This document shows, piece after piece, positions 1-64,000 of a stretch of 64,000 nt of DNA (positions within the stretch are counted from its first letter, which is position 1; every line of letters begins with the position of its first letter). A program made the translations under genes and the position numbers. This DNA comes from Prauserella cavernicola (GTDB lineage: Bacteria > Actinomycetota > Actinomycetes > Mycobacteriales > Pseudonocardiaceae). The stretch lies in assembly GCF_016595675.1 (NCBI RefSeq), contig NZ_JAENJH010000001.1:1-64000 (forward strand), written 5' to 3'. Under the pieces are notes generated by a model, which was not told the DNA's origin, did not search any database, and saw nothing but the letters and a program-made list of their open reading frames with translations.

Positions 1-245
1 ACCTGGCCGTGGGGGAGGAGGAGCCGCCGTTGTTGCTGCTGGCCTCGGCCGAGCGGCTCGACCAGAGCGTGGTCACCGAGCTCAAACAGACCCTGCAGGC
101 CCACCGCGGCGACACCCCCGTCCGGCTGACGCTGGTCACCGGCCGCCGCGAGCGCCGCTACGCCCTCGACGACTACCCCGTCACGGTCAGCTCGATGCTG
201 CTCGGTGAGCTGAAGGGGATCCCGGGCATTTCCTGTGCCCGGTGA
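1..245 (+). CDS. dnaE: DNA polymerase III alpha subunit, C-terminal end (partial)
   Basis: Only the last 81 codons are in the window; the reading frame is open from base 3 to the TGA at 243-245. The tail reads TPVRLTLVTGRRERRYAL and then YPVTVSSMLLGELKGIPG, which resembles the extreme C-terminal segment of bacterial replicative polymerase alpha subunits of the DnaE1 type, including the SS-x-LxxELK ending. In that family this region follows the OB-fold and contributes to clamp and tau contacts. The start and all catalytic domains lie upstream, outside the window. The next gene (TetR, minus strand) ends 17 bases away and is convergent. The call rests on a short stretch. Confidence 0.65.
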   Translation, partial: LAVGEEEPPLLLLASAERLDQSVVTELKQTLQAHRGDTPVRLTLVTGRRERRYALDDYPVTVSSMLLGELKGIPGISCAR

Positions 246-262
246 CGACTCCGCCCGGGTGA

Positions 263-835
263 CTACTCCGGTAGTGCGCTCGCGACGATCAGATCCACGA
301 GCGCGGTGACGTCGTGCTCGGCGAGGACGTCCGGCGTCGTCAGGTGCTCCACGAGCAGCCCGGTCATCGCGAAGTACAGCAGCAGCACGGTGTCCGCGCC
401 GCCGGGCAGTCCGGCGTCGACGTGGAAGCCGACGTTGGCGGCGAGGTTGTCGCGCAGCGTCTCCGTCAGCGCCTCGCGCAGTGCCGGGCGCCGCGTGGCC
501 TCGAGCCGGAGCTCCAGCAGCGCGAGGTAGCCCGCGCGGTCGGCGAGCATCCGGTCGCGCAGGTCGTGCATCAGGCGGAAGACCAGCGCGCGGTCGCGCG
601 GCGCCGCCATCAGCCCGGCGAGCACGGTCTCGTCCGGGGTGAGCCGCACGTGGATGTGCAGGCCCGCCTGGTGCAGCAGCTCGTCGCGGCCCGCGAAGTA
701 GTTGGACGCCGTGCCGGGCGGAACTCCCGCCTCCGTGTCGACCGCGCGGAACGTCAGTCCCCGGGCGCCGTCGCGTGCCAGTACCTCTATCGCCGCATCG
801 GCCAGTGCCGTCCGCCTGGCCTCGTTGCGCACCAT
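263..835 (-). CDS. TetR family transcriptional regulator
   Basis: 190 residues. The N-terminus (RRTALADAAIEVLARDG, then GLTFRAVDTEAGVPPGTASNYF) is a TetR-type helix-turn-helix at about residues 8-50; the rest is an all-helical ligand domain. The ATG at 835 has GGAGG about six bases upstream, supporting this start. The gene is divergent from the DHFR-like reductase at 935, and the 99-base gap contains a 40-bp dyad (857-896) centred between them, so the protein probably represses both itself and the reductase. The ligand is not evident. TetR fold assignment is secure; target and inducer are inferred from position. Confidence 0.88.
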   Translation of the reverse strand: MVRNEARRTALADAAIEVLARDGARGLTFRAVDTEAGVPPGTASNYFAGRDELLHQAGLHIHVRLTPDETVLAGLMAAPRDRALVFRLMHDLRDRMLADRAGYLALLELRLEATRRPALREALTETLRDNLAANVGFHVDAGLPGGADTVLLLYFAMTGLLVEHLTTPDVLAEHDVTALVDLIVASALPE

Positions 836-856
836 GCCGCCTCCGGAAAAGTCCTT

Positions 857-896
857 GCAACCACTCCGGACATAGTACTACAAATAGAGTGGTTGC
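857..896. promoter_or_regulatory. Nested TetR operator between divergent genes
   Basis: GCAACCACTC (857-866) and GAGTGGTTGC (887-896) form a perfect 10-bp inverted repeat. Exactly at the same centre lies the 8-bp palindrome TAGTACTA (873-880), while the six bases between inner and outer arms are not symmetric. For the rightward gene TTGCAA (855-860) and TACAAA (879-884), 18 bases apart, can serve as -35 and -10, so bound repressor would cover the promoter. The dyads are seen directly; assignment to the adjacent TetR protein is inference. Confidence 0.7.
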
Positions 897-934
897 CGGG
901 ATGGTCCGGCACGACGGCCCCCAAGGAGCACCGC

Positions 935-1519
935 ATGCGAACACTGACCTACTTCGTCGCCTCGACCATCGACGGCGTGATCGCGGGGCCCGACGGCGGC
1001 GATCCCTCCGGCCCGGACGGCTTCTTCGTCATGGAGGGCGACCACATGCGGGACCTGCTCAGCGACTGGCCCGACATCCTGCCGGCGCCGGCCCGCGCCG
1101 CACTCGGCATCGACGCGCCCCCGACGCGCTTCGACACCGTGCTCGAAGGCAGGGCGTCCTATCAGGTGGGGCTCGACCTGGGCGTGACCGACGCCTACCC
1201 GCACCTGGAGCACTACGTCTTCTCGCGCACCCTCACCGAGTGTCCCGATCCGGGCGTGCACCTGGTCTCCGGCGACCCGGTGGAGACCGTGCGCGAGCTG
1301 AAGCGGCGCGACGGCCTCGGCATCTGGCTGGTCGGCGGCGGCACGCTCGCGAGCGCGCTGCGCTCGGAGATCGACGAGCTCATCGTGAAGCTGCATCCGG
1401 TGGTGGCGGGCGCGGGAATCCCGCTGTTCGGCGGAGAGTTCGGCCCCCAGCGCTTCGACCTCACCGACGTCCGTCGCTTCGACAGCGGCGTGCTGTACCT
1501 GACCTACACGCGGCGCTGA
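935..1519 (+). CDS. Dihydrofolate reductase family protein (RibD C-terminal-like)
   Basis: 194 residues from the ATG at 935, which has AAGGAG (923-928) six bases upstream; longer open frames upstream overlap the TetR gene and are rejected. MRTLTYFVASTIDGVIA at the start, a central GLGIWLVGGGTLASAL nucleotide-binding loop and the ending LPLFGG-like GIPLFGGEFGPQRFDL are typical of the RibD_C/DHFR-like family of NAD(P)H reductases (YyaP/YwjB type). Such proteins are usually stand-alone reductases of unknown substrate in actinomycetes and are often found next to TetR regulators, as here. Cytoplasmic. It ends four bases before the convergent nat gene. Confidence 0.85.
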   Translation: MRTLTYFVASTIDGVIAGPDGGDPSGPDGFFVMEGDHMRDLLSDWPDILPAPARAALGIDAPPTRFDTVLEGRASYQVGLDLGVTDAYPHLEHYVFSRTLTECPDPGVHLVSGDPVETVRELKRRDGLGIWLVGGGTLASALRSEIDELIVKLHPVVAGAGIPLFGGEFGPQRFDLTDVRRFDSGVLYLTYTRR

Positions 1520-1523
1520 GGGC

Positions 1524-2378
1524 TCACTCGGTGCCCGCGTAGCGCTCTCGGACGAGGTCCAGTTCGGCGGGGGAGAGGTCGAGATCCAGTGAGCGCAGCG
1601 TCTCCCCGAGCTGATCCGGCTCGATCGTGCGGTGCTCGTCCGGTCCGTCGGCGTGCTCCACGACGAGGTCGCCGCCGATGATCTTGCGGCAGATCCCCTC
1701 GGACAGGCGCATCACCACGAGCCTGCCGGTGAACGGCGAGCGCGGATGCGTGGCCACGTAGTGGTTGAAGACCTCGTAGTCGATCGGGTACTGCGCGGTC
1801 GCGTCGAACGAGTACTGCGTCTCCCACATGCCGTCGGTGAGCTTGTCGAGGCGCCAGCCCGCGCCCTCGGCGATGAGCCGGTGCGGCCAGCCTGCCTGGT
1901 CGCGCTCGCTGCCGTCGGTCAGCGGCATGGGCCGCATGACGCTCGCGCCGAAGCCGACGTCGGCGAGGAAGTCGGCGCCGTCCACGCGGACGCGCAGGTT
2001 CATGTGGGTGTTCGGGCCGGGGTGGTCGGGCTGCACGCGCGCCGCCTGCCGGTGCACGTCGTAGCCGAGCTGCTCCAGCGCGGCCGCGAAGAGCAGGTTG
2101 TGCTCGTAGCAGTAGCCGCCGCGACGACGGCGCACGAGCTTGTCCGCGATGTCGCCCAGCGCGAGCGAAGGCGAGCGGCCCAGCAGCGGATCGATGTTCT
2201 CGAACGGGATCGCGTGGACGTGGGCCGCGTGCAGGTCGCTCAGCGCGGCGGCCGAGGGCGCGGTGTGCGGCAGCCCGAGGCGATCCAGGTAGGCGTCGAG
2301 GTCGAGGTCGTCGCTGTGCCAGACCTCGGTGCCGCCCGGTCTCGTCGTGGTGTTCACGGTCTTCGCGGTGTCAGGCAT
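1524..2378 (-). CDS. nat: Arylamine N-acetyltransferase
   Basis: 284 residues, the usual NAT length. The catalytic triad is visible: Cys in RRRGGYCYEHN (about residue 88), His in NTHMNLRV (about 126) and Asp in FLADVGFGASVMRPM (about 141). NATs transfer acetyl from acetyl-CoA to arylamines and hydrazines through a cysteinyl-acetyl intermediate; in actinomycetes they acetylate xenobiotics and act in sterol or ansamycin chemistry. A GGAG sits upstream of the ATG at 2378. No ansamycin or sterol genes accompany it, so a general detoxification role is the simplest reading. The gene converges on the DHFR-like reductase. Confidence 0.93.
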   Translation of the reverse strand: MPDTAKTVNTTTRPGGTEVWHSDDLDLDAYLDRLGLPHTAPSAAALSDLHAAHVHAIPFENIDPLLGRSPSLALGDIADKLVRRRRGGYCYEHNLLFAAALEQLGYDVHRQAARVQPDHPGPNTHMNLRVRVDGADFLADVGFGASVMRPMPLTDGSERDQAGWPHRLIAEGAGWRLDKLTDGMWETQYSFDATAQYPIDYEVFNHYVATHPRSPFTGRLVVMRLSEGICRKIIGGDLVVEHADGPDEHRTIEPDQLGETLRSLDLDLSPAELDLVRERYAGTE

Positions 2379-2433
2379 GGCTCCAGGCTCACACCTCCAG
2401 CGCGATGGAAGTCAAGCACCGTGCCGGTGATCA

Positions 2434-2465
2434 CCCGCGGCCCGGCGTGCTCGCCGGGCCGCGGG
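2434..2465 (-). terminator. Hairpin terminator after the hydroxyacid dehydrogenase
   Basis: CCCGCGGCCCGGC (2434-2446) pairs perfectly with GCCGGGCCGCGGG (2453-2465) around a six-base loop, five bases past the stop codon of the leftward dehydrogenase gene. There is no long U tract, as is common for GC-rich actinomycete terminators. It separates the kinase/dehydrogenase operon from nat. Confidence 0.7.
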
Positions 2466-2469
2466 GAGG

Positions 2470-3480
2470 TCAGGCGCCGGTGCGCAGGGCGTCGGCGTTG
2501 GCGACGGCAGCGGGCCGCCGTCCGCTGTGCCAGGCGCGCAGGGCCTCGGCGGCGAGGCGCGAATGCGCCACGATCACGTCGTCCGAGGCGCCGCCGATGT
2601 GCGGTGTCAGGGTCACCGTGGGCAGCGACAGCAGCGGGTGGTCGCGCGGGATCGGCTCGGTCCAGAACACGTCCAGCCCGGCGCCGGCGAGGTGCCCGCT
2701 GCGCAGCGCCTCGATCAGCGGCGCCTCCTCGACGACGGCCGCCCGGCCCGCGTTGATCAGGTACGAACCCGCGCGCATCGCCGCGATCTGCTCCGCGCCG
2801 AGCAGCCCGATCGTCGACTCGGCCAGCGGCACGTGCACGCTGACCACGTCGGAGGCGGCCAGCAGGTCCTCGAGCGGTACGACACGGGCCTCCTCGCCGA
2901 ACGCGTCCTCGGCCAGGAACGGGTCGTACACCAGCACGGTCATGCCGAACGCGCGCGCCCTCGCCAGCACCCGCCTGCCGACCGCCCCGCCGCCGAGGAT
3001 GCCGAGCGTGCGCCCGGTGAGGCTCAGCCCCCGGAACTCGCGGTAGGGCGCGAAGACATCGTCGGTGCTCCACGCGCCGGAACGCAGCCACGCCTCGGCG
3101 CGGGAGGTGTTGCGCAGGGTGGACAGCAGCAGCGCGAACGTGAGGTCCGCCGTCACGTCGGCGTTGCGCCCCGGCGTGGTGGCCACGGGGATGCCGCGCC
3201 GTGTGCAGGCGTCCAGGTCGATGTTCACCGGCGCGGCGCGGCAGGACACCGCGAGCCGCAGCCCGCCCGCGATCGCCAGCGCGCGGTCGTCGAGCAGGTC
3301 CAGCTCGCACACCACGGCGTCGGCCGCGGCGAGCTCGTCGTCGAGACCGGCGTCGGCGAGCGACCGTCCGCTGTCCGACGGCGGCGTGAGCACCAGGTCG
3401 AAGTCCGCGGCGAGCTCGTCGGCCACCGCCTGGTCGAACGCCGCGGTGACGAGCACTCGTGGCTTGCCCGCTGAGGTCAT
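2470..3480 (-). CDS. D-2-hydroxyacid dehydrogenase, NAD-binding
   Basis: 336 residues from the ATG at 3480 (AAGGAG at 3491-3496 upstream); the longer open frame runs into the kinase gene and is rejected. The Rossmann motif GILGGGAVGRR lies near residue 155, and the catalytic Arg (INAGRAAVVEE), Glu (DVFWTEPIP) and His (LTPHIGGAS) of the D-isomer-specific 2-hydroxyacid dehydrogenase family are all present. The family interconverts 2-hydroxy and 2-oxo acids, including phosphoglycerate and erythronate-4-phosphate. It is the second gene of a leftward pair with the FGGY kinase, 43 bases downstream, and is probably induced by the same substrate. The exact substrate is unknown. Confidence 0.88.
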   Translation of the reverse strand: MTSAGKPRVLVTAAFDQAVADELAADFDLVLTPPSDSGRSLADAGLDDELAAADAVVCELDLLDDRALAIAGGLRLAVSCRAAPVNIDLDACTRRGIPVATTPGRNADVTADLTFALLLSTLRNTSRAEAWLRSGAWSTDDVFAPYREFRGLSLTGRTLGILGGGAVGRRVLARARAFGMTVLVYDPFLAEDAFGEEARVVPLEDLLAASDVVSVHVPLAESTIGLLGAEQIAAMRAGSYLINAGRAAVVEEAPLIEALRSGHLAGAGLDVFWTEPIPRDHPLLSLPTVTLTPHIGGASDDVIVAHSRLAAEALRAWHSGRRPAAVANADALRTGA

Positions 3481-3523
3481 GGTTCGTGCGCTCCTTGTCT
3501 GGTGTGGACTGTGGTCTTGTGCG

Positions 3524-5029
3524 TCAGCGCAGGGCCCGCAGTGCCGGCCAGTGCGGCCGTACGGCGTCGCGCACCGCGGTGAACGTGCGGAACTGGGCGT
3601 CGTGCGCGGCCGTGGCCTCCGGATCGGGTGTGAAGACGTCGAGTTCGCCCACGAACGCGGCGGCGGCCTCGGCGAGTCCCGTGCCCGACAGCGCACGCAG
3701 CGCCAGTGCCGCGGCGCCGCGCGCACCCGGTTCGGCCGCGACGGCCCGCTCCACCACCGCGCCCGTCACGTCGGCGACGATCTGGCAGAGCAGTCCGCTG
3801 GTGGCGGCGCCGCCGCAGAGCCGGATGGTGCCGTTCGCGCCGGGTGCTCCCAGTGCGTCGCGGCACTCGCGCAGGCTCAGCGCGAGTCCCTCGTAGACCG
3901 CGCGCAACAGCTGGCCCGCGCCGGTTTCGGTGGACAGACCGAGCCAGGCCGCGGAGGCGTGCACGTCGGCGAACGGTGCGCGCTCGCCGGACTCGGCGCC
4001 GTAGGGCAGGTACAGCACCCCGCCTGCGCCGGGCGGCACCGCGCCCGCCTGCCGCTCGATGGTGTCCCAGTCGGCGTCGCGCAGCCCGAGGGTCGTGCGC
4101 ACCCAGTCGAGGTTGGGCGTGCCCGACATGGGGCACAGGCACTCCAGCACGGCGTGCTCCTCGCCGGTGGCGACGGTGATGCCGACGTTGGTGCGCAGCT
4201 CGTCCGCACTCGCGCGCACGGTGCCGAGGAACGCGGTGGTGCCGAGGATCGAGTAGACCTGGCCCGGTTCGGTCACGCCGAGCCCGACCCCCGCGGCGGC
4301 GGTGTCCACCAGCCCGGTCACCACGGGCAGACCGGCGGGCAGGCCGAGTGCGGTGGCGGCCCGGGCGGTGAGCGGCCGGTGCGAGCCCGGCGGGGCGATC
4401 GGGGGCAACCAGGCGGCGAACCGTTGGTGCCCGAGCGCGTCGAGAAGCGTCGTCGAGTAGTCGCCGGTGGCGACGTCGAGGTAGGTCCGGGAGGCCTCCG
4501 ACGCGTCGGTCTCGAGCACGCCGGTGAGCCGCAACCGGATCCAGTCCTTGCAGTTGGCCTGGTGGCGGGCGCGGGCCAGCAGGCCTTCGTCGGTGTGGGC
4601 GAGCTCGTCGAGCAGCACGGGCAGCGCCCCGGGGAACAGTGACGAACCGGTGGCGCGCCGGACGGCCTCGGCCCTTCCGTCGCGTTCCCACCGCTCCACG
4701 CGGTCGGCGGCGCGGCCGTCGAGCCACAGCACGGCGGGCCCCGCCGGCTCGTGGTGCTCGTCGAGCAGCCACGCGCCGTCGCCCTGGCCGGTGACGCCGA
4801 GTGCGCGCACCCGGACCTCGCCCGCGGCGGTCAATGCCGCGCGCACGGTCTCGGTGACGGCGTCCCACACGTCGGTCATGGACTGCTCGGCGTGGCCTCG
4901 GCCGGAGCGGGCGACCGGCACCGGAACGCGCGCCGTGCCCAGTTCGGCGCCGCCGGTGGTGACGACGGTGGCCTTGACCGCGGTGGTGCCCGCGTCGATC
5001 CCCACGATCGCGTCCGGCAGCTCGGTCAT
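3524..5029 (-). CDS. FGGY-family carbohydrate kinase
   Basis: 501 residues from the ATG at 5029; TGGAGA (5035-5040) is well spaced for this start, and the further upstream TTG start would lie in the operator. DAIVGIDAGTTAVKATVV is the N-terminal phosphate-binding loop of the actin-like fold; GQGDGAWLLD, PAVLWLDGRAADRVERW and the C-terminal IRLCGGAATSGLLCQIVADV nucleotide-binding region follow in family order. FGGY enzymes phosphorylate sugars and polyols (xylulose, ribulose, erythritol, glycerol). Together with the divergent polyol permease, the aldolase and the SorC regulator it looks like the entry kinase of a pentitol or tetritol pathway; which polyol cannot be read from sequence. Confidence 0.9.
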   Translation of the reverse strand: MTELPDAIVGIDAGTTAVKATVVTTGGAELGTARVPVPVARSGRGHAEQSMTDVWDAVTETVRAALTAAGEVRVRALGVTGQGDGAWLLDEHHEPAGPAVLWLDGRAADRVERWERDGRAEAVRRATGSSLFPGALPVLLDELAHTDEGLLARARHQANCKDWIRLRLTGVLETDASEASRTYLDVATGDYSTTLLDALGHQRFAAWLPPIAPPGSHRPLTARAATALGLPAGLPVVTGLVDTAAAGVGLGVTEPGQVYSILGTTAFLGTVRASADELRTNVGITVATGEEHAVLECLCPMSGTPNLDWVRTTLGLRDADWDTIERQAGAVPPGAGGVLYLPYGAESGERAPFADVHASAAWLGLSTETGAGQLLRAVYEGLALSLRECRDALGAPGANGTIRLCGGAATSGLLCQIVADVTGAVVERAVAAEPGARGAAALALRALSGTGLAEAAAAFVGELDVFTPDPEATAAHDAQFRTFTAVRDAVRPHWPALRALR

Positions 5030-5041
5030 CATGTTCTCCAG

Positions 5042-5055
5042 TGAACAATTGTGCA
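5042..5055. promoter_or_regulatory. SorC-type operator, kinase-proximal copy
   Basis: TGAACAATTGTGCA differs at one base from the perfect palindrome at 5173-5186. It sits 12 bases upstream of the kinase start at 5029, where bound regulator would block the leftward promoter or ribosome site. Confidence 0.7.
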
Positions 5056-5172
5056 ATGCGATGCGCTAACGTTCGTCAACGTACGGCCGGTGCGACGCTC
5101 GGTCAAACCCGGGTGCCGGGGTTGACAGGTCCGGCCCGCAGGGCTGAAGCTGCGAGCGCAAGTACGATGAAT

Positions 5173-5186
5173 TGAACAATTGTTCA
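5173..5186. promoter_or_regulatory. SorC-type operator, permease-proximal copy
   Basis: TGAACAATTGTTCA is a perfect 14-bp palindrome 29 bases upstream of the permease ATG. GAAC-N4-GTTC palindromes fit the winged-helix binding of SorC/DeoR sugar-sensing regulators, and such a regulator is encoded two genes downstream. The rest of the 183-base divergent region shows no other clear element. Confidence 0.78.
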
Positions 5187-5215
5187 GCCATAGTGGACTC
5201 AAGGGAGAGTTCTCC

Positions 5216-6514
5216 ATGTCAGAAGCGGACGACGAACGCGCCTCCGGATTCGCGGGCACGCTCGCGCGGCAGGGAATCGTCCGGCCGCTCGCCTGGGGCT
5301 ATGTCGCCCTGCTGCTCTTCATGGTCGGCGACGGCATCGAGCTCGGCTTCCTCGCGCCCTACCTGACGTCGCAAGGGTTCGACGCCACCGGAGTGGCCAC
5401 GCTGATCAGTGCCTACGGCATCGTGGTGGCCGTGGCGGCGTGGCTTGCTGGCGCGCTCGCCGAGGCGTGGGGACCCCGGCGCGTGATGCTGATCGGCTTC
5501 GCGATCTGGGTCGTGTTCGAGGTGGTGTTCCTCGGGCTCGGTGTCGCGGCGGGCAACTACGAGATCATGCTCGTCTCCTACGCCATCCGTGGGTTCGGCT
5601 ATCCGTTCTTCGCCTACGGCTTCCTGGTCTGGGTCACGATGGACACGCCGAAGGCGCTGCTCGGCCGCGCGGTCGGCTGGTACTGGTTCGCCTCCACGGC
5701 CGGGCTCGGCGTGGTCAGTTCCTACCTCGCGGGCGCCGTGATCCCGGTGCTCGGAGAGCTCGCCACCCTCTGGCTCTCGCTCGCGTTCGTCGCGGCGGGC
5801 GGGCTGATCCTCGTGTTCGCCGTCCGCGCCCGCGCGAGTGCGCCCACCGGTGGCGCGCTGACCAACCTCCGGCAGGTCGTGCGCGGCCTCACCGTCGTGC
5901 GCTCGCACCCGAAGGTCGGCATCGGCGGTGTCGTGCGCATCATCAACACCCTGTGCTTCTACGCGTTCCCGGTGTTCCTGGCGACGCACATGGTCAACGA
6001 CGTCGGCTTCTCGCTGCCGCAATGGCAGACGATCTGGGGCACGATGCTGTTCGCCAACATCGTCGGCAACGTCGCCGCCGGCTACCTCGGCGACAAGCTG
6101 GGCCGGGTCAACGTCGTCGCGTGGTTCGGCGGGCTCGGCTGTGTGGTCACCGTGCTCGGCATGTACTACGTGCCGGAGTGGCTCGGGCCCAACTTCGCCG
6201 CGGCGATGGCCGTCGCGATCCTGCTGGGGCTGGCGATGGCGGCCTACGTCCCGCTGAGCGCCATCGTCCCGCTGCTCGCCCCGGCCCAGAAGGCCGCGGC
6301 CGTGGCGATCCTGAACCTCGGCGCCGGGCTGAGCAACGCCACCGGGCCGCTGCTGGCCCGCGCGTTCCTCGGGCCGATCGGCGTCGCGGGGATGATGTGG
6401 CTGCTCGCGGCGATCTACGGCGCCGGCATCGTGCTCACCGTGTTCCTGCGCGAGAACGACGACACGCGCGAGCCCGAGCCGGAAGGTCGTGAGGTCCGTG
6501 ATCGTGCGGCATGA
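5216..6514 (+). CDS. MFS polyol permease (RbtT/DalT/CsbX-like)
   Basis: 432 residues from the ATG at 5216, preceded by GGGAGAG. About twelve hydrophobic segments are visible, beginning PLAWGYVALLLFMVGDGIEL, with the MFS loop motif LAEAWGPRRVMLIGF between helices 2 and 3 and GYLGDKLGRVNVV in the second half. The early DGIELGFLAPYL segment is characteristic of the polyol permease group (ribitol, arabitol and CsbX-type transporters). It imports the substrate phosphorylated by the divergent FGGY kinase. Rightward operon with the SorC regulator and aldolase; controlled by the palindrome at 5173. Confidence 0.87.
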   Translation: MSEADDERASGFAGTLARQGIVRPLAWGYVALLLFMVGDGIELGFLAPYLTSQGFDATGVATLISAYGIVVAVAAWLAGALAEAWGPRRVMLIGFAIWVVFEVVFLGLGVAAGNYEIMLVSYAIRGFGYPFFAYGFLVWVTMDTPKALLGRAVGWYWFASTAGLGVVSSYLAGAVIPVLGELATLWLSLAFVAAGGLILVFAVRARASAPTGGALTNLRQVVRGLTVVRSHPKVGIGGVVRIINTLCFYAFPVFLATHMVNDVGFSLPQWQTIWGTMLFANIVGNVAAGYLGDKLGRVNVVAWFGGLGCVVTVLGMYYVPEWLGPNFAAAMAVAILLGLAMAAYVPLSAIVPLLAPAQKAAAVAILNLGAGLSNATGPLLARAFLGPIGVAGMMWLLAAIYGAGIVLTVFLRENDDTREPEPEGREVRDRAA

Positions 6515-6541
6515 TGGTCGCTGAACACGCGCTCGATCGAA

Positions 6542-6555
6542 AGAACGGATGTTCA
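6542..6555. promoter_or_regulatory. Third SorC-type half-palindrome before the regulator gene
   Basis: AGAACGGATGTTCA keeps the GAAC-N4-GTTCA core of the two upstream operators (10 of 14 bases identical) and ends four bases before the SorC start codon. This would allow autoregulation independent of the permease promoter. It is weaker than the other two. Confidence 0.5.
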
Positions 6556-6559
6556 TCTC

Positions 6560-7528
6560 ATGGAGTCACGAGAGCTGCAGGGCCGGGTCGCCCGGCTGCA
6601 CTACCAGCACGGGATGACCCACCAGGAGATCGGCGACCTGCTCGGCCTGTCCCGGGTGAAGGTCACGCGCCTGCTCGCCGACGCCCGCAGGGCCGGGATC
6701 GTCGAGATCAGGATCCACAGCTCGAGCAACCCGTTCGAGGACCTGGAGACCGCGCTGGTCGGCCGCTACGGCCTGCAGCAGGCGTGGGTCGCGCCGAGCT
6801 TCGCCGACGCGCGGCGTACCTGGGACTCGGTGGGCATGGCGGGTGCGGAATGCCTGCGGGCACTGGTGCCGACCACTGGGACCGTCGCGATCGGACTGTC
6901 GTCCAGCGTCGCCGCGATCCTGCCGCACCTGCACCCGGAACCGCGGCCGGACATCGGGTTCGTGCCCTTGGCGGGTAGCTGGGGCGGCATGTCGCGGGGG
7001 ATGAACCCGCACGAGCTCGCGCTCAAACTCGGCTCCGCGTTCGGTGCGCGCACCTACCATCTGCCCGCGCCCATCCTGGCCTCCACGCCCGAGGCGGGTG
7101 CGGCGTTTCGCGAGGACCCCGGCGTGCGCGAGACGATGGCGCTGGCGGGTGGTGCCGACCTGCTGATCGCGGGCGTCGGCGGCATGGACCGCGCGTCCGG
7201 CATTCTCGTCGACGCGCTGTCCGCCGCCGAACGGACGCAGCTCGCGGCCGACGGCGCGGTCGGCGACATCTCGGCGCGGTTCTTCGACACCGACGGACGC
7301 GGCGTGCCCGGCCGGCTCGACGAGCGCGTGGTGGGCCTGTCGCTCGAGGCGCTGAGCGCCATCCGGCACCGCGTCGCGGTCTCCTTCGGCCCGCACAAGG
7401 TCGCCGCGCTCGACACCGCGCTGCGCACCGGCCTGATGAACATGGTCGTCACCGACGTCGACACCGCGAAGTCCCTCACCGGCAAGACCGGAACAGCCCT
7501 GCCGGGCACGGAAAGAAAGAGTGGGTAA
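6560..7528 (+). CDS. SorC/DeoR-type sugar-binding transcriptional regulator
   Basis: 322 residues. The N-terminal helix-turn-helix reads LHYQHGMTHQEIGDLLGLS and RVKVTRLLADARRAGIVEI (residues 10-55). A long effector domain with IGLSSSVAAIL and a C-terminal SFGPHKVAALDTALRTGLMNMVVTD segment matches the sugar-phosphate-binding domain of the SorC family. Family members sense phosphorylated sugars and repress or activate catabolic operons. The gene lies between permease and aldolase, and its stop overlaps the aldolase ATG (taATG). The GAAC-N4-GTTC palindromes at 5042, 5173 and 6542 are its likely binding sites. Confidence 0.9.
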   Translation: MESRELQGRVARLHYQHGMTHQEIGDLLGLSRVKVTRLLADARRAGIVEIRIHSSSNPFEDLETALVGRYGLQQAWVAPSFADARRTWDSVGMAGAECLRALVPTTGTVAIGLSSSVAAILPHLHPEPRPDIGFVPLAGSWGGMSRGMNPHELALKLGSAFGARTYHLPAPILASTPEAGAAFREDPGVRETMALAGGADLLIAGVGGMDRASGILVDALSAAERTQLAADGAVGDISARFFDTDGRGVPGRLDERVVGLSLEALSAIRHRVAVSFGPHKVAALDTALRTGLMNMVVTDVDTAKSLTGKTGTALPGTERKSG

Positions 7529-8163
7529 TGAAGAAGGCAACCACCGCAGGCGAACTCGTCGAACAGCTCATCGAGGTCGGCAGGACCGCCGTCGAGCGCG
7601 GCTTCGTGCTCGCCAGCGGCGGCAACCTCTCCGCCCGGCTGCCCGGTGCGAGTGAGTTCGTGGTCACCGCGTCCGGCACGTGGCTCGACCGTCTGGTGCC
7701 GGAGGACTTCACGACGATGACCGTCGACGGCGAGATCGTGGGTGGTAACCCCGACCCGTCCAGCGAGTGGAAACTGCACCAGCGCAGCTACCGCGTGCGC
7801 GACGACGTCAACGCCGTGATCCACATGCACCCGCAGCACACCGTGCTCGTCGACGCGCTCGGCCATCCGATCCGGCTGTTCACCCTGGACCACGCCGTGT
7901 ACGTGAAGTCGGTGGGCCGCACCGGCTACTACCCGAACGGCTCCGACGAGCTCGCCGACACCGCCGCCGAACAGGCGCGCGTGCACAACTGCGTGATCAT
8001 GGGCAACCACGGGTGCTCCGCGCTCGGCGAGGACATCGGGATGGCCTTCCGGCGCGCCATGAACCTGGAGGAGGCGGCCACGGCGACCTTCCGCGCGCTC
8101 AGCCTCGGCGACACCACCACAGAGTTTCCCGAGGAGGCGTGGAAGTCCCTGCACCACGCCTGA
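7528..8163 (+). CDS. Class II aldolase/adducin family protein (fuculose/ribulose-phosphate type)
   Basis: 211 residues, ATG overlapping the SorC stop. The family's zinc site is present: SSEWKLHQ (Glu), VIHMHPQHT (two His) and IMGNHGCSALG (His), with the GGNLSARLP phosphate-binding loop near residue 30. Members are L-fuculose-phosphate and rhamnulose-phosphate aldolases and L-ribulose-5-phosphate 4-epimerase. In this operon it would cleave or epimerise the phosphorylated ketose produced from the polyol. Aldolase and epimerase activity cannot be separated by sequence alone. A 33-base gap separates it from the convergent SDR gene. Confidence 0.87.
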   Translation: MKKATTAGELVEQLIEVGRTAVERGFVLASGGNLSARLPGASEFVVTASGTWLDRLVPEDFTTMTVDGEIVGGNPDPSSEWKLHQRSYRVRDDVNAVIHMHPQHTVLVDALGHPIRLFTLDHAVYVKSVGRTGYYPNGSDELADTAAEQARVHNCVIMGNHGCSALGEDIGMAFRRAMNLEEAATATFRALSLGDTTTEFPEEAWKSLHHA

Positions 8164-8196
8164 AGCCCACCCGCCGCCGCGTGGCGTGCGCTCCCG

Positions 8197-9024
8197 TCAG
8201 AGCGCTCCGCCCGCGTCGACGACGTGCGTGGTGCCCGTGACGAAGCGCCCCTCGTCGGACACCAGGTACAGCACGGCATTGGTGATGTCGGCCGGTTCGA
8301 GCGCGGCGACGGGAAGCCGGTTGAGCGTGCGGGCGGCCTCCTCGAAGTCGGCGCGCGTCGGGTTCTCGAGATCGGGGCGGAACAGCCGGTAGGTGGCCTC
8401 GTTGAGGATCATGTCCGTGGCGACCGTGGTGGGATGCACGGTGTTGACGCGGATGCGGTGGGGCGCCAGCTCCTTCGCGAGCACCTTCATCAGCTGCACC
8501 AGGCCCGCCTTGGCGGCGCTGTAGTGGGCGGTGTTCTCGTTGGCGTAGAGCGCGGCGAGCGAGCTGGTGATCACCACCGAGCCGCCGCGCCCGCCCGCGA
8601 CGACGTGCGGGACCGAGGCCTTGAGCGTCTTCCAGACACCGGTGAGGTTGATGTCGATCATGTCCTGCCAGGTCTGCTCGCTCATGTCCAGTGTGGACGC
8701 CGGGCTGGAGATGCCCGCGTTGGCGAGCACGACGTCGAGCCTGCCCAATTCGGCGACGCCGCGTTCGACCACGGCGCCGAGCGCGGCGAGGTCACGCACG
8801 TCCGCGTCGCCCGTGACGACGCGGCGGCCGGTGGCCTCGACGAGGCGGGCGGTCTCCGCGAGATCCTCGGCGGTGGCGAGGTCGTAGGGAACGCTGCCGA
8901 CCTTCGCGGTGGTGTCGGTGGCGATGATGTCGGCGCCCTCCTCGGCCAGCCGGACCGCGTGACTGCGGCCCTGCCCCCTGGCGGCGCCCGTGATGAATGC
9001 GACCGTGCCGTCCATGCGTCCCAT
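8197..9024 (-). CDS. Mycofactocin-type short-chain dehydrogenase/reductase
   Basis: 275 residues. Cofactor motif FITGAARGQGRSHAVRLAEEGADI, NAG (VVLANAGISSP), catalytic Ser (VVITSSLAALY) and YxxxK (HYSAAKAGL) are all present. Between the first Rossmann beta strand and the usual second helix there is an insertion (about residues 38-60) ending AEDLAETARLVEATGRRVV, the hallmark of the mycofactocin-coupled SDR subfamily whose NAD(H) is held and recycled by the peptide cofactor mycofactocin. GGAGG lies six bases before the ATG at 9024. Divergent from an MftR-like TetR. The substrate is probably an alcohol; the mycofactocin biosynthesis genes are not in this window. Confidence 0.85.
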   Translation of the reverse strand: MGRMDGTVAFITGAARGQGRSHAVRLAEEGADIIATDTTAKVGSVPYDLATAEDLAETARLVEATGRRVVTGDADVRDLAALGAVVERGVAELGRLDVVLANAGISSPASTLDMSEQTWQDMIDINLTGVWKTLKASVPHVVAGGRGGSVVITSSLAALYANENTAHYSAAKAGLVQLMKVLAKELAPHRIRVNTVHPTTVATDMILNEATYRLFRPDLENPTRADFEEAARTLNRLPVAALEPADITNAVLYLVSDEGRFVTGTTHVVDAGGAL

Positions 9025-9076
9025 GACCGCCTCCGTGATGTCGACTCTGACCCTCGGATGTTCGCTGGTGAGGAGG

Positions 9077-9097
9077 TTATGACACAGGGTGTCGTAA
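9077..9097. promoter_or_regulatory. Operator for the MftR-like regulator
   Basis: TTATGACAC-AGG-GTGTCGTAA is a dyad with eight of nine base pairs symmetric, centred at 9087 in the 129-base gap between the divergent SDR and TetR genes. Position and symmetry suit a TetR operator; binding by the adjacent regulator is inferred. Confidence 0.65.
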
Positions 9098-9153
9098 GTA
9101 AAGGTCGATCACGGTGCGCTTCCGGCGTGGCGACGGCGTGCGACGATTCCGGG

Positions 9154-9759
9154 ATGGAGCCGTCGCCGAGCCGCGTCAACGTCGGTGGCAGGCCTGCCCA
9201 GACCAGTGCGCACCAGCTGGCCGAGATCGCGCAGGAACTGTTCCTCGCGCACGGGTTCGAGCGGACCTCGGTCGCCGACATCACCGCGGCGGCGGGGGTG
9301 AGCAGGCGGACGTTCTTCCGGTATTTCGCCAGCAAGGCCGACGTGCTGTGGGTGGAGACCCCGGCGGAGCAGGAGCGGCTCCGCGCGCTGCTCGCCGAGG
9401 CGCCGCCGGGGGAGTCCTGCGCCGAGGTGCTGTACCGCGTGGTTCCCGAGGCGCTGCGGCATCCGGCGGACCAGCGTCGCTGGGCGCTGCACCGCGCGGA
9501 GCTGGTGCTGACCGTGCCCGCGGTGCAGGCGCAGGCGGTGCGGCGCTACGCCGACTGGCGTGCTGTCGTGGCCACGTTCGCCGCGGAGCGGCTCGGTGTG
9601 CCCATCGGCGACCTGGTGCCGGTCGCGGTCGGTCACGCGGTGCTCGCGGCGACCGTCGCGTCCCACGAGTACTGGGTCGCCCACCCGGACGAGGACCTGG
9701 AGCCGATCCTGGAACGCCTCCTGCGCCTCCTGCTCCCACGGCCGCTGAAGCCCCAGTAA
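9154..9759 (+). CDS. TetR family regulator, MftR-like
   Basis: 201 residues from the ATG at 9154. The DNA-binding part (HQLAEIAQELFLAHGFERTS, then AAAGVSRRTFFRYFASKADVLW) closely resembles the mycofactocin regulator MftR, especially the RRTFFRYF-x-SK-x-D-x-x-W run followed by a long acidic helix. The C-terminal domain is helical. MftR proteins respond to acyl-CoA and control mycofactocin genes; this one stands opposite a mycofactocin-type SDR, so it may be a pathway-specific paralogue. No convincing Shine-Dalgarno precedes the ATG. The stop codon is followed within two bases by the 21-bp repeat array. Confidence 0.8.
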   Translation: MEPSPSRVNVGGRPAQTSAHQLAEIAQELFLAHGFERTSVADITAAAGVSRRTFFRYFASKADVLWVETPAEQERLRALLAEAPPGESCAEVLYRVVPEALRHPADQRRWALHRAELVLTVPAVQAQAVRRYADWRAVVATFAAERLGVPIGDLVPVAVGHAVLAATVASHEYWVAHPDEDLEPILERLLRLLLPRPLKPQ

Positions 9760-9760
9760 C

Positions 9761-9907
9761 CGCGAGTCCTGCACTCGGGCACGCGAGTCCCCCGTTCGGG
9801 CGCGCGAGTCCCGCACTCGGGCGCGCGAGTCCCGCACTCGGGCACGCGAGTCCCGCACTCGGGCACGCGAGTCCCGCGCTCCAGACCGCGAGTTCTGCGT
9901 TCCGGTC
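9761..9907 (+). repeat. 21-bp tandem repeat array, forward, 7 units
   Basis: Units start at 9761, 9782, 9803, 9824, 9845, 9866 and 9887, exactly 21 bases apart. The consensus begins CGCGAGTCCCGCACTCGGG followed by two variable bases and contains the dyad GAGT-N5-ACTC. The array starts two bases after the TetR stop codon; the last two units are degenerate. Copies are contiguous, with no spacers. The 430-base gap to the next gene contains nothing else except the inverted array and the permease promoter. Confidence 0.9.
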
Positions 9908-10005
9908 CTCCGGGCGCGGGGCGGGTCGCTCGCCGCGCCAGCTCGCGCTCGCGTCAGGGCGCACGACTCGCGTTCAGGCTCAGAACCCCTGCCGCTGAAC
10001 GGGCA

Positions 10006-10080
10006 ACTCGCGTGCCGGAGCGGGGGACTCGCGTGCCGGAGCGGGGGACTCGCGCGCTGGAACGGGGGACTCGCGGCGGA
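10006..10080 (-). repeat. 21-bp repeat array, inverted, 4 units
   Basis: ACTCGCG, the reverse complement of the forward unit head, recurs at 10006, 10027, 10048 and 10069 with the same 21-base period; an isolated copy is at 9966. The units read as CCCCCGCTCCGGCA plus CGCGAGT on the minus strand. Facing the forward array at 9761-9907, it could form a long imperfect hairpin or cruciform. Confidence 0.88.
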
Positions 10081-10099
10081 CGGGCGTCCGGCTCTGTTG

Positions 10100-10131
10100 T
10101 TGACCCGCATTGTGGGTGTGTGTTCATAATG
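10100..10131 (+). promoter_or_regulatory. Candidate promoter with dyad upstream of the GntP operon
   Basis: TTGACC (10100-10105) and CATAAT (10125-10130) are 19 bases apart, a slightly long sigma-70-type pair. Overlapping them, CATTGTG (10108-10114) and CATAATG (10125-10131) form a dyad with one mismatch around ten bases, a plausible site for the IclR regulator encoded at the end of this operon. The transcript would have a leader of about 50 bases. Confidence 0.5.
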
Positions 10132-10189
10132 TGGGGCGCTGCGGGGTCCCGTGGCGCGGTGCAACGTCGCACGACGGACGGACGGGTGA

Positions 10190-11629
10190 ATGTCAGATAC
10201 GGCAATCCTGATCAACACAGCGGTCGCGATCGTGGCCATCGTGGTCCTGATCGTTCGGTTCAAACTGAACCCGTTGATCGCCCTCGTGGTGGGCGGTTGC
10301 TACCTCGGCCTCGCGGCCGGGCTCGGCGCGGGCGGCACGGTGGACGCGATCACCACCGGATTCGGCGACATCATGGCCGAGATCGGCCTGCTGATCGCCT
10401 TCGGTGTGCTCATGGGCGCGATCCTGCGCGACCTGCGCGCCATCGAGCGCCTGGTGGAGAGACTGCTGCGCGTGGTGGGGCCCAAACGCATCCCGACCGC
10501 CATGGGCCTGACGATCTCGACGTTCCTGCAGTCGATCTACCTCGACGTCCTGCTCGTGATCTCGGCGCCGCTGGCCAGGGGCATCGCGCCGCGGCTCGGC
10601 AAGTACGGCACCGCGCGCATGGCGACGGCGCTCGCCATCGGCCTCGAGTGCGGCATCGTGTTCACCATCCCCGGCGTCGGCGCGCTCGCGCTGGCGGGGC
10701 TGCTCAACGTCCCGCTCGGCACGTACCTGCTCTACGGCCTGATCGTCGTGATCCCGACCGTGATCATCGCGACGACGCTCATGACCTTCGTGCTCACCAG
10801 GGGCTGGTGGAAACCGGAGCTCGACGAGCAGAGCGACGCGGTCCCGTCGGACGCTCCCGAGGGCGACATCGCGGCCGAGCGTCCCGACGAGCCCGGCCCG
10901 GCCGGCAACACCGACCGGTCCGGCACACCCGGCGCCCTAGCGAGCGGCGACACGACGACGCTCACGCCGCGCCGAGTCCGCACCGAGCCACTGCTCGTCG
11001 TGCTCTTCGCGCCGCTGGTGGTCGCGCTGCTGCTGGTGGGACTCGGCGCGATCGCCGAGGTCGCCGAGTGGGGCAACCCCGTGGTGCAGTTCCTGTCCAA
11101 TCCGGTGATCGCGCTGCTGATCGGTCTCGTCGGCACATGCCTGATCGGCCGCAGGTACATGGGCCAGCCCAAGGTCGAGGAGTCGCTCGGCAGCGGATTG
11201 CGGCAGAGCGGCCAGATCCTGCTGCTCAGCGGCGTCGGAGGGTCGCTGGCCGCCGTGATCGAGGCCGTCGGGCTCGGCGACATCCTCGGCAAGTACCTGT
11301 CCGCGAGCACGTGGGCGCCGCTCGTGGTGGTGTGGGCGATCGCCGCGCTGCTGCACGTCGCCGTGGGCTCGGTGACGATCTCGGCCATCACCGCTGCGGG
11401 CCTGCTCGCGCCGGTGGCGCCGTCGCTGGGCCTGGACCCGGTGCTCATCGCGCTGGCCGCCGGTGCGGGCTCGCTGTTCCTGGTGCACCTCACGAGCAAC
11501 ACGTTCTGGCTGCTGCAGTCGCTGCTGGGCCAGACCACGCGCGGGACGTTGAAAACCTGTTCGGTCGGGGTCTCCGTCGCCTCCGTCATCGCGATGGGTC
11601 CGATTCTGGTGCTGAGCCTGGTCCTCTGA
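10190..11629 (+). CDS. GntP-family carboxylate:H+ symporter
   Basis: 479 residues with about twelve to fourteen hydrophobic segments. ALVVGGCYLGLAAGLG, GFGDIMAEIGLLIAFGVLMG and the late SVTISAITAAGLLAPVAPS and FLVHLTSNTFWLLQSLLGQT are the conserved blocks of the gluconate permease superfamily (GntP), which imports gluconate, keto-gluconates, D-serine or other hydroxy-acids. A hydrophilic, charged loop at about residues 205-265 splits the two halves. It heads an operon with a CoA-transferase, an HMG-CoA-lyase homologue and a hydroxyacid dehydrogenase, so the cargo is likely a hydroxy-carboxylate rather than gluconate itself. Confidence 0.88.
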   Translation: MSDTAILINTAVAIVAIVVLIVRFKLNPLIALVVGGCYLGLAAGLGAGGTVDAITTGFGDIMAEIGLLIAFGVLMGAILRDLRAIERLVERLLRVVGPKRIPTAMGLTISTFLQSIYLDVLLVISAPLARGIAPRLGKYGTARMATALAIGLECGIVFTIPGVGALALAGLLNVPLGTYLLYGLIVVIPTVIIATTLMTFVLTRGWWKPELDEQSDAVPSDAPEGDIAAERPDEPGPAGNTDRSGTPGALASGDTTTLTPRRVRTEPLLVVLFAPLVVALLLVGLGAIAEVAEWGNPVVQFLSNPVIALLIGLVGTCLIGRRYMGQPKVEESLGSGLRQSGQILLLSGVGGSLAAVIEAVGLGDILGKYLSASTWAPLVVVWAIAALLHVAVGSVTISAITAAGLLAPVAPSLGLDPVLIALAAGAGSLFLVHLTSNTFWLLQSLLGQTTRGTLKTCSVGVSVASVIAMGPILVLSLVL

Positions 11630-11669
11630 CCGAGGAGCCGGTTCAGCGCAGGGAGGGGAAAGACAAGCA

Positions 11670-12908
11670 ATGCCCAACGAGGGAACACCGCTGCCGCTGC
11701 AGGGCGTGCGCGTGGTCGAGCTCGGCAACTACATCGCCGGGCCCACGGCCGGGCGGCTGCTGGCCGACTTCGGCGCCGAGGTGATCAAGGTGGAACGGCC
11801 GGGGCGGGGTGACGAGCTGCGCAACTGGCGGCTCTACGCCGGTGACACCTCGATGCTGTTTCGCACCATCAACCGCAACAAGCGCTCCGTGGTGCTCGAC
11901 CTGCGCACCGAGCAGGGCCGCGAGATCGTGCTCGACCTGGTGCGGCACAGCGACGTCGTGATCGAGAACTTCCGTCCCGGCACTCTCGAGGGCTGGGGGC
12001 TCGGCCCGGACGTGCTGGAGGAGGCGAACCCGGACATCGTGCTGGCCCGTATCTCCGCGTTCGGCCAGACCGGTCCGCTGGCGCAGCGCCCCGGGTTCGC
12101 CGCCGTCGCCGAGGCGATGGGCGGACTGCGCAATCTCGTGGGGGAGGCCGACCGGCCGCCCTCGCGGGTCGGGGTGTCCATCGGGGACTCGATCGCCGGT
12201 CTCTATGCCGCGTTCGGGGTGATGGTGTCGCTGTTCCAGCGTTCCACCACCGGCCACAGCGGATCGATCGGCGACCGCGTGGTGGACGTGGCGCTGCACG
12301 AGGCAGTGTTCTCGATGATGGAGTCCCTCGTGCCGGACCACCTCGCCTACGGGGTGGACCGGCAGCGGGTCGGTGGCCGCATGGAGGGGATCGCCCCCAC
12401 CAACGCCTACGAGTGTCTCGACGGCTCCAGCGTGGTGATCGCGGGCAACGGCGACTCGATCTTCCGGCGCTACATGCTGGCCATCGGCAGGCCCGACCTC
12501 GCCGACGATCCCGGCCTGGCCGGCAACGCGCAACGCTGGGCGCGGCGCGACGAACTGGACGACGCGATCGGACAGTGGACGAAGACGCGCACGCGCGACG
12601 AGGTGCTCGAGGTCCTCGACGGCGCGGGCGTGCCTGCGGGCCCGATCTACACCGCCGCCGACATCTGCGCCGACGACCAGTACGCGGCCAGGGACATGAT
12701 CCAGCGGCTGCCCGTCGACGTCGGGGCCGAGCAGCCCGCCGAGGTCGGCTTCCCCGGAGTGGTGCCGGTGCTCGGCGAACGGTCGCTGCCCGTGCGTTCG
12801 GCCGGGCCCGACCTCGGCGCGGACACCCGCGACGTGCTCGCCGGGGTGCTGGGCCGCAGCGACGCCGAGATCGACTCGATCGTCCACGAGAGCGAGGAGC
12901 GCCGATGA
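11670..12908 (+). CDS. CaiB/BaiF (class III) CoA-transferase
   Basis: 412 residues; GGGAGGGGAAAG precedes the ATG at 11670. VRVVELGNYIAGPTAGRLLAD and AEVIKVERP are the N-terminal signature of family III CoA-transferases, NRNKRSVVLDL is a CoA-binding segment, and the catalytic Asp falls in GVSIGDSIAGLYAAFG. The family moves CoA between organic acids, for instance from succinyl-CoA to malate, itaconate or citramalate. Here it would activate the acid imported by the GntP permease for cleavage by the next enzyme. Its TGA overlaps the lyase ATG (12905-12908). Confidence 0.92.
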   Translation: MPNEGTPLPLQGVRVVELGNYIAGPTAGRLLADFGAEVIKVERPGRGDELRNWRLYAGDTSMLFRTINRNKRSVVLDLRTEQGREIVLDLVRHSDVVIENFRPGTLEGWGLGPDVLEEANPDIVLARISAFGQTGPLAQRPGFAAVAEAMGGLRNLVGEADRPPSRVGVSIGDSIAGLYAAFGVMVSLFQRSTTGHSGSIGDRVVDVALHEAVFSMMESLVPDHLAYGVDRQRVGGRMEGIAPTNAYECLDGSSVVIAGNGDSIFRRYMLAIGRPDLADDPGLAGNAQRWARRDELDDAIGQWTKTRTRDEVLEVLDGAGVPAGPIYTAADICADDQYAARDMIQRLPVDVGAEQPAEVGFPGVVPVLGERSLPVRSAGPDLGADTRDVLAGVLGRSDAEIDSIVHESEERR

Positions 12909-13834
12909 CCGCCGTGACCCTGCGCGACGTGACGTTGCGCGACGGCCTGCAGCTGACCGGCAAGGTGCTGCCCACCGAGCGCAAGGTGGAGGTGGTGCGG
13001 GAGCTGCTGCGCCTCGGCGTGCCGAGCGTGGAGATCGGCTCGCTCGCGCGGCCGGACCTGGTGCCCTCCATGGCCAACACGGTGGAGCTCGTCGAGCGTC
13101 TCGAGCCCGCCGAGCTGGAGCGGTGCTGGGTGTGGGTCGCCACGCCGCGCCATGTCGAGCGCGCCGCCGCGGCGGGTGCGCGCAACTTCCAGTACTGCCT
13201 GTCGGTGTCGGACAAGCACAACCGGGCCAACATCGGCCGCTCCACCGACGCGAGCCTGGCGGCGATGCCCTCGGCCGTGGAGCACGCGCTCGGGGTGGGC
13301 GGGCGGATCCAGCTGTGCCTGGCGACCTCGTTCACCTGCCCGTTCGACGGCGAGGTCCCGGAGGAGCACGTGCTGGCGATCGCCGGGGACGCCAGGACCG
13401 AGGGCGCGGACGACATCGTCGTGTGCGACACCCTCGGGCAGGCCGTGCCCACGCAGGTCACCAGCCTCGTCACGAAGGTCGCCGAACGGACGCCGCCCCG
13501 GCGGATCGTCTACCACGGACACGACACGTGGGGCCTCGGCGTGGCGAACTCGCTCGCCGCGGCGGCGGCCGGGGCCTCCGAAGTGGACGGTGCGCTCGGC
13601 GGACTGGGCGGGTGCCCGTTCGCGCCCGGCGCCAGCGGCAACGCGGCGACCGAGGACCTGCTGTTCGCGCTGCGGCCCGAGTGGCTCACCCCGGACCGCT
13701 TCGCCGCGCTCGTGCGGCTCACCGACGGGCTGCTCGCCGAGCTCGGCGAGCCGAACCGCTCGCGGGCCGTGCAGGGCGCCCACTCCAGCGCCACGGCGTT
13801 CCCGTGGGCGCTGGCCTCGCAGGGACAGCCGTGA
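12905..13834 (+). CDS. Hydroxymethylglutaryl-CoA lyase-like aldolase
   Basis: 309 residues, ATG overlapping the CoA-transferase stop. The HMG-CoA lyase landmarks are present: RDVTLRDGLQ at the start (metal Asp and catalytic Arg), YHGHDTWGLGVAN (metal His pair) and the catalytic-cysteine loop GGLGGCPFAPGASGN. These enzymes cleave a 3-hydroxy-acyl-CoA to acetyl-CoA or propionyl-CoA plus a keto acid. Given the neighbours, substrates such as HMG-CoA, citramalyl-CoA or malyl-CoA are possible; the next gene, a glyoxylate/hydroxypyruvate-type reductase, would suit a 2-keto-acid product. Substrate is inferred. Confidence 0.88.
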   Translation: MTAVTLRDVTLRDGLQLTGKVLPTERKVEVVRELLRLGVPSVEIGSLARPDLVPSMANTVELVERLEPAELERCWVWVATPRHVERAAAAGARNFQYCLSVSDKHNRANIGRSTDASLAAMPSAVEHALGVGGRIQLCLATSFTCPFDGEVPEEHVLAIAGDARTEGADDIVVCDTLGQAVPTQVTSLVTKVAERTPPRRIVYHGHDTWGLGVANSLAAAAAGASEVDGALGGLGGCPFAPGASGNAATEDLLFALRPEWLTPDRFAALVRLTDGLLAELGEPNRSRAVQGAHSSATAFPWALASQGQP

Positions 13835-14856
13835 GCGCTCCGTCCTTTCTGGTCACGACGCCCTTGCCGGAGCCGGGTATGCGGCTGCTGCGCGAGGCGG
13901 GCGAGGTCGTGGTGCCCGCGCACCCGCCCTCGGCGGAGCAGCTGCTCCAGGCGTGCGCGTCCGGCCGCCACGACGTGGTCGTCGCGCAGCTCACCGACCA
14001 CTTCGACGAGGAACTGCTGGCCACGGCGAGGATCCGCGGCGTCTCCAACTACGCCGTGGGCCACGACAACGTGTCCGTGCCCGCCGCGACCCGCCGCGGC
14101 ATCCTCGTGGGCAACACGCCCGGGGTGCTCACCGACGCCACCGCCGACCTGGCCCTGCTGCTGATCCTCGCCACGGCGCGACGGTGCGTGGAGGCCGACG
14201 CGTTCGTCCGGGCGGGGCGCTTCGACGGCTGGCGGCCCGAGTTGCTGCTCGGCGCCGACGTCAGTGGTGCGACGCTAGGCCTCGCGGGTTTTGGCCGGAT
14301 CGCGCGCGCGACGGCGGAGCGGGCGCTGGGTTTCGGCATGGACGTGCGGTACTGGGCCCGCCGGGGCCCCGTGCCCGAGGCCGAGCTCGGAGCGCTCGCC
14401 GGGCGGGTGCGCCACGCGAGCTGGGACGAGGTGGTGCGCGAGAGCGACTTCCTGTCCCTGCACGTGCCCCTGTCGCCCGGCACGCACCACCTCGTCGACG
14501 CGGCGACGCTGCGCGCCATGAAGCCCACCGCGTGCCTGATCAACACCGCGCGGGGTCCCGTGGTGGACGAGCACGCGCTGGTCGAGGCGCTGCGCACGGG
14601 CGAAATCGCGGGTGCGGGCCTCGACGTCTACGAGCGCGAGCCCGCGCTGGCCGACGGGCTCGCCGAACTCCCGAACACCACGTTGCTGCCGCACGTCGGC
14701 AGCGCGACGCGGTCGGTGCGGGCGCGCATGGCGCGGCTGTGCGCGGACAACGCCGTCGCGATGGCGACGGGACGGCGCCCGGCCCATCTCGTGAACCCGG
14801 AGGCCTGGGCACAGGCCGCGGTCACGCCGGGAACCGGCCTCCCAGGGCGCGGGTGA
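13831..14856 (+). CDS. D-2-hydroxyacid dehydrogenase (glyoxylate/hydroxypyruvate reductase-like)
   Basis: 341 residues from the GTG at 13831, which overlaps the lyase stop (GTGA), so translation is coupled. GLAGFGRIARA is the dinucleotide fold; the catalytic Arg (INTARGPVVDEHAL), Glu (DVYEREPAL) and His (LLPHVGSAT) are intact. The TLRAMKPTACLINTARG block and EGP-like NYAVGHDNV region resemble glyoxylate reductases. It probably reduces the keto-acid released by the lyase. Its 3' end overlaps the convergent IclR gene by 35 bases. Confidence 0.88.
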   Translation: MSAPSFLVTTPLPEPGMRLLREAGEVVVPAHPPSAEQLLQACASGRHDVVVAQLTDHFDEELLATARIRGVSNYAVGHDNVSVPAATRRGILVGNTPGVLTDATADLALLLILATARRCVEADAFVRAGRFDGWRPELLLGADVSGATLGLAGFGRIARATAERALGFGMDVRYWARRGPVPEAELGALAGRVRHASWDEVVRESDFLSLHVPLSPGTHHLVDAATLRAMKPTACLINTARGPVVDEHALVEALRTGEIAGAGLDVYEREPALADGLAELPNTTLLPHVGSATRSVRARMARLCADNAVAMATGRRPAHLVNPEAWAQAAVTPGTGLPGRG

Positions 14857-15634
14857 CCCGTTCGGCATGTTCCACCAGCACATCGACCCACTCGACGCAT
14901 TGCTCGTAGGGCATGCGCAGCGTCGGACCCTGGATCATCAGCGCGCCCACCAGGTCGGCGGCCGAGTCGAACACCGGCGCGGCGAGTCCCGACGCCCCGT
15001 CCACGCGTTCGCCGACCGTGATCGCGTAGCCGTCGGCCGCGGTCTGCTTGATGAGCCTGCGCAGCTCGTCGCTGTTGGTCACCGTGCTGTCGGTGAGCTG
15101 GGGGAGCTCACGGCTGAGCACGTCCTCGGCGAGGTCGGGGTTCCACGCGAGCAGCACCCGGCCCGGCGAGCCGACGGTGATCGGCGCGATGCGGCCGACC
15201 GACATCTCCCTGCGCAGCGCGTGCCTGGTCTCGGCCACCGCGATGCACACCCGGTGCTCGCCCTCGGCGCGGAAGAAGCACGCCGTCTCGCCGGTCAGGT
15301 CGCGCAGGTCCTTGAGCACAGGGTTGACCACGGCGAGCACGTCGAAGTCCTTGGCCGCGGCGGCCGCCCAGTAGGCCATCCGGACACCGATGCGAAAACG
15401 GTCATCGGCCCGGTCGAGAAACCCGTTCGCGACCAGGTTGGTCACCAGCCGCTGCACGGTCGACGTGGGCAGACGGGTAGATTGCTGTATCTCGCGCAAG
15501 GTCAGCGACGGCTGCTTCAACGTGAAAGCGTTGAGGATTTCCGTGATCTTGCCCAGAACGAGCAGCGGCGTGTGCGTGGCCCCGTCGGTGGCCTTCGCAG
15601 GGTCCCGGCCGGCCTCGTCGTTGCGGCTACTCAT
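14822..15634 (-). CDS. IclR family transcriptional regulator
   Basis: 270 residues. The winged helix (LLVLGKITEILNAF, then LTLREIQQSTRLPTSTVQRLVTNL) lies at residues 25-75; the C-terminal effector domain contains VGSPGRVLLAWNP and GYAITVGERVDGASGLAAPVFD, standard IclR blocks. IclR proteins control degradation of organic acids and aromatics. It faces the GntP operon convergently and is divergent from ilvA with only 29 bases between starts, so it is a candidate regulator of both. The dyad at 10108-10131 is a possible distant target. Confidence 0.9.
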   Translation of the reverse strand: MSSRNDEAGRDPAKATDGATHTPLLVLGKITEILNAFTLKQPSLTLREIQQSTRLPTSTVQRLVTNLVANGFLDRADDRFRIGVRMAYWAAAAAKDFDVLAVVNPVLKDLRDLTGETACFFRAEGEHRVCIAVAETRHALRREMSVGRIAPITVGSPGRVLLAWNPDLAEDVLSRELPQLTDSTVTNSDELRRLIKQTAADGYAITVGERVDGASGLAAPVFDSAADLVGALMIQGPTLRMPYEQCVEWVDVLVEHAERVTRALGGRFPA

Positions 15635-15663
15635 GGCTGAACACTATGACAAGGAGGACCGTG

Positions 15664-16932
15664 TTGTCTGAGAACGCCCCGGATGCGGGTGTGGTGAGCG
15701 CGGCGGACGTCACTGAGGCGGCCGCCCGGTTCGCCGACGTGATTATGCCGAGCCCGCTGCAGCGCAACGAGCGGCTGTCCCAGCGGCACGACCTGGACGT
15801 GTGGCTCAAGCGGGAGGACCTCAACACGGTCCGCTCGTACAAGGGCCGCGGCGCCTACAACCTCATCGCCTCGCTCAGCGAGGAGGAGCGTGCGCGGGGC
15901 GTGGTGTGCGCCAGTGCGGGCAACCACGGCCAGGGTGTCGCGTTCGCCTGCGCCGCGCTCGGTGTCAGCGCCCGCGTCTACCTGCCCAGGACCACCCCGA
16001 GGCAGAAGCGCGACCGCGTGGCCAGCTTCGGCGGCCGGTACGTGCAGATCGTGGTGGAGGGCGAGACCTACGACGACTGTGCCGCGGCCGCGCGCGAGCA
16101 CGCCGGGTCGACCGGCGCGATCCTGATCCCCGCGTTCGACGACCCGCGCACCATCGCGGGCCAGGGCACGGTGGTCAAGGAGGCGATCGAGCAGCTCGGC
16201 CGTGTCCCCGACGCCGTGGTGGTACCGGTCGGCGGTGGCGGCCTGATCGCCGGGACCCTGACCTGGCTGCGGGAGACGCACCCCGAGGTGCGCGTCATCG
16301 GCGCCGAGCCGCAGGGCGCCGCCAGCATGGCGCGCGCGCTCGCCGAGGGCGCGCCGGTGCCGCTGGAGCAGCTCGACCCGTTCGTCGACGGCGCCGCCGT
16401 GCGTCAGGTCGGCAGGCACACGTTCGCCGTCGCCGCCGAGCAGCGGCCGAAGGTGGTCGCCGTGCCCGAGGGGCAGATCTGCGTCGAGATGCTCGATCTC
16501 TACCAGTCGGACGGCATCATCAGCGAGCCCGCGGGTGCGCTGGCGTCGGCGTCGCTGGTGCAGGACCTGGGCCTGCCCGCGGGCGCGACGGTGGTGTGCA
16601 TCCTCTCCGGCGGCAACAACGACGTCAGCCGGTACAACGAGATCGTCGAGCGCGCTCTGGTGTTCGAGGGCCGCAAGCACTACTTCCTCGTCGAGTTCCC
16701 GCAGGAGCCCGGTGCGCTGCGCCGGTTCCTCGACGACGTCCTCGGCCCCGACGACGACATCACGCTGTTCGAGTACGTCAAGCGCAACAACCGCGAGACC
16801 GGGCCCGCGCTGGTCGGGGTCGAGCTGGGCGCTCCGGAGAACCTCGAGGCCATGCTCAAGCGCATGGACGCGGCTCCGCACCGCATCGAGCAGGTGTCGC
16901 CCGACAGCCCGCTGTTCACCTTCCTGGTCTGA
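15664..16932 (+). CDS. ilvA: Threonine ammonia-lyase, biosynthetic type with ACT-like domain
   Basis: 422 residues if the TTG at 15664 is used: a perfect AAGGAGG (15651-15657) lies six bases upstream, whereas the ATG at 15646 would put that site inside the gene. The PLP lysine is in RSYKGRGAYN, followed by CASAGNHGQG and VPVGGGGLIAG phosphate loops. A single C-terminal ACT-like half-domain begins near KHYFLVEFPQEPGALRRFLD. Converts threonine to 2-oxobutyrate and ammonia, the first step of isoleucine synthesis; this shorter form is typical of Gram-positive IlvA. Its position beside the hydroxy-acid operon may be coincidental. Confidence 0.9.
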   Translation: MSENAPDAGVVSAADVTEAAARFADVIMPSPLQRNERLSQRHDLDVWLKREDLNTVRSYKGRGAYNLIASLSEEERARGVVCASAGNHGQGVAFACAALGVSARVYLPRTTPRQKRDRVASFGGRYVQIVVEGETYDDCAAAAREHAGSTGAILIPAFDDPRTIAGQGTVVKEAIEQLGRVPDAVVVPVGGGGLIAGTLTWLRETHPEVRVIGAEPQGAASMARALAEGAPVPLEQLDPFVDGAAVRQVGRHTFAVAAEQRPKVVAVPEGQICVEMLDLYQSDGIISEPAGALASASLVQDLGLPAGATVVCILSGGNNDVSRYNEIVERALVFEGRKHYFLVEFPQEPGALRRFLDDVLGPDDDITLFEYVKRNNRETGPALVGVELGAPENLEAMLKRMDAAPHRIEQVSPDSPLFTFLV

Positions 16933-17556
16933 ACCCGCCGCGAGTCGTGCGAGACATGGCCGTCCGGACCGCGAGTCACGCGGACCGGGCGGCCATTCGC
17001 GCGTCCGGTGGCCCCCTCGTGCCGGCTCACCTCTCGTCAGCGGAAAACTCGGTGCCCGGTTTACACGGGGCTTACGTACTACTCCATTTGTCGTAAAACT
17101 TCTGTCTCAACGCAGCATAAGTCAGCCTTTTTTGACCGTAGATATTTACGGGAGCACCGGAAGTAATTAACTTCCCTCCTGGAACCCCTCGGCGCTGAAG
17201 GCGAGGCAGGCGTGAGACGGAAGTCGCGACAGGTGGACACGGCGCGAACGCGGCGACAGCTGCGGTCCGCGCGCATCCGCCATCCCGGACGCGGCCCGGC
17301 GATCGGCTTCCTGCCCTGCCCCGCTCCGCCCTGACGCACGCCGCCCCCCATCCCTTCGACCCCGTCCCCAGCACAGCGCGCCGCCTCGCGTGCGCGCGCC
17401 ACACCCGCCCTGGCGAGACCGCCCTGCGCGGCGAATCACCCTGCCCGATCCCCACCGTCCACACGCGACCGCACGCGCACGTCGACGCTTCACCAGCTCC
17501 CCACCCCCCGATCTCCCCGGTGCCGCGTGTGCCCGGGGCACGCGAATGGAGGCCTC
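16933..17556. other. Gene-free 624-bp gap with an AT-rich island
   Basis: No credible gene: the long minus-strand open frame here is a shadow of the laccase gene. The first 50 bases hold two degenerate copies of the CGCGAGTC repeat head (16939, 16970). Bases about 17050-17175 are clearly richer in A and T than the surroundings and include TTGACC (17132-17137), TTACG and CGTAA inverted segments and the palindrome at 17159. About 17300-17530 is C-rich and resembles an untranslated leader of the laccase mRNA. Confidence 0.6.
17159..17175. promoter_or_regulatory. Palindrome in the laccase upstream region
   Basis: GGAAGT-AATTA-ACTTCC is a 17-bp palindrome in the AT-rich island, about 380 bases before the laccase start. 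It looks like a repressor or activator site, but no regulator is encoded nearby and no copy was seen before the other cluster genes. Confidence 0.45.
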
Positions 17557-18573
17557 ATGGCTGACACACCCGATCGCCCCCGCAGGCGAGGCCTGTCCCG
17601 GCGGTCGATGCTCGCGGGTGCCGCGGCGGCAGGCGTCGCCGCGCCCGTGGTCGTCGCGGGTCTCGGTACGGCGTCGGCTTCCCCCGAGACCTCGCGTCCC
17701 GCGCGCGCGGGCGTGACCCGGCGCGTCACCGTGTACGCGGAGGAGCTCGGCGGTGGCCAGTTCGGCTACGGGCTCTCGCCGGGCACCGCCACGATCCCGG
17801 GGCCGGTGCTGGAGGTCTACGAGGGCGACACGCTCGAGATCGACCTGGTGAACAACACCGACCGGCGGCTGTCGATCCACCCGCACGGCGTGGACTACGA
17901 CGTGGACTCCGACGGCAGCCCGCTCAACGACTCGTTCAACGAGCCAGGAACCCGCCGCACCTACGTCTGGAAGACCCGCGCGCCGTTCCAGAAGGACGGC
18001 CGGTGGATGCCCGGCAGCGCGGGGTACTGGCACTACCACGATCACGCGATGGGCGACGACCACGGCTCCGGCGGCATCCTGGCCGGCCTCTACGGCGCGC
18101 TCATCGTGCGCCGCGAGGGAGACCTGTTGCCGCAGCGGCAGTACACCGTGGTGTTCAACGACATGACCATCAACAACCGGGTCGCTCCGGACATCCCGGT
18201 GATCGAGGCCAACCAGGGCGAGCGGGTGGAGTTCATCGCCATCGGCCACGGCAACACCTTCCACACGTTCCACCTGCACGCCCACCGCTGGGTGGACAAC
18301 CGCACCGGCATGCTCAGCGGTCCCGACGACCTCACTCCGTCGATCGACAACCGGGACCTGAACCCCGGTGACTCCTTCGGTTTCCAGGTGATCGCAGGCG
18401 AGGGCGTCGGACCGGGGGTGTGGATGTACCACTGCCACGTGCAGTTCCACTCCGTGGGCGGAATGGCGGCGGTCTGGCTGGTCCGCAACCCCGACGGCTC
18501 GATGCCGGACGGTGCCCAGGAGGCGCTCGACCGCTACCAGGCGCACGAACACAGCTCGCACGCAGGCCACTAG
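17557..18573 (+). CDS. Two-domain multicopper oxidase (small laccase), Tat-exported
   Basis: 338 residues; GGAGG (17548-17552) precedes the ATG. A twin-arginine signal (RRGLSRRSMLAG, then an Ala-rich stretch) occupies about residues 8-42. Copper ligands appear in the usual four blocks: SIHPHGVDYD, YWHYHDHAMGD, HTFHLHAHRW and MYHCHVQFHSVGGM, with only two cupredoxin domains, so it should assemble as a trimer like the Streptomyces small laccases. It oxidises phenols or metal ions with O2 outside the membrane. It heads an apparently co-transcribed set with the sorbosone-dehydrogenase fusion, the cupredoxin and the cytochrome b. Confidence 0.93.
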   Translation: MADTPDRPRRRGLSRRSMLAGAAAAGVAAPVVVAGLGTASASPETSRPARAGVTRRVTVYAEELGGGQFGYGLSPGTATIPGPVLEVYEGDTLEIDLVNNTDRRLSIHPHGVDYDVDSDGSPLNDSFNEPGTRRTYVWKTRAPFQKDGRWMPGSAGYWHYHDHAMGDDHGSGGILAGLYGALIVRREGDLLPQRQYTVVFNDMTINNRVAPDIPVIEANQGERVEFIAIGHGNTFHTFHLHAHRWVDNRTGMLSGPDDLTPSIDNRDLNPGDSFGFQVIAGEGVGPGVWMYHCHVQFHSVGGMAAVWLVRNPDGSMPDGAQEALDRYQAHEHSSHAGH

Positions 18574-18597
18574 TGCACGACGAGTGAAGGAGTAGGG

Positions 18598-21500
18598 ATG
18601 GGTCGAAGAAGGTTGGCACTCCTGCGCCGCGACGGTCGATTACGGCCGAAGCCGTTGCGGCGCACCATGATCATGCTGACGAGCGCGACGCTGGCACTGG
18701 GGCTCACCGCGTTGCCGGCCACCGGGGCGCCCGCGCAGCCGGCGCCGACGCAGAACAAGGCCGCGCAGAACACCCAGGCGAGTGTCCTGGTGTTCCACGG
18801 TGTCGCCGGCGAGCAGGCGGACCCTGTTCGCCAGGCCGCGCGCGCGATCGAGGAACTGGGGCAGGGCAACGGGATCGCCGTGGACCGCACGACGGATCCC
18901 GCCGTGTTCACCAAGGACAACCTCGCGCGCTACCGCGGTGTCGTGTTCCTCTCCGCCGAGGGCAGGGCACTGAACGCGGGCCAGGAGGCCGCGCTGCAGA
19001 GCTACATCCGCGAGGGTGGCGGGTTCCTGGGGATCCGCGACGCCGCGAAGGCGCAGGCGAGCTCCGAGTGGTTCGGCGGCCTCATCGGGGCCCGGCCCGC
19101 GGGCAACCGGCCGACGCCGCAGGACGTCGCCGCGGTGACCGTGAGCGGCGAGAACCCGCCCAACGAGACCGGCGCGAACCTCGTCGACGGCAAGACCAAC
19201 ACCAAGTGGCTCACGTTCGACTCCTCCGGCTGGGCCGCGCTGGAGCTCGCCGAGCCCGCCGCGATCGTGCACTACTCGTTGACCTCGGCCAACGACTTCG
19301 CCGGCCGTGACCCGGTGGACTGGACCCTGCAGGGATCGCAGGACGGGGAGAACTGGACCGACCTCGACCAGCGCAGCGGCGAGGACTTCCCGGAGCGTTT
19401 CCAGGCCAAGGAGTACCGCTTCGAGAACACCGAGGCGTACGCGCACTACCGGCTCGACATCACCGGCAACGCGGGCGAGTCGGCCACGCAGCTGGCCGAG
19501 CTGGCGCTGCACACCGCCGATGCGACCCCGCCGCAGGAGGGCGAGCAGGAGGCCCAGCAGGCCACGGTGAGCATCGTCGACCGGCAGCACCCCGCGACCG
19601 AAGGTCTCCCGCTGACGGTGAAGCGCTCGGACAAGTGGCTCAACTGGGAGACCAACCCGGTGGGCGAGGTCCACACCATCGCCCAGGTTCAGGAGCACAC
19701 CTACGACGCGGGTGACAACGGCAACGGTCCGTTCCACCCCATCTCGTGGTGCCGGGACTACGACGGCGGACGGTCGTTCTACACCGGGATGGGCGGCACG
19801 GCGGGCAGCTACGGCGAGGCCGCGTTCCGCACCCACCTGCTCGGCGCGCTGAAGTGGACCACCGGCCTCGTGCGCGGTGACTGCCAGGCGACCATCGCGA
19901 GCAACTACAAGATGGAACGGCTCACCGCCGAGAACCAGCCGGGCCAGCTCGACCAGAACGGCGAGATGCACGGCCTGACGACGGCGCCCGACGGCACCGT
20001 GTTCTACGTCGGCAAGGCCGCGTGCCCGTCTGGTCCGGTGCCGAACTGGGACGACGAGAACGTCGGCCTCGGCTGCGGCACGATCCACCAGTGGAATCCG
20101 GAGAACGACCAGGTCAAGCTCCTCGCGACGCTGGACGTGTTCGGTAACCGCGGTAGCGGCAGCGAGCTCGTCAAGGCCGAGGAAGGCCTGCTCGGGATGA
20201 CGCTGGACCCGGCCTTCGGTGAGAACGGCTGGATCTACGTCTACTGGATGCCCTACGACTCCATCGACACGGAGAAGCGCATCGGCCAGCGCACGGTCTC
20301 GCGCTTCACCTACGACGCGGCCGCCGACTCGATCAACCTCGAGAGCCGCAAGGACCTGCTTCAGTGGGACACCCAGATCCACAGCTGCTGCCACGCCGGT
20401 GGTGGCCTGGACTTCGACAAGGCGGGCAACCTCTACGTCGCGACGGGTGACAGCAACTCGTCGCAGGGTTCCGACGGCTACTCGGGCAACAACTGGACCC
20501 AGGACTACGAGGGTGTGTCGTTCCAGGACGCCCGCAGGACGTCGGGTAACACCAACGACCTCAACGGCAAGATCCTGCGGATCCACCCCGAGGACGACGG
20601 GACCTACACGATCCCCGAGGGCAACCTGTTCCCCGAGGCGGACGACGCCGACGACAAGACACAACCCGAGATCTACGTGATGGGCGTGCGCAACCCGGCG
20701 CGCCTGCAGGTCGACCCCGTGCACGACTGGGTCACCACGGCGTGGGTCGGTCCCGACGCGGGAGCCCCGAGCCCCGAGCTCGGCCCGGCGAAGTACGAGA
20801 CGGCCACGGTGCTCACCTCGGCCGGTAACCAGGGCTGGCCGTACTGCATGGCCGACCAGCAGCCCTACCGTGATCGCAGCGACACCGACGCGTCCGAGCT
20901 GACGGGCTGGTACGACTGCGACAACCTGAAGAACACCTCGCCGCGCAACACCGGCCTGGTGGACATCCCGCCCGCGCGGGACAACATGATCTGGTACTCG
21001 CCGCAGGGTGGTGGCCCGGTGTTCCCGGAGCGGCCCGACGGCAGCGGTGTGCCGACCTACGAGGAGGGCGACAGCACCTTCACGCAGCCCTACCTCACCG
21101 GTGGTGGACAGGCCATCATGTCGGGCCCGACCTACCACAGCGAGCTGGTCGACCCCGAGAGTGAGGTCGCGTGGCCGTCCTACTGGGACGACAAGTGGCT
21201 GATCGGCGACCAGTCCAACGCGAACAACCGCGTGGCCGTGACGCTCAACCCCGACACGATCGAGCAGCAGGGACCGCCCGCGTTCGCGGAGGACCTGCGC
21301 AAGATCATCAAGGCCGGAGGCGAGGACACGGATCTGCAGCAGTGGATGGACGCCAAGTTCGGTGCCGACGGTGCGCTGTACATGGTCGACTACGGCGGCG
21401 GGTTCTTCAGCCTGACGCCCAACCAGAAGCTGCTGCGGGTCACCTACGAGGGCGGGCCGGCCACCCCGGCTCCGGCCGCGAGGGCCACGGCGCTGCAGAA

Positions 21501-22608
21501 CAAGCCGCTGACGACCGCGTTCAACGGGTCCAAGTCCGGTGGTGTGTCCTACGACTGGCGCTTCGGCGACGGTGCGAGGTCCACCGAGGCCAACCCGGTG
21601 CACACCTACGGCAGCATCGGGACCTACACGGCCACGCTGACGGTGACCTACGCCGACGGCGAGACGTCGACCACCAAGACCCAGGTCGAGGTCGGCTGCC
21701 AGGTCACGGACAACCGCGACACGGTGTGGCTGCGGGACTCCGACACCGGGGTGCGCAACCACGAGGTCGGCAACGGCTGCACGGTCAACGACCTCATCGA
21801 TGACGAGAGCACGTGGAACAAGCACCAGCAGTTCGTCAAGCACGTGTCGCAGACGGCGCGTCAGCTGTTCCGCGCGGGTGTCCTCACCGCCACCGAGCGG
21901 AACTCGCTGATCGGTGCCGCCGAGAACTCGGACATCGGCAAGGCCCGTGACTCGGGCTGGGAGCCGATCTTCAACGGCACTCCCGAGTCGCTGCGCGGCT
22001 GGGAGATGGCACCGTCGGGCCGGTTCGACATCCAGGAGGACGGCTCGCTGCGCAGCGCGGGCGGACTCGGGATGTTGTGGTACGCCGCGAAACCGTACGG
22101 CGACTTCTCCATGAAGCTGGAGTACAAGGACATCGCGCCGGGGGAGGGCAGGGCCAACAGCGGCGTCTTCGTCCGCTTCCCGAACCCGACCACGCCGCTC
22201 GAGCAACGGCCCGCCGGTAGCTGTGGCACCGTCGGGTCCGCGCGGGACTCGCAGGCCTGGGTCGGGATCTACTGTGGACACGAGATCCAGATCTACGACG
22301 GGGAGGCGGGCGAGCCACAGAAGACCGGCTCGGTCTACAACTTCGACCCGGTCGGGCTCGCGGAGTCCGGCGCCACCCCGAAGGGAGAGTGGAACACCTA
22401 CGAGATCCGGGCCGTCGGACAGAAGTACACGATCATCCGCAACGGCAAGGTGATCAACGAGTTCGAGAACAGCCCGGGTAAGCAGTCGTCCAGGGCCGGT
22501 GACCCGCCGACCGATCAGCGGCAGTTCCGCAACGGGTTCATCGGGTTGCAGAACCACGGTGACAACGACCTGATCGAGTTCCGCAACATCCGGGTCCGGG
22601 AGCTGTAG
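18598..22608 (+). CDS. Secreted ThuA/discoidin/sorbosone dehydrogenase/PKD/DUF1080 fusion protein
   Basis: 1336 residues; GAAGGAG precedes the ATG. In order: signal peptide (about 1-46); ThuA-like half (VLVFHG and GGGFLGIRDAAKA, 58-175); F5/8-type C (discoidin) insert (180-307, with LVDGKTNTKWLTF); second ThuA half (322-424); beta-propeller of glucose/sorbosone dehydrogenase type (430-950, with GLLGMTLDPAFGENGWIYVYW, HAGGGLDFDKAGNLYVATGD and VMGVRNPARLQVDP); PKD domain (960-1031, VSYDWRFGDGARSTEANPVHTY); a two-cysteine helical module (1034-1118) shared with the next gene; and a DUF1080/3-keto-disaccharide hydrolase domain (1120-1336, FNGTPESLRGWEMAPSGRF). ThuA and DUF1080 families are tied to 3-keto-sugar chemistry, so oxidation and hydrolysis of a glycoside outside the cell is a reasonable inference. 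Confidence 0.85.
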   Translation: MGRRRLALLRRDGRLRPKPLRRTMIMLTSATLALGLTALPATGAPAQPAPTQNKAAQNTQASVLVFHGVAGEQADPVRQAARAIEELGQGNGIAVDRTTDPAVFTKDNLARYRGVVFLSAEGRALNAGQEAALQSYIREGGGFLGIRDAAKAQASSEWFGGLIGARPAGNRPTPQDVAAVTVSGENPPNETGANLVDGKTNTKWLTFDSSGWAALELAEPAAIVHYSLTSANDFAGRDPVDWTLQGSQDGENWTDLDQRSGEDFPERFQAKEYRFENTEAYAHYRLDITGNAGESATQLAELALHTADATPPQEGEQEAQQATVSIVDRQHPATEGLPLTVKRSDKWLNWETNPVGEVHTIAQVQEHTYDAGDNGNGPFHPISWCRDYDGGRSFYTGMGGTAGSYGEAAFRTHLLGALKWTTGLVRGDCQATIASNYKMERLTAENQPGQLDQNGEMHGLTTAPDGTVFYVGKAACPSGPVPNWDDENVGLGCGTIHQWNPENDQVKLLATLDVFGNRGSGSELVKAEEGLLGMTLDPAFGENGWIYVYWMPYDSIDTEKRIGQRTVSRFTYDAAADSINLESRKDLLQWDTQIHSCCHAGGGLDFDKAGNLYVATGDSNSSQGSDGYSGNNWTQDYEGVSFQDARRTSGNTNDLNGKILRIHPEDDGTYTIPEGNLFPEADDADDKTQPEIYVMGVRNPARLQVDPVHDWVTTAWVGPDAGAPSPELGPAKYETATVLTSAGNQGWPYCMADQQPYRDRSDTDASELTGWYDCDNLKNTSPRNTGLVDIPPARDNMIWYSPQGGGPVFPERPDGSGVPTYEEGDSTFTQPYLTGGGQAIMSGPTYHSELVDPESEVAWPSYWDDKWLIGDQSNANNRVAVTLNPDTIEQQGPPAFAEDLRKIIKAGGEDTDLQQWMDAKFGADGALYMVDYGGGFFSLTPNQKLLRVTYEGGPATPAPAARATALQNKPLTTAFNGSKSGGVSYDWRFGDGARSTEANPVHTYGSIGTYTATLTVTYADGETSTTKTQVEVGCQVTDNRDTVWLRDSDTGVRNHEVGNGCTVNDLIDDESTWNKHQQFVKHVSQTARQLFRAGVLTATERNSLIGAAENSDIGKARDSGWEPIFNGTPESLRGWEMAPSGRFDIQEDGSLRSAGGLGMLWYAAKPYGDFSMKLEYKDIAPGEGRANSGVFVRFPNPTTPLEQRPAGSCGTVGSARDSQAWVGIYCGHEIQIYDGEAGEPQKTGSVYNFDPVGLAESGATPKGEWNTYEIRAVGQKYTIIRNGKVINEFENSPGKQSSRAGDPPTDQRQFRNGFIGLQNHGDNDLIEFRNIRVREL

Positions 22609-22614
22609 TTCCCG

Positions 22615-22651
22615 CCGGCCGGTGCGGGCGCGCGACGTCCGCACCGGCCGG
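22615..22651 (+). terminator. Strong hairpin between the two giant genes
   Basis: CCGGCCGGTGCGG (22615-22627) pairs perfectly with CCGCACCGGCCGG (22639-22651) across an 11-base loop, just after the 1336-residue gene. With no U tract and only 31 bases to the next ATG it may be a partial terminator or an mRNA processing/stability element within the operon. Confidence 0.6.
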
Positions 22652-22682
22652 TGTCCCCCTTCACGAGAGGTGCAGCGCGCTC

Positions 22683-24926
22683 ATGATTCGACGATTACGC
22701 GGCTCCCTGCGCGTGGCCGCACGCCGGGGATCGGTGGGTCTACTGGGTTTTCTGCTCGTGGCGTTGTGGGTGGTCCCCGCCTCCGTCGCCGGTGAGCAGC
22801 AGGCCGAGCAGGCTCGCCAGACCCAGTTGCTGGCCGAGAACCAGCAGGCGGCGCGGGCAGCGCAAGCAGAGCAGGCCGAGCAGAAGCAGCAGGGCGAGCA
22901 ACGCCAGGCCCAGCAACAGGTTCTGACCTGGACGGCCGACAACAGCATCACCGATTACGCGACCGTGCCGGAGACGGCGACCGCGGGCCCGACGACGATC
23001 GTCTTCGAGAACAGCACCGCCACCGGCAACACCAGCGGTATGGTGCACACGCTGACGTTCGACGTCTCCAACCCGGAGTACAACCAGGACGTCGACACCG
23101 ACATCACCGCGAGCCCGTTCGACGCGAACCAGGGCCGCTGGGAGATGGAGGTGAACCTCACCCCGGGGCAGTACCGCTACTTCTGCGCCATCCCCGGCCA
23201 CGGCCAGATGGAGGGCGTGCTCACGGTCACCGAGGGCGGTGGCGGCGAGGAGGACACCACGGCGCCGACCGTGTCGGCCGAGGTCACCGGTGAGCAGGAC
23301 GGCGACGGCAACTACCTCGGTTCGGCCACCGTGGCCGTGTCGGCCGAGGACGACGACTCCGGTGTCGCGTCGGTCGAGTACCAGGTCGACGGCGGAGGGT
23401 TCGAGCCCTACAGCGACCCGGTCGCGGTGTCCGAGCCCGGTGAGCACACGGTGGAGTTCCGGGCCACGGACAACGCGGGCAACGTCTCGGAGACCGGCTC
23501 GGTGACGTTCACCGTCGTCGAGGGCGGCGGCGAGGAGGACACCACCGCGCCGACGGTCTCGGGCGAGGTCACCGGTACCCAGGACGCGGACGGCAACTAC
23601 GTCGGCTCGGCCACGGTCGCGGTGACCGCGCAGGACGACGACTCCGGTGTCGCGTCGGTCGAGTACCAGCTGGACGACGGTGATTTCCTGTCCTACGAGG
23701 GCCCGGTGCGGGTGGCCGACATCGGTTCCCACACCGTGCAGTTCCGGGCCACGGACAACGCGGGCAACGTCTCGGAGCCGGGTTCGGTCGAGTTCACGGT
23801 CGTCGAGCCGCCCGAGGGCGACGAGACACCACCGCACGTGATGGCGGAGGTGACCGGCGAGCAGAACGAGCAGGAGCAGTACCTCGGCTCCGCGATCGTC
23901 GAGCTCACGGCACACGACGAGGAGTCCGGTGTGGACACCGTGGAATACGCGCTGGACGGGGGTGAGTTCACCGCCTACACCGAGCCTGTCGTGGTCAGCG
24001 CGGTGGGCGAGCACACCGTGCAGTACCGCGCCACGGACAACTCCGGCAACACCTCGGAGCCGGGCTCGGTGACCTTCACGGTCGTCGAGGGCGGCGGCGA
24101 GGAGGACACCACGCCACCCGAGGTGTCGGCCGAGGTCGCCGGTGAGCAGGACGACGACGGCAACTACGTCGGCTCCGCGACGGTCACGGTCGCGGCCGCG
24201 GACGACGGATCCGGTGTGGACACCGTGGAGTACGCGCTGGACGGGGGTGAGTTCACCGCCTACACCGACCCGGTGGAGGTCGCCGAGGCCGGTGAGCACA
24301 CAGTGGAGTTCCGGGCCACCGACAACGCGGGCAACGTCGCGGAGCCCGGTTCGGTGACCTTCACCGTCGTCGAGGGCGAGGTGGAGGACACCACGCCGCC
24401 CGAGGTGGTGGTGACGCTGTCCGGTGAACAGGACGCGGACTGGAACTACCTGGAGTCGGCCAGGCTGACGCTCACGGCGACCGACGAGCAGTCGGGTGTG
24501 TCGCTGATCGAGTACAGCTTCACCGACGCCGGGTTCCGTCCCTACCGCGTCCCGATCACGATCGCCGACGCCGGTGTCTACACGGTGCAGTACCGGGCGA
24601 CGGACAACGCGGGCAACGTGTCGGAGGCCGGGGCGACGACGTTCAGGATCGTCGACGCCGGACCCACCTGCACCGTGTCCGACACGAGGGCGACCGTGGT
24701 CGTCGGCGGTGACGACACGGGTGTGGCCAACGCCGACACCGGCGGTGGCTGCACGATCATGGACCGGATCGACGAGGGCGGGAACTACTCCAACCACACC
24801 GCGTTCGTCACCCACGTCCGGCAGGTGACCTCGGCGCTGGTGGCCGACGGCATCATCACCAAGGACGAGAAGCAACGCATCGTCCAGGCCGTCAAGCGCA
24901 CGGGGAACAACGGCAACAACGGATGA
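22683..24926 (+). CDS. Secreted cupredoxin with five Ig-like repeats and shared C-terminal module
   Basis: 747 residues. Signal peptide about 1-36 (RRGSVGLLGFLLVALWVVPASVAG); a Gln/Ala/Glu-rich, probably coiled-coil stretch 37-80; a plastocyanin/azurin-like cupredoxin 80-187 with type 1 copper ligands His (GMVHTLTF), Cys, His and Met (RYFCAIPGHGQMEG); then five repeats of about 95 residues from 191 to 660, each opening DTTxP and closing EFRATDNAGNVSExGSVTFTVVE, resembling OmpL47-type Ig-like domains; finally a module at 663-745 with Cys663 shared with the preceding protein. It looks like a long extracellular stalk presenting or tethering an electron-carrying copper centre. Codon repetition across repeats indicates recent duplication. 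Confidence 0.85.
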   Translation: MIRRLRGSLRVAARRGSVGLLGFLLVALWVVPASVAGEQQAEQARQTQLLAENQQAARAAQAEQAEQKQQGEQRQAQQQVLTWTADNSITDYATVPETATAGPTTIVFENSTATGNTSGMVHTLTFDVSNPEYNQDVDTDITASPFDANQGRWEMEVNLTPGQYRYFCAIPGHGQMEGVLTVTEGGGGEEDTTAPTVSAEVTGEQDGDGNYLGSATVAVSAEDDDSGVASVEYQVDGGGFEPYSDPVAVSEPGEHTVEFRATDNAGNVSETGSVTFTVVEGGGEEDTTAPTVSGEVTGTQDADGNYVGSATVAVTAQDDDSGVASVEYQLDDGDFLSYEGPVRVADIGSHTVQFRATDNAGNVSEPGSVEFTVVEPPEGDETPPHVMAEVTGEQNEQEQYLGSAIVELTAHDEESGVDTVEYALDGGEFTAYTEPVVVSAVGEHTVQYRATDNSGNTSEPGSVTFTVVEGGGEEDTTPPEVSAEVAGEQDDDGNYVGSATVTVAAADDGSGVDTVEYALDGGEFTAYTDPVEVAEAGEHTVEFRATDNAGNVAEPGSVTFTVVEGEVEDTTPPEVVVTLSGEQDADWNYLESARLTLTATDEQSGVSLIEYSFTDAGFRPYRVPITIADAGVYTVQYRATDNAGNVSEAGATTFRIVDAGPTCTVSDTRATVVVGGDDTGVANADTGGGCTIMDRIDEGGNYSNHTAFVTHVRQVTSALVADGIITKDEKQRIVQAVKRTGNNGNNG

Positions 24927-24932
24927 CCCACG

Positions 24933-24966
24933 CCGCCCGGGCCCGCCTCACCGCGGGCCCGGGCGG
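24933..24966 (+). terminator. Hairpin terminator after the cupredoxin gene
   Basis: CCGCCCGGGCCCGC (24933-24946) pairs with GCGGGCCCGGGCGG (24953-24966) across a six-base loop, followed by TTCATT. It begins seven bases after the cupredoxin stop codon; the cytochrome b gene starts 24 bases later, so read-through or a separate start is needed. Confidence 0.65.
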
Positions 24967-24989
24967 TTCATTCGCGAGAGGGGCGAGCC

Positions 24990-26030
24990 ATGCCTGCTCG
25001 GAGCAGGACGGGACTGGACCGGGCGGCCCTGCGGGCCGACCTGCGGGCCGCGCTGCCCGACGCCACGGCGGCGCTCGCGCTGACCGGGGCGATCTTCCTG
25101 TTCCTGTACGTGCGGGTGCGGGCGGCGACGTCGGACACCCTCGCCGTGATGCCCTTTCTCGCCGACGCGAACGAGTACTGGATGTACTGGCTCTGCCAGG
25201 CGTTCGGCTGGTCGGCGTTGCTGTGGGCGTGGCTGACGACGATGCTGGGCCTGCTGCGTTCGGGACCCGGCCCGCGCCGGCTGCCGGTGTCGGCGGCGAG
25301 GCTCGAACGCTGGCACCGCTCGACGAGCCTCACCACGATCGCGCTGATGTTCGCCCACGCGGCGTTCTTCTTCGCCGAGCAGGTGCGCTCCAACGAGGAC
25401 GGGCTCGGTCCCGTCGGCCGGGTGTGGCGCGCGTTCGTCGACTCGTTCGTGCCCGGCGGCTACGCCTCGGGTACCGGCCAGGTCGCGATCCTGCTGGGCC
25501 TGATCGCGCTGTACCTCGCGATTCCGCTGGGCCTGCTCTACTACTTCCGGGCAGGGACGGGCGCCCGGATGTGGCGGGCGCTGCACCGCTTCGTCCTCGT
25601 CGTCTACGTCCTGAGCGCGTGGCACACCCTGCTCTACGGCACCAACGTCTGGTTCGACGGCTGGCCGAGGACCACGCTGTGGCTGCTGCAACTGCCCGTC
25701 GCGCTGGTCCTGCTGGCGCGCCTGCTCGAGCCCGCGCGCCGCGCGGAGAAGTCGAGCGGTGCCTCGCCGCGGACCCGGGTCCTGCGCGGCGTCGCGATCA
25801 CGGCGACGCTCGCCGTGATCGCCGCGATCGTCGCCGTGGTGGTCACCGGCCGCGACGGTGGCCGGACCCCGGACGTGCCGAGTGCCCCGATGTCGGTCAC
25901 GGCGGACATGGTCTGGGTCGGGCTGGTCGTGTTCGCGGTGGCCGTGGCCGTCACGGTGCTCGTGGTGCGCACGAGCGCGGCGCGCACGCCGGAGCGTGCG
26001 CGCCGCGACCGGTCCACGACTACGGGATGA
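24990..26030 (+). CDS. Ferric reductase-like transmembrane cytochrome b
   Basis: 346 residues with about eight hydrophobic segments. The haem-ligand pattern of the ferric reductase/YedZ-like core is visible: RLERWHRSTSLTTIALMFAH on one helix pair and MWRALHRFVLVVYVLSAWH on the next, giving two His-His pairs for two b haems. There is no flavin or NAD domain, so it must receive electrons from a partner or the quinone pool. Two further helices with a short periplasmic-type loop lie at the C-terminus. As the fourth gene of the copper cluster it probably passes electrons across the membrane to or from the cupredoxin. Its end overlaps the convergent dehydrogenase gene by 11 bases. Confidence 0.8.
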   Translation: MPARSRTGLDRAALRADLRAALPDATAALALTGAIFLFLYVRVRAATSDTLAVMPFLADANEYWMYWLCQAFGWSALLWAWLTTMLGLLRSGPGPRRLPVSAARLERWHRSTSLTTIALMFAHAAFFFAEQVRSNEDGLGPVGRVWRAFVDSFVPGGYASGTGQVAILLGLIALYLAIPLGLLYYFRAGTGARMWRALHRFVLVVYVLSAWHTLLYGTNVWFDGWPRTTLWLLQLPVALVLLARLLEPARRAEKSSGASPRTRVLRGVAITATLAVIAAIVAVVVTGRDGGRTPDVPSAPMSVTADMVWVGLVVFAVAVAVTVLVVRTSAARTPERARRDRSTTTG

Positions 26031-27282
26031 CGATCGGCGTCTGCTCGCCGGAGGCGATCAGCGCCTGCCGGTTGGAGTCGGCGAGGCCCTCGCCGGTCTC
26101 CCTCGGCGGGACGCCGTCGACGATCCACTGTGCGAGCAGCAGCGACACCCGGGACTGCATCTCGGTGCGCAACCGCAGGAACGAGTCGGCGGGATCCGCC
26201 CCGACCTGTCCCAGCAGCAGCCACCAGGCCCACGCCGCGGCGCCCGCGTTCGCGATGAAGTCCGGGATCACCGGGATTCCGCGGGCGGCCAGCGTCGCCT
26301 CGGCCTCGGGGATGGTGGCCGCGTTGGCCGCCTCCACGATCACCTTGGCCTTCACGTCGGCCTCGTTCTCCGGCGTGATCGCGTAGGAGATGGCCGCGGG
26401 CACGAGGATGTCGGCGTCGGTGGAGATCACCGCGTTCCTCGGCAGCCGCTGGACGTCCTCGGGCACCTGGGAGCGGTCGATCTCGCCGAACGAGTCGCGC
26501 AGGTCCAGCAGCGCCGGGATGTCGAGACCCTCCGGGTGGTAGAGCGTGCCCGCCGCGTCGGCCACGGCGACCACACGTATCCCGGCCTCGTGCAGGTACC
26601 AGGCCGCGCCGCCGCCCATGGTGCCGATGCCCTGCATCGCGACCGTGGTCTGGTCGGTGTCCCAGCCCCACGCGTACGCGGCACCGAGGCAGGCCTGCGC
26701 CACGCCGTAGCCGCCGATGACGTCACCGAGCAGCAGACCACCGGGAACCGGCGCGTTCAGGCCCGCTGTCACCCGGCGCAGCGTGCGCTCCGGCTGGGCC
26801 GACCGGCTGATCGCGGCGTGGTAGGACTGCCCGAGGCCGAGCCGCTCGAAGACCTCGTCGATGAGGTGCTGCGGCACGCCCAGGTCCTCGGCGGTCACCC
26901 AGTGCGCGTCGAGCCACGGGCGCATGGCCTGGCAGAAGCGCTCGAGCACGCCGACGGCGGCGGGGTCCTTCGGGTCGAAGTCGATGCCGCCCTTGGCGCC
27001 GCCGACGGGCAGCTCGAAGGTCGCGGTCTTGGCCGACATGCCGCGGGCGAGGTCCTCGACCTCCGACATCGTGCAGCCCTTGCGCATCCGCGTGCCGCCG
27101 GTGGCCAGACCGGACACGAGCGTGTGAACGACGAGATAGCCGTGAGCGCCGGTCACCGGGTCGGTCCACGTCAGGCGCAGCAGGGGCTCGCCCCGGCGCG
27201 CGGTCTGCTCGACACCGGGCTCGGGTGCGCCGGTCCGGTTCGCGGTGCTCGTGTGTCCCCACGGGTCGTGCATCGTGGTCAC
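26020..27282 (-). CDS. Glu/Leu/Phe/Val dehydrogenase family protein
   Basis: 420 residues from the GTG at 27282, which lies eight bases after GGAGGTG (27291-27297); the ATG at 27273 is also possible. GGTRMRKGCTMSEVEDLARG and the catalytic-lysine block FELPVGGAKGGIDFDP are of the glutamate dehydrogenase type; the C-terminal Rossmann half contains VAMQGIGTMGGGAAWYL. It interconverts an amino acid and its 2-oxo acid with NAD(P), so it links nitrogen assimilation or amino-acid breakdown. The GAKGG core favours glutamate, but leucine or valine cannot be excluded. Divergent from a LysR regulator that may control it. Confidence 0.88.
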   Translation of the reverse strand: MTTMHDPWGHTSTANRTGAPEPGVEQTARRGEPLLRLTWTDPVTGAHGYLVVHTLVSGLATGGTRMRKGCTMSEVEDLARGMSAKTATFELPVGGAKGGIDFDPKDPAAVGVLERFCQAMRPWLDAHWVTAEDLGVPQHLIDEVFERLGLGQSYHAAISRSAQPERTLRRVTAGLNAPVPGGLLLGDVIGGYGVAQACLGAAYAWGWDTDQTTVAMQGIGTMGGGAAWYLHEAGIRVVAVADAAGTLYHPEGLDIPALLDLRDSFGEIDRSQVPEDVQRLPRNAVISTDADILVPAAISYAITPENEADVKAKVIVEAANAATIPEAEATLAARGIPVIPDFIANAGAAAWAWWLLLGQVGADPADSFLRLRTEMQSRVSLLLAQWIVDGVPPRETGEGLADSNRQALIASGEQTPIVIP

Positions 27283-27313
27283 CTGCAACCCACCTCCAAA
27301 GTTCTCTGCTCGG

Positions 27314-27370
27314 CCTCGTCAGTGCTGTCAGTGCTTCGTCTCCTCCGGCTGAGCGGGTGCACTGACGAGG
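27314..27370 (-). promoter_or_regulatory. Inverted repeat with alternative pairings in the dehydrogenase leader
   Basis: CCTCGTCAGTGC (27314-27325) and GCACTGACGAGG (27359-27370) are a perfect 12-bp inverted repeat 17 bases upstream of the dehydrogenase ribosome-binding site. A second direct copy, GTCAGTGC (27327-27334), lies in the loop, so on the leftward mRNA one upstream strand can pair with either of two downstream strands. This could be an attenuator switch or a cluster of LysR half-sites. The rest of the 304-base gap between the two genes holds the LysR promoter and nothing else recognisable. Confidence 0.55.
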
Positions 27371-27586
27371 GCGCGAGGCAGCCACCGTTGTTTCGGTCAG
27401 GCCGAATAACGGGCGGCTGAACTGCGGTTTTCCCGAGCGGTGCTCCGTGCTTGCCGGTGACACCAGAGTGCGCCCGGGCAGCGTGCTGCGTCCAGTTAAG
27501 GATCATGCACGGTTCTGTTCACGCTTCCTGCACGACTTTGTTTCGCCCTTTGTGCGCGGCGCGAGATCGGTCCGTAATCTGTGCGC

Positions 27587-28510
27587 ATGGAGCTTTCGTT
27601 GCACCGATTGCGAATGCTTCGCGAGTTGCATCGCCGTGGCACGGTCACGGCGGCGGCGGCCTCGTTGCACTACACAGCGTCGGCCGTGTCGCAGCAACTC
27701 GCTCAGCTCGAACGGGACGTGGGGGCGAAGCTGTTCGAGCGGCTCGGCCGCCGGGTACAGCTGACCGAGCTCGGCATGCTGCTGACCGAGCACGCCGAGG
27801 AGATCCTCGGGGCGGTGGAGCGCGCCACCACGTCACTCGAGGAGGCGCAGGACGCGGTCTCGGCGCGGCTCACCGCGGGCGTGTGGGCGTCGGTCGCCTC
27901 GGGTCTGCTGCCCTCGGCGCTCACCGCGCTGGCCGCCGAGCACCCCGGCATCCAGGTCCGCAGCAAGGAGCTCGCGCCGGAGGACACGGCGGGCGCCGTG
28001 CGCGACGGCACGCTCGACTTCTCGTTCGTGATCGACTATTCGGACTACCCGATGCCGTGGGATCCGTCGCTGGTCCGCGTCGTGATCGCGGTGGAGCGGC
28101 TGCACGCGGCGGTGCCGATGGGCGTGGTGCCCACCGGCACGGTGCCGCTGACGGAGCTGGCCGAGCACCCGTGGATCCTCGCCGGACCGCGCTCGCACTT
28201 CGGCCGCGCGGTGCGCATCGCGTGCCAGCGCAACGGGTTCGAGCCGAAGATCAGCCACGAGGTGGGGGAGCAGGCGACGGCGCTGGCGATGGTCGGCGCG
28301 GGACTCGGCGTCACGCTCGTGTCCGATCTGGGACTCTCGCTGCTGCCGCCGGGGGTGGACATCGTGGCGCTGACCGAGCCGGTGATGCGGACGGTCTCGA
28401 TCGCCCACCGGGCCACCGCCACGCGCAGGCCGTCGTTGCAGTTCGTGATCGACGCCGTGCGCGACGCCGCCGCCGACAAGGGCCTCGGCGCGAGCTCCCC
28501 GATCCCGTGA
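27587..28510 (+). CDS. LysR family transcriptional regulator
   Basis: 307 residues from the ATG at 27587. The hexamer TAATCT (27575-27580) ends six bases before this ATG, so the mRNA is probably leaderless; the GTG at 27581 is less likely. LHRLRMLRELHRRGTVTAAA and ASAVSQQLAQLERDVGAKLFE form the N-terminal winged helix; the effector domain follows (GIQVRSKELAPEDT, and late GAGLGVTLVSDLGLSL). Divergent from the Glu/Leu-type dehydrogenase, its most likely target. Ligand unknown. Confidence 0.9.
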   Translation: MELSLHRLRMLRELHRRGTVTAAAASLHYTASAVSQQLAQLERDVGAKLFERLGRRVQLTELGMLLTEHAEEILGAVERATTSLEEAQDAVSARLTAGVWASVASGLLPSALTALAAEHPGIQVRSKELAPEDTAGAVRDGTLDFSFVIDYSDYPMPWDPSLVRVVIAVERLHAAVPMGVVPTGTVPLTELAEHPWILAGPRSHFGRAVRIACQRNGFEPKISHEVGEQATALAMVGAGLGVTLVSDLGLSLLPPGVDIVALTEPVMRTVSIAHRATATRRPSLQFVIDAVRDAAADKGLGASSPIP

Positions 28511-28541
28511 CGCGCGTGGCTCATCCGGCTCAGTGTCCGCG

Positions 28542-28733
28542 CTAGCCGCGCTGCTCCTTGGGCATGACGATCCAGAGCAGGAGGTAGGCCAGGAACTGGG
28601 GGCCGGGCAGCAGGCACGAGAGCACGAACGCCCAGCGCATCGTGCGGGGCTCCCAACCGACTCGCCGGGCCAGCCCGGCGCAGACGCCGCCGAAGACCCG
28701 GTTGGTGCGTGACCTCGTCAATGTCGTTGCCAT
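28542..28733 (-). CDS. PspC domain protein
   Basis: 63 residues. SRTNRVFGGVCAGLARRVGW followed by one membrane segment (WAFVLSCLLPGPQFLAYLLLW) and the terminal IVMPKE is the compact PspC domain of phage-shock and envelope-stress proteins. It sits in the membrane and may sense or damp stress signalling. Single gene, convergent with the LysR gene and 101 bases downstream of the LigD polymerase gene's stop. Too short for further functional inference. Confidence 0.85.
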   Translation of the reverse strand: MATTLTRSRTNRVFGGVCAGLARRVGWEPRTMRWAFVLSCLLPGPQFLAYLLLWIVMPKEQRG

Positions 28734-28834
28734 GACTTCACCCTGCCCGTGCCTGAGCCGGCTCGCATCGGTGAGAACCCCGAGTGGCCCCCGAGATCGG
28801 CCCCCGGAGGTCCGGCCCGCCACCGGCCACGTGG

Positions 28835-29767
28835 TCAGGGTTCCAGGCCGTCGCGGTCGGCCCACTCCAGCAGCGTGTCCAGCGAGTGGGCCGTGTCGTC
28901 GATGCCCGCGTGCAGGTCGCCGAGCCGGGCGAACCGGGCAGGCACCGTGGCGATGGTGCACTCGCGCGGCTCGACGTCGTCGATCTCGTCCCACGTGATC
29001 GGGGTGGACACCGTGGCCTCCGGCACGCCCCGCACCGAGTAGGCACTCGCGATGGTGTGATCGCGGGCGTTCTGGTTGTAGTCCACGAACAGCGTCCGCG
29101 GGTCCCGGTCCTTGCGCCACCACGCGGTGGTGACGTCGTCGGGCGCGCGGCGTTCGACCTCCCTGGCGAACGCGAGCGCCGCCCTGCGGACCTCGGAGAA
29201 TCCCCACCTCGGCTCGATCCGGACGTAGATGTGCAGACCGTCCCCGCCGGAGGTCTTCGGGTAGCCGGTGATGTCCAGGTCGTCGAGCACCTCCCTGGCG
29301 ACGTGGGCGATCCGGCGCACCGTGCCGAACCCGCACTCGGGCATCGGATCCAGGTCGATCCGCCACTCGTCGGGGCACTCCGTGTCGGCCCGCCGCGAGT
29401 TCCAGGGGTGGAACTCCACGGTGGACATCTGCACGGCCCAGATCACCGCCGCGAGCTCGGTGACGCACAGCTCGTCGGCGTAGCGGTTGTAGCGGGGAAA
29501 GTGCACGCGGACGGTCTCCAGCCACGGCGGCGCGCCCTGGGGGACCCGTTTCTGGTGCACCTTGTCCCCGGCCACGCCCGACGGGAAGCGGTGCATCATG
29601 CAGGGCCGCTCGCGCAGCGCCCGCACGATGCCGTCGCCCACGGACACGTAGTAGTTCGCGAGGTCAAGCTTGGTCTCGCCGCGCGCGGGGAAGTAGACGC
29701 GGTCCGGATTGGAGATCCGGACCGTACGGTGGCCGACCTCGAGCTCGACCGCGGAGTCCGTCGCCAT
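28835..29767 (-). CDS. LigD-type polymerase/primase domain protein (NHEJ)
   Basis: 310 residues. The archaeo-eukaryotic primase fold of bacterial DNA ligase D polymerase domains is recognisable: NPDRVYFPARGETKLDLANYY near the start, catalytic acidic pair in EWRIDLDPMPE, GGDGLHIYVRIEP and a third acidic residue in LFVDYNQNARDHTIASAYS. These enzymes add ribonucleotides during non-homologous end joining with Ku and a ligase. It stands alone: neither ligase nor Ku is in the window. TAGCGT lies exactly six bases before the ATG, suggesting a leaderless mRNA. Confidence 0.92.
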   Translation of the reverse strand: MATDSAVELEVGHRTVRISNPDRVYFPARGETKLDLANYYVSVGDGIVRALRERPCMMHRFPSGVAGDKVHQKRVPQGAPPWLETVRVHFPRYNRYADELCVTELAAVIWAVQMSTVEFHPWNSRRADTECPDEWRIDLDPMPECGFGTVRRIAHVAREVLDDLDITGYPKTSGGDGLHIYVRIEPRWGFSEVRRAALAFAREVERRAPDDVTTAWWRKDRDPRTLFVDYNQNARDHTIASAYSVRGVPEATVSTPITWDEIDDVEPRECTIATVPARFARLGDLHAGIDDTAHSLDTLLEWADRDGLEP

Positions 29768-29800
29768 AGTCAGACGCTAGCCCGGATCGGGCCGCTCCGG

Positions 29801-29831
29801 TTGACCTGGAGCACACTCCAGCAACTACGGT
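29801..29831 (+). promoter_or_regulatory. MerR-type promoter with 19-bp spacer
   Basis: TTGACC (29801-29806) and TACGGT (29826-29831) are separated by exactly 19 bases, and the spacer contains the dyad CTGGAG-CACA-CTCCAG (29806-29821). An overlong spacer with a centred dyad is the hallmark of promoters activated by MerR-family regulators, which untwist the DNA. It would drive the PPOX gene at 29865. No MerR gene is present in this window. Confidence 0.65.
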
Positions 29832-29864
29832 GAGTGAGCCCCGCCCCGAGTGAAGGAGCCGACC

Positions 29865-30332
29865 ATGGCACCCAGCATCGCCACCGCCGACCGCGTCGAC
29901 CTCGCCGCGTTGCTGGACTTCCTGCGTCCGCGCCACCGCGGCGTGCTGATGACCACGCGCGCCGACGGCTCGCCGCAGCTGTCGCCCGTGAGCTGCGGGG
30001 TGGACGGGGACGGGCGCATCGTCGTGTCGACGTACCCCAAGCGAGCGAAAGCCGTCAACGCGCGCCGCGACCCGCGGGTGTCGATGTGCGTGCTCTCCGA
30101 GGACTGGAACGGCCCCTACGTCCAGGTCGACGGCCGGGCCGAGGTCCTCGACATGCCCGATGCCCTCGACGGTCTGGTCGAGTACTTCCGGTGCATCTCG
30201 GGCGAACACCCCGACTGGGACGAGTACCGCGAGGCGATGGTCCGGCAGGACAAGTCGCTCATCCGCATCACCATCGAGCGCTGGGGGCCGGTCGCGACCG
30301 GCGGCTTCCCGCCCGAGCTGGCCAGGGACTGA
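29865..30332 (+). CDS. PPOX-class F420/flavin-dependent oxidoreductase
   Basis: 155 residues from the ATG at 29865, with AAGGAG (29853-29858) six bases upstream. A split beta-barrel of the pyridoxamine-5'-phosphate-oxidase-like superfamily: LRPRHRGVLMTTRADGSPQLSPV, RIVVSTYPKRAKAVNARRDPRVSM and GPYVQVDGRAEVLD are the conserved strands, as in actinobacterial Rv1155/Rv2074-type enzymes. These use F420 or FMN to reduce small molecules. The MerR-type promoter upstream implies induction by a stress or small-molecule signal. Substrate unknown. Confidence 0.88.
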   Translation: MAPSIATADRVDLAALLDFLRPRHRGVLMTTRADGSPQLSPVSCGVDGDGRIVVSTYPKRAKAVNARRDPRVSMCVLSEDWNGPYVQVDGRAEVLDMPDALDGLVEYFRCISGEHPDWDEYREAMVRQDKSLIRITIERWGPVATGGFPPELARD

Positions 30333-30418
30333 CCCAGGATCGACCCAGGACTGACACGGCGGTCCGTGCCTGGCATCGTGAGCGGTGCGAACAGCACAGA
30401 GGCGAGAGGGGAAGTCCG

Positions 30419-30751
30419 ATGATCTTCATTACGGCCAAGTTCCGAATCCTGCCCGAGCACGCGGACCGGTGGCCGGAGATCGCCGCCGAGTTCACCCAGG
30501 CGAGCCGCAACGAACCGGGGAACCTGTGGTTCGACTGGTCCCGCAGCATCGGCGACCCGAACGAGTACGTGCTCGTGGAGGCCTTCCGCGACGGCGACGC
30601 CGGTGCCGCGCACGTGCAGTCGGCGCACTTCAAGACCGCGCAGGAGACACTGCCGCAGTACCTCGCCGAGACGCCGAAGATCGTCAACACCACCGTCGAC
30701 CAGGACGACTGGTCCGAGCTCGGTGAGCTGGCCGTGCGGGCGAAGGGCTGA
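30419..30751 (+). CDS. Antibiotic biosynthesis monooxygenase (ABM) domain protein
   Basis: 110 residues. A single dimeric alpha-beta barrel domain: IFITAKFRILPEHADRWPEI, EPGNLWFDWSRS, EYVLVEAFRDGDAGAAHVQS and HFKTAQ are the strands and helices of the YgiN-like quinol monooxygenase group. Such small proteins oxidise quinols without cofactors or degrade haem. It follows the PPOX gene by 86 bases in the same direction and precedes the DUF4177 gene by four bases, so the three may share a transcript. Confidence 0.82.
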   Translation: MIFITAKFRILPEHADRWPEIAAEFTQASRNEPGNLWFDWSRSIGDPNEYVLVEAFRDGDAGAAHVQSAHFKTAQETLPQYLAETPKIVNTTVDQDDWSELGELAVRAKG

Positions 30752-30755
30752 GCCG

Positions 30756-30965
30756 GTGTCCCAGCGATACGAGTACAAGGTCGTCGAGCTCCGCGAGAAG
30801 ATGCTCGGCGGCAAGATGTCGGGCGACCGGCTGGAGAAGGTGCTCAATGAGCAGGCCTCCGACGGCTGGCAGCTCAAGGCGATCACCGCCGCCGAGGTGA
30901 AGGGCCGCGTCGGCCCCGGTGGCGTGGACGGGGTGCTCGTCACGTTCGAGCGCCCGACGGGCTGA
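30756..30965 (+). CDS. DUF4177 domain protein
   Basis: 69 residues from the GTG at 30756, four bases after the ABM gene's stop. RYEYKVVELREKMLGGKMSG, then LEKVLNEQASDGWQLKAITAAEV is the short beta-alpha-beta DUF4177 fold found widely in actinomycetes with no known function. It is followed directly by a clear intrinsic terminator. Confidence 0.85.
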   Translation: MSQRYEYKVVELREKMLGGKMSGDRLEKVLNEQASDGWQLKAITAAEVKGRVGPGGVDGVLVTFERPTG

Positions 30966-30992
30966 GCGCCAGGGTATTCTCCACACCCTCCA

Positions 30993-31028
30993 GGCCGGCG
31001 TCGTGATCCAGCGACGTCGGCCGTTTTT
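30993..31028 (+). terminator. Rho-independent terminator
   Basis: GGCCGGCGTCG (from 30993) pairs, with one bulge, with CGACGTCGGCC (ending 31022), followed by G and TTTTT (31024-31028). It is the only textbook U-tract terminator I see in the window and ends the PPOX/ABM/DUF4177 group. Confidence 0.88.
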
Positions 31029-31045
31029 GTGTGCGGAATCTATAG

Positions 31046-31065
31046 TGGACACAAAGCTGTGTCCA
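31046..31065. promoter_or_regulatory. Palindromic operator upstream of the Bcr/CflA exporter
   Basis: TGGACACA-AAGC-TGTGTCCA is a perfect 8-bp inverted repeat flanked by the -10-like hexamers TATAGT (31041-31046) and CATAAT (31064-31069). It lies about 160 bases before the exporter start and probably binds a repressor encoded elsewhere; no regulator is adjacent. Confidence 0.65.
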
Positions 31066-31223
31066 TAATGGAGTTACGGCTGGCACCGCGTGATGACGCT
31101 GCGTCGATGTAACCGGGGACACACGTCCGAGTTGTCCTGTCCGGGGAACAAAGCCGGCGCGGTGGGTGCTGAAGGTCCCGTCAGAGCCGACCTTCCTCGC
31201 GTGCACCTACTCGAAAGGCAGTG

Positions 31224-32489
31224 ATGGACAGAGTCGCGGTGCGGAACCCACAGGCCCCCTCGGCCGGAGGTCCGCCCACTCCCGAACCGGCCCGGGCCGA
31301 GCGGATCCGCGTGATCCTCGTGCTCGGTGCGCTCATCGCGCTGGGTCCGTTGACCATCGACATGTACCTGCCCGCACTGCCCGCCATCGGCGAGGACCTG
31401 GGGGCCTCGTCGTCGACCGTGCAGCTCACCCTCACCGGGACCCTGCTGGGCCTGGGCCTCGGCCAGCTCCTGGTCGGCCCGCTCTCCGACGCCGTCGGGC
31501 GCAGGCTGCCACTCGTCGCGGGCACCCTGTTGCACATCGCGGCGTCCGTGTTGTGCCTGATCGCCCCCAACATCGCGGTGCTGGGTGTGTTCCGGACGCT
31601 GCAGGGCGTCGGCGCGGCCGCCGCGATGGTCGTGGCGCTCGCCGTGGTGCGCGACCTGTTCTCCGGCAACGCCGCCGCCACCGTGTTGTCCCGGCTGATG
31701 CTCGTGATGGGCGCCGCGCCCATCCTCGCGCCGACGCTCGGTGGCGCCATCCTGCTCACCGGGTCGTGGCGCGGGGTCTTCGGCGCGCTCGCGGTGCTCG
31801 GTGTGCTGCTGCTCGTCGTGGCCGTGTTCGCGCTCAAGGAGACGCTGCCCGCCGAGCACCGCAGGCCCCGCGAGGTCCGGCCGGTGCTGCGGACCTACCG
31901 GATGCTGCTGACCGACCGCGAGTTCGTGGTGCTGGCGCTGGTGGCCGCGCTCGGGATGTCGGCGCTGTTCTCCTACATCTCCGGATCGTCGTTCGTGCTG
32001 CAGGAGCAGTTCGGGCTCAACCAGCAGGAGTTCGCGCTCGTGTTCGGCGCGGGCGCGGTGGCGATCATCGCGGCCTCGCAGTTCAACGTGGTGTTGCTGC
32101 GGCGGTTCAGCCCGCGCCGGATCGTGGTCGGCGCGCTCGCGGCGGCCACAGTGTCCGGACTGGTGCTGACCGCGTTCGCCGTGGGCGGCATCGGCGGGCT
32201 CACCGGGTTCGTCGTGCCGCTGTGGTTCGTGATGGCCGCGGTCGGGTTCGTGCTGCCCAACGCTCCCGCGCTGGCCCTGTCCCGGCACGGCGAAGCGGCG
32301 GGTACCGCGGCGGCGGTGCTGGGCGCGGTGCAGTTCGGCCTCGGCGCACTGGTGGCTCCCCTGGTCGGGGTGCTCGGCAACGACGGGCCCGCGATGGCGA
32401 TCACGATGACCGCGGGTGCGGCGATCGGGTTCGCGGCACTGGCAACCGTGGTGCGCCGGGGCCGCAGGCAGGTCGCGGTCGCGGTGTGA
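31224..32489 (+). CDS. Bcr/CflA-type MFS drug exporter
   Basis: 421 residues from the ATG at 31224 (AAAGG five bases upstream). Twelve hydrophobic segments; GPLTIDMYLPALPAIGEDL in helix 1 and LVGPLSDAVGRRLPLVAG in the first loop are the Bcr/CflA drug:H+ antiporter signature, and the second half has the NQQEFALVFGAGAVAI segment typical of the group. Exports bicyclomycin, chloramphenicol, cysteine or other small molecules. The palindrome at 31046 suggests inducible expression. Confidence 0.9.
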   Translation: MDRVAVRNPQAPSAGGPPTPEPARAERIRVILVLGALIALGPLTIDMYLPALPAIGEDLGASSSTVQLTLTGTLLGLGLGQLLVGPLSDAVGRRLPLVAGTLLHIAASVLCLIAPNIAVLGVFRTLQGVGAAAAMVVALAVVRDLFSGNAAATVLSRLMLVMGAAPILAPTLGGAILLTGSWRGVFGALAVLGVLLLVVAVFALKETLPAEHRRPREVRPVLRTYRMLLTDREFVVLALVAALGMSALFSYISGSSFVLQEQFGLNQQEFALVFGAGAVAIIAASQFNVVLLRRFSPRRIVVGALAAATVSGLVLTAFAVGGIGGLTGFVVPLWFVMAAVGFVLPNAPALALSRHGEAAGTAAAVLGAVQFGLGALVAPLVGVLGNDGPAMAITMTAGAAIGFAALATVVRRGRRQVAVAV

Positions 32490-32497
32490 GCGATCGG

Positions 32498-32534
32498 GCC
32501 GGGCGGGCGCTGCCGGGTGCGGTGCCCGCCCGGC
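32498..32534. terminator. Bidirectional hairpin between convergent genes
   Basis: GCCGGGCGGGC (32498-32508) and GCCCGCCCGGC (32524-32534) form a perfect 11-bp stem with a 15-base loop, between the exporter (ending 32489) and the membrane protein gene ending at 32544. Confidence 0.65.
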
Positions 32535-32543
32535 TCACTGCCG

Positions 32544-33257
32544 TCAACTCCCAGCGCCGGCGGCTCGCACGACGGGAGAGCGGCGGACCCACGGCCAGGT
32601 CATGAGCGCCCAGCAGGCCAGTACCAGCGCGACGATCGAGAGCACGTACCACGGCCACGGGCCGAGGACGTCGAGGATCGACGCAGACTCGGGCGGTCTG
32701 CCGAGGTAGCCGTAGTTCGTGCCCGCGACGGTGTTCACCACCATCGCCACCGCGGCCCAGCCCGCGGTGGCCGTGATCGAGAACCAGTACCCCTGCCAGT
32801 CCGGAGTCCGCCCTGCGCCCCACGTCAGGTAGACCGCCGCCCACACGACGAGCAGGTGCAGGCCCCAGAAGGTGACGAACGTGCGCGAGGGGAAGTCCGG
32901 GCCCGTGAGTACTGGGAACAGCAGCGCCTGCGTGCTCAGCGTGAGGCACCAGAAGTAGGTGAGGGCGCACGGCCAGGGCCGCCGGGTCCACAGCGCGAAC
33001 GCGGCGACGGGCGCGGCGAGGTCCGAGACCTGCAGTGGGACCCAGTTCTCCGGATCGGTCAGCACGAGGATCGAGTACGACTGCGACACCACGGCGGAGG
33101 CGAGGACCACGACGGCGAACGTCCGGCTCACCCGTCGTTCGGTCTCGGTGCCCCGGGTGCGACGACCGGACGCGACGAGCACCGTGGCCCCCGCCGCGAA
33201 GACGACGAGGACCAGCCAGTGCGACAGGCCGTACGTGGTGAACTCGCGATCGGCCAC
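32544..33257 (-). CDS. TIGR02206-family integral membrane protein
   Basis: 237 residues from the GTG at 33257; GGAGG (33263-33267) sits five bases upstream, and longer frames are rejected. EFTTYGLSHWLVLVVFAAG, NWVPLQVSDLAAPVAAFALW, ALTYFWCLTLSTQALLFPVL and TNYGYLGRPPESASILD match the YwaF/TIGR02206 family of six-to-seven-helix membrane proteins. The conserved LxxCDL-like and NYxYL segments are intact. No function is established for the family. Confidence 0.85.
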   Translation of the reverse strand: MADREFTTYGLSHWLVLVVFAAGATVLVASGRRTRGTETERRVSRTFAVVVLASAVVSQSYSILVLTDPENWVPLQVSDLAAPVAAFALWTRRPWPCALTYFWCLTLSTQALLFPVLTGPDFPSRTFVTFWGLHLLVVWAAVYLTWGAGRTPDWQGYWFSITATAGWAAVAMVVNTVAGTNYGYLGRPPESASILDVLGPWPWYVLSIVALVLACWALMTWPWVRRSPVVRAAGAGS

Positions 33258-33330
33258 CGGTTCCTCCAGTGGGTCCCTCGCCCTCGATGGTGCCAGGGTT
33301 CCCGCCGGTCGCGCACCTGCCGCGCGGCGG

Positions 33331-33939
33331 CTAGCGCTCGTCGCCGAAGAGGCGGTCGACGTGGTAGCGCAGCACCGCGGCCGCGGAGGCCGCGCTGCGC
33401 TGACCGACGAGGACGCTCGTGCCGAGTCCGTGGTTGAGGGCGAGCAGCCGCGCCGACTCGGCGGCCGGGTCGGCGCACGCCGGGAGCTCGCCGCGCTCCT
33501 CGGCATCGCGCAGCGCCTCGGTGAGCTGCTGTTCGAGCCGGTTGGGTCCCGCCACGAACGGCTGCGCGGCGAGTTCGGGATCGGTCAGGGCCAGTGCCGC
33601 GTACGACGTCCAGACCAGGTGGAAGTCGCGGCTCGGATCGTCGGCGGGCAGAGCTTCGGCGAGCAGGGCCTCGACGAACCGCCGCGTCGGGGCGGGCGAG
33701 GGCAGCGCCCGCAGACGTGCCTGCCAGCGGGCGTGGCTCTGGCGTTCCAGGTGCAGCAGGGCCGCGTGCAACAGCGCGGCCTTGGTCTCGAAGTAGTACT
33801 GCACGAGCCGCAGCGACACCCCGGCCTCCGCCGCCACGCCGCGCATCGTCACGGTGTGCAGGCCCTGCCTGGCGGCGAGCCGGACCAGCGCGTCGGCGAT
33901 CGTGGCGCGACGCTGCGCGTGGTCGACGGTTCTCGGCAT
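33331..33939 (-). CDS. TetR family transcriptional regulator
   Basis: 202 residues. RRATIADALVRLAARQGLHT then VAAEAGVSLRLVQYYFETKAAL is the HTH and helix 4 (residues 10-55); the C-terminal domain matches the TetR_C family with DFHLVWTSYAALALTDPEL. Divergent from the DUF1992 gene, with a perfect palindromic operator between them (33954-33969), 15 bases upstream of its own start. It probably represses itself and may control DUF1992. Confidence 0.9.
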   Translation of the reverse strand: MPRTVDHAQRRATIADALVRLAARQGLHTVTMRGVAAEAGVSLRLVQYYFETKAALLHAALLHLERQSHARWQARLRALPSPAPTRRFVEALLAEALPADDPSRDFHLVWTSYAALALTDPELAAQPFVAGPNRLEQQLTEALRDAEERGELPACADPAAESARLLALNHGLGTSVLVGQRSAASAAAVLRYHVDRLFGDER

Positions 33940-33953
33940 GCCCGCCCCCTTCG

Positions 33954-33969
33954 TGATACAGGTGTATCA
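33954..33969. promoter_or_regulatory. TetR operator
   Basis: TGATACAGGTGTATCA is a perfect palindrome apart from its two central bases (TGATACA-GG-TGTATCA), a classic TetR-family operator shape, placed between the divergent TetR and DUF1992 genes. Confidence 0.85.
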
Positions 33970-34001
33970 TAACGGCGGATTCCCGGAACCGAGGTGCGGA
34001 C

Positions 34002-34481
34002 ATGACGGAACGCAAACCGCCCGGCGTCGACTTCGAGTCGTGGGTCGAGAAGCAGATCCGTGAGGCCCAGGAGCGCGGCGAGTTCGAGGACCTGCCCGGT
34101 GCGGGCAAACCGCTGCCCGGCCGCGACCGCCCGGTCGAGGAGCAGTGGTGGCTCAGGGACTACCTGCGCCGCGAGGGACTGCCCGCCGACGCGCTGCTGC
34201 CCACGCCGCTGCAGCTGCGCAAGGAGGTGGAGCAGCTGCCGGACACCGTGGCGTCGCTGGCCTCCGAGACCGCGGTGCGCGACACCATCAGCGCGCTGAA
34301 CCGGCGGATCGCGAACTGGTTGCGGTCGGGCACGGGCCCGCGCGTGCACGTCGTCCCCGTCGACGACGCCGCCGCGGACGAGCTCGTCGAGACGTGGCGC
34401 CGGGCCAGGGCTGAACACTCCGCGCCGGCACCCGCGGAGCGCGCCGAGCGGCGCCGCTGGTGGCGCCGCTCGGGCGGCTGA
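34002..34481 (+). CDS. DUF1992 (DnaJ-C28-like) domain protein
   Basis: 159 residues; GAGGTG precedes the ATG. FESWVEKQIREAQERGEFED followed by LPGAGKPLPGRD and WWLRDYLRREGLPADALLPTP is the DUF1992 domain, found in eukaryotic DNAJC28 and as a stand-alone bacterial protein. The C-terminal tail is basic and low in complexity (RRRWWRRSGG). Function unknown; cytosolic. It shares an operator region with the divergent TetR gene. Confidence 0.9.
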   Translation: MTERKPPGVDFESWVEKQIREAQERGEFEDLPGAGKPLPGRDRPVEEQWWLRDYLRREGLPADALLPTPLQLRKEVEQLPDTVASLASETAVRDTISALNRRIANWLRSGTGPRVHVVPVDDAAADELVETWRRARAEHSAPAPAERAERRRWWRRSGG

Positions 34482-34516
34482 GCCGTCCGCCCTCGGCGAA
34501 ACTCCCAGGAAGCCGT

Positions 34517-34531
34517 TTCGCCCCAAGCGAA
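34517..34531 (+). promoter_or_regulatory. ClgR-like box upstream of clpP
   Basis: TTCGC-CCCAA-GCGAA is a perfect dyad 53 bases before clpP. It matches the reported actinobacterial ClgR motif (GTTCGC-N5-GCG) except for the first base. ClgR activates clp and lon genes during protein stress, so this agrees with the gene it precedes. Confidence 0.65.
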
Positions 34532-34583
34532 TTCGACGTCCGCGCACTGTGGACGATCGGCTCGCTGCTCTAGCGTCCGCGGC

Positions 34584-35168
34584 ATGACACAGGCACAGAG
34601 CTCCCCGGTGACGTTGTCGGACTCGGTCTTCGACCGGTTGTTGCGGCAGCGGATCATCGTGCTGGGACAGGAGGTCGACGACGACGTCGCCAACCGCATC
34701 ACCGCGCAGCTGTTGCTGCTCGCCGCCGACGACCCGGACACCGACATCTCCTTCTACATCAACTCACCCGGCGGTTCCGTGCCCGCCGGGATGGCCATCT
34801 TCGACACGATGGAGCTCGTCGGCTGCGACGTGGCGACCTACGGCTTCGGGCTGGCCGCGTCGATGGGCCAGTTCCTGCTCTCGGCGGGCACTCCCGGAAA
34901 GCGCTACGCGCTGCCGCACTGCCAGATCCTCATGCACCAGCCCTCGGCCGGCGTGGGCGGCACGGCCTCCGACATCCGCATCCAGGCCGAGATGCTGCGC
35001 ACGAGCAAGGCCGAGCTGGCCGGTCTGCTCGCGACCCACACCGGGCAGCCGGTGGAGCGCATCGTCGCCGACTTCGACCGCGACCGCTGGTTCACCGCCG
35101 AACAGGCGCGCGCGTACGGCTTCGTCGACACGGTGCTCCAGCAGCGGGAGCTCACGGCTCGGGAATGA
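34584..35168 (+). CDS. clpP: ATP-dependent Clp protease proteolytic subunit
   Basis: 194 residues. Catalytic Ser in GLAASMGQFLLS, His in CQILMHQPSAG and Asp in YGFVDTV are all present, with the oligomerisation strand FYINSPGGSVPAGMAI. ClpP forms the proteolytic barrel that works with ClpX or ClpC. It is a solo copy without a second clpP or clpX neighbour, unlike the usual actinobacterial clpP1-clpP2-clpX operon, so it is probably an extra paralogue. TAGCGT seven bases before the ATG suggests a leaderless start, and a ClgR-like box lies upstream. It overlaps the convergent Lrp gene by 17 bases. Confidence 0.93.
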   Translation: MTQAQSSPVTLSDSVFDRLLRQRIIVLGQEVDDDVANRITAQLLLLAADDPDTDISFYINSPGGSVPAGMAIFDTMELVGCDVATYGFGLAASMGQFLLSAGTPGKRYALPHCQILMHQPSAGVGGTASDIRIQAEMLRTSKAELAGLLATHTGQPVERIVADFDRDRWFTAEQARAYGFVDTVLQQRELTARE

Positions 35169-35589
35169 CGGGCCTGCGGGCCAGTGGCGTGGACAGAACC
35201 AGCGTGCTGGAGGGCTGGCCGTAGGGCGCGAGCCGGTCGATCAGGCGCTCGAATCCGGCCATCGAGCCGGTGGCGACCTTGAGCAGGCTGCACGCGTCGC
35301 CGGTGACGCGGTGGATCTCCTGGATCTCCGGCCAGCTCGGCACGTCCGGGTCGCGCAGTACGCAATGCGAGCCGTAGCAGGACATCCGGATGAACGCGAC
35401 CACCGGCCTGCCCGCGGCCTCCAGGTCCACGGCCGCGTGGTAGCCGGTGATCACCCCGGACTCCTCGAGCCTGCGGACGCGCTCGGCCACCGCCGGCGCC
35501 GAGAGGTGCACCCGCCGGGACAGCTCGCGCAGCGACAGCCTCGAGTTCTCCTGCAGGTGCGCCAGCAGCGCCCAGTCGGTCTCGTCCAC
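35152..35589 (-). CDS. Lrp/AsnC family regulator of the kynurenine operon
   Basis: 145 residues from the GTG at 35589, which has GAGGTGG upstream; a GTG nine bases earlier is also possible. LLAHLQENSRLSLRELSRRV and HLSAPAVAERVRRLEESGVI form the HTH; the C-terminal RAM/ACT-like ligand domain (VVAFIRMSCYG, GDACSLLKVATG) binds amino acids in this family. Divergent from kynA. In Pseudomonas an Lrp-type protein (KynR) activates kynurenine genes in response to kynurenine, and this gene is placed the same way. Probable site: 35687-35706. Confidence 0.88.
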   Translation of the reverse strand: MDETDWALLAHLQENSRLSLRELSRRVHLSAPAVAERVRRLEESGVITGYHAAVDLEAAGRPVVAFIRMSCYGSHCVLRDPDVPSWPEIQEIHRVTGDACSLLKVATGSMAGFERLIDRLAPYGQPSSTLVLSTPLARRPVIPEP

Positions 35590-35686
35590 GCCGTCCACCT
35601 CATCGTCACGTGAATCGCCGGATGTGCTTTCGAATCGTAGGTCAGATCGAGGGCAGGCCGTTCGTTCGGCATTCAGTCGCGGGCCT

Positions 35687-35706
35687 CGGACAGCGATCAT
35701 TGTCCG
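35687..35706. promoter_or_regulatory. Dyad in the Lrp-kynA divergent promoter
   Basis: CGGACA-N8-TGTCCG is a 6-bp inverted repeat located 26 bases before the kynA GTG. Placement suits an activator or repressor site for the divergent Lrp-type regulator. Confidence 0.5.
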
Positions 35707-35731
35707 GTGCCGACGTGAGGGAGGCGAGGAC

Positions 35732-36619
35732 GTGCAGACCGGAAGGACGGCACCGGCCGTACACCCGTCGAACGAGGCCGAGCGCGTGCGCAGGGCCCGG
35801 CGCAACGCGGGTGATCCCACCCTCGAGTTCGGCCGCGTGCCCTACGACGACTACGTGCACGCGAGCACCCTGCACGGGTTGCAGCGGACGCTGTCCGACG
35901 ACGCGGGCGAGATGTCGTTCCTCGTCATCAGCCAGGTGATGGAGCTCTACTTCGGGCTGATCCATTTCGAGTTCACCCAGCTCCAGCAGCGGCTGCGAGC
36001 CGACGACGTGTGGGGCGCGCTCGCGCCCGCGCGCAGAGCCGCTCTGCACCTGGAGGGACTCACCGCGGGCTGGCGCACGTTGAGCTGGATGACGCCTGCC
36101 GACTTCAACCGCTTCCGCAACCTGCTCGGTGAGGGCTCCGGGTTCCAGTCCGCGATGTACCGGCACCTGGAGTTCCGGCTCGGCCTCAAGAGCGCGCCGC
36201 TGATCCGGCCCTTCCGCCGCCAGCCCGAGGTGCACGCCGCGCTCACGGCCACGCTCGAGGAGCCGAGCGTGTGGGACGACGTGCTCGCGCTGCTCGCCAG
36301 GCACGGCCACGACCTGCCGGCCGAGGTCCTGGACCGCGACCGCACCACCGAGCACGAGCCGCATCCCGCGGTGGAGGCCACGTGGGTGCGCGTCTATCGC
36401 GACGCAGGGCCCGCGAACCTGCTGCGCCAGCTCGGCGAGCTGCTCACCGAGATCGCCGAGAAGTTCGGCGACTGGAGATACCACCATCTGCGGGCCGTGG
36501 CGCGCACTATGGGAGCCAAGGTGGGTACTGGCGGGTCCACCGGGCTCTCGTGGCTGCGGCGCAGCATGGACCGGCCGGTGTTCCCCGAGCTGTTCTCCGC
36601 CCGCACGCTGATGGACTGA
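35732..36619 (+). CDS. kynA: Tryptophan 2,3-dioxygenase
   Basis: 295 residues from the GTG at 35732 (purine-rich GAGGCGAGGA upstream). DYVHASTLHGLQ, SFLVISQVMELYFGLIHFEF, DFNRFRNLLGEGSGFQSAMYR and the haem-binding His region WRYHHLRAVARTMG with KVGTGGSTGLSWL are the conserved TDO blocks. The haem enzyme opens the indole ring of tryptophan with O2 to N-formylkynurenine. First gene of a seven-gene rightward operon that carries tryptophan to 2-aminomuconate and beyond. No formamidase for the next reaction is encoded here. Confidence 0.96.
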   Translation: MQTGRTAPAVHPSNEAERVRRARRNAGDPTLEFGRVPYDDYVHASTLHGLQRTLSDDAGEMSFLVISQVMELYFGLIHFEFTQLQQRLRADDVWGALAPARRAALHLEGLTAGWRTLSWMTPADFNRFRNLLGEGSGFQSAMYRHLEFRLGLKSAPLIRPFRRQPEVHAALTATLEEPSVWDDVLALLARHGHDLPAEVLDRDRTTEHEPHPAVEATWVRVYRDAGPANLLRQLGELLTEIAEKFGDWRYHHLRAVARTMGAKVGTGGSTGLSWLRRSMDRPVFPELFSARTLMD

Positions 36620-36625
36620 GGCCTG

Positions 36626-37891
36626 ATGACGACGACGCTCGACCGCACGGAGGCCGCCGCCCTGCGCCGCGACGAGGCCGACCCGGGGCACCGGGACCGG
36701 TTCCTCGTGCCGCCCGCAGAGGGCGGCGACTACGCCGAGTCCGCTTACCTGGCGGGCAACTCGCTGGGCCTGCAGCCGGCCGCGACGCGTGCGGAACTGC
36801 TGGAGGACCTCGACGACTGGGCGCGGCTCGGCGTGGAAGGTCATCTCGAGGCGCGCAGGCCGTGGCTGCCCTACCACGCGCTGCTCACGGAGTCGGCCGC
36901 GCGACTGGTCGGGGCGCTGCCCGCCGAGACCGTGGTGATGAACTCGCTGACGGTCGACCTGCACCTGCTGATGGTGTCGTTCTACCGGCCGCGCGGGCGG
37001 CGCACGCGCATCGTCATCGAGGACGCGGCGTTTCCCTCCGACAGCTACGCGGTGCGCAGCCAGGCCCGCTTCCACGGGCTCGACCCCGACACGACGGTGG
37101 TGCGCCCCGGGTCGGGGGAGGAGGTGCTCGACCTGCTCGCCCGCGAGGGCGACACGATCGCGCTCGTGCTGCTCGGTGGCGTCAACTACCTGACCGGCGA
37201 GCTGTACGACATCCCCGCGATCACCGCGGCGGGCCGGGCCGCCGGGGCTGTGGTGGGCTGGGACCTGGCACACGCGGCGGGCAACGTGGAGCTGCGGATG
37301 CACGAGTGGGGCGCCGACTTCGCGGCGTGGTGCTCGTACAAGTACCTCAACGCGGGACCCGGCGCGCCCGCGGGCGTCTTCGTGCACGAACGGCATCTCG
37401 GCGACCGCTCGCTGCCGCGGTTCGAGGGCTGGTGGAGCACCGAGGAGGCCACGCGGTTCGAGATGGCGCCGGTGTCGCGCCCGCCCGCGACGGCCGAGGC
37501 GTGGCAGGTGTCGAACCCGCCGATCCTCGCGCTGGGCCCTGTGCGCACGTCGCTGAGCCTGTTCGACGAGGTCGGCATGCCCGCGCTGCGCGCCCGCAGC
37601 GAGCGGCTCACCGGCTATCTCGCCGAGCTGCTCGGTGCCGTCACCGCGACCCACCCGCTCACGCTGCTCACCCCTCGGGAGCCGCATCGCCGCGGCGCGC
37701 AGCTGTCGCTGCGGGTGGAACGCGGCGGAGCTGACGCACTGTCCCGCAGGCTCCGGCTGGAGTTCGGGGTGGTCACCGACGCGCGTGAACCCGACGTCGT
37801 GCGGCTGGCGCCTGCGCCGCTGTACTCGACCCACCACGACTGCTGGCGCGCCGCCGACGCGCTGGCCCGGCTCGCCGGGGAGGAGTCATGA
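36626..37891 (+). CDS. kynU: Kynureninase
   Basis: 421 residues, six bases after kynA. YLAGNSLGLQP opens the PLP fold, VIEDAAFPSDSYAV and GWDLAHAAGNVEL precede the PLP lysine in WCSYKYLNAGPGAP, and FEGWWST follows. Cleaves 3-hydroxykynurenine to 3-hydroxyanthranilate and alanine (or kynurenine to anthranilate). With the monooxygenase next door, the 3-hydroxy route is intended. Its TGA overlaps the monooxygenase ATG. Confidence 0.96.
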   Translation: MTTTLDRTEAAALRRDEADPGHRDRFLVPPAEGGDYAESAYLAGNSLGLQPAATRAELLEDLDDWARLGVEGHLEARRPWLPYHALLTESAARLVGALPAETVVMNSLTVDLHLLMVSFYRPRGRRTRIVIEDAAFPSDSYAVRSQARFHGLDPDTTVVRPGSGEEVLDLLAREGDTIALVLLGGVNYLTGELYDIPAITAAGRAAGAVVGWDLAHAAGNVELRMHEWGADFAAWCSYKYLNAGPGAPAGVFVHERHLGDRSLPRFEGWWSTEEATRFEMAPVSRPPATAEAWQVSNPPILALGPVRTSLSLFDEVGMPALRARSERLTGYLAELLGAVTATHPLTLLTPREPHRRGAQLSLRVERGGADALSRRLRLEFGVVTDAREPDVVRLAPAPLYSTHHDCWRAADALARLAGEES

Positions 37892-39240
37892 ACTCGCGCG
37901 GAGACAGTGGGGCAGACGTCGCGATCGTCGGCGCCGGGCTCACCGGCTGCCTGCTCGCCTGCTATCTCGCCCGGCGTGGCGAGCGGGTGCGGCTCTTCGA
38001 GCGCCGCGCCGACCCTCGGCTCACGGGCGCCGAGCGCGGGCGCTCGATCAACCTCGCGCTGTCGGAACGCGGGCTCGACGCGTTGCGGCGCATCGGACTC
38101 GAGCACGCGGTGCTCGCCGACGCGCTGCCGATGCGGGGCCGGATGATCCACCCGGCGGGTGACCCCGACGGCGAGCTCGACTTCCAGCCCTACAGCGCCG
38201 ACGGCGAGCGCGCGATCAACTCGATCAGCCGGGGCGCGCTCAACAACGCGCTGCTCGACGCCGCGCAGGCACTGCCCGAGGTGGAGGTGTTCTTCGAGCA
38301 CCGCCTCGACCGGTTCGACCCCGCCACCGGCGCGCTGTGTTTCGACACGCCGACGGGTCCGGTGCGCCCCGAGGCCGCCGTGGTGCTCGGCGCCGACGGC
38401 GCGGGCTCGGCGGTGCGGGGCGAGCTGCTGCGCCACGACGCCACCACCGAGACGCTCGACTTCCTCGACTACGGCTACAAGGAGCTCACCATCCCGGCCG
38501 TCGGCGGCGAGTTCGCGCTCGATCCCGGCGCACTGCACATCTGGCCCCGGGGCCGCTCGATGATGATCGCGTTGCCCAACCCCGACCGCTCGTTCACGTG
38601 CACGCTGTTCTGGCCGACCAGCGGCACCGCGTCGTTCGCCTCGCTCAGCAGTCCCGCCGCGGTGCAGCGCTACTTCGCCGAGCAGTACCCCGACGTGGTG
38701 CCGCTGGTGCCGGACCTCGTGACCGAGTACCGCGAGAACCCCGTGGGGCTGCTCGGCACCGTGCAGTGCGCGCCGTGGCAGACCGGCGGCCGGGTGTGCC
38801 TGCTCGGCGACGCCGCCCACGCGATCGTGCCGTTCTACGGTCAGGGCGCCAACTGCGCGTTCGAGGACGTGGTGGTGCTCGACGCCTGCCTCGACCGTAC
38901 GGGTGGCGACTGGAGCGCGGCGCTGCCGCTGTTCGACGCCGAACGCCGCGCCGACACCGAGGCGATCGCGCAGATGGCGCTGGCCAACTTCGTGGAGATG
39001 CGCGACAAGGTCGCCTCACCCGCGTTCAAGCTGGGCAAGCGCGTGGAGCACGCGCTCGAACGGGCGCTGCCGGGCCGCTACGTCTCGCGCTACGAGCTCG
39101 TGTCCTTCTCGACCACGCCGTACTCGGCGGTGCGCCGCCGCGTGCGGCTCCAGCACCGGTTGCTCGGCGCGGGCGCCGCGGGCGTACTCGGCCTGCTCGG
39201 CACCGTCGGCGCACTGACGACGCGATGGAGGCGGTCATGA
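37888..39240 (+). CDS. kmo: Kynurenine 3-monooxygenase
   Basis: 450 residues. FAD-binding IVGAGLTGCLLACYLARRG, RSINLALSERGLDALRRIG and the second FAD motif VCLLGDAAHAIVPFYGQGANC are characteristic of KMO. A C-terminal hydrophobic segment (LLGAGAAGVLGLLGTVGAL) resembles the membrane anchor of eukaryotic KMO, which is less usual in bacteria. Hydroxylates kynurenine with NADPH and O2. ATG overlaps kynU stop; its own stop overlaps the dehydrogenase ATG, so all are translationally coupled. Confidence 0.95.
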   Translation: MNSRGDSGADVAIVGAGLTGCLLACYLARRGERVRLFERRADPRLTGAERGRSINLALSERGLDALRRIGLEHAVLADALPMRGRMIHPAGDPDGELDFQPYSADGERAINSISRGALNNALLDAAQALPEVEVFFEHRLDRFDPATGALCFDTPTGPVRPEAAVVLGADGAGSAVRGELLRHDATTETLDFLDYGYKELTIPAVGGEFALDPGALHIWPRGRSMMIALPNPDRSFTCTLFWPTSGTASFASLSSPAAVQRYFAEQYPDVVPLVPDLVTEYRENPVGLLGTVQCAPWQTGGRVCLLGDAAHAIVPFYGQGANCAFEDVVVLDACLDRTGGDWSAALPLFDAERRADTEAIAQMALANFVEMRDKVASPAFKLGKRVEHALERALPGRYVSRYELVSFSTTPYSAVRRRVRLQHRLLGAGAAGVLGLLGTVGALTTRWRRS

Positions 39241-40712
39241 GCGAGCTGCTGCGGCACTTCGTCGGTGGGGAGTTCACCGCCTCCGCCAAGGAGTTCCCGA
39301 AGATCAGCCCGGTCACCGGCGAGCCGCTGTGCCAGGTCGCCGAGGCCGGTGAGTCCGATGTGGACGACGCGGTGCGGGCGGCTCGGGAGGCGCTACGAGG
39401 GCCGTGGGGGCGCACCACCGAGCTGGAGCGGGCGGCCGTGCTGCGCCGCATCGCCGACGAAGCCGAGCGCCGCTTCGACGACCTGGTGGCCGCTGAGGTC
39501 GCCGACACCGGCAAACCCGTCGGCCAGGCCCGCACGCTGGACGTGCCGAGGGCGGCGGCCAACTTCCGCGCGTTCGCCGACATCGTCAGCGCCGCGCCGG
39601 GGGAGTCGTTCCTTACGGGCACCGCGGGTGGAGGCCGGGCGCTCAACTACGCGGTGCGCAAACCCGTCGGCGTGGTGGCCGTGATCGTGCCGTGGAACCT
39701 GCCGCTGCTGTTGCTGACGTGGAAGGTCGCGCCCGCGCTGGCATGTGGCAACGCCGTGGTGGTCAAACCGTCGGAGGAGACGCCGTCGTCGGCCACGCTG
39801 CTGGCCGAGATCGTGCGCGACGCCGGACTGCCGCCGGGCGTGTTCAACGTCGTGCACGGCTACGGTCCCGGCTCGGCGGGCGAGCACCTCGTCCGCCACC
39901 CCGGGGTCGACGCGATCACGTTCACCGGGGAGTCGGCCACCGGTGCGACCATCGGCAGGGAGGCGGCGGCCGGGGTGAAGGCCGTGTCGTTCGAGCTGGG
40001 CGGCAAGAACGCCGGCCTCGTGTTCGCCGACGCCGATCTGGACGCCGCGGTGGCGGGCACGGTGCGCTCGGCGTTCACCAACGGCGGGCAGGTGTGCCTG
40101 TGCACCGAGCGCGTCTACGTGCAGCGGCCGGTGTTCGAGGAGTTCACCGAGCGGCTCGCCGCGCACGCGCGGGACGTGGCGTTCGGCTGGCCGTCCGATC
40201 CCGGGCTCACCACGATGCCGCTGATCTCGCGCGCCCACCGCGACAAAGTGCTCGGTCACTACGACCTGGCCCGCGCCGAGGGCGCGCAGGTGCACGCGGG
40301 CGGCGACGTGCCCGAGTTCGGCGACGCCCGCGACGGCGGCGCCTACGTGCGCCCGACCGTGCTCACCGGGCTGGGCCCGGACGCCAGGACCAACCGCGAG
40401 GAGATCTTCGGCCCGGTGTGTCACGTCGCGCCGTTCGACGACGAGGACGACGCCTACGCGCTGGCCAACGACAGCGACTACGGCCTCGCCGCGGCGGTCT
40501 GGACCCGCGACGTCGGCAGGGCCCACCGCGCCGGATCGGCGCTCGACGTCGGACTGGTGTGGGTCAACACGTGGTTCCTACGCGACCTGCGCAGCCCGTT
40601 CGGCGGCACCAAGGCTTCCGGTATCGGCCGCGAGGGCGGCGTGCACTCGCTGGACTTCTACTCCGAGACCACCAACGTCTGCGTCGACCTCGGCGGAAAG
40701 GGGACTCCATGA
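39237..40712 (+). CDS. nbaE: 2-aminomuconate 6-semialdehyde dehydrogenase
   Basis: 491 residues from the ATG at 39237; GGAGG (39227-39231) lies five bases upstream. An aldehyde dehydrogenase with [20 protein letters not shown], catalytic Glu in [12 protein letters not shown] and catalytic Cys in [12 protein letters not shown]. The C-x-C-T sequence and the genomic setting fit the hydroxymuconate/aminomuconate semialdehyde branch. Oxidises 2-aminomuconate semialdehyde to 2-aminomuconate with NAD, diverting flux away from quinolinate and picolinate. It overlaps the deaminase gene by four bases. Confidence 0.92.
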
Positions 40713-41140
40713 GCGGCGACGGTGCGCGCACGGTCGCGGGCAAGGCGCGGCCTCGCGGGCGGTTCCCGCACGTGAAGGTGGCGGGCGGGTTCGCGTTCGT
40801 CTCCGGTACGAGCAGCCGCAGGCCCGACAACACCATCGCGGGCGCCGAGTCAGACGAGCTGGGCACCACCGCGCTCGACATCCGTGAGCAGACCCGCTCG
40901 GTGCTGGAGAACGTGCGCGACGTCCTCGCCGAGGTGGGCGCCGGGCTGGAGGACCTCGTGTCCGTCACGACGTATCTGGTGTCGATGAACGACTTCGGCG
41001 GCTACAACGCCGTGTACGGCGAGTTCTTCGACGAGCAGGGCCCCGCCAGGACCACGGTCGCGGTGCACCAGCTGCCGCATCCGCACCTGCTGATCGAGAT
41101 GTCCGCGGTGGCCGCACTGCCGCGATCCGCAACGGAGTAG
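40709..41140 (+). CDS. nbaF: 2-aminomuconate deaminase (RidA family)
   Basis: 143 residues. [61 protein letters not shown] and [20 protein letters not shown] give the full YjgF/RidA fold, in the slightly longer form used by aminomuconate deaminases. It would hydrolyse 2-aminomuconate to 4-oxalocrotonate and ammonia. Function inferred from the operon; RidA proteins more generally deaminate enamines and imines. Confidence 0.87.
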
Positions 41141-41149
41141 GAGGACGAC

Positions 41150-41683
41150 ATGACCGACACCACCGGCATCACCGCTCCCATTCACTTTCCCGGCTGGCTC
41201 GATCAGAACCGGTCGCTGCTCAAGCCGCCGGTCGGCAACAAGCAAATGTTTCCCACCGGGCAGGACTTCATCGTGATGGTCGTGGGCGGGCCCAACTCGC
41301 GCACCGACTTCCACGTCGACCCCTACGAGGAGTTCTTCTACCAGGTCACGGGCAACATGCGCGTCGACATCGTCACCGAGAACGGGGTGGAGCCCGTGCA
41401 CATCGGTGAGGGACAGATGTGGGTGCTGCCCGCGAACGTGCCGCACTCCCCGCAGCGCCCCGAACCCGGCTCCATCGGCGTGGTGATCGAGCGCATCCGC
41501 GAGGAGGGCACGCTCGAGAAGTTCCAGTGGTACTGCCCGAACTGCTCGGCGCTCGTGCACGAGGTGGAGCTGCAGGTGCGCGACATCGTCGCCGACCTGC
41601 CGCCGGTGTTCGAGGCGTTCTACACCGACGAGCAGGCGCGGGTGTGCCGCGAGTGCGGCACGAAGCACCCGGGCAAGGGATGA
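41150..41683 (+). CDS. nbaC: 3-hydroxyanthranilate 3,4-dioxygenase
   Basis: 177 residues; GGAGGACGAC precedes the ATG. The cupin iron site is in RTDFHVDPYEEFFYQ (His, Glu) and LPANVPHSPQRPEPGSIG (His). The bacterial-type C-terminal rubredoxin-like second metal site is present: YCPNCSA and VCRECGTKHPG give four cysteines. Ring-opens 3-hydroxyanthranilate to 2-amino-3-carboxymuconate semialdehyde, the branch point to NAD (via quinolinate) or full degradation. It overlaps the decarboxylase gene by four bases. Confidence 0.96.
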   Translation: MTDTTGITAPIHFPGWLDQNRSLLKPPVGNKQMFPTGQDFIVMVVGGPNSRTDFHVDPYEEFFYQVTGNMRVDIVTENGVEPVHIGEGQMWVLPANVPHSPQRPEPGSIGVVIERIREEGTLEKFQWYCPNCSALVHEVELQVRDIVADLPPVFEAFYTDEQARVCRECGTKHPGKG

Positions 41684-42684
41684 CGCCCGCGCCCGTCGTC
41701 GACGTCCACACCCATCTGGTGCCGCGCGGCTGGCCGGATCTGGCCGCCGCGTGCGGGGGTGAGGGCTGGCCGTGGCTGCGTCTCGACTCCGAACGCGAGG
41801 CGATGATCATGGTGGGGGAGCAGGAGTTCCGCCCCGTCGGCGCGCAGTGCTGGGACCCCGCGACCCGGCTCGCCGACATGGCCGCCGACGCCGTCGACGT
41901 CCAGGTGGTGTCGCCGACGCCGGTGTTCTTCGGCTACGAGCGGCCCGCCGCGCAGGCGGCAGCGATGGCGCGGATCTTCAACGACCTCACGCTGGAGTGC
42001 GTGGCGGACGCCCCCCGGCTCGTGCCGTTCTGCCAGGTTCCGTTGCAGGACCCCGACGCCGCGTGCGCCGAGCTCGACCGCTGCCTGGCCGCGGGGCACG
42101 CCGGGGTCGAGATCGGCAACCACGTGGGCGAACGCGATCTCGACGACGAGGGCGTGGTGACGTTCCTGCAGCACTGCGCGCACGTCGGCGCGCCCGTGTT
42201 CGTGCACCCGTGGGACATGCCGGACGGCCCGCGGCTGGACCGGTGGATGGCGCGCTGGCTCACCGGCATGCCTGCCGAGACGCACCTGTCGGTGCTGGCG
42301 CTGATCCTGGGCGGCGTGTTCGACCGGGTACCCGAGACGCTGCGGCTGTGTTTCGCTCACGGCGCCGGCAGTTTCCCGTTCTGGCTCGGCCGCGCCGACA
42401 ACGCCTGGCACCGTCGTGGGGACCTGGTGCGCGGGCGCTCGGAACGGCCGCCCAGCCACTACACCGACCGGTTCTATGCCGACTCCGTGGTGTTCGACCC
42501 GGCCGCGCTGCGGCTGCTGGTGGACGTGCTGGGCGAGGACCGCGTGATGGTGGGCAGCGACTACCCCTACCCGCTGGGGGAGCGGCCCGTGGGCGAGGTG
42601 GTGCGCCGAGCGGAGTTCCTCACCGCTGCCCAGCGCGCCAAGATCCTCTCCGGCAACGCACTGCGGTTCCTCGGCCAGGAGTGA
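41680..42684 (+). CDS. nbaD: 2-amino-3-carboxymuconate 6-semialdehyde decarboxylase
   Basis: 334 residues from the ATG at 41680. An amidohydrolase TIM barrel with zinc ligands in VDVHTHLVP (His, His), PVFVHPWDMP (His), LCFAHGAGSF and the late Asp in VGSDYPYPLG; the FFGYERPAAQAAAMARIFND stretch is typical of ACMSD. Removes the carboxylate before spontaneous cyclisation to quinolinate can occur, committing tryptophan to catabolism. Last gene of the operon; later enzymes (oxalocrotonate decarboxylase onward) are not in the window. Confidence 0.95.
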   Translation: MTPAPVVDVHTHLVPRGWPDLAAACGGEGWPWLRLDSEREAMIMVGEQEFRPVGAQCWDPATRLADMAADAVDVQVVSPTPVFFGYERPAAQAAAMARIFNDLTLECVADAPRLVPFCQVPLQDPDAACAELDRCLAAGHAGVEIGNHVGERDLDDEGVVTFLQHCAHVGAPVFVHPWDMPDGPRLDRWMARWLTGMPAETHLSVLALILGGVFDRVPETLRLCFAHGAGSFPFWLGRADNAWHRRGDLVRGRSERPPSHYTDRFYADSVVFDPAALRLLVDVLGEDRVMVGSDYPYPLGERPVGEVVRRAEFLTAAQRAKILSGNALRFLGQE

Positions 42685-42703
42685 CCACAGTGGACTTCCG
42701 AGC

Positions 42704-43333
42704 TCAGATCTTCTCCGCCACCGCACCGAAGATCGCGGCGCAGTGCTCGACGATCTCCTCCTCGGTGGCCGCGAGCGTGCCGTCGAGCCACGAGGTGAGG
42801 GTCTGCGCGAAACCGCCCACCAGCAGTTCGGCGGTGATGGCGAGGCGAGGGCTCTCGGGCACGCCGTAGAACTCGCGGGCCTGCATCCCGAGCAGCTCCA
42901 CGAACAGCCGGGTCGACTCGGCCCGGCTGGTCGCCGGCAGGGTGCCGGCGAGCGCGGGGGAGAACAGCAGCCTGCCCCGCCGGGGATCGTCGGCGAGCAC
43001 GCGCACGAGCCTGGCCAGGCCCGCGTGGATCTTCGCCTGAGCCTGCGGCGGCGCGGCGTTCACGGCGTCGAGCGTCGTGGCGGCGATGTCGCGCACCACC
43101 TGGTCGTAGACGGCGAGCGCGAACGCGTCGCGGTCGGCGAAGCTCTCGTAGAAGTACCGCGCCGCCAGTCCCGCCTGCCTGCACACCCCGCGCACGCTCA
43201 CGGTGCGCTCGCCGTCGCGGGCGCCCAGCAGGTCCAGTCCGGCCTCGACGAGCTGGGCCCTGCGCTCGGCCTGCCGGTCGCCGCCGGTGACGCCGCCGTA
43301 GGTCCGCAGCGGTGTGGAGTCCATGCCGATCAT
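42704..43333 (-). CDS. TetR family transcriptional regulator
   Basis: 209 residues from the ATG at 43333, seven bases after GGAGG (43341-43345). ERRAQLVEAGLDLLGARDGE then VCRQAGLAARYFYESFADRDAFALAVY is a TetR HTH; the long C-terminal domain is of the TetR_C type found beside redox enzymes. Convergent with the kynurenine operon by position and divergent from the MpaB-like oxygenase, its likely target. I see no strong palindrome in the 66-base gap. Confidence 0.88.
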   Translation of the reverse strand: MIGMDSTPLRTYGGVTGGDRQAERRAQLVEAGLDLLGARDGERTVSVRGVCRQAGLAARYFYESFADRDAFALAVYDQVVRDIAATTLDAVNAAPPQAQAKIHAGLARLVRVLADDPRRGRLLFSPALAGTLPATSRAESTRLFVELLGMQAREFYGVPESPRLAITAELLVGGFAQTLTSWLDGTLAATEEEIVEHCAAIFGAVAEKI

Positions 43334-43399
43334 CTTGACACCTCCGCGCCCGAGGCGGTTGCATATCTGCGAACGGTCGTGAGCAGATGGGAGCCGACG

Positions 43400-44233
43400 A
43401 TGGGTGCCACGGCGAGACCGGAGACGATGCGGGCCGTTCGCGACGACATGGTGATCGGCGCGGGGCTCCTGGCGGGCGGGGCCAACATCATCATGCAGCT
43501 CGCGCGGCCCGGCGTCGGGTACGGCGTGGTGGAGAGCAGGGTCGACGACGGCAACGTCTACACCCGCCCGCTCAAGCGCACGCGCACGACGCTGACCTAC
43601 CTGGCCGTGGCCACGCTCGGCACCGACGAGGAACGGCAGGCCTACCGCCGCGCGGTCGACCGGCAGCACCGGCAGGTGTACTCCACCGCGGACAGTCCCG
43701 TCCGCTACAGCGCCATGGACCCGCGGCTGCAACTCTGGGTCGCGGCGTGTCTGTACAAGGGCTTCGAGGACGTCTACCACGTCTTCGCCGGACGCCTGGA
43801 ACCCGACGAGCTCGACGCCGTCTACCGCGCCGCCGCCCCGCTGGGCACCACGCTGCAGGTGCGCGAGGACATGTGGCCCGCCGACCGGGCCGCGTTCGAG
43901 CGGTACTGGAACGGCGCGCTGGCGCAGGTCTCGATCGACGACACCGTGCGCGAGTACCTGCTCGGCATCGCGACGCTGGCCTTCCTGCCGAAGCCGCTGC
44001 GGACGCTGTTCGGCCCGGGAAACCGGTTCGTCACCACCGGGTTCCTGCCGCAGCGCTTCCGCGACGAGATGCGCCTGCCCTGGTCGCCGCGGCACCAGCG
44101 GCGCTGGGACCGGCTGATGCGCGCGATCGCGGCCGTCGTGCGACGGCTGCCGAGGCCGCTGCGCGAGTTCCCGTACAACGCCTACCTGTGGGATCTGCGG
44201 CGCAGGCTGCGCACCGGCAGGCCGCTGGTCTGA
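43400..44233 (+). CDS. MpaB/latex-clearing-type oxygenase (DUF2236)
   Basis: 277 residues from the ATG at 43400 (GGGAG upstream). GLLAGGANIIMQLARPGVGYGVVES, RPLKRTRTTLTYLAVATLG and the haem-region RQHRQVYS...LQLWVAACLYKGFEDVY segments match the ER-bound oxygenase MpaB and rubber oxygenase (Lcp) domain family, which contains a b-type haem. The function of this actinobacterial branch, common next to TetR genes, is unknown; oxidation of a terpenoid or lipid is a guess. Probably membrane-associated. Confidence 0.85.
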   Translation: MGATARPETMRAVRDDMVIGAGLLAGGANIIMQLARPGVGYGVVESRVDDGNVYTRPLKRTRTTLTYLAVATLGTDEERQAYRRAVDRQHRQVYSTADSPVRYSAMDPRLQLWVAACLYKGFEDVYHVFAGRLEPDELDAVYRAAAPLGTTLQVREDMWPADRAAFERYWNGALAQVSIDDTVREYLLGIATLAFLPKPLRTLFGPGNRFVTTGFLPQRFRDEMRLPWSPRHQRRWDRLMRAIAAVVRRLPRPLREFPYNAYLWDLRRRLRTGRPLV

Positions 44234-44310
44234 GCTCGCCACGCCTCGCCGGGAAGATCGGCTGCCACTCGCGTGTTGCGTGGACAGACGACCCAGGAAG
44301 GATGAGGCAC

Positions 44311-44622
44311 ATGACCGAGCAGACGACTCCGCCGAGCGTGGTCCGCAACGAGGAGCGCAACCGCTACGAGGTGTGGTCGGGCGACCGGCTCGCCGGCTTC
44401 ACCGAGTACCGCGAGCGCGGCGACCGCACCGTGTTCGTCCACACCGAGGTGGACGAGGCCTTCGCGGGCCAGGGCCTGGGCAAGGTGCTCGCCGCTGGCG
44501 CCCTCGACGACGTCGTGGAGCGCGGCAGGGTGATCGTGCCGATCTGCCCGTTCATCGCAAAGTTCCTGGACAAGAACCCCGGCTACGAGCCGCACGTCAA
44601 ACGACGCGAGAGCGGCAAATGA
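44311..44622 (+). CDS. YjdJ-type GNAT N-acetyltransferase
   Basis: 103 residues. RYEVWSGDRLAGFTEYRERG, VFVHTEVDEAFAGQGLGKVL and the ending IVPICPFIAKFLDKNPGYE are the minimal GCN5-related fold of the YjdJ/GTNAT group, with the acetyl-CoA loop GQGLGK. Such proteins are thought to act on small amines or protein termini; the substrate is unknown. An AGGAAGG run lies before the ATG. It overlaps the pirin gene by four bases. Confidence 0.87.
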   Translation: MTEQTTPPSVVRNEERNRYEVWSGDRLAGFTEYRERGDRTVFVHTEVDEAFAGQGLGKVLAAGALDDVVERGRVIVPICPFIAKFLDKNPGYEPHVKRRESGK

Positions 44623-45575
44623 GCAACCTCGATGTCCGCCCCGAGGAGACGCCGTGCCGGGGCAGGGACGAGGGTGGCGCGGTGACCGAGCTGCTGGAGG
44701 CACGGACGGTGCCGCTCGGCGGGGTGCGCGGCATCCAGGTCGACCGGGTGCTGCCCCAGCGCGCGTTGCCGACCGTCGGCGCGTGGTGCTTCCTCGACCA
44801 GTTCGGGCCGGCGCGGTCGGACATGCGCGTGCTGCCGCACCCGCACATCGGGCTGCAGACCGTCACGTGGCCGCTCGCGGGGGAGATCCGGCACCGCGAC
44901 AGTCTCGGCAGCGACGTGGTGGTGCGGCCGGGCCAGCTCAACCTGATGACCGGCGGGCGCGGCGTGGCGCACTCGGAGTTCTCGCTCGGCGACGAGCCCG
45001 AGCTGCACGGTCTGCAGCTGTGGGTCGCGCTGCCCGAGCAGAGCACCGGAGTCGAGCCCGCGTTCGAGCAGCACGTCGCGTTGCCCCGGTTCGAGGCGGA
45101 CGGGCTGAGCGCGACCGTGCTGGTGGGCTCGCTCGGTGACGCGGTGTCGCCCGCGACGGTGTACACGCCGCTGGTGGGCGCCGAGCTGACGGTGGGGCCG
45201 GGTGCGCGCACGAAGCTGCCGCTGCGAAGGGACTTCGAGTACGCGCTGCTCGTGGTGGACGGTGACGTGACCGTGGCGGGAGTGCCGCTGTCGCCGGGTC
45301 CGCTGCTGTACCTCGGCACGGGTCGCGACGAACTGGAGATCGCGGCGTCGGCCGGCGCCCGCGCACTGCTGCTCGGCGGCGAGCCGTTCCCGGACGAGCT
45401 CGTGATGTGGTGGAACTTCGTGGGCCGCAGCCACGAGGAGATCGCCGAGGCACGTGCCGCGTGGGAGGCCCACGACGAGTCCCGCTTCGGCCGGGTCGAC
45501 GGCCACGGCGACGCCCGCATCCCGGCCCCGGACCTCCCGGGCGTCCGGCTGACCCCCCGCCGCCGCCCCCACTAG
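44619..45575 (+). CDS. Pirin family protein
   Basis: 318 residues, ATG overlapping the acetyltransferase stop. The N-terminal cupin has VGAWCFLDQFGPA, the iron ligands in LPHPHIGLQTVTWPLAG and MTGGRGVAHSEFS; the C-terminal cupin ends with LGGEPFPDELVMWWNFVGRS, all standard for pirins. Bacterial pirins act as quercetinases or metabolic regulators. Its stop codon is followed after 19 bases by a 21-bp repeat array. Confidence 0.93.
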   Translation: MSNLDVRPEETPCRGRDEGGAVTELLEARTVPLGGVRGIQVDRVLPQRALPTVGAWCFLDQFGPARSDMRVLPHPHIGLQTVTWPLAGEIRHRDSLGSDVVVRPGQLNLMTGGRGVAHSEFSLGDEPELHGLQLWVALPEQSTGVEPAFEQHVALPRFEADGLSATVLVGSLGDAVSPATVYTPLVGAELTVGPGARTKLPLRRDFEYALLVVDGDVTVAGVPLSPGPLLYLGTGRDELEIAASAGARALLLGGEPFPDELVMWWNFVGRSHEEIAEARAAWEAHDESRFGRVDGHGDARIPAPDLPGVRLTPRRRPH

Positions 45576-45594
45576 CCAACCCGCGCCCCACCGC

Positions 45595-45741
45595 CGCGAG
45601 TCCCGCGCTCCGGCACGCGAGTCCCGCGCTCGGGCGCGCGAGTCCCACGTTCCGGCACGCGAGTCCCGCGCTCGGGACCGCGAGTCCCACGTTCCGGCAC
45701 GCGAGTCCCGCGCTCGGGACCGCGAGTTCCGCGCTCCGGGC
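45595..45741 (+). repeat. 21-bp tandem repeat array, forward, 7 units
   Basis: Units begin at 45595, 45616, 45637, 45658, 45679, 45700 and 45721, the same 21-base period and the same CGCGAGTCCCGCGCTC head as the array at 9761. It starts 20 bases after the pirin stop codon. The number of units equals that of the first array. Confidence 0.9.
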
Positions 45742-45779
45742 AACGAACTGTCCGGTCGCTCACGACGGGCCGTCACGCG

Positions 45780-45863
45780 CGAGTCGTGCGGCCCGGTGCG
45801 CGAGTCTTGCATTCGGGACCGCGAGTCGCGCAGTCCCGACCGCGAGTCCCGCGCCCGAGTGCA
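45780..45863 (+). repeat. 21-bp repeat array, forward, 4 further units
   Basis: CGCGAGT heads at 45780, 45801, 45822 and 45843, 38 bases after the end of the seven-unit array, followed by an inverted copy at 45868 (ACTCGCG). Bodies are more diverged than in the first array. From 45880 to 46187 I see only scattered degenerate GCGAG and ACTCGC words and no gene. Confidence 0.82.
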
Positions 45864-46187
45864 CGACTCGCGCACCGAGGCACCCTGGCGGAATGTCGCT
45901 GTCCAGCAGCCACGCGAGCCGCGGACGAGTGGCGACACGCGGGAGGCTCCCGGCGTCGCGAGGACTGCCCGCTCTCGTTCGTGAACGATCCGCCGGATTC
46001 TCCACTCGCGAATCCTGCTGTCGAGACCGGCAGCCGCGGATTCCGTGCCCGCCCCCACACCGGACTCACGAAGTTCCCCGTGGCGGCGCGGCCTTTCACC
46101 CTTGTTCGTCGTGATCCCGGCAGGGGACCCGCCCGCCGCTGTGCGTTCCCAGCCCGCCGTGAGGCCGTGACCAGACCGCAACGTCCA

Positions 46188-46333
46188 ACTCGCGCTGCTG
46201 AGCACATGACTCGCGATCTGCGCTGCGTGGTTCTCCACGCGAAAGCGCCATTCGGCGACTCGAGCGGGGAACTCGCTGGTCCTGGCGGGGGACTCGCGCT
46301 CCTGAGCGGGGGACTCGCGGATGGGCTGGAGCG
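46188..46333 (-). repeat. 21-bp repeat copies, inverted
   Basis: ACTCGC heads at 46188 and 46209, then at 46271, 46292 and 46313, each set spaced by 21 bases; bodies of the last three (GGGGG before each head) match the inverted array at 10006-10080. They close the 887-base gap between pirin and the unknown operon, again as inverted copies before the next gene. Confidence 0.8.
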
Positions 46334-46401
46334 TGCCGGGTTTCGGCTGTCGTGCGGTGAATGGACACGGACCTCTTGTGTGGGCGCGCGCGACGACATA
46401 G

Positions 46402-46440
46402 TGTCATGGAAAAGCGAACACTGTCAAGATATTTATGACA
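46402..46440. promoter_or_regulatory. TGTCA motifs upstream of the unknown operon
   Basis: TGTCA at 46402-46406 and 46422-46426 and the inverse TGACA at 46436-46440; the last two form a TGTCA-N9-TGACA dyad 22 bases before the first gene, in a locally AT-rich stretch (AGATATTTA). A plausible operator for the IclR protein of this operon; the -35 and -10 cannot be assigned with confidence. Confidence 0.5.
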
Positions 46441-46462
46441 ACTCCGAACGAAGGTTGGGTGG

Positions 46463-48208
46463 ATGCGTACTGCTGGCAGACCCGCCGGTGCGGCCACTGT
46501 GGACGGGCTCGCGCTCCGCGACCCCGCGGAACTGATGGATCCGCGGCGACTGGCGGCCATGCAGCCGACCCGGCTCAGCGCGAGCCGGTCCCTGATCGAG
46601 AAGATGACCCGGGAGCGCTGGGCCATCGAACTGTCCACGATGGACGTCGGAGACGACGGCGACGGCGTCGCCGTGTACCGGGTGGACACGGGGCGGGATG
46701 TCTTCTCCTTCGCGGCCTTCAGCTCCGAACCGCGGATGGTCGACCGCACTCCGCGCATCATCGGCCAGAGCTGGGACATGGTCGGTGCGCTCTGGGAGGG
46801 AGAGGCCGACGCCGCACGCCTCGACCAGACCCGCAGGGAGCTACCGAAGCTCTACGCCGGCAGGGCCGCGCCGGGCACCCTCGTGTGGTGCCGCTCGAAC
46901 CGCAGCCTCCGCGCGTTCGACCACACCGTCAACGCCCTGGCCGACGGGCGCCAGCCGGATCCGGCTGTGCTGCGCGGTATCGGCTACCTCATGCGCAACA
47001 CCGGGCTCGACGCCAACGGTACGTTCGGCACCCGCACCTTTCTGTCGTACGGCGACCGGCACCCGCTGCGGGTGCCGTACCACGCCCAGATGCTCACGGC
47101 CTATCTCATGCGTGAGTTCAGTGCCGACCTGTGCGAACGGCTCGCCCGCGGCGCCTCGTCACGCGCCGTGCCGCTGGCGCCGGAGTACCGTCGCTACCTC
47201 GGGCTCGGCAACGGTTCCGCGCTGGGGCTCGTGCTCTTCGTCGCCAACCACCCCCGGCTGGTCGATCGCTGGCTGAGCCTGCGCGAACGGGCGCTGCTCG
47301 CCGCTCGCAGACTCGACCCGCCTCCCGGCGACGACCGTTACGCCACGTTGCTCGGCCTGCTGGACCGCGCCATCACCTACCGGCGTCAGGATCCGATGTC
47401 CTACAACGTCTTCCCCGCCAGCGCGCGGGTCGCCACCGAGCTGGAGACAGTGCGCGGGCTCGTGGCGAGGCTGCGTGACGGTGACCCGCTCGACGCGCCG
47501 GAACTGCCCGCGTTCGAACGGCTTCGACGTGCCGTCGCGGGCACCGTCACGGAGGAGACCGAGGAAACACTCGACGCGGTGTTGCTGGAGTTCGTACCGG
47601 ACGACTGTGCGCGCCTCACCGAGGAGCTGCTCGTGGACGAACAGCTCGTCCGGGAACCGGGCATGACCGTCGGTGAACTGCGCACCGTGCTCGACGAGGA
47701 CTACCGGTGGGCGCTGGAACTGCCCATCGCACCGGAGAGCGATCGCAGGCGCATCTGGTACAAGTCCCGTTCCTCCGAGGAACCGCGCTCGGGTCCCCGG
47801 GAGGAGGTACCCGGTGGGTTCGACCTCTCCGTGGACGTGCCGGGCCTCGCGCGTGGACTGCGAGCGCGGCTGGACACCTACGATCCCGGCGTCCGTGTCG
47901 GCAGGTTCCTCTTCGACAATCCCGGTCATCTCGCCGCCGTGGAACGGTTCCAGGCGCTGCGCGGGAATCCGTACGCCCAGCCCTATGTGGACGCTCTGGA
48001 CGTGGAGTTCGTGCCAGCCAGGCTGATCCGGCTCATGAACGGAGCACTGTACGGATTGGACCGCACGAAGGACTACCTCAACCGGACCCTGCGCGGGCTG
48101 ATCTTCCAGGGCGCCCCCACGCGCGAGGACATCGCGGCGGGGGAGCCCGGCGTGTGGTGGTGGCCGGAGGAGCCGGGTTCCACGGAAACAGAAGGGGGAC
48201 TGGCGTGA
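46463..48208 (+). CDS. Uncharacterised 581-residue protein heading an IclR/DUF3726/M19/ABC operon
   Basis: I do not recognise a named domain. The protein is soluble-looking, with no signal peptide or membrane segment, and is rich in Arg and Asp. Blocks that look conserved are MVGALWEGEADAARLDQTR, GTLVWCRSNRSLRAFDH, GIGYLMRNTGLDANGTFGTR, HAQMLTAYLMREFSADL and RRYLGLGNGSALGLVLFVAN in the N-terminal half, and VDALDVEFVPARLIRLMNGALYG near the end. I recall similar unannotated proteins beside DUF3726 genes in proteobacteria, but cannot verify it. The stop overlaps the IclR GTG, so it is translationally coupled to the rest of the operon. Confidence 0.85.
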   Translation: MRTAGRPAGAATVDGLALRDPAELMDPRRLAAMQPTRLSASRSLIEKMTRERWAIELSTMDVGDDGDGVAVYRVDTGRDVFSFAAFSSEPRMVDRTPRIIGQSWDMVGALWEGEADAARLDQTRRELPKLYAGRAAPGTLVWCRSNRSLRAFDHTVNALADGRQPDPAVLRGIGYLMRNTGLDANGTFGTRTFLSYGDRHPLRVPYHAQMLTAYLMREFSADLCERLARGASSRAVPLAPEYRRYLGLGNGSALGLVLFVANHPRLVDRWLSLRERALLAARRLDPPPGDDRYATLLGLLDRAITYRRQDPMSYNVFPASARVATELETVRGLVARLRDGDPLDAPELPAFERLRRAVAGTVTEETEETLDAVLLEFVPDDCARLTEELLVDEQLVREPGMTVGELRTVLDEDYRWALELPIAPESDRRRIWYKSRSSEEPRSGPREEVPGGFDLSVDVPGLARGLRARLDTYDPGVRVGRFLFDNPGHLAAVERFQALRGNPYAQPYVDALDVEFVPARLIRLMNGALYGLDRTKDYLNRTLRGLIFQGAPTREDIAAGEPGVWWWPEEPGSTETEGGLA

Positions 48209-48951
48209 GTGAGGACGGCAAGCGGCGCACGCAGCCGTTGTCCACGACTCTGAAGAGCCTCGGCGTGCTGGAGACGGTCGCGCAGGCGCAGCGTTCGGTC
48301 CGGGTGTCCGAGCTGGCCCGCGAGCTCGGGTGGTCGCGGGCGGCGGTGCACCAGCAGCTGGTGACGCTCACCGCGGCGGGCTGGATGGAGCAGGCCGAGG
48401 ACGGTGCCTACCGGCTCACCCTGCGTGCCGCGTGGGTCGGCCAGTCGGCGCTGAGGCAGGCCGGACTCGGCGACCGCGTACTGCCCGCCATGGAACGGCT
48501 CGTCGAGGAGATCCGGGAGGCGGTCTCGCTCGCGATCCTCGAACGTGACACCGCCACGATCATCCAGCGCCTCGAACCCGGCCGCACCCTGCAGGTCGAC
48601 CTCCGGGCCGAGGCGCAGATGCCGCTGGGCCGCAGCGCGTCGGGCAAGGTGCTGATGGCCTGGGCCAACGAGCGCAGCCTTGACGACCTGCGAGCCCGCG
48701 GTGTCGAGGTACCGGACGCCGACGACCTGGCCGCCATCCGCGAGGCCGGTTACGCCACGTCCAGCGGTCGCTGGCTCGATGGCGTCACCGGTATCGCCGC
48801 TCCCGTGTTCGACGTGCACGGCGGCTGCGTCGGCGCGCTCAGCCTCGCCGGGCCAGCGAGCAGACTCGACGTCGACAAGGCCACCACTGCCCTGTTGCGC
48901 CGGGCCGAGGAGGTCAACGAGGTGTTGTCCGGGAAGGGCGGGGCGCGATGA
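48205..48951 (+). CDS. IclR family transcriptional regulator
   Basis: 248 residues from the GTG at 48205, overlapping the upstream stop. LKSLGVLETVAQAQRSVRVSELARELG and SRAAVHQQLVTLTAAGWME are the winged HTH; the effector domain has MPLGRSASGKVLMAW and GVTGIAAPVFDVHGGCVGALS. It is embedded within the operon rather than divergent from it, so it is likely an autogenous pathway regulator acting at the promoter near 46400. Its stop overlaps the next gene (ATGA). Confidence 0.9.
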   Translation: MSEDGKRRTQPLSTTLKSLGVLETVAQAQRSVRVSELARELGWSRAAVHQQLVTLTAAGWMEQAEDGAYRLTLRAAWVGQSALRQAGLGDRVLPAMERLVEEIREAVSLAILERDTATIIQRLEPGRTLQVDLRAEAQMPLGRSASGKVLMAWANERSLDDLRARGVEVPDADDLAAIREAGYATSSGRWLDGVTGIAAPVFDVHGGCVGALSLAGPASRLDVDKATTALLRRAEEVNEVLSGKGGAR

Positions 48952-49619
48952 GCGGCGACGAGATGCGGCTGAGCCTGCGTGAGACCCGGCTGGTCACCGA
49001 GCGGATCGTGATGTTGCTCGGCGTGCCCAAGGGAAGCTGGGCCGCGGTGCGCGAGGTCGTGGTGGCGGCCGAGGCGGCCGGTCTGGGTGGACTGGCGTTT
49101 CTCGACCGCTGCCCGGCCGATGCCTGGGACAAGCCCACGATCACCGGGGAGTCCGGGCCCCGGATCACGGTGGCCGCCCAGGACGTCCCCGCGCCGTTCG
49201 CGGTGCCCGCGCTGCTGGATCTCGCGATCGCGACCGCGACCGAACACGGCGAGGCCGAGATCCGGGTGAGCGGTCTGACCGAGGCGGGCCTGCTGCCCGC
49301 CGTGAGCTCGCTCGCCGCCCGGTTCGGCGCCGAGGTGAACGTGGAGACCGAGGCTGGCCTGCACGTCCTGCGAGCACGACCGAAGGAGACCGCGGAAGGC
49401 TCGCGCGCCGCGATGGCGGGCGGCGCGCACCTGCTCGACGCGGCGCTGCACGGCATCGTCGTGTCCGCCGAGCTGTGGTGGCGGCTGTACCACCGCTCCA
49501 ACGACGCGCTGACCGTCGACACCCCGTTGTCGCGCAACCACGCGGGGGCGGCGCTGCTCAGTGGCGACGCGGGCCTCACCGAGACCGATCCCGACTACGT
49601 GGCCGAAGCCGCGTCCTGA
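48948..49619 (+). CDS. DUF3726-like protein
   Basis: 223 residues. The start MRLSLRETRLVTERIVMLLG followed by WAAVREVVVAAEAAGLGGLAFLDRC resembles the DUF3726 pattern (SLNE-type start, then a helix rich in Ala with WGLAEEAG-like spacing). The middle has ITVAAQDVPAPFAVPALLDLA and the C-terminal half GGAHLLDAALHGIVVSAELWW. No catalytic motif is evident. The family has no known function; the coupling to the M19 and ABC genes implies a shared substrate. Family assignment is tentative. Confidence 0.72.
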   Translation: MSGDEMRLSLRETRLVTERIVMLLGVPKGSWAAVREVVVAAEAAGLGGLAFLDRCPADAWDKPTITGESGPRITVAAQDVPAPFAVPALLDLAIATATEHGEAEIRVSGLTEAGLLPAVSSLAARFGAEVNVETEAGLHVLRARPKETAEGSRAAMAGGAHLLDAALHGIVVSAELWWRLYHRSNDALTVDTPLSRNHAGAALLSGDAGLTETDPDYVAEAAS

Positions 49620-49635
49620 CCTACAGGAGAACCAA

Positions 49636-50631
49636 GTGCACTACGTCGACGGACTCGAATGCAGTGAGTTCGACCGTGAGGTGTTCACCGAGTTGCGCGA
49701 GGGCGGGCTCACCTGCGTCACCGTGACGTGCGGTTACTGGGGTGACGCGCTGGAGTCGATGGACTCGCTCGCCGCCTGGCGTGACCTGGCACGGGACAAC
49801 GAGGACCTCATCGGGATCGCGCGCACCGCCGCGGACATCGAGCGGATCGCGGCGGAGGGCAGGACCGCGATCCTGCTCGGGTTCCAGAACAGCGCGTTCC
49901 TCGCGGGCCGGATCCGGTTCGTGGAGCTCTTCGCCGACCTCGGCGTGCGGGTGGCGCAGCTGACCTACAACATCCAGAACGACATCGGCGCCAGCTGCTA
50001 CGACGACCCCGACAGCGGTCTGACGCGCTTCGGCCGCGAGGTGGTCGCCGAGATGAACCGCGTCGGCATGGCGGTGGACCTCTCTCACGTCGGCGATCGC
50101 ACGAGCATCGAGGCCATTGAGCACTCCACCGCGCCGGTCGCGATCACGCACGCCAACGCGGCCTCGCTCGTGCCTCACCGGCGCAACAAGTCCGACGAGG
50201 TCCTGAAAGGACTCGCCGCGCGGGGCGGCGTGCTCGGCGTCTCGGGGTACCGCAACATCTCCGGCCCCTACGCCGAGAGCATCGACGCGTGGGCCGAAAT
50301 GGTCGCCAGGACCGTCGACCTCATCGGTGTCGACCACGTCGGCATCGGTACCGACCTGGGCCGCAAGGTCACCTTCGAGCACCTGCAGTGGATGCGTCAG
50401 GGCCGTTGGAGCGCCCGGCCGCAGTACGGAGCCGGTTCCGCCAGCAATCCGGGCAAGCAGCCGCCGCTGCCGTGGTTCCCGGACACCCGGGCCTTCCCGG
50501 CCAAGGAGGAGGCCCTGCGGCGGTACGGGTTCGACGAGCAGTCGGTCGCCGCCGTGATGGGCGGCAACTGGCTGAGGTTCTACGCCGACGTGCTGCCGCA
50601 GAGCAGCGACCAGCCGAGCCGAGAGGAGTAG
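49636..50631 (+). CDS. Non-canonical M19 (membrane dipeptidase-like) protein
   Basis: 331 residues from the GTG at 49636; AGGAGA (49625-49630) is five bases upstream. The fold is that of renal-dipeptidase-type amidohydrolases: LTYNIQNDIGASCYDDPDSG, GLTRFGREVVAEMNRVGMAVDLSH and VDHVGIGTDLG. However, the N-terminal HxD metal pair is replaced by DGLEC (residues 5-9), and the bridging Glu position reads LGFQNS (81-86). Only the later His residues (DLSH151, ITH172) remain. I recall the same pattern in the M19 homologue of the Pseudomonas glycine-betaine/dimethylglycine region. It may therefore have lost peptidase activity or evolved another reaction. Confidence 0.87.
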   Translation: MHYVDGLECSEFDREVFTELREGGLTCVTVTCGYWGDALESMDSLAAWRDLARDNEDLIGIARTAADIERIAAEGRTAILLGFQNSAFLAGRIRFVELFADLGVRVAQLTYNIQNDIGASCYDDPDSGLTRFGREVVAEMNRVGMAVDLSHVGDRTSIEAIEHSTAPVAITHANAASLVPHRRNKSDEVLKGLAARGGVLGVSGYRNISGPYAESIDAWAEMVARTVDLIGVDHVGIGTDLGRKVTFEHLQWMRQGRWSARPQYGAGSASNPGKQPPLPWFPDTRAFPAKEEALRRYGFDEQSVAAVMGGNWLRFYADVLPQSSDQPSREE

Positions 50632-50634
50632 CCG

Positions 50635-51465
50635 ATGGCCACCCGAACACTGGCGGACGCGCGCTCGCGCGCAACCGCCGAGCCATCCGCCATCACGGCG
50701 CGCGCCGTGTCCAAGACGTTCCAGGGAAAGGGCAAGGTCGTCCATGCCCTGTCCGATGTGGACCTCACCGTCGAGGCCGGTCAGTTCGTCTCCCTGATCG
50801 GACCGAGCGGGTGTGGCAAGTCGACGCTGCTCAAGATGATCGCCGGCCTGCTCGCGCCCTCCGCGGGCACGGTCGCGATCGACGGCACCACGGTGACCGA
50901 GCCACTGCCACAGATCGGGATCGCGTTCCAGAAGCCGACCCTGCTGCGCTGGCGCAGCGTGCTCGACAACATCTGTCTCCCGCTCGACCTCGACGGCGGC
51001 AGGGGAGCCGACGGTGAGGCGCGGGCCGTCGAGCTGCTCGCCATGATGGGCCTGGCCGGGTTCGAGAAGCACCATCCGAAGGAGCTCTCCGGCGGCATGG
51101 AGCAGCGCGTGGCCATCGCGCGCTCGCTCATCGCGCAGCCCTCGCTGTTGCTCATGGACGAACCGTTCGGAGCGCTCGACGAGTTCACCCGCGAGGACCT
51201 GAACGACGAACTGCTGCGCGTGTGGCAGCACGAGCCGAAGACCGTGGTGTTCGTGACCCACAGCATCTCGGAGGCGGTGTTCCTGTCCGACCGGGTCGTG
51301 GTGATGAGCGCCCGGCCAGGCCGGATCCACGCCGACATCGAGGTCGACCTGCCGCGTCCGCGCGAGCGCGCGTTGCGCAACACACCCGAGTTCTACGAGG
51401 CGATCCGGCACGCGCGTGCCGTGCTCGACGAGGCGCGGCTCGGCGAGCGGGGAGGGCAGCGGTGA
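50635..51465 (+). CDS. ABC transporter ATP-binding protein (nitrate/sulfonate/taurine type)
   Basis: 276 residues. Walker A GPSGCGKST, Q-loop IAFQKPTLLRWRSVLDNI, signature LSGGMEQRVAIARSL, Walker B LLLMDEPFGALDEFTRE and switch His in FVTHSISEAVFLSDRV. The lengths and the VLDNI and SISEAVFL phrasing place it with the NitT/TauT importers of small sulfonates, pyrimidine precursors and similar compounds. It powers the permease encoded next. The stop overlaps the permease ATG. Confidence 0.95.
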   Translation: MATRTLADARSRATAEPSAITARAVSKTFQGKGKVVHALSDVDLTVEAGQFVSLIGPSGCGKSTLLKMIAGLLAPSAGTVAIDGTTVTEPLPQIGIAFQKPTLLRWRSVLDNICLPLDLDGGRGADGEARAVELLAMMGLAGFEKHHPKELSGGMEQRVAIARSLIAQPSLLLMDEPFGALDEFTREDLNDELLRVWQHEPKTVVFVTHSISEAVFLSDRVVVMSARPGRIHADIEVDLPRPRERALRNTPEFYEAIRHARAVLDEARLGERGGQR

Positions 51466-52280
51466 TGGCGACCAAGCTCGCTCCGTCCGTGGCCGACGAG
51501 ACCGCCACCCCACCTCGCCCGCGCGGCGGCAGCGCCGGGATGAAGTCGGCGGTACTCGCCGTGCTGATCTTCGTCGCGATCATCACCGGCTGGCACGTGC
51601 TCGCGACCTCCGGGGCCGTGTCACCGCTGTTGCTCGCCCCGCCCGGTGACGTCCTGGCCGCACTCGGGCAGATGGTGTCCGACGGAACGTTGTGGCCGCA
51701 CCTGTCGGCGACGGTGCAGGAAACCGTCTTCGGGTTCCTGCTCGCCGTGGTCGCCGCACTCGTCATGGGTTCGGCCTTCGCGTTCTCGCCCATCCTGCGC
51801 AACGCCGTCTACCCCTACATTCTTGTGTCGCAGACGTTCCCGAAGGTCGCGATCGCCCCGCTGATCGTGGCGATCTTTGGCTACGACCTCGCTCCGAAGG
51901 TGGTGCTCGCGGCGCTGCTGGCGTTCTTCCCGGTGCTCACCAACACCATCGCCGGGCTCACCGAGGTCAGCGACGACGAGGTGAACCTCTTCCGGTCCCT
52001 GCGGGCGAGCAAGTGGCAAGAGCTTCGTTACCTGCGCATTCCCAACGCGCTCGCGTTCATCTTCCCCGCTCTCAACAGCGCGGCGGTGCTCGCGCTCATC
52101 GGTGCGATCGTGGGCGAATTCGTGGCCTCGCGCACGGGAATCGGCTACGCCATCCAGCAGTTCACGACCACTGGTGAGGTGGCCGCCACCTACGCGGCGC
52201 TGATCGTTCTGTCGATCTTCGGCCTGACCATCTACGGAGTCCTGACCCTGACCGAGCGGCTCGTGCGCCGCAACCGCTGA
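51465..52280 (+). CDS. ABC transporter permease (NitT/TauT type)
   Basis: 271 residues from the ATG at 51465 (GGAGGG at 51451-51456). About six membrane segments beginning AVLAVLIFVAIITGWHVLA; the EAA-like loop for ATPase docking is in EVNLFRSLRASKWQELRYLRIPNALAFI. It builds the translocation channel, probably as a homodimer, for the substrate delivered by the lipoprotein encoded next. Confidence 0.94.
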   Translation: MATKLAPSVADETATPPRPRGGSAGMKSAVLAVLIFVAIITGWHVLATSGAVSPLLLAPPGDVLAALGQMVSDGTLWPHLSATVQETVFGFLLAVVAALVMGSAFAFSPILRNAVYPYILVSQTFPKVAIAPLIVAIFGYDLAPKVVLAALLAFFPVLTNTIAGLTEVSDDEVNLFRSLRASKWQELRYLRIPNALAFIFPALNSAAVLALIGAIVGEFVASRTGIGYAIQQFTTTGEVAATYAALIVLSIFGLTIYGVLTLTERLVRRNR

Positions 52281-52306
52281 TCCGTCCCCGTCCCCGAGGA
52301 GAACCC

Positions 52307-53404
52307 ATGACCATCACCACCCCGCGCAGGCGGTTGCTCGGCGCTGCCGCGGCCGTGCTCACGGCCGCCACGGTCGCAGGCTGCGGCGCCTCCAGCGAGT
52401 CGGCGGGAGGCGGCGTGATCTTCGCCGTCGCTGACAAGTCGCTGACGGCCACCACGGCGTCCTACACGTCGGTGCCGCTGCGGGCAGGGTATTTCGCCGA
52501 CGAGGAGCTCGACGTCACCATCCAGCCGGTCGACACCGCACTGTCGGCGGTGCAGTCGGTGGCCACCGGCCAGTCGTTCATGACGTACGCGTCGGTGAAC
52601 GCGGTCATCTCGGCGGCGGGACAGGACGACGGGCTCGCGGTGGTGGGCTTCACCAACGGCAACATCTTCCGCATCGCCGTGCCGGAGGACAGTCCGATCA
52701 GGACGGTCGAGGACCTCAAGGGCAAGACCATCGGGTCGAGCACGCTCGCCTCGATCAGCAATCTCTACGGCAAGGGAGTGCTCGCGCAGGCGGGGCTGGA
52801 TCCCGAGGCCGACGCCGAGTACCTGCCCGTCGGTTACGGCGCGCAGGCGGCGGAGGCGATCCGTACCGACCAGGTGCAGGCCTACGTGGGCTACGACGGG
52901 CCGAACGTCGTGATCGGCGACCTGCTCGGCACCGAGCTGCGGCCGTTGGACACGCCGCTCAACGAGCTCACCGGAACCTCGGCGCTCGTCGTGCGCAAGG
53001 AGAGCATCGAGAACGAGCCCGAACGCGTCACCGGCATGGTGCGGGCGTTCTTCAAGGCGATGGTGTTCTCCCAGGAGAACCCGGAGGCCGCGATCCAGCT
53101 GCACTGGGAGGAGTTCCCGCAGTCCAAGCCCGCCGCCACCGACGAGCAGGTGGCACGCGAGCAGGCCGTGGAGATCCTGACCCGCAGGCTCGACGTCACC
53201 GGTGGGCCGGGCCCCTCGGGTGAGTACGGCGTGCAGGACGACTCCGCGATGCAGACCACGGTCGACGAGCTCGCCCGCTACGAGATGGTGGACCAGCCGG
53301 TGGACCTGGACGCGAGCGGACTCGTGGACTACAGCCTGGCCGAGCGCTACAACGACTTCGACGTCGAGGCCATCAAGCAGGAGGCCCTGAACTGGAAGGG
53401 CTGA
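52307..53404 (+). CDS. ABC transporter substrate-binding lipoprotein (NMT1/THI5-like)
   Basis: 365 residues. Lipobox TVAGC with lipidated Cys26 after a signal that also begins with three arginines (TPRRRLLGAAAA). The mature protein has AGYFADEELDVTIQPVDTALSAV, a SSTLASISNLYGKGVLAQAGLD hinge region and VQAYVGYDGPNVVIGDLLG, as in NMT1/THI5-like binding proteins for sulfonates, pyrimidines and aromatic amines. It captures the operon's unknown substrate outside the membrane. The operon ends here at a strong hairpin. Confidence 0.92.
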   Translation: MTITTPRRRLLGAAAAVLTAATVAGCGASSESAGGGVIFAVADKSLTATTASYTSVPLRAGYFADEELDVTIQPVDTALSAVQSVATGQSFMTYASVNAVISAAGQDDGLAVVGFTNGNIFRIAVPEDSPIRTVEDLKGKTIGSSTLASISNLYGKGVLAQAGLDPEADAEYLPVGYGAQAAEAIRTDQVQAYVGYDGPNVVIGDLLGTELRPLDTPLNELTGTSALVVRKESIENEPERVTGMVRAFFKAMVFSQENPEAAIQLHWEEFPQSKPAATDEQVAREQAVEILTRRLDVTGGPGPSGEYGVQDDSAMQTTVDELARYEMVDQPVDLDASGLVDYSLAERYNDFDVEAIKQEALNWKG

Positions 53405-53410
53405 CGGACG

Positions 53411-53436
53411 GCGGGGTGCCGGCACCGGCACCCCGC
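53411..53436. terminator. Bidirectional terminator hairpin
   Basis: GCGGGGTGCCGG (53411-53422) and CCGGCACCCCGC (53425-53436) form a near-continuous stem, extended outward by GACGGC and GCCGTC with a bulge. It lies between the ABC lipoprotein gene (ending 53404) and the convergent hydrolase (ending 53444). Confidence 0.72.
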
Positions 53437-53443
53437 TGCCGTC

Positions 53444-54406
53444 TCATGCGCGCAGCGCGGTCCTCAGCGTGGCGACCGCCTGGCCGATCGCGGCGCCCGC
53501 GGCATGGGTCTCGCGCAGCGCGTTGAGCATCACGAAGTCGTGGATCACGCCCTGGTAGCGGGTGGCCACCACCGGCACCCCGGCGCGCCGCAGCTTCGCG
53601 GCGTAGGCCTCGCCCTCGTCGCGCAGCACGTCGGCCTCGGCGGTGATCACCAGCGCGGGCGGCAGCCCGGCGAGCTCGTCGAGGCTCGCGCGCAGCGGTG
53701 AGGCCGTGACCTCGGCGCGCTGCGCGGGATCGGTCGTGTACTGGTCCCAGAACCAGCGCATGCCCTCGCGCGACAGGAAGTAGCCCGTGGCGAACAGGTC
53801 GTAGGAGCCGGTGTCGAAGTTCGCGTCGGTCACCGGGTAGAAGAGCACCTGCTGCCGGAACTCGACCTCGCCGCGCTGCTTGGCCAGCAGTGTGACGGCG
53901 GCGGTCATGTTGCCGCCCACCGAGTCGCCCGCGATCGCGATGCGGGTGGTGTCCAGCCCGTGCTCGCCGCCGTGGCGCGCGACCCACACGGCTGCGGCGT
54001 AGTTCTGCTCGAGGGCGACGGGATAGCGGGCCTCGGGGGAGCGGTCGTAGTCGGGGAAGACCACGGCGGCGCCGGTGCCGTCGGCGAGCTCGCGGATCAG
54101 CCGGTCGTGGGTGCGGGCGTTGCCGAAGACCCAGCCCGCGCCGTGCAGGTACACGATCACCGGCAGCGGTCCGGTCGCTGCCCGCGGGCGGACGATGCGG
54201 ACGCGCACCTCGCCGGTGGGACCGCCGGGGATCGTCAGGTCCTCGAGGTCGGCTGCGGGCTTGGTGATGTCGCCGGACTGCACCTCGTCGACGGTCTTGC
54301 GGCCCTGCTCGGGTTCGAGCTCGTAGAGGTAGGGCGGAGAGTCGGTCGCCTCGGCGAAGGCCTGTGCGGCGGGTTCGAGAGCCAGATCGTGCGGGTTGGC
54401 GGTCAT
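53444..54406 (-). CDS. Alpha/beta hydrolase (hormone-sensitive-lipase family esterase)
   Basis: 320 residues from the ATG at 54406, with AGGAGA (54413-54418) upstream; the upstream start at 54475 would place the operator inside the gene. YLHGAGWVFGN is the oxyanion HGGGW-type motif, the nucleophile Ser is in IAGDSVGGNM, the acid in ITAEADVLRDEGE and the His in GVIHDFVM. HSL-family esterases hydrolyse short acyl esters. Divergent from an OhrR-like MarR, with an operator between them, so it is probably de-repressed by peroxides or a ligand. Closest gene to the NHEJ of organic hydroperoxide genes would be ohr, which is absent. Confidence 0.9.
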   Translation of the reverse strand: MTANPHDLALEPAAQAFAEATDSPPYLYELEPEQGRKTVDEVQSGDITKPAADLEDLTIPGGPTGEVRVRIVRPRAATGPLPVIVYLHGAGWVFGNARTHDRLIRELADGTGAAVVFPDYDRSPEARYPVALEQNYAAAVWVARHGGEHGLDTTRIAIAGDSVGGNMTAAVTLLAKQRGEVEFRQQVLFYPVTDANFDTGSYDLFATGYFLSREGMRWFWDQYTTDPAQRAEVTASPLRASLDELAGLPPALVITAEADVLRDEGEAYAAKLRRAGVPVVATRYQGVIHDFVMLNALRETHAAGAAIGQAVATLRTALRA

Positions 54407-54465
54407 CGCGGTCTCCTGTGCTGCCTGCCGGAGGATGGTTCCTCCAGGTTCAGTGACCATAACTG

Positions 54466-54479
54466 AGTTGTGCACAACT
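54466..54479. promoter_or_regulatory. MarR/OhrR-type operator
   Basis: AGTTGTGCACAACT is a perfect 14-bp palindrome 60 bases before the hydrolase start and 94 bases before the MarR start, in an AT-richer patch. The shape agrees with operators of OhrR-like MarR regulators. Confidence 0.78.
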
Positions 54480-54572
54480 TAATTTCGCGCAATGGTATGG
54501 CTCACAGCCGGCTTGCCGGCCCCTTCGTCGCGCGGGATGATCGGCGGTCGGATATCGAGGAGGCGGGGTGGC

Positions 54573-55022
54573 ATGGGACGGCAGGACGGACCGGTGCTGG
54601 ACGACCAGGTCTGCTTCGCCCTGTACGCGGCGTCGCGCGCGGTGACCGCGCTGTACCGCCCACTGCTCGACGACCTGGGATTGACCTACCCGCAGTACCT
54701 CGTGCTGCTGGCCCTCTGGGAGCGCGACGAGCTCACGGTGACCGACCTCGGCCGGTCGCTGCAGCTCGACTCGGGCACGATCTCGCCTCTGCTCAAACGA
54801 CTCGAGAAGCTCGAGCTGGTGCGTCGCGAACGGCGCAGCGACGACGAGCGCTCCGTGCGGGTGGCGCTGACCGAGCGGGGTGACGCGCTGCGGGCGAAGG
54901 CGGTGCCGCTGCCCGGGCTGGTCGGTGACGCGATGGGCCTGGACGGTGCCGAGCTCGACGAGTTGCGCGACACGCTGCGCGAGCTCACCGAGTCGGTGAA
55001 CGCCTACCGCGAGCGGCTCTAG
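54573..55022 (+). CDS. MarR family regulator, OhrR-like
   Basis: 149 residues from the ATG at 54573, with GAGGAGG upstream. DDQVCFALYAASRAVTALYR and LGLTYPQYLVLLALWERDEL are nearly diagnostic of OhrR, including the peroxide-sensing cysteine (Cys14 here). The wing has LEKLELVRRERRSDDERSV. OhrR represses ohr until the cysteine is oxidised by organic hydroperoxides. No ohr gene is adjacent; the divergent esterase is the likely target. Redox sensing is inferred from the conserved cysteine. Confidence 0.88.
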   Translation: MGRQDGPVLDDQVCFALYAASRAVTALYRPLLDDLGLTYPQYLVLLALWERDELTVTDLGRSLQLDSGTISPLLKRLEKLELVRRERRSDDERSVRVALTERGDALRAKAVPLPGLVGDAMGLDGAELDELRDTLRELTESVNAYRERL

Positions 55023-55430
55023 CCGGTCCGGACTGGCGGAGCAGCTCGCCCGGCCGGCGGGCCGCGTCAACCACGAGCGCGCCGAGCCGGTCCTCGTCGG
55101 GAGCCTCGAACAGCGGGAGTCCGATGCTCGTCGGCGTGGTGCCGGGATGCGGCACGGGTGCGGAGATGCCGACGACCGACGAGGCGATCTCCCCAGAGGA
55201 CACGGCGAAGCCGCGCGTGCGCGCGAGGGTGATCTGGTCGCGCTCGCCCGGCAGCGGCGGCGAGCAGCCCCAGCCCCGCGGAACCACGGTCGATCGGATC
55301 GACCTGCCCGGCCCGGAACGCGACGTGCATCCGCGCCTGCCTCGGTTCGACGATCATCGGCATCCGCACGCGGTCCTCGCTCTCGCGTGCCCAGGGAACT
55401 CCGGGGCGCGGATGCTGCGGAGCCGAGCAC
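55023..55430 (-). pseudogene. IclR-family regulator remnant, frameshifted and truncated
   Basis: On the minus strand one frame reads MIVEPRQARMHVAFRAGQVD then PIDRGSAGLGLLA (about 55363-55255), and a second frame continues PLPGERDQITLARTRGFAVS then SGEIASSVVGISAPVPHPG and GLPLFEAPDEDRLGALVV (about 55265-55050). Together they resemble the effector domain of an IclR regulator, interrupted by a frameshift in a GCC/GCG-rich run near 55255-55265. The N-terminal HTH is missing, and the 3' end runs into the MarR gene. It is probably a decayed regulator of the neighbouring pathway. Confidence 0.65.
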
Positions 55431-55482
55431 CGCTGCGCTAAAGTAGTTTCAGCATTTACGAGTTGGCGGCGAGGTGGCGGGC

Positions 55483-56022
55483 ATGGAGATGGACAGCGAC
55501 GAGGGTGCTGGGCTCGACTTCTGGTCGTTCGTCGAACTCGCCAACCGCAGGCTCGCCTCCGAGTACGGATTCCGCCACCAGCTCGCCACCGAGGTGCTGC
55601 TGACGCTGAACCGCGCCTCCAACATCGTCACCTACGACCTGGAGGCCTCGGTGCACCGCCCGCGCGGGCGGTCGTGGTCCGGGTTCCGGCTGCTGTTCGT
55701 CACCTGGCTCGCCGGTCCGCTCGAGGCCAAGAAGGCCGCCGAGCTCACGGGGATGAGCAGGGCGGCGGTGTCGAACCTGGCCAAGTCGCTCGTCGCCGAC
55801 GGGGTGCTCGCGCGCACGCCGGGTGAGCGCGACGGCCGGTCGGTGCTGCTCTCGCTCACCGACCGCGGCCGCACCGAGATGGTGGAGCTCTTCCGTGAGC
55901 AGAACGAGCGGGAGCACGAGTGGGTCAGCGTGCTCACCGAGGCCGAGCAGCGAATTCTCGTGCTCCTGCTCGACAAGCTCGTCAGCAACCGGGACCAGTT
56001 CGACGTCCGCGGCCGGAACTGA
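55483..56022 (+). CDS. MarR family regulator of the homogentisate operon
   Basis: 179 residues from the ATG at 55483 (GAGGTGG just upstream; the GTG at 55474 is an alternative). SGFRLLFVTWLAGPLEAKKAAELTGM then SRAAVSNLAKSLVADGVLA and the wing RTPGERDGRSVLLSLTDRG are a typical MarR DNA-binding domain. It lies 96 bases before hmgA in the same direction and probably represses the tyrosine-degradation genes until homogentisate or a related aromatic accumulates. Two similar AT-rich motifs flank it (around 55446 and 56053). Confidence 0.87.
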   Translation: MEMDSDEGAGLDFWSFVELANRRLASEYGFRHQLATEVLLTLNRASNIVTYDLEASVHRPRGRSWSGFRLLFVTWLAGPLEAKKAAELTGMSRAAVSNLAKSLVADGVLARTPGERDGRSVLLSLTDRGRTEMVELFREQNEREHEWVSVLTEAEQRILVLLLDKLVSNRDQFDVRGRN

Positions 56023-56041
56023 CGGCCGACACCGCTGCCTC

Positions 56042-56071
56042 TTGACGCGAGGTAGTAAAGACATGAACTAT
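56042..56071 (+). promoter_or_regulatory. Candidate hmgA promoter with operator-like motif
   Basis: TTGACG (56042-56047) and AACTAT (56066-56071) are 18 bases apart. The spacer contains TAGTAAAGAC and closes with ACTA, an imperfect dyad, and its reverse complement shares nine of 14 bases with a motif before the MarR gene (GTTTCAGCATTTAC, about 55446-55459). This suggests common control by the MarR protein. Confidence 0.45.
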
Positions 56072-56118
56072 ATGAACGGGTGCAGCTCTGCCCGTTCGTC
56101 GACAGCGAGGAGGCAGTC

Positions 56119-57318
56119 ATGGCGTACTACCGACAGGTCGGCACCGTGCCCCCGAAACGTCACACCCAGCACCACACCGACGAGGGCGGCCTCTACTACG
56201 AGGAGCTGATGGGGGAGGAGGGCTTCTCGTCGGACTCGTCGCTGCTCTACCACCGCGGCCTGCCCTCGGCGATCGTCGACTCGCAGGTCTGGGAGCTGCC
56301 CGACCAGACGACCACACCGAACCACCCGCTCAAGCCCCGGCACCTCAAGCTGCACGAGCTGTTCCCCAAGGAGGTCTGGGCCGAGACCGACGTGGTCACC
56401 GGGCGCAGGCTGGTCCTCGGCAACGGCGACGTCCGGATCTCCTACGTGGTGTCCACACAGGACTCGCCGCTGTACCGCAACGCGGTGGGCGACGAGATCG
56501 TCTACGTCGAGTCCGGTCAGGCCACCGTGGAGACGGTGTTCGGCGCGCTGGAGGCGAAGCCGGGCGACTACGTGATCATCCCGACCTCGACGACGCACCG
56601 CTGGCTGCCACACGGCGAGGGCCCGCTGCGGGCCTACGCGATCGAGGCCAACAGTCACGTCGCGCCGCCCAAGCGCTATCTCTCCCGCTATGGCCAGCTC
56701 CTGGAGCACTCGCCCTACTGCGAGCGCGACCTGCACGGTCCCACCGCGCCGGTCAGCGGCGAGGGCACGGACGTCGCCGTGCTCGTCAAGCACCGGGCGG
56801 GAGGCGCGATCGTCGGCACGCGCATGGTGTACCCGACGCATCCGTTCGACGTGGTCGGCTGGGACGGCTGTCTGTATCCCTACACGTTCAGCATCCACGA
56901 CTACGAGCCCATCACCGGGCGGGTGCACCAGCCGCCGCCGGTGCACCAGGTGTTCGAGGGCAACAACTTCGTCGTGTGCAACTTCGTGCCGCGCAAGGTG
57001 GACTACCACCCGCTGTCGATCCCGGTGCCGTACTACCACTCCAATGTGGACTCTGACGAGATCATGTTCTACTGCGGCGGCGACTACGAGGCCCGCAAGG
57101 GCTCGGGCATCGGTCAGGGCTCGATCTCCGTGCACCCGGGCGGCTACGCACACGGCCCGCAGCCCGGCGCGTACGAGCGCAGCATCGGCGCCGAGTTCTT
57201 CGACGAGCTGGCCGTCATGGTCGACACCTTCCGCCCGCTCGAACTGGGCGAGGGAGGCCTGGCCTGCGAAGACCCGAACTACGCGTGGACATGGGCGGGC
57301 CGGGGACCGGCGCAGTGA
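56119..57318 (+). CDS. hmgA: Homogentisate 1,2-dioxygenase
   Basis: 399 residues from the ATG at 56119; GAGGAGG (56107-56113) is five bases upstream. YYRQVGTVPPKRHTQH at the start, IVYVESGQATVETVFGAL, YVIIPTSTTHRW, PPPVHQVFEGNNFVVCNFVPRK and SISVHPGGYAHGPQPGAYE are the cupin iron-site blocks of HGD. Opens the aromatic ring of homogentisate to maleylacetoacetate during tyrosine and phenylalanine breakdown. Translationally coupled (GTGA) to the next gene. Confidence 0.95.
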   Translation: MAYYRQVGTVPPKRHTQHHTDEGGLYYEELMGEEGFSSDSSLLYHRGLPSAIVDSQVWELPDQTTTPNHPLKPRHLKLHELFPKEVWAETDVVTGRRLVLGNGDVRISYVVSTQDSPLYRNAVGDEIVYVESGQATVETVFGALEAKPGDYVIIPTSTTHRWLPHGEGPLRAYAIEANSHVAPPKRYLSRYGQLLEHSPYCERDLHGPTAPVSGEGTDVAVLVKHRAGGAIVGTRMVYPTHPFDVVGWDGCLYPYTFSIHDYEPITGRVHQPPPVHQVFEGNNFVVCNFVPRKVDYHPLSIPVPYYHSNVDSDEIMFYCGGDYEARKGSGIGQGSISVHPGGYAHGPQPGAYERSIGAEFFDELAVMVDTFRPLELGEGGLACEDPNYAWTWAGRGPAQ

Positions 57319-58189
57319 TCGCCCCGGACTCGCCGAACGCACTGCCCGCCTTCGCGCGTGGCCTGTGCGACGACGCGGCGGTGTTCCCGCCCGGGCTCGT
57401 GCCGCTGGAGCGCGCGGTGCCCGCCCATGTGCGGCATCGCGCGGCGGACTACGGCGAGCTGGTGGGCCCGTTGGTGCTCGCCGAGCCCGCGCTGGCCTCG
57501 CTCGGCCCGCTGCTGCCCGCCGGGCGGCGGCTCGCGCTCTCGGTCACCGCGCCCGAGGGACCCGCCCAGGTCTCCACCGCGCTGGCCACGGCGAACGGAC
57601 TGGCCGTGGACGTGGTCGCGGTCGAGGTGGCCGTGCCCGCGGGCGTCCCGGAGTTCCTGGCGGCGCTCGACACGGCACTCGCGGGCGCGCACGACGTCAC
57701 GGTCTACGTCGAGGTGCCCCGGGACGAGCGCCGTGCCGAGGTCGTCGCGGCGCTCGCCGAGACCGGGTACCGCGCCAAGCTCCGGACCGGGGGAGTGCGC
57801 GCCGAGCTCTACCCGGATGAGGCGGAGCTGGCCTCGGCCATCGCCACCGTGGTCGGGGCGGGGGTGCCGTTCAAGGCCACGGCCGGGCTGCACCACGCCC
57901 TGCGCAACACCGACCCGGCCACTCGCTTCGAGCAGCACGGGTTCCTCAACCTGCTGCTCGCCACCGCCGCCGCGCTACGCGGCGCGGACGAGCCCGCGCT
58001 GCGCGCCCTGCTCGCCGAGCGCGACGGCGCCAGGGTCGCCGCCGGGGTCCGGGACCTCGGTGAGGCCGGTGTCACCGCGCGACGGGCCTTCGTGTCCTTC
58101 GGCACCTGCAGTATCACCGAGCCGCTCGAGGAGCTGGCGGGACTGGGACTGGTCCCGCCGGCTCTGGTGAGTGGAGAAGGAGTCACCGC

Positions 58190-58193
<4 letters not shown>
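57315..58193 (+). CDS. Uncharacterised protein between hmgA and fahA
   Basis: 292 residues from the GTG at 57315, overlapping the hmgA stop; the longer start would overlap hmgA further. No domain that I can name. The order of beta strands (RLALSVTAPEG, VDVVAVEVAVPAGVPEFLAAL, DVTVYVEVPRDERRAEVVAAL) followed by GVPFKATAGLHHALRNTD and HGFLNLLLATAAAL suggests a TIM-barrel-like fold with conserved Lys and His in FKATAGLHH. The gene sits exactly where maleylacetoacetate isomerase is needed, is coupled at both ends, and no glutathione-type isomerase is present. A role in that step is a hypothesis. Confidence 0.85.
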
Positions 58194-59368
<1,175 letters not shown>

Positions 59369-59378
59369 CAACCCGCCC

Positions 59379-59441
59379 CGCGAGTCCCGCACCCGGCCCC
59401 GCGAGTCCCCCGCTCCGGCACGCGAGTCCCCCGCTCCGGAG
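59379..59441 (+). repeat. 21-bp tandem repeat array, forward, 3 units
   Basis: CGCGAGT heads at 59379, 59400 and 59421, with a degenerate fourth copy after 59442. It begins 11 bases after the fahA stop, as the other arrays do after their upstream genes. The 383-base gap also holds the hairpin at 59473 and inverted copies at 59632. Confidence 0.88.
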
Positions 59442-59472
59442 TGTGAGTGGCGCGCCCGGGCACCAGCCGTGC

Positions 59473-59506
59473 CCCGCGCTCACCGCCACCCGGCGGTGAG
59501 CGCGGG
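59473..59506. terminator. Very stable 15-bp hairpin
   Basis: CCCGCGCTCACCGCC (59473-59487) pairs perfectly with GGCGGTGAGCGCGGG (59492-59506) around the loop ACCC, between the forward and inverted repeat copies. It is probably the terminator of the homogentisate operon; there is no U tract. Confidence 0.7.
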
Positions 59507-59631
59507 TGGCATGCCTCACAGGGTGCTGGTGGCCGGTGATCTCCGGGCGCGCGACGAGACTCGTCGGCGACGTGGGAGCACCGGTACGCCGCCTTCGGCG
59601 TCTCGAGCGCCCAATTCGGCGTCCGGAGTGC

Positions 59632-59690
59632 ACGATTCGCGGTCTAGACCGCACGACTCGTGGGCCCAGTGCACGACTCGCGGATTCAGT
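59632..59690 (-). repeat. 21-bp repeat copies, inverted, 3 units
   Basis: ACGATTCGC (59632), ACGACTCGT (59653) and ACGACTCGC (59673) are degenerate inverted heads spaced by 21 and 20 bases, preceding the acyltransferase gene. GTGCACGACTCGCG also occurs at 45861, which shows the same element family. Confidence 0.65.
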
Positions 59691-59712
59691 GCAGTCCTGA
59701 AAGGAACGGCCT

Positions 59713-59745
59713 GCCTGACAGACGGTGTCAGGCCGCCGGTACTCT
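59713..59745 (+). promoter_or_regulatory. Promoter with dyad before the acyltransferase
   Basis: GCCTGACA-GACGG-TGTCAGGC (59713-59733) is a perfect 8-bp inverted repeat overlapping a -35-like CTGACA (59715-59720). TACTCT (59740-59745), 19 bases later, ends six bases before the GTG start, which implies a leaderless mRNA under control of whatever binds the dyad. Confidence 0.55.
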
Positions 59746-59751
59746 GCCCGG

Positions 59752-61779
59752 GTGCTGAGCGGGACGGACAAGAGTGTCGAACGTGTGACCCAACCTACCC
59801 GTTTTCGTCCGGAGCTGCAGGGATTGCGCGCGCTCGCCGCCGCGCTCGTCGTCATCTACCACGTGTGGCTGGGCCGGATCTCCGGCGGCGTCGACGTCTT
59901 CTTCCTGGTGACCGGGTTCCTCATCACCGGCCAGCTGTTCCGCGCGACCCAGCGCGGCGGGATCAAGTTCCAGCCTATGTGGGGCCGCATGATCAAGCGG
60001 CTCTTCCCTGCCACGATGACCGTGCTGCTCGCCACCGTGGTGCTCGGCTACCTGCTGCTGCCCGAGGGGCGCTGGTTCCAGACCATCCGCGAGGTCGTCG
60101 CGGCCGCCCTGTTCGTCGAGAACTGGCAGCTGGCCGCGGACTCCGCCGACTACTTCGCCCAGCACGACCAGGCCAGTGTCGTTCAGCACTTCTGGTCGCT
60201 GTCGATCCAGGGCCAGTTCTACCTCGTCTGGCCGCTGTTCATCGCGTTCATCGTGTTCCTCGGCCGCCGCATCGGCTGGGAGCTGCGCCGCTCGCTGGTC
60301 GTCGCCCTCACGGTGGTCTCGGCCGCCTCGCTGGCCTACTCGGTGTGGTTGACGGCCGTGGACCAGCCGTTCGCGTACTTCACGTCGCTGACACGCGTGT
60401 GGGAGTTCGCCTTCGGTGGACTGCTGGCGCTCGCGATCGACGCTCTTGTCCTGCCGCGCGCCGTCCGCGTCGTGCTGGGCTGGCTGGGCGTGGTGGGCCT
60501 GGTGTCCTGTGGTCTGGTCCTCCAGGTCGGCACGGTCTTCCCCGGGTACGCCGCACTGTGGCCGATCATCTCGGCGGCGCTCGTGCTCGTGGCCGGGTCC
60601 ACGGGGAGCAAGATCGGCGCCGACCGGCTCCTCGGCTCTCGCCCGCTCGAGTACCTGGGCAACATCAGCTTCTCGCTCTATCTCTGGCACTGGCCGGTCC
60701 TGCTGTTCTACTTGATCGCCCGTGACCAGGAGGAAGTCGGCCTGCGGGGCGGCGCCGTGGTGATCGCCGCCTCGGTGGTGCTCGCGGTGCTGACCTACCA
60801 CCTGGTCGAGAACCCCGTGCGCTACTCGAAGGTCGAGGTCAAGCACCGCTGGGGCGCCTACCGCTTCGGCGCGATCGCGCTGGTGCCGGTGCTCGTCGCG
60901 GCGGGTGGCTGGCAGTTCGCGAGCCAGCAGAAGTCGGCGTTCGCGTTCATGCCAGAGGACCCGGCGTACCCGGGCGCCAAGTCGATGCTGCCCGGTGCGG
61001 CGACGGTCCCGGAGACGGGCAAGCTGATGCCGCCGTTCGCGGCGTTGCAGGACCAGTTCGCGTTCTTCGAGGAACACGAGTGCCAGGACTCCGACAAGCA
61101 CGCCGAGCTGCTTGTGTGCGCCACGCAGACGATGGGGGAGCCCGAACGCCGCATCGTGGTGGCGGGCGACTCGCATTCGCAGCAGTACAACGCGGCCTTG
61201 CGCCCCATCGCCAAGGAGCGCAACTGGCAGATCATCTCGATGGGCCGCGGTGGCTGCCCGTTCTCCTCCGACGGTGAGTCCGCTCCCGAGGACGCCGAGT
61301 GCGCGTCGTGGAACGCGGCCGTGGCGGACGAGATCATCGAGATGCAACCCGACGCCGTGTTCACCATCGGCACCAGGGACGTCCGCGTCGGTCTGACCGA
61401 GTGGACGCCGCCGGGCTACGTGGAGCAGTGGCGCAGGGTCGCCGATGCCGGGGTGCCCGTCGTCGCGGTGCGGGACAACCCGCGCTACGACGATGGTCCC
61501 TCGGACTGCGTCGAGACCAACGGCGCGCAGGCACCGGAGTGCAGCACCCCGCGCGCCGAGCTGCTCGCACCCGAGGCGCCCTACGCCGAGCTGACGGACC
61601 TGCCGCCCAACGTCCACTTCCTGGACTTCAGCGACTACTTCTGCACCGTCGAGGTGTGTCCTCCGGTGATCGGCAACGTGCTGGTCTACCTGGACAACAA
61701 CCATGTCACGGCGGCCTACATGGAGACGATGTCCTCCATTCTCGACGAGCAGCTGATCGACACCCTGAACTGGCAGTAG
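59752..61779 (+). CDS. Membrane O-acyltransferase with C-terminal SGNH domain (OafA/YrhL type)
   Basis: 675 residues from the GTG at 59752, six bases after TACTCT. The N-terminal acyltransferase-3 domain has about ten helices: RPELQGLRALAAALVVIYHVW and GGVDVFFLVTGFLITG carry the conserved Arg/His and (D/E)xFF motifs. After residue 400 an extracytoplasmic SGNH hydrolase-like domain has VVAGDSHSQQYNAAL, MGRGGCPF and DNNHVTAAY, giving Ser, Gly, Asn-like and Asp/His positions. Such AT3-SGNH proteins acetylate cell-wall polymers, polysaccharides or glycolipids. Single gene bounded by a strong terminator. Confidence 0.92.
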   Translation: MLSGTDKSVERVTQPTRFRPELQGLRALAAALVVIYHVWLGRISGGVDVFFLVTGFLITGQLFRATQRGGIKFQPMWGRMIKRLFPATMTVLLATVVLGYLLLPEGRWFQTIREVVAAALFVENWQLAADSADYFAQHDQASVVQHFWSLSIQGQFYLVWPLFIAFIVFLGRRIGWELRRSLVVALTVVSAASLAYSVWLTAVDQPFAYFTSLTRVWEFAFGGLLALAIDALVLPRAVRVVLGWLGVVGLVSCGLVLQVGTVFPGYAALWPIISAALVLVAGSTGSKIGADRLLGSRPLEYLGNISFSLYLWHWPVLLFYLIARDQEEVGLRGGAVVIAASVVLAVLTYHLVENPVRYSKVEVKHRWGAYRFGAIALVPVLVAAGGWQFASQQKSAFAFMPEDPAYPGAKSMLPGAATVPETGKLMPPFAALQDQFAFFEEHECQDSDKHAELLVCATQTMGEPERRIVVAGDSHSQQYNAALRPIAKERNWQIISMGRGGCPFSSDGESAPEDAECASWNAAVADEIIEMQPDAVFTIGTRDVRVGLTEWTPPGYVEQWRRVADAGVPVVAVRDNPRYDDGPSDCVETNGAQAPECSTPRAELLAPEAPYAELTDLPPNVHFLDFSDYFCTVEVCPPVIGNVLVYLDNNHVTAAYMETMSSILDEQLIDTLNWQ

Positions 61780-61803
61780 AGCACTTTCCTCGCTCATTCA
61801 CCG

Positions 61804-61844
61804 TTCCGGCAACGGTGTCCACACTTCGGACACCGTTGCCGGAA
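61804..61844. terminator. 17-bp perfect hairpin terminator
   Basis: TTCCGGCAACGGTGTCC (61804-61820) pairs with GGACACCGTTGCCGGAA (61828-61844) across a seven-base loop, 24 bases after the acyltransferase stop. The following ATTGTCTT is weakly U-rich in RNA. Confidence 0.85.
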
Positions 61845-61877
61845 ATTGTCTTCCGCGTGCATTGTCGCCGTCAGTGA

Positions 61878-61902
61878 TTGGTGAACCAGAAAGGTTCGCC
61901 AA
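61878..61902. promoter_or_regulatory. Dyad operator before the DUF1684 gene
   Basis: TTGGTGAACC-AGAAA-GGTTCGCCAA has ten-base arms with one mismatch, 40 bases before the DUF1684 start in a locally AT-rich stretch. Probable repressor site; the regulator is not encoded here. Confidence 0.6.
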
Positions 61903-61942
61903 TACATTCATGACGCAATTAATCACCCGACGCGGAAAGTGA

Positions 61943-62734
61943 ATGATGACGACGACACTCGACACCGGTCTCGCCGGTGAATGGCTCGGCTGGCGCGCGG
62001 ACCGTGAGCAGGGCCTGCGGGATCCCTACGGCTGGCTCAGCCTCGCCGGGCTGCACTGGCTCGACGAGCAGGCCAGGACCTTCGACGGCATCCCCGGCGC
62101 GTGGAGCGCCAGCCCGAGGGCGGCGCGCGTCACCGCGACCGCCGACGAGGGCCTGATCGTGGAGGATCTGCTGCTCGACGGCACCACGCAGCTCAGCACC
62201 TCCGAAGGCGCGTCGGCGCTGTTCGCCGAAGCCGGTGGCCTGCGGCTCGAGCTGCTGCGCCGGGACGGTCGCTACGCGATCAGGGTGCGCGACCCGCACT
62301 CGCCCGCGCTCGGCGCGTTCTCCGGGGTCAGCGCGTTCGCCTACGACCCCGGCTGGGTCGTGCCCGCGCGGTTCGTGCTGTTCACGCCGCCCCCGGTGAT
62401 GCGGGCCGAGACCGCTCAGCCGGGTCTGCGGCGGCGCCGGGAGGTGGTGGGGGAGCTGCGCGTGGAGCTCGGCGGCACCGAGTACGCGCTCGCGGCGACC
62501 GCGGGCAGGGGCAGCGACCTGTCCGTCGCGTTCACCGACGCCACGCGCGGATCGGTCACGGCGCCCTGGCGCACCCTCGCCGTGCGCAGGCCGAGAGCGG
62601 GCCGCGCGGTGCTCGATTTCAACCGGGCGCTCAATCCGCCCTCGGCGTTCACCCCCTTCGGTACCTGCATCCGCCCGCCCGCCGGAAATGCGCTGCCCTT
62701 CGCGGTCGAAGCCGGCGAGCGAGCGCCGTCCTGA
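61943..62734 (+). CDS. DUF1684 domain protein
   Basis: 263 residues (ATG at 61943; the next codon is also ATG and is slightly better spaced from GGAAAG). DPYGWLSLAGLHWLD at the start and the terminal DFNRALNPPSAFTPFGTCIRP with NALPFAVEAGE are diagnostic of DUF1684. In other bacteria this domain is found alone and has no assigned activity. Cytosolic; monocistronic, preceded by a dyad operator. Confidence 0.93.
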   Translation: MMTTTLDTGLAGEWLGWRADREQGLRDPYGWLSLAGLHWLDEQARTFDGIPGAWSASPRAARVTATADEGLIVEDLLLDGTTQLSTSEGASALFAEAGGLRLELLRRDGRYAIRVRDPHSPALGAFSGVSAFAYDPGWVVPARFVLFTPPPVMRAETAQPGLRRRREVVGELRVELGGTEYALAATAGRGSDLSVAFTDATRGSVTAPWRTLAVRRPRAGRAVLDFNRALNPPSAFTPFGTCIRPPAGNALPFAVEAGERAPS

Positions 62735-62835
62735 CGATTCCTTTTTTGTTCGGAAAGAAATGATCCGTCGCCATGAGAATTCCCGGGAGCTGGGACCGTA
62801 TGCACGCCACAATCGACTTGTGGCATCATCTCGGT

Positions 62836-62943
62836 GTGCTACCCGTCCGCTACTTCTGGAGAGACCGGACCATCGAGCTCGTCCTGGTGGCCTCCGGTGA
62901 ATGTCCGCGCGAGAGCCGTTTCTCGCGCGCCCGCATTCACTGA
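62836..62943 (+). CDS. Probable leaderless leader peptide upstream of cysteine dioxygenase
   Basis: A 35-residue frame starting at GTG 62836, six bases after CATCAT (62824-62829), so the RNA could start at the GTG. It contains RDRTIELVLVASGECPRE, which lines up with the R-x-(V/I)-(D/E)-L-x-x-V-A-S-x-x-C pattern of small putative leader peptides found before sulfur-metabolism genes in actinomycetes. The stop (62941-62943) is 21 bases before the cysteine dioxygenase ATG. In-frame ATGs at 62800 and 62773 would give 47 and 56 residues. A cysteine-responsive attenuation role is a hypothesis. Confidence 0.45.
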   Translation: MLPVRYFWRDRTIELVLVASGECPRESRFSRARIH

Positions 62944-62964
62944 GCACCAGGGAGCAGAATCTTC

Positions 62965-63543
62965 ATGAGCACGACGACGGCGGACGTCGACGTCCACCCG
63001 GCCCTGCACGCATGGCTGCCGCACCGGCAGCTGCACCCGGAACAGCCGCTGTGGACACCTCAGCAACTGCGGCACCTCACCGAGAGCACGGCCCGTGACC
63101 TGGCCGCGCCTCTGTCCGAACTGGTGCGTTACGTATCCGAACAGCGCTGGTGGTCGCGGCTGGCGCTGACCCGAGGGGTCGAGCTGTGGCTGCTGAGCTG
63201 GCTGCCCGGGCAGGGGACCGACCCCCACGACCACGGCGGTGCGGCCGGCTCGTTCACCGTGTTCACGGGCACGCTGGATGAGACCTACCGCTACCCGGGC
63301 AGCCCGCTGCGCAGGGCGGTGCGCACCACCGGCTCGGCGCTCGGATTCGGGTCCGGGCACGCCCACCAGCTGCGCAACGTCAGCGACGCGCCTGCGGTCA
63401 CCGTGCACGCCTACTCGCCGCCGCTGGTGCCTACCCGCCAGTACGAGAGCCTGAACGACATCCCGGCGGAGATCCCGCCGCTGCCGGCGCTGGACATGCC
63501 GTTCTCAGAGCTGCTGGCCCGCACCGAGGAGGAGGGCCCATGA
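62965..63543 (+). CDS. Cysteine dioxygenase type I
   Basis: 192 residues; GGGAG (62951-62955 region) precedes the ATG. The cupin iron ligands are in TDPHDHGGAAGSFTVFTGTL (two His) and GSGHAHQLRNV (His). The family oxidises cysteine thiol to cysteine sulfinate with O2, feeding taurine or sulfite release. It overlaps the rhodanese gene by four bases (ATGA), so the two act in one sulfur-handling step. Substrates other than cysteine (3-mercaptopropionate) cannot be excluded. Confidence 0.92.
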   Translation: MSTTTADVDVHPALHAWLPHRQLHPEQPLWTPQQLRHLTESTARDLAAPLSELVRYVSEQRWWSRLALTRGVELWLLSWLPGQGTDPHDHGGAAGSFTVFTGTLDETYRYPGSPLRRAVRTTGSALGFGSGHAHQLRNVSDAPAVTVHAYSPPLVPTRQYESLNDIPAEIPPLPALDMPFSELLARTEEEGP

Positions 63544-63932
63544 GCATCGAGACCGTTCTCGCCGAGGCACGCACGGGACTGCGGCGCGTGGAGCCGCACG
63601 AGGCGCTGCGCCTGCAGGACGACGGTGCTCTGCTCGTCGACATCCGGCCGCGGCACAACCGCGAGGCCGAGGGAGAGATCCCCGGCTCCGTCCCCATCGA
63701 GCGGATCGTGCTGGAGTGGCGGCTCGACCCGCGGGGTGAGCACCGGATCGAGGGCGTCACCGAGCAGACGACCGTGATCGTGTTGTGCAACGAGGGGTAC
63801 GCCTCGAGCCTCGCGGCGCGTGATCTGCAGCAGGTCGGGCTCCCCGCCGCGACCGACCTCGTCGGCGGTTTCCGCGCGTGGGCCGCGGCGGGGCTGCCGG
63901 TGCGCGCCGAGGTGACTCCAGCCATCACATGA
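63540..63932 (+). CDS. Rhodanese-like sulfurtransferase
   Basis: 130 residues. DGALLVDIRPRHNREAEGEIPG and the active-site loop VIVLCNEGYASSLAARDL (Cys in LCNEGY) with GGFRAWAAAGLP make a complete single rhodanese domain. It carries sulfur as a persulfide between thiols or to cyanide. Coupled to the cysteine dioxygenase, it may handle persulfide or sulfite derived from cysteine. The pairing is common in actinomycetes. Confidence 0.93.
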   Translation: MSIETVLAEARTGLRRVEPHEALRLQDDGALLVDIRPRHNREAEGEIPGSVPIERIVLEWRLDPRGEHRIEGVTEQTTVIVLCNEGYASSLAARDLQQVGLPAATDLVGGFRAWAAAGLPVRAEVTPAIT

Positions 63933-63968
63933 GGTGGTCGCCGGAGCTCTCCGGCGTACCGGTCGACA

Positions 63969-63993
63969 CGCCGCCGCGTTCCGCGCGGCGGCG
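63969..63993. terminator. Hairpin after the rhodanese gene
   Basis: CGCCGCCGCG (63969-63978) and CGCGGCGGCG (63984-63993) pair around a five-base loop, 36 bases past the stop codon. Probable terminator at the edge of the window. Confidence 0.6.
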
Positions 63994-64000
63994 GCAAGTA

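Follow-up and report, generated by a model that had tools for sequence, protein, structure and literature searches.

M19 dipeptidases have a binuclear zinc site, of which a bridging Glu is part, and carry an N-terminal HxD motif; SHG is the catalytic motif of type-2 malate/lactate dehydrogenases (Ldh_2). A homarine operon is said to have been described by Ferrer-Gonzalez et al. in Nat Microbiol in 2026, with hom gene names and N-methylglutamate as the product, and the trigonelline pathway of Acinetobacter baylyi, credited to Perchat et al. in 2018, reportedly forms a semialdehyde and methylamine from an N-methylpyridine acid with a flavin oxygenase pair. A passage of one paper reports Mgd in homarine catabolism and a tmaR-mgd linkage that is kept even by strains lacking TMA genes (PMC13390433). 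A passage of another puts a predicted dipeptidase gene immediately ahead of dgcAB in Vibrio natriegens and in the corresponding position in P. aeruginosa (PMC12093977), which bears out the analogy drawn in an earlier note on this DNA with an M19 homologue near Pseudomonas dimethylglycine genes.

The operon investigated here lies in a 64,000-nucleotide stretch of the Prauserella cavernicola genome (the window). Unlike the marine loci compared below with the homarine operon, it has no aldehyde dehydrogenase (ALDH) or Ldh_2 gene and has another regulator and importer, and no gene for a flavin oxygenase pair as in A. baylyi was found in it, although the products proposed below also include a semialdehyde. 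At 46463-53404 there are seven co-directional, coupled genes with all their reading frames present, in the order P0001 (the 581-residue protein), IclR, DUF3726-like, M19, ATPase, permease, lipoprotein (table 1). Overlaps of 4 bases join P0001 to IclR (GTG 48205, stop 48208) and IclR to the DUF3726-like gene (48948/48951), and one of 1 base joins ATPase to permease (TGATG, 51465); the remaining junctions are gaps of 16 bases (DUF3726-like/M19, with the M19 GTG at 49636), 3 bases (M19/ATPase) and 26 bases (permease/lipoprotein). Comparison with three relatives showed 1.9 to 21 times as many differences at the third codon position as at the first or second in all seven genes, which evolve as coding genes. 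The identical order was found in eight genomes (the window, P. flavalba, P. endophytica, G003, Tamaricihabitans, Streptosporangium, Murinocardiopsis, and Thermocatellispora). The coupled seven-gene operon described in the earlier note is thus confirmed by frames, junctions, codon-position pattern, and gene order. Its statement that no classic catabolic enzyme is present holds for the window operon but not for L019 and L021, where an ALDH gene directly follows the lipoprotein gene.

Table 1. Features of the operon and of the DNA just before it, in positions of the window
Feature	Position	Strand	Basis
Conserved upstream block, putative operator/promoter	46397..46440	+	Conservation in five genomes; function inferred
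P0001, 581 aa, unnamed family	46463..48208	+	Predicted fold without PDB match
IclR-family regulator, GTG start	48205..48951	+	Profile matches
DUF3726-like protein, shortened type-2 malate/lactate dehydrogenase (Ldh_2) fold	48948..49619	+	Profile-profile and fold match
M19 homologue, GTG start	49636..50631	+	Pfam, PDB sequence match, alignment
ABC ATPase, NitT/TauT type	50635..51465	+	Pfam/NCBIfam
ABC permease, NitT/TauT type	51465..52280	+	Pfam/NCBIfam
NMT1/SsuA-type substrate-binding lipoprotein	52307..53404	+	Pfam/NCBIfam

Upstream of the operon there are three TGTCA-type half-sites (46402-46406, 46422-46426, and, inverted, 46436-46440). The block that holds them is well conserved in five genomes, with a one-base difference in one genome at each of the second and third half-sites, and the DNA farther upstream diverges; judged from this pattern, the block is likely the operator/promoter of the operon. 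The start of P0001 is supported by GGTTGGGTGGATGC, which is conserved in five genomes. The IclR protein exceeded the cut-offs of both HTH_IclR (40.4 bits) and IclR_C (83.7 bits), and its best NCBIfam match, the PcaR/PcaU/PobR subfamily, was far under cut-off. Its family and the conserved upstream repeats suggest that this regulator would control the operon.

No match to P0001 was obtained in Pfam, NCBIfam, or PDB sequence searches, no cofactor domain was recognised in it with Pfam or NCBIfam, and Pfam searches of 35 relatives returned only stray matches (E 0.013-0.039). Its fold was predicted with confidence (pLDDT 88.4, pTM 0.90), and a Foldseek search of the PDB and of viral models yielded no match with E under 0.2. 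P0001 belongs to a family that has no name, known domain, or solved fold. Among 387 alphaproteobacterial genomes sampled, 57 carried it, and five of these are only 1.2-1.4 Mb; 37 of the 57 were sampled for regions, which gave 39 regions.

The 223-aa protein that the earlier note had called DUF3726-like gave no match of its own to the Pfam family DUF3726 (PF12525), a PF12525 search of its own genome returned nothing, with no control responding, and 1 of 25 relatives gave a weak match (best E 0.068). The label nevertheless stands as homology, since a profile-profile comparison (hhalign) with clear DUF3726 proteins gave 96% and E 4.1e-9 over 191 columns, and both groups have a similar C-terminal SR..GAG motif and lie beside P0001. 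Foldseek matched its AlphaFold model to type-2 malate/lactate dehydrogenases (best E 2.6e-6, probability 1.00), with TM 0.42-0.59 of the query for the 22 matches under E 0.001. Compared with Ldh_2 (PF02615), whose cut-off is likewise not reached, the protein shares the fold but has about 220 residues against about 340 and is missing the SHG motif. A member from Natrinema scored 36.2 bits to PF02615, just under the cut-off of 38.8. Because the profile comparison of the DUF proteins with Ldh proteins of such operons gave a weak match, this kinship rests on the fold match and the one archaeal member. DUF3726 was found in no paper in our literature search.

The M19 homologue scored 237.4 bits to PF01244 (cut-off 26), and its nearest solved relative by sequence was 2i5g (E 9e-65), which we take to be of the PA5396 type. 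The two share the fold family, most of their length in alignment, the GFQN motif, and retained His and Asp residues, whereas the neighbours of the homologue are P0001 and DUF3726 rather than dgcAB. Its relatives could be aligned at 77 of 84 loci (five had no match and the rest were too short). Gln84, which aligns to the bridging Glu of 3id7, is Gln in 77/77, and none of the 77 has a His at positions 4-9, the expected HxD place, which was inferred from a conserved N-terminal D(G) because the matches to Pfam and 3id7 begin farther along the protein. Two His residues and one Asp are retained. The homologue is thus aberrant, as had been claimed; judged by the lost bridging Glu and HxD, it is not a canonical binuclear dipeptidase.

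The distribution of these families was counted over 84 loci (the window, L017-L063, and L104-L142, minus the near-duplicates L029 and L032 and minus L054). By profile searches on six-frame translations, with DUF and M19 profiles built partly from the counted loci, a DUF3726-type gene was found within 1.5 kb of P0001 at 81/84 loci and the M19 subfamily within 5 kb at 79/84. The DUF matches reached E up to 1e-10 at 64 loci, 1e-5 at 12, and 1e-2 at 5, with none at 3. P0001 and DUF were joined in one open frame at 11/84 loci, ten of them actinobacterial; the other, L136, is from an alphaproteobacterial sample and has a weak DUF score (E 2e-4). Moreover, in the 20 of 39 alphaproteobacterial regions with contig room for two shifted controls each, M19 was present at 19/20 loci against 0/40 control regions on the same contigs, ALDH at 10/20 against 2/40, and Ldh at 9/20 against 0/40, with a query panel chosen from loci of the same kind. 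The three families, whose co-occurrence the earlier note proposed as a check, are found together far beyond chance, and an objection from absent co-occurrence therefore fails.

The importer is a NitT/TauT set like SsuABC/TauABC, with ATPase, permease, and NMT1-type lipoprotein in one operon. The best NCBIfam models were SaoA/NtrCD/TauB (ATPase), SaoP/TauC (permease), and the SsuA family (lipoprotein), but all matches were under the curated cut-offs, and in relatives the importer is swapped for others. NitT/TauT, PotD type, BCCT, ProU, amino-acid ABC, MFS, and TTT genes were joined to the core across the loci, in contexts read with a hand-made, error-prone gene caller that was used for these contexts and for orientation only, and different subclades of the P0001 tree (83/84 loci) have different classes of importer. 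The importers are interchangeable, and the core trio recurs with different ones. BCCT/ProX/ProW genes were present at 7/20 loci against 0/40 controls. Because many relatives carry BCCT or ProXWV importers of betaine type, the proposal of a quaternary or N-methylated amine as the imported molecule is plausible, but N-demethylase genes next door were not significantly enriched (4/20 against 2/40 controls, P 0.09) and were dropped as a diagnostic.

Relatives add an ALDH and either an Ldh_2 enzyme or RidA. ALDH was found within 8 kb at 35/84 loci (32 on the same strand), including the window and L017, where the counted gene belongs to a kynurenine cluster, as does the RidA counted for the window. 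Within the same distance, 20 loci had Ldh only, 13 RidA only, and 0 both, with the gene on the other strand in 3/20 and 3/13, respectively, and with the S. meliloti RidA just outside 8 kb; this exclusion follows phylogeny in part. The Ldh enzymes were nearest by sequence to a solved delta1-piperideine-2-carboxylate reductase (1wtj), and in NCBIfam to sulfolactate dehydrogenase, under cut-off. ALDHs of the second clade were nearest to 2,5-dioxovalerate/alpha-ketoglutaric semialdehyde dehydrogenase, also under cut-off. Literature searches with guessed S. meliloti locus tags gave one remark on a spermidine/putrescine transport gene and otherwise gabD4-only matches, and those on PA5396 and trigonelline found no paper on the P0001/DUF3726/M19 module.

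We hypothesize, with a probability of about 0.5, that the operon represents one lineage's version of a widespread accessory module for catabolism, in which a two-part P0001/DUF3726 enzyme and the M19 homologue cleave an imported solute; the trio is probably the core of a pathway using an imported nitrogen-containing small molecule. The ABC importer, evident from the genes, would take in the small nitrogen-containing solute. P0001 and the DUF3726-like protein, adjacent and at some loci in one frame, would form a single enzyme, and this pair and the non-dipeptidase M19 would probably open or cleave a betaine-like, N-methylated, or N-heterocyclic acid, yielding a semialdehyde together with either an imine or an N-methyl amino acid. 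The aldehyde would be oxidised by an ALDH, whose gene is linked to the core in many relatives but may be unlinked in the species of the window. The imine would have one of two fates, reduction by the DpkA-like Ldh_2 enzyme or hydrolysis by RidA. Each lineage would have paired the core with its own importer. On the other hand, P0001 has no invariant His or Cys in 35 sequences, although His200 comes close, and with no cofactor domain recognised in it the protein could be non-catalytic. Our searches found no ligand, reaction, or phenotype for any member of the module.

A more specific reading, which we consider rather doubtful, is that in the marine clade the module forms the core of homarine (N-methylpicolinate) catabolism and that in the clade of the window it acts on a related N-methylpyridine acid. 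P0001/DUF3726 would open or oxidise the ring, M19 would remove an N-acyl group, ALDH would oxidise a C5 semialdehyde, and Ldh_2 would make N-methylglutamate for Mgd. In the Phaeobacter and Ruegeria TM1040 loci, LysR, ALDH, M19, BCCT, P0001, DUF3726, and Ldh adjoin a four-subunit operon of the sarcosine oxidase family and an AraC-type regulator. Shinella shows this arrangement but with ProXWV, and the C5-type ALDH and DpkA-like Ldh fit as well. With LysR, several enzyme genes, a betaine-type importer, and an Mgd-type neighbour in some loci (L059-L061, L105, L107, L109, L111), the marine branch may be identical to the homarine operon; homABCDER was found in no paper in our search. However, Sox/Mgd-type linkage was not enriched over controls (3/20 against 2/40), the four-subunit operon is resolved to the level of the sarcosine oxidase family, which does not separate sarcosine oxidase from Mgd, and the ALDHs in the window's clade are of other types than C5 (SSADH-like in L026 and L135).

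It is unlikely that P0001 and DUF3726 instead form a complex that serves the M19 hydrolase or some other enzyme in assembly, cofactor delivery, or sensing. The DUF3726-like proteins do resemble a shortened Ldh_2 without its SHG motif, and P0001 has no cofactor domain that was recognised. Yet 35 divergent P0001 sequences keep 43 invariant columns, 9 of them Arg, and M19 is missing near P0001 at 5/84 loci (L057, L115, L137, L139, L142), all of which keep the DUF-type neighbour, so that a helper of M19 alone does not fit.

It is improbable that the operon serves the tryptophan-kynurenine pathway 4-11 kb upstream, for example by using the by-products picolinate or quinolinate. The genes of that pathway occupy about 35.7-42.7 kb of the window, and kyn genes are also upstream of the operon in P. 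flavalba and P. endophytica. However, no kyn gene was found at E 1e-15 in about 20 kb of upstream flank in G003 and Tamaricihabitans. Streptosporangium, Murinocardiopsis, and Thermocatellispora likewise had none in their 17.7-kb loci, save a 40-41% ALDH in two, and all five carry the seven-gene operon. Dipeptide or oligopeptide scavenging, which membership of the M19 family would suggest, is very improbable given the altered metal-site positions in all 77 relatives and the gene contexts examined, in which no peptide-type importer was noticed. A sulfonate/taurine or nitrate uptake operon, suggested by the best importer models, is just as improbable in view of their sub-cut-off scores, the exchange of importers around the same core, and the lack of a desulfonating enzyme in the operon.

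Returning to the catabolic module with a two-part enzyme, we tentatively suggest, as a possibility that goes further, that P0001 and DUF3726 may be a new two-part enzyme class of unseen fold, carrying out the key step, ring opening or C-N cleavage, on acids of betaine-like or pyridinium type in Alphaproteobacteria (SAR11-size genomes among them), rhizobia, actinobacteria, and one haloarchaeon, of which the window would represent a terrestrial branch with its own substrate. The varied importers offer several independent routes to the compound by ligand screening. Its identity would give three protein families an annotation in one step and would point to a compound used by soil, plant-associated, and probably ocean bacteria.

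The seven genes of the operon (46463-53404) stand exactly where the earlier note placed them, all on the + strand, with junctions that overlap by 4, 4 and 1 bases or leave gaps of 16, 3 and 26 bases. Compared with three relatives, differences at third codon positions were 1.9 to 21 times those at first or second positions in each of the seven genes, with the weakest constraint on the DUF3726-like gene. The closest named relative was P. flavalba (89% in P0001, the 581-aa protein). A 44-base block immediately 5' of the P0001 gene, with three TGTCA-type half-sites, was well kept in five genomes, and the DNA further upstream had diverged across the same five; the block was taken as a putative operator or promoter. 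Upstream of the operon, a GC-rich tract (about 45400-46330) carries repeated GACTCGCG-type units, and such units can be seen in the upstream DNA of P. flavalba and P. endophytica as well.

The earlier note proposed to look for co-occurrence of the 581-aa, DUF3726 and M19 families elsewhere, and they did co-occur. Of 84 loci, 81 had a DUF-type gene no more than 1.5 kb from P0001, and 79 had a member of the window's M19 subfamily no more than 5 kb away. In 11 of the 84, a single open frame covers both P0001 and the DUF protein, namely in ten actinobacteria (Brevibacterium, Leucobacter, Labedella, Galactobacter and Sediminivirga) and one locus from the alphaproteobacterial sample with a weak DUF score. 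When 20 P0001 regions were compared with 40 regions shifted along the same contigs, M19 was present in 19/20 versus 0/40, aldehyde dehydrogenase (ALDH) in 10/20 versus 2/40, type-2 malate/lactate dehydrogenase (Ldh) in 9/20 versus 0/40, BCCT/ProX/ProW in 7/20 versus 0/40, and Rieske proteins in 3/20 versus 0/40. The DMGDH type (3/20 versus 2/40) was not significant. RidA occurred in none of the 20 regions and therefore belongs to actinobacterial and PotD-type loci.

The importers were more variable. In a P0001 tree of 83 rows, built by a quick method, the window fell into a six-row clade with the NitT/TauT importer (support 96), nested in a larger clade of 30 rows (support 100). The remaining branches of that larger clade had MFS transporters nearest to aromatic-acid symporters, a PotD-type ABC or TTT binding protein, or an amino-acid-type ABC. 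The second large clade had BCCT and ProXWV importers, with MFS and amino-acid-type ABC in some actinobacteria. The module core is P0001, DUF3726 and M19, and the importer is not part of it. The operon's own importer is of NitT/TauT type, scoring under the cut-offs of specific models, and because importers vary while the core stays, this label says little about the substrate.

P0001 had no sequence match in Pfam, NCBIfam or PDB, and 35 relatives gave only stray Pfam matches. Its AlphaFold model (35 rows) was confident (pLDDT 88.4, pTM 0.90), and Foldseek found nothing convincing among PDB (best E 0.43) or viral models (best E 0.22), so the fold is new against these two sets. By hhalign (96%, E 4e-9), the 223-aa protein belongs distantly to DUF3726. 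Its model resembles type-2 malate/lactate dehydrogenases (E 2.6e-6), in a shortened form that lacks the SHG motif. The fourth gene encodes an M19 homologue, with 2i5g as its nearest solved relative by sequence. Among 77 aligned members, Gln84, Asn85, His151, His172 and Asp240 were invariant, Gln replaced the bridging Glu in all 77, and no His occurred at positions 4-9, the expected place of HxD; some of these positions correspond to zinc-binding residues of human dipeptidase. In three related genomes, an ~800-aa DMGDH-type FAD protein adjoins the M19 gene.

With the window's own genome counted in both samples, P0001 relatives were detected in 7 of 100 related genomes and in 7 of the 396 actinobacterial genomes sampled, so the operon is patchy in actinobacteria. 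With a Ruegeria P0001 as query, 57 of 387 alphaproteobacterial genomes had relatives, including five of 1.2-1.4 Mb, a size that suggests SAR11. Plasmid-borne relatives occurred in Sinorhizobium, Phaeobacter, Aminobacter, Neorhizobium, Microvirga, Variovorax, Pseudomonas and the haloarchaeon Natrinema. The Natrinema versiforme plasmid (L057, 15094-17624) encodes P0001 and a 317-aa DUF3726/Ldh_2-like protein, with a BCCT gene present and no M19 match in 31 kb. A genome assigned to Sciscionella has two P0001 genes on separate contigs (C10 and C20), which share 49% and 37% identity with that of the window; in the second, a TAG interrupts the matching stretch.

Within 8 kb of P0001, ALDH was found in 35 of the 84 loci (32 on the same strand), Ldh_2 in 20 (17) and RidA in 13 (10). 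The window's ALDH and RidA in these counts, and the ALDH of L017, come from the kynurenine cluster, a tryptophan to 3-hydroxyanthranilate gene set.

Kynurenine gene set of the window (35717-42684)
Feature	Position	Remark
Tryptophan 2,3-dioxygenase	within 35717-42684	below cut-off
Kynureninase	36626-37891	
KMO-like FAD oxygenase	37888-39240	our own reading
2-Hydroxymuconic-semialdehyde-type ALDH	39237-40712	
RidA type	40709-41140	
3-Hydroxyanthranilate dioxygenase	41150-41683	
Putative ACMS decarboxylase	41680-42684	read by eye; no NCBIfam match

Many alphaproteobacterial loci hold LysR, ALDH, M19, BCCT or ProXWV, P0001, DUF3726 and Ldh together. For the scanned ALDHs of this BCCT/ProXWV clade, the nearest types were 2,5-dioxovalerate and alpha-ketoglutaric semialdehyde dehydrogenases. 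In two PotD-type loci (L026, L135) the ALDH came nearest to succinate semialdehyde dehydrogenase, and L021 had a generic one; all of these matches scored below cut-offs. On pSymB of S. meliloti R14, the ALDH gene (L053, 23912-25379) appears frame-broken and sits between aminotransferase and RidA genes. The solved sequence nearest to the Ldh of these loci was delta1-piperideine-2-carboxylate reductase, whose family also makes N-methyl amino acids; the top NCBIfam match of the Ldh was sulfolactate dehydrogenase, below cut-off. Ldh and RidA never occurred together in the 84 loci (Ldh alone in 20, RidA alone in 13), as if Ldh would reduce and RidA hydrolyse the same imine; this exclusion is explained in part by phylogeny. 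The function that we infer for the module, in a picture common across the loci, would be conversion of an N-containing acid to an aldehyde and an imine or enamine.

The marine branch might represent the homarine pathway. PMC13390433 describes the AraC-type TmaR adjoining mgdABCD, a linkage kept where strains lack the upstream TMA genes, and reports, with a 2026 study as its source, that Mgd has a part in homarine catabolism. Two loci (L060, L061) with such an AraC gene and a four-gene sarcosine-oxidase-family operon beside the P0001 operon suggest, without proving, this identity of the marine branch; a general link to Mgd was unsupported by the shifted regions (Sox/Mgd 3/20 versus 2/40, not significant). 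There is a real chance that the P0001/DUF3726 pair is a new enzyme class.
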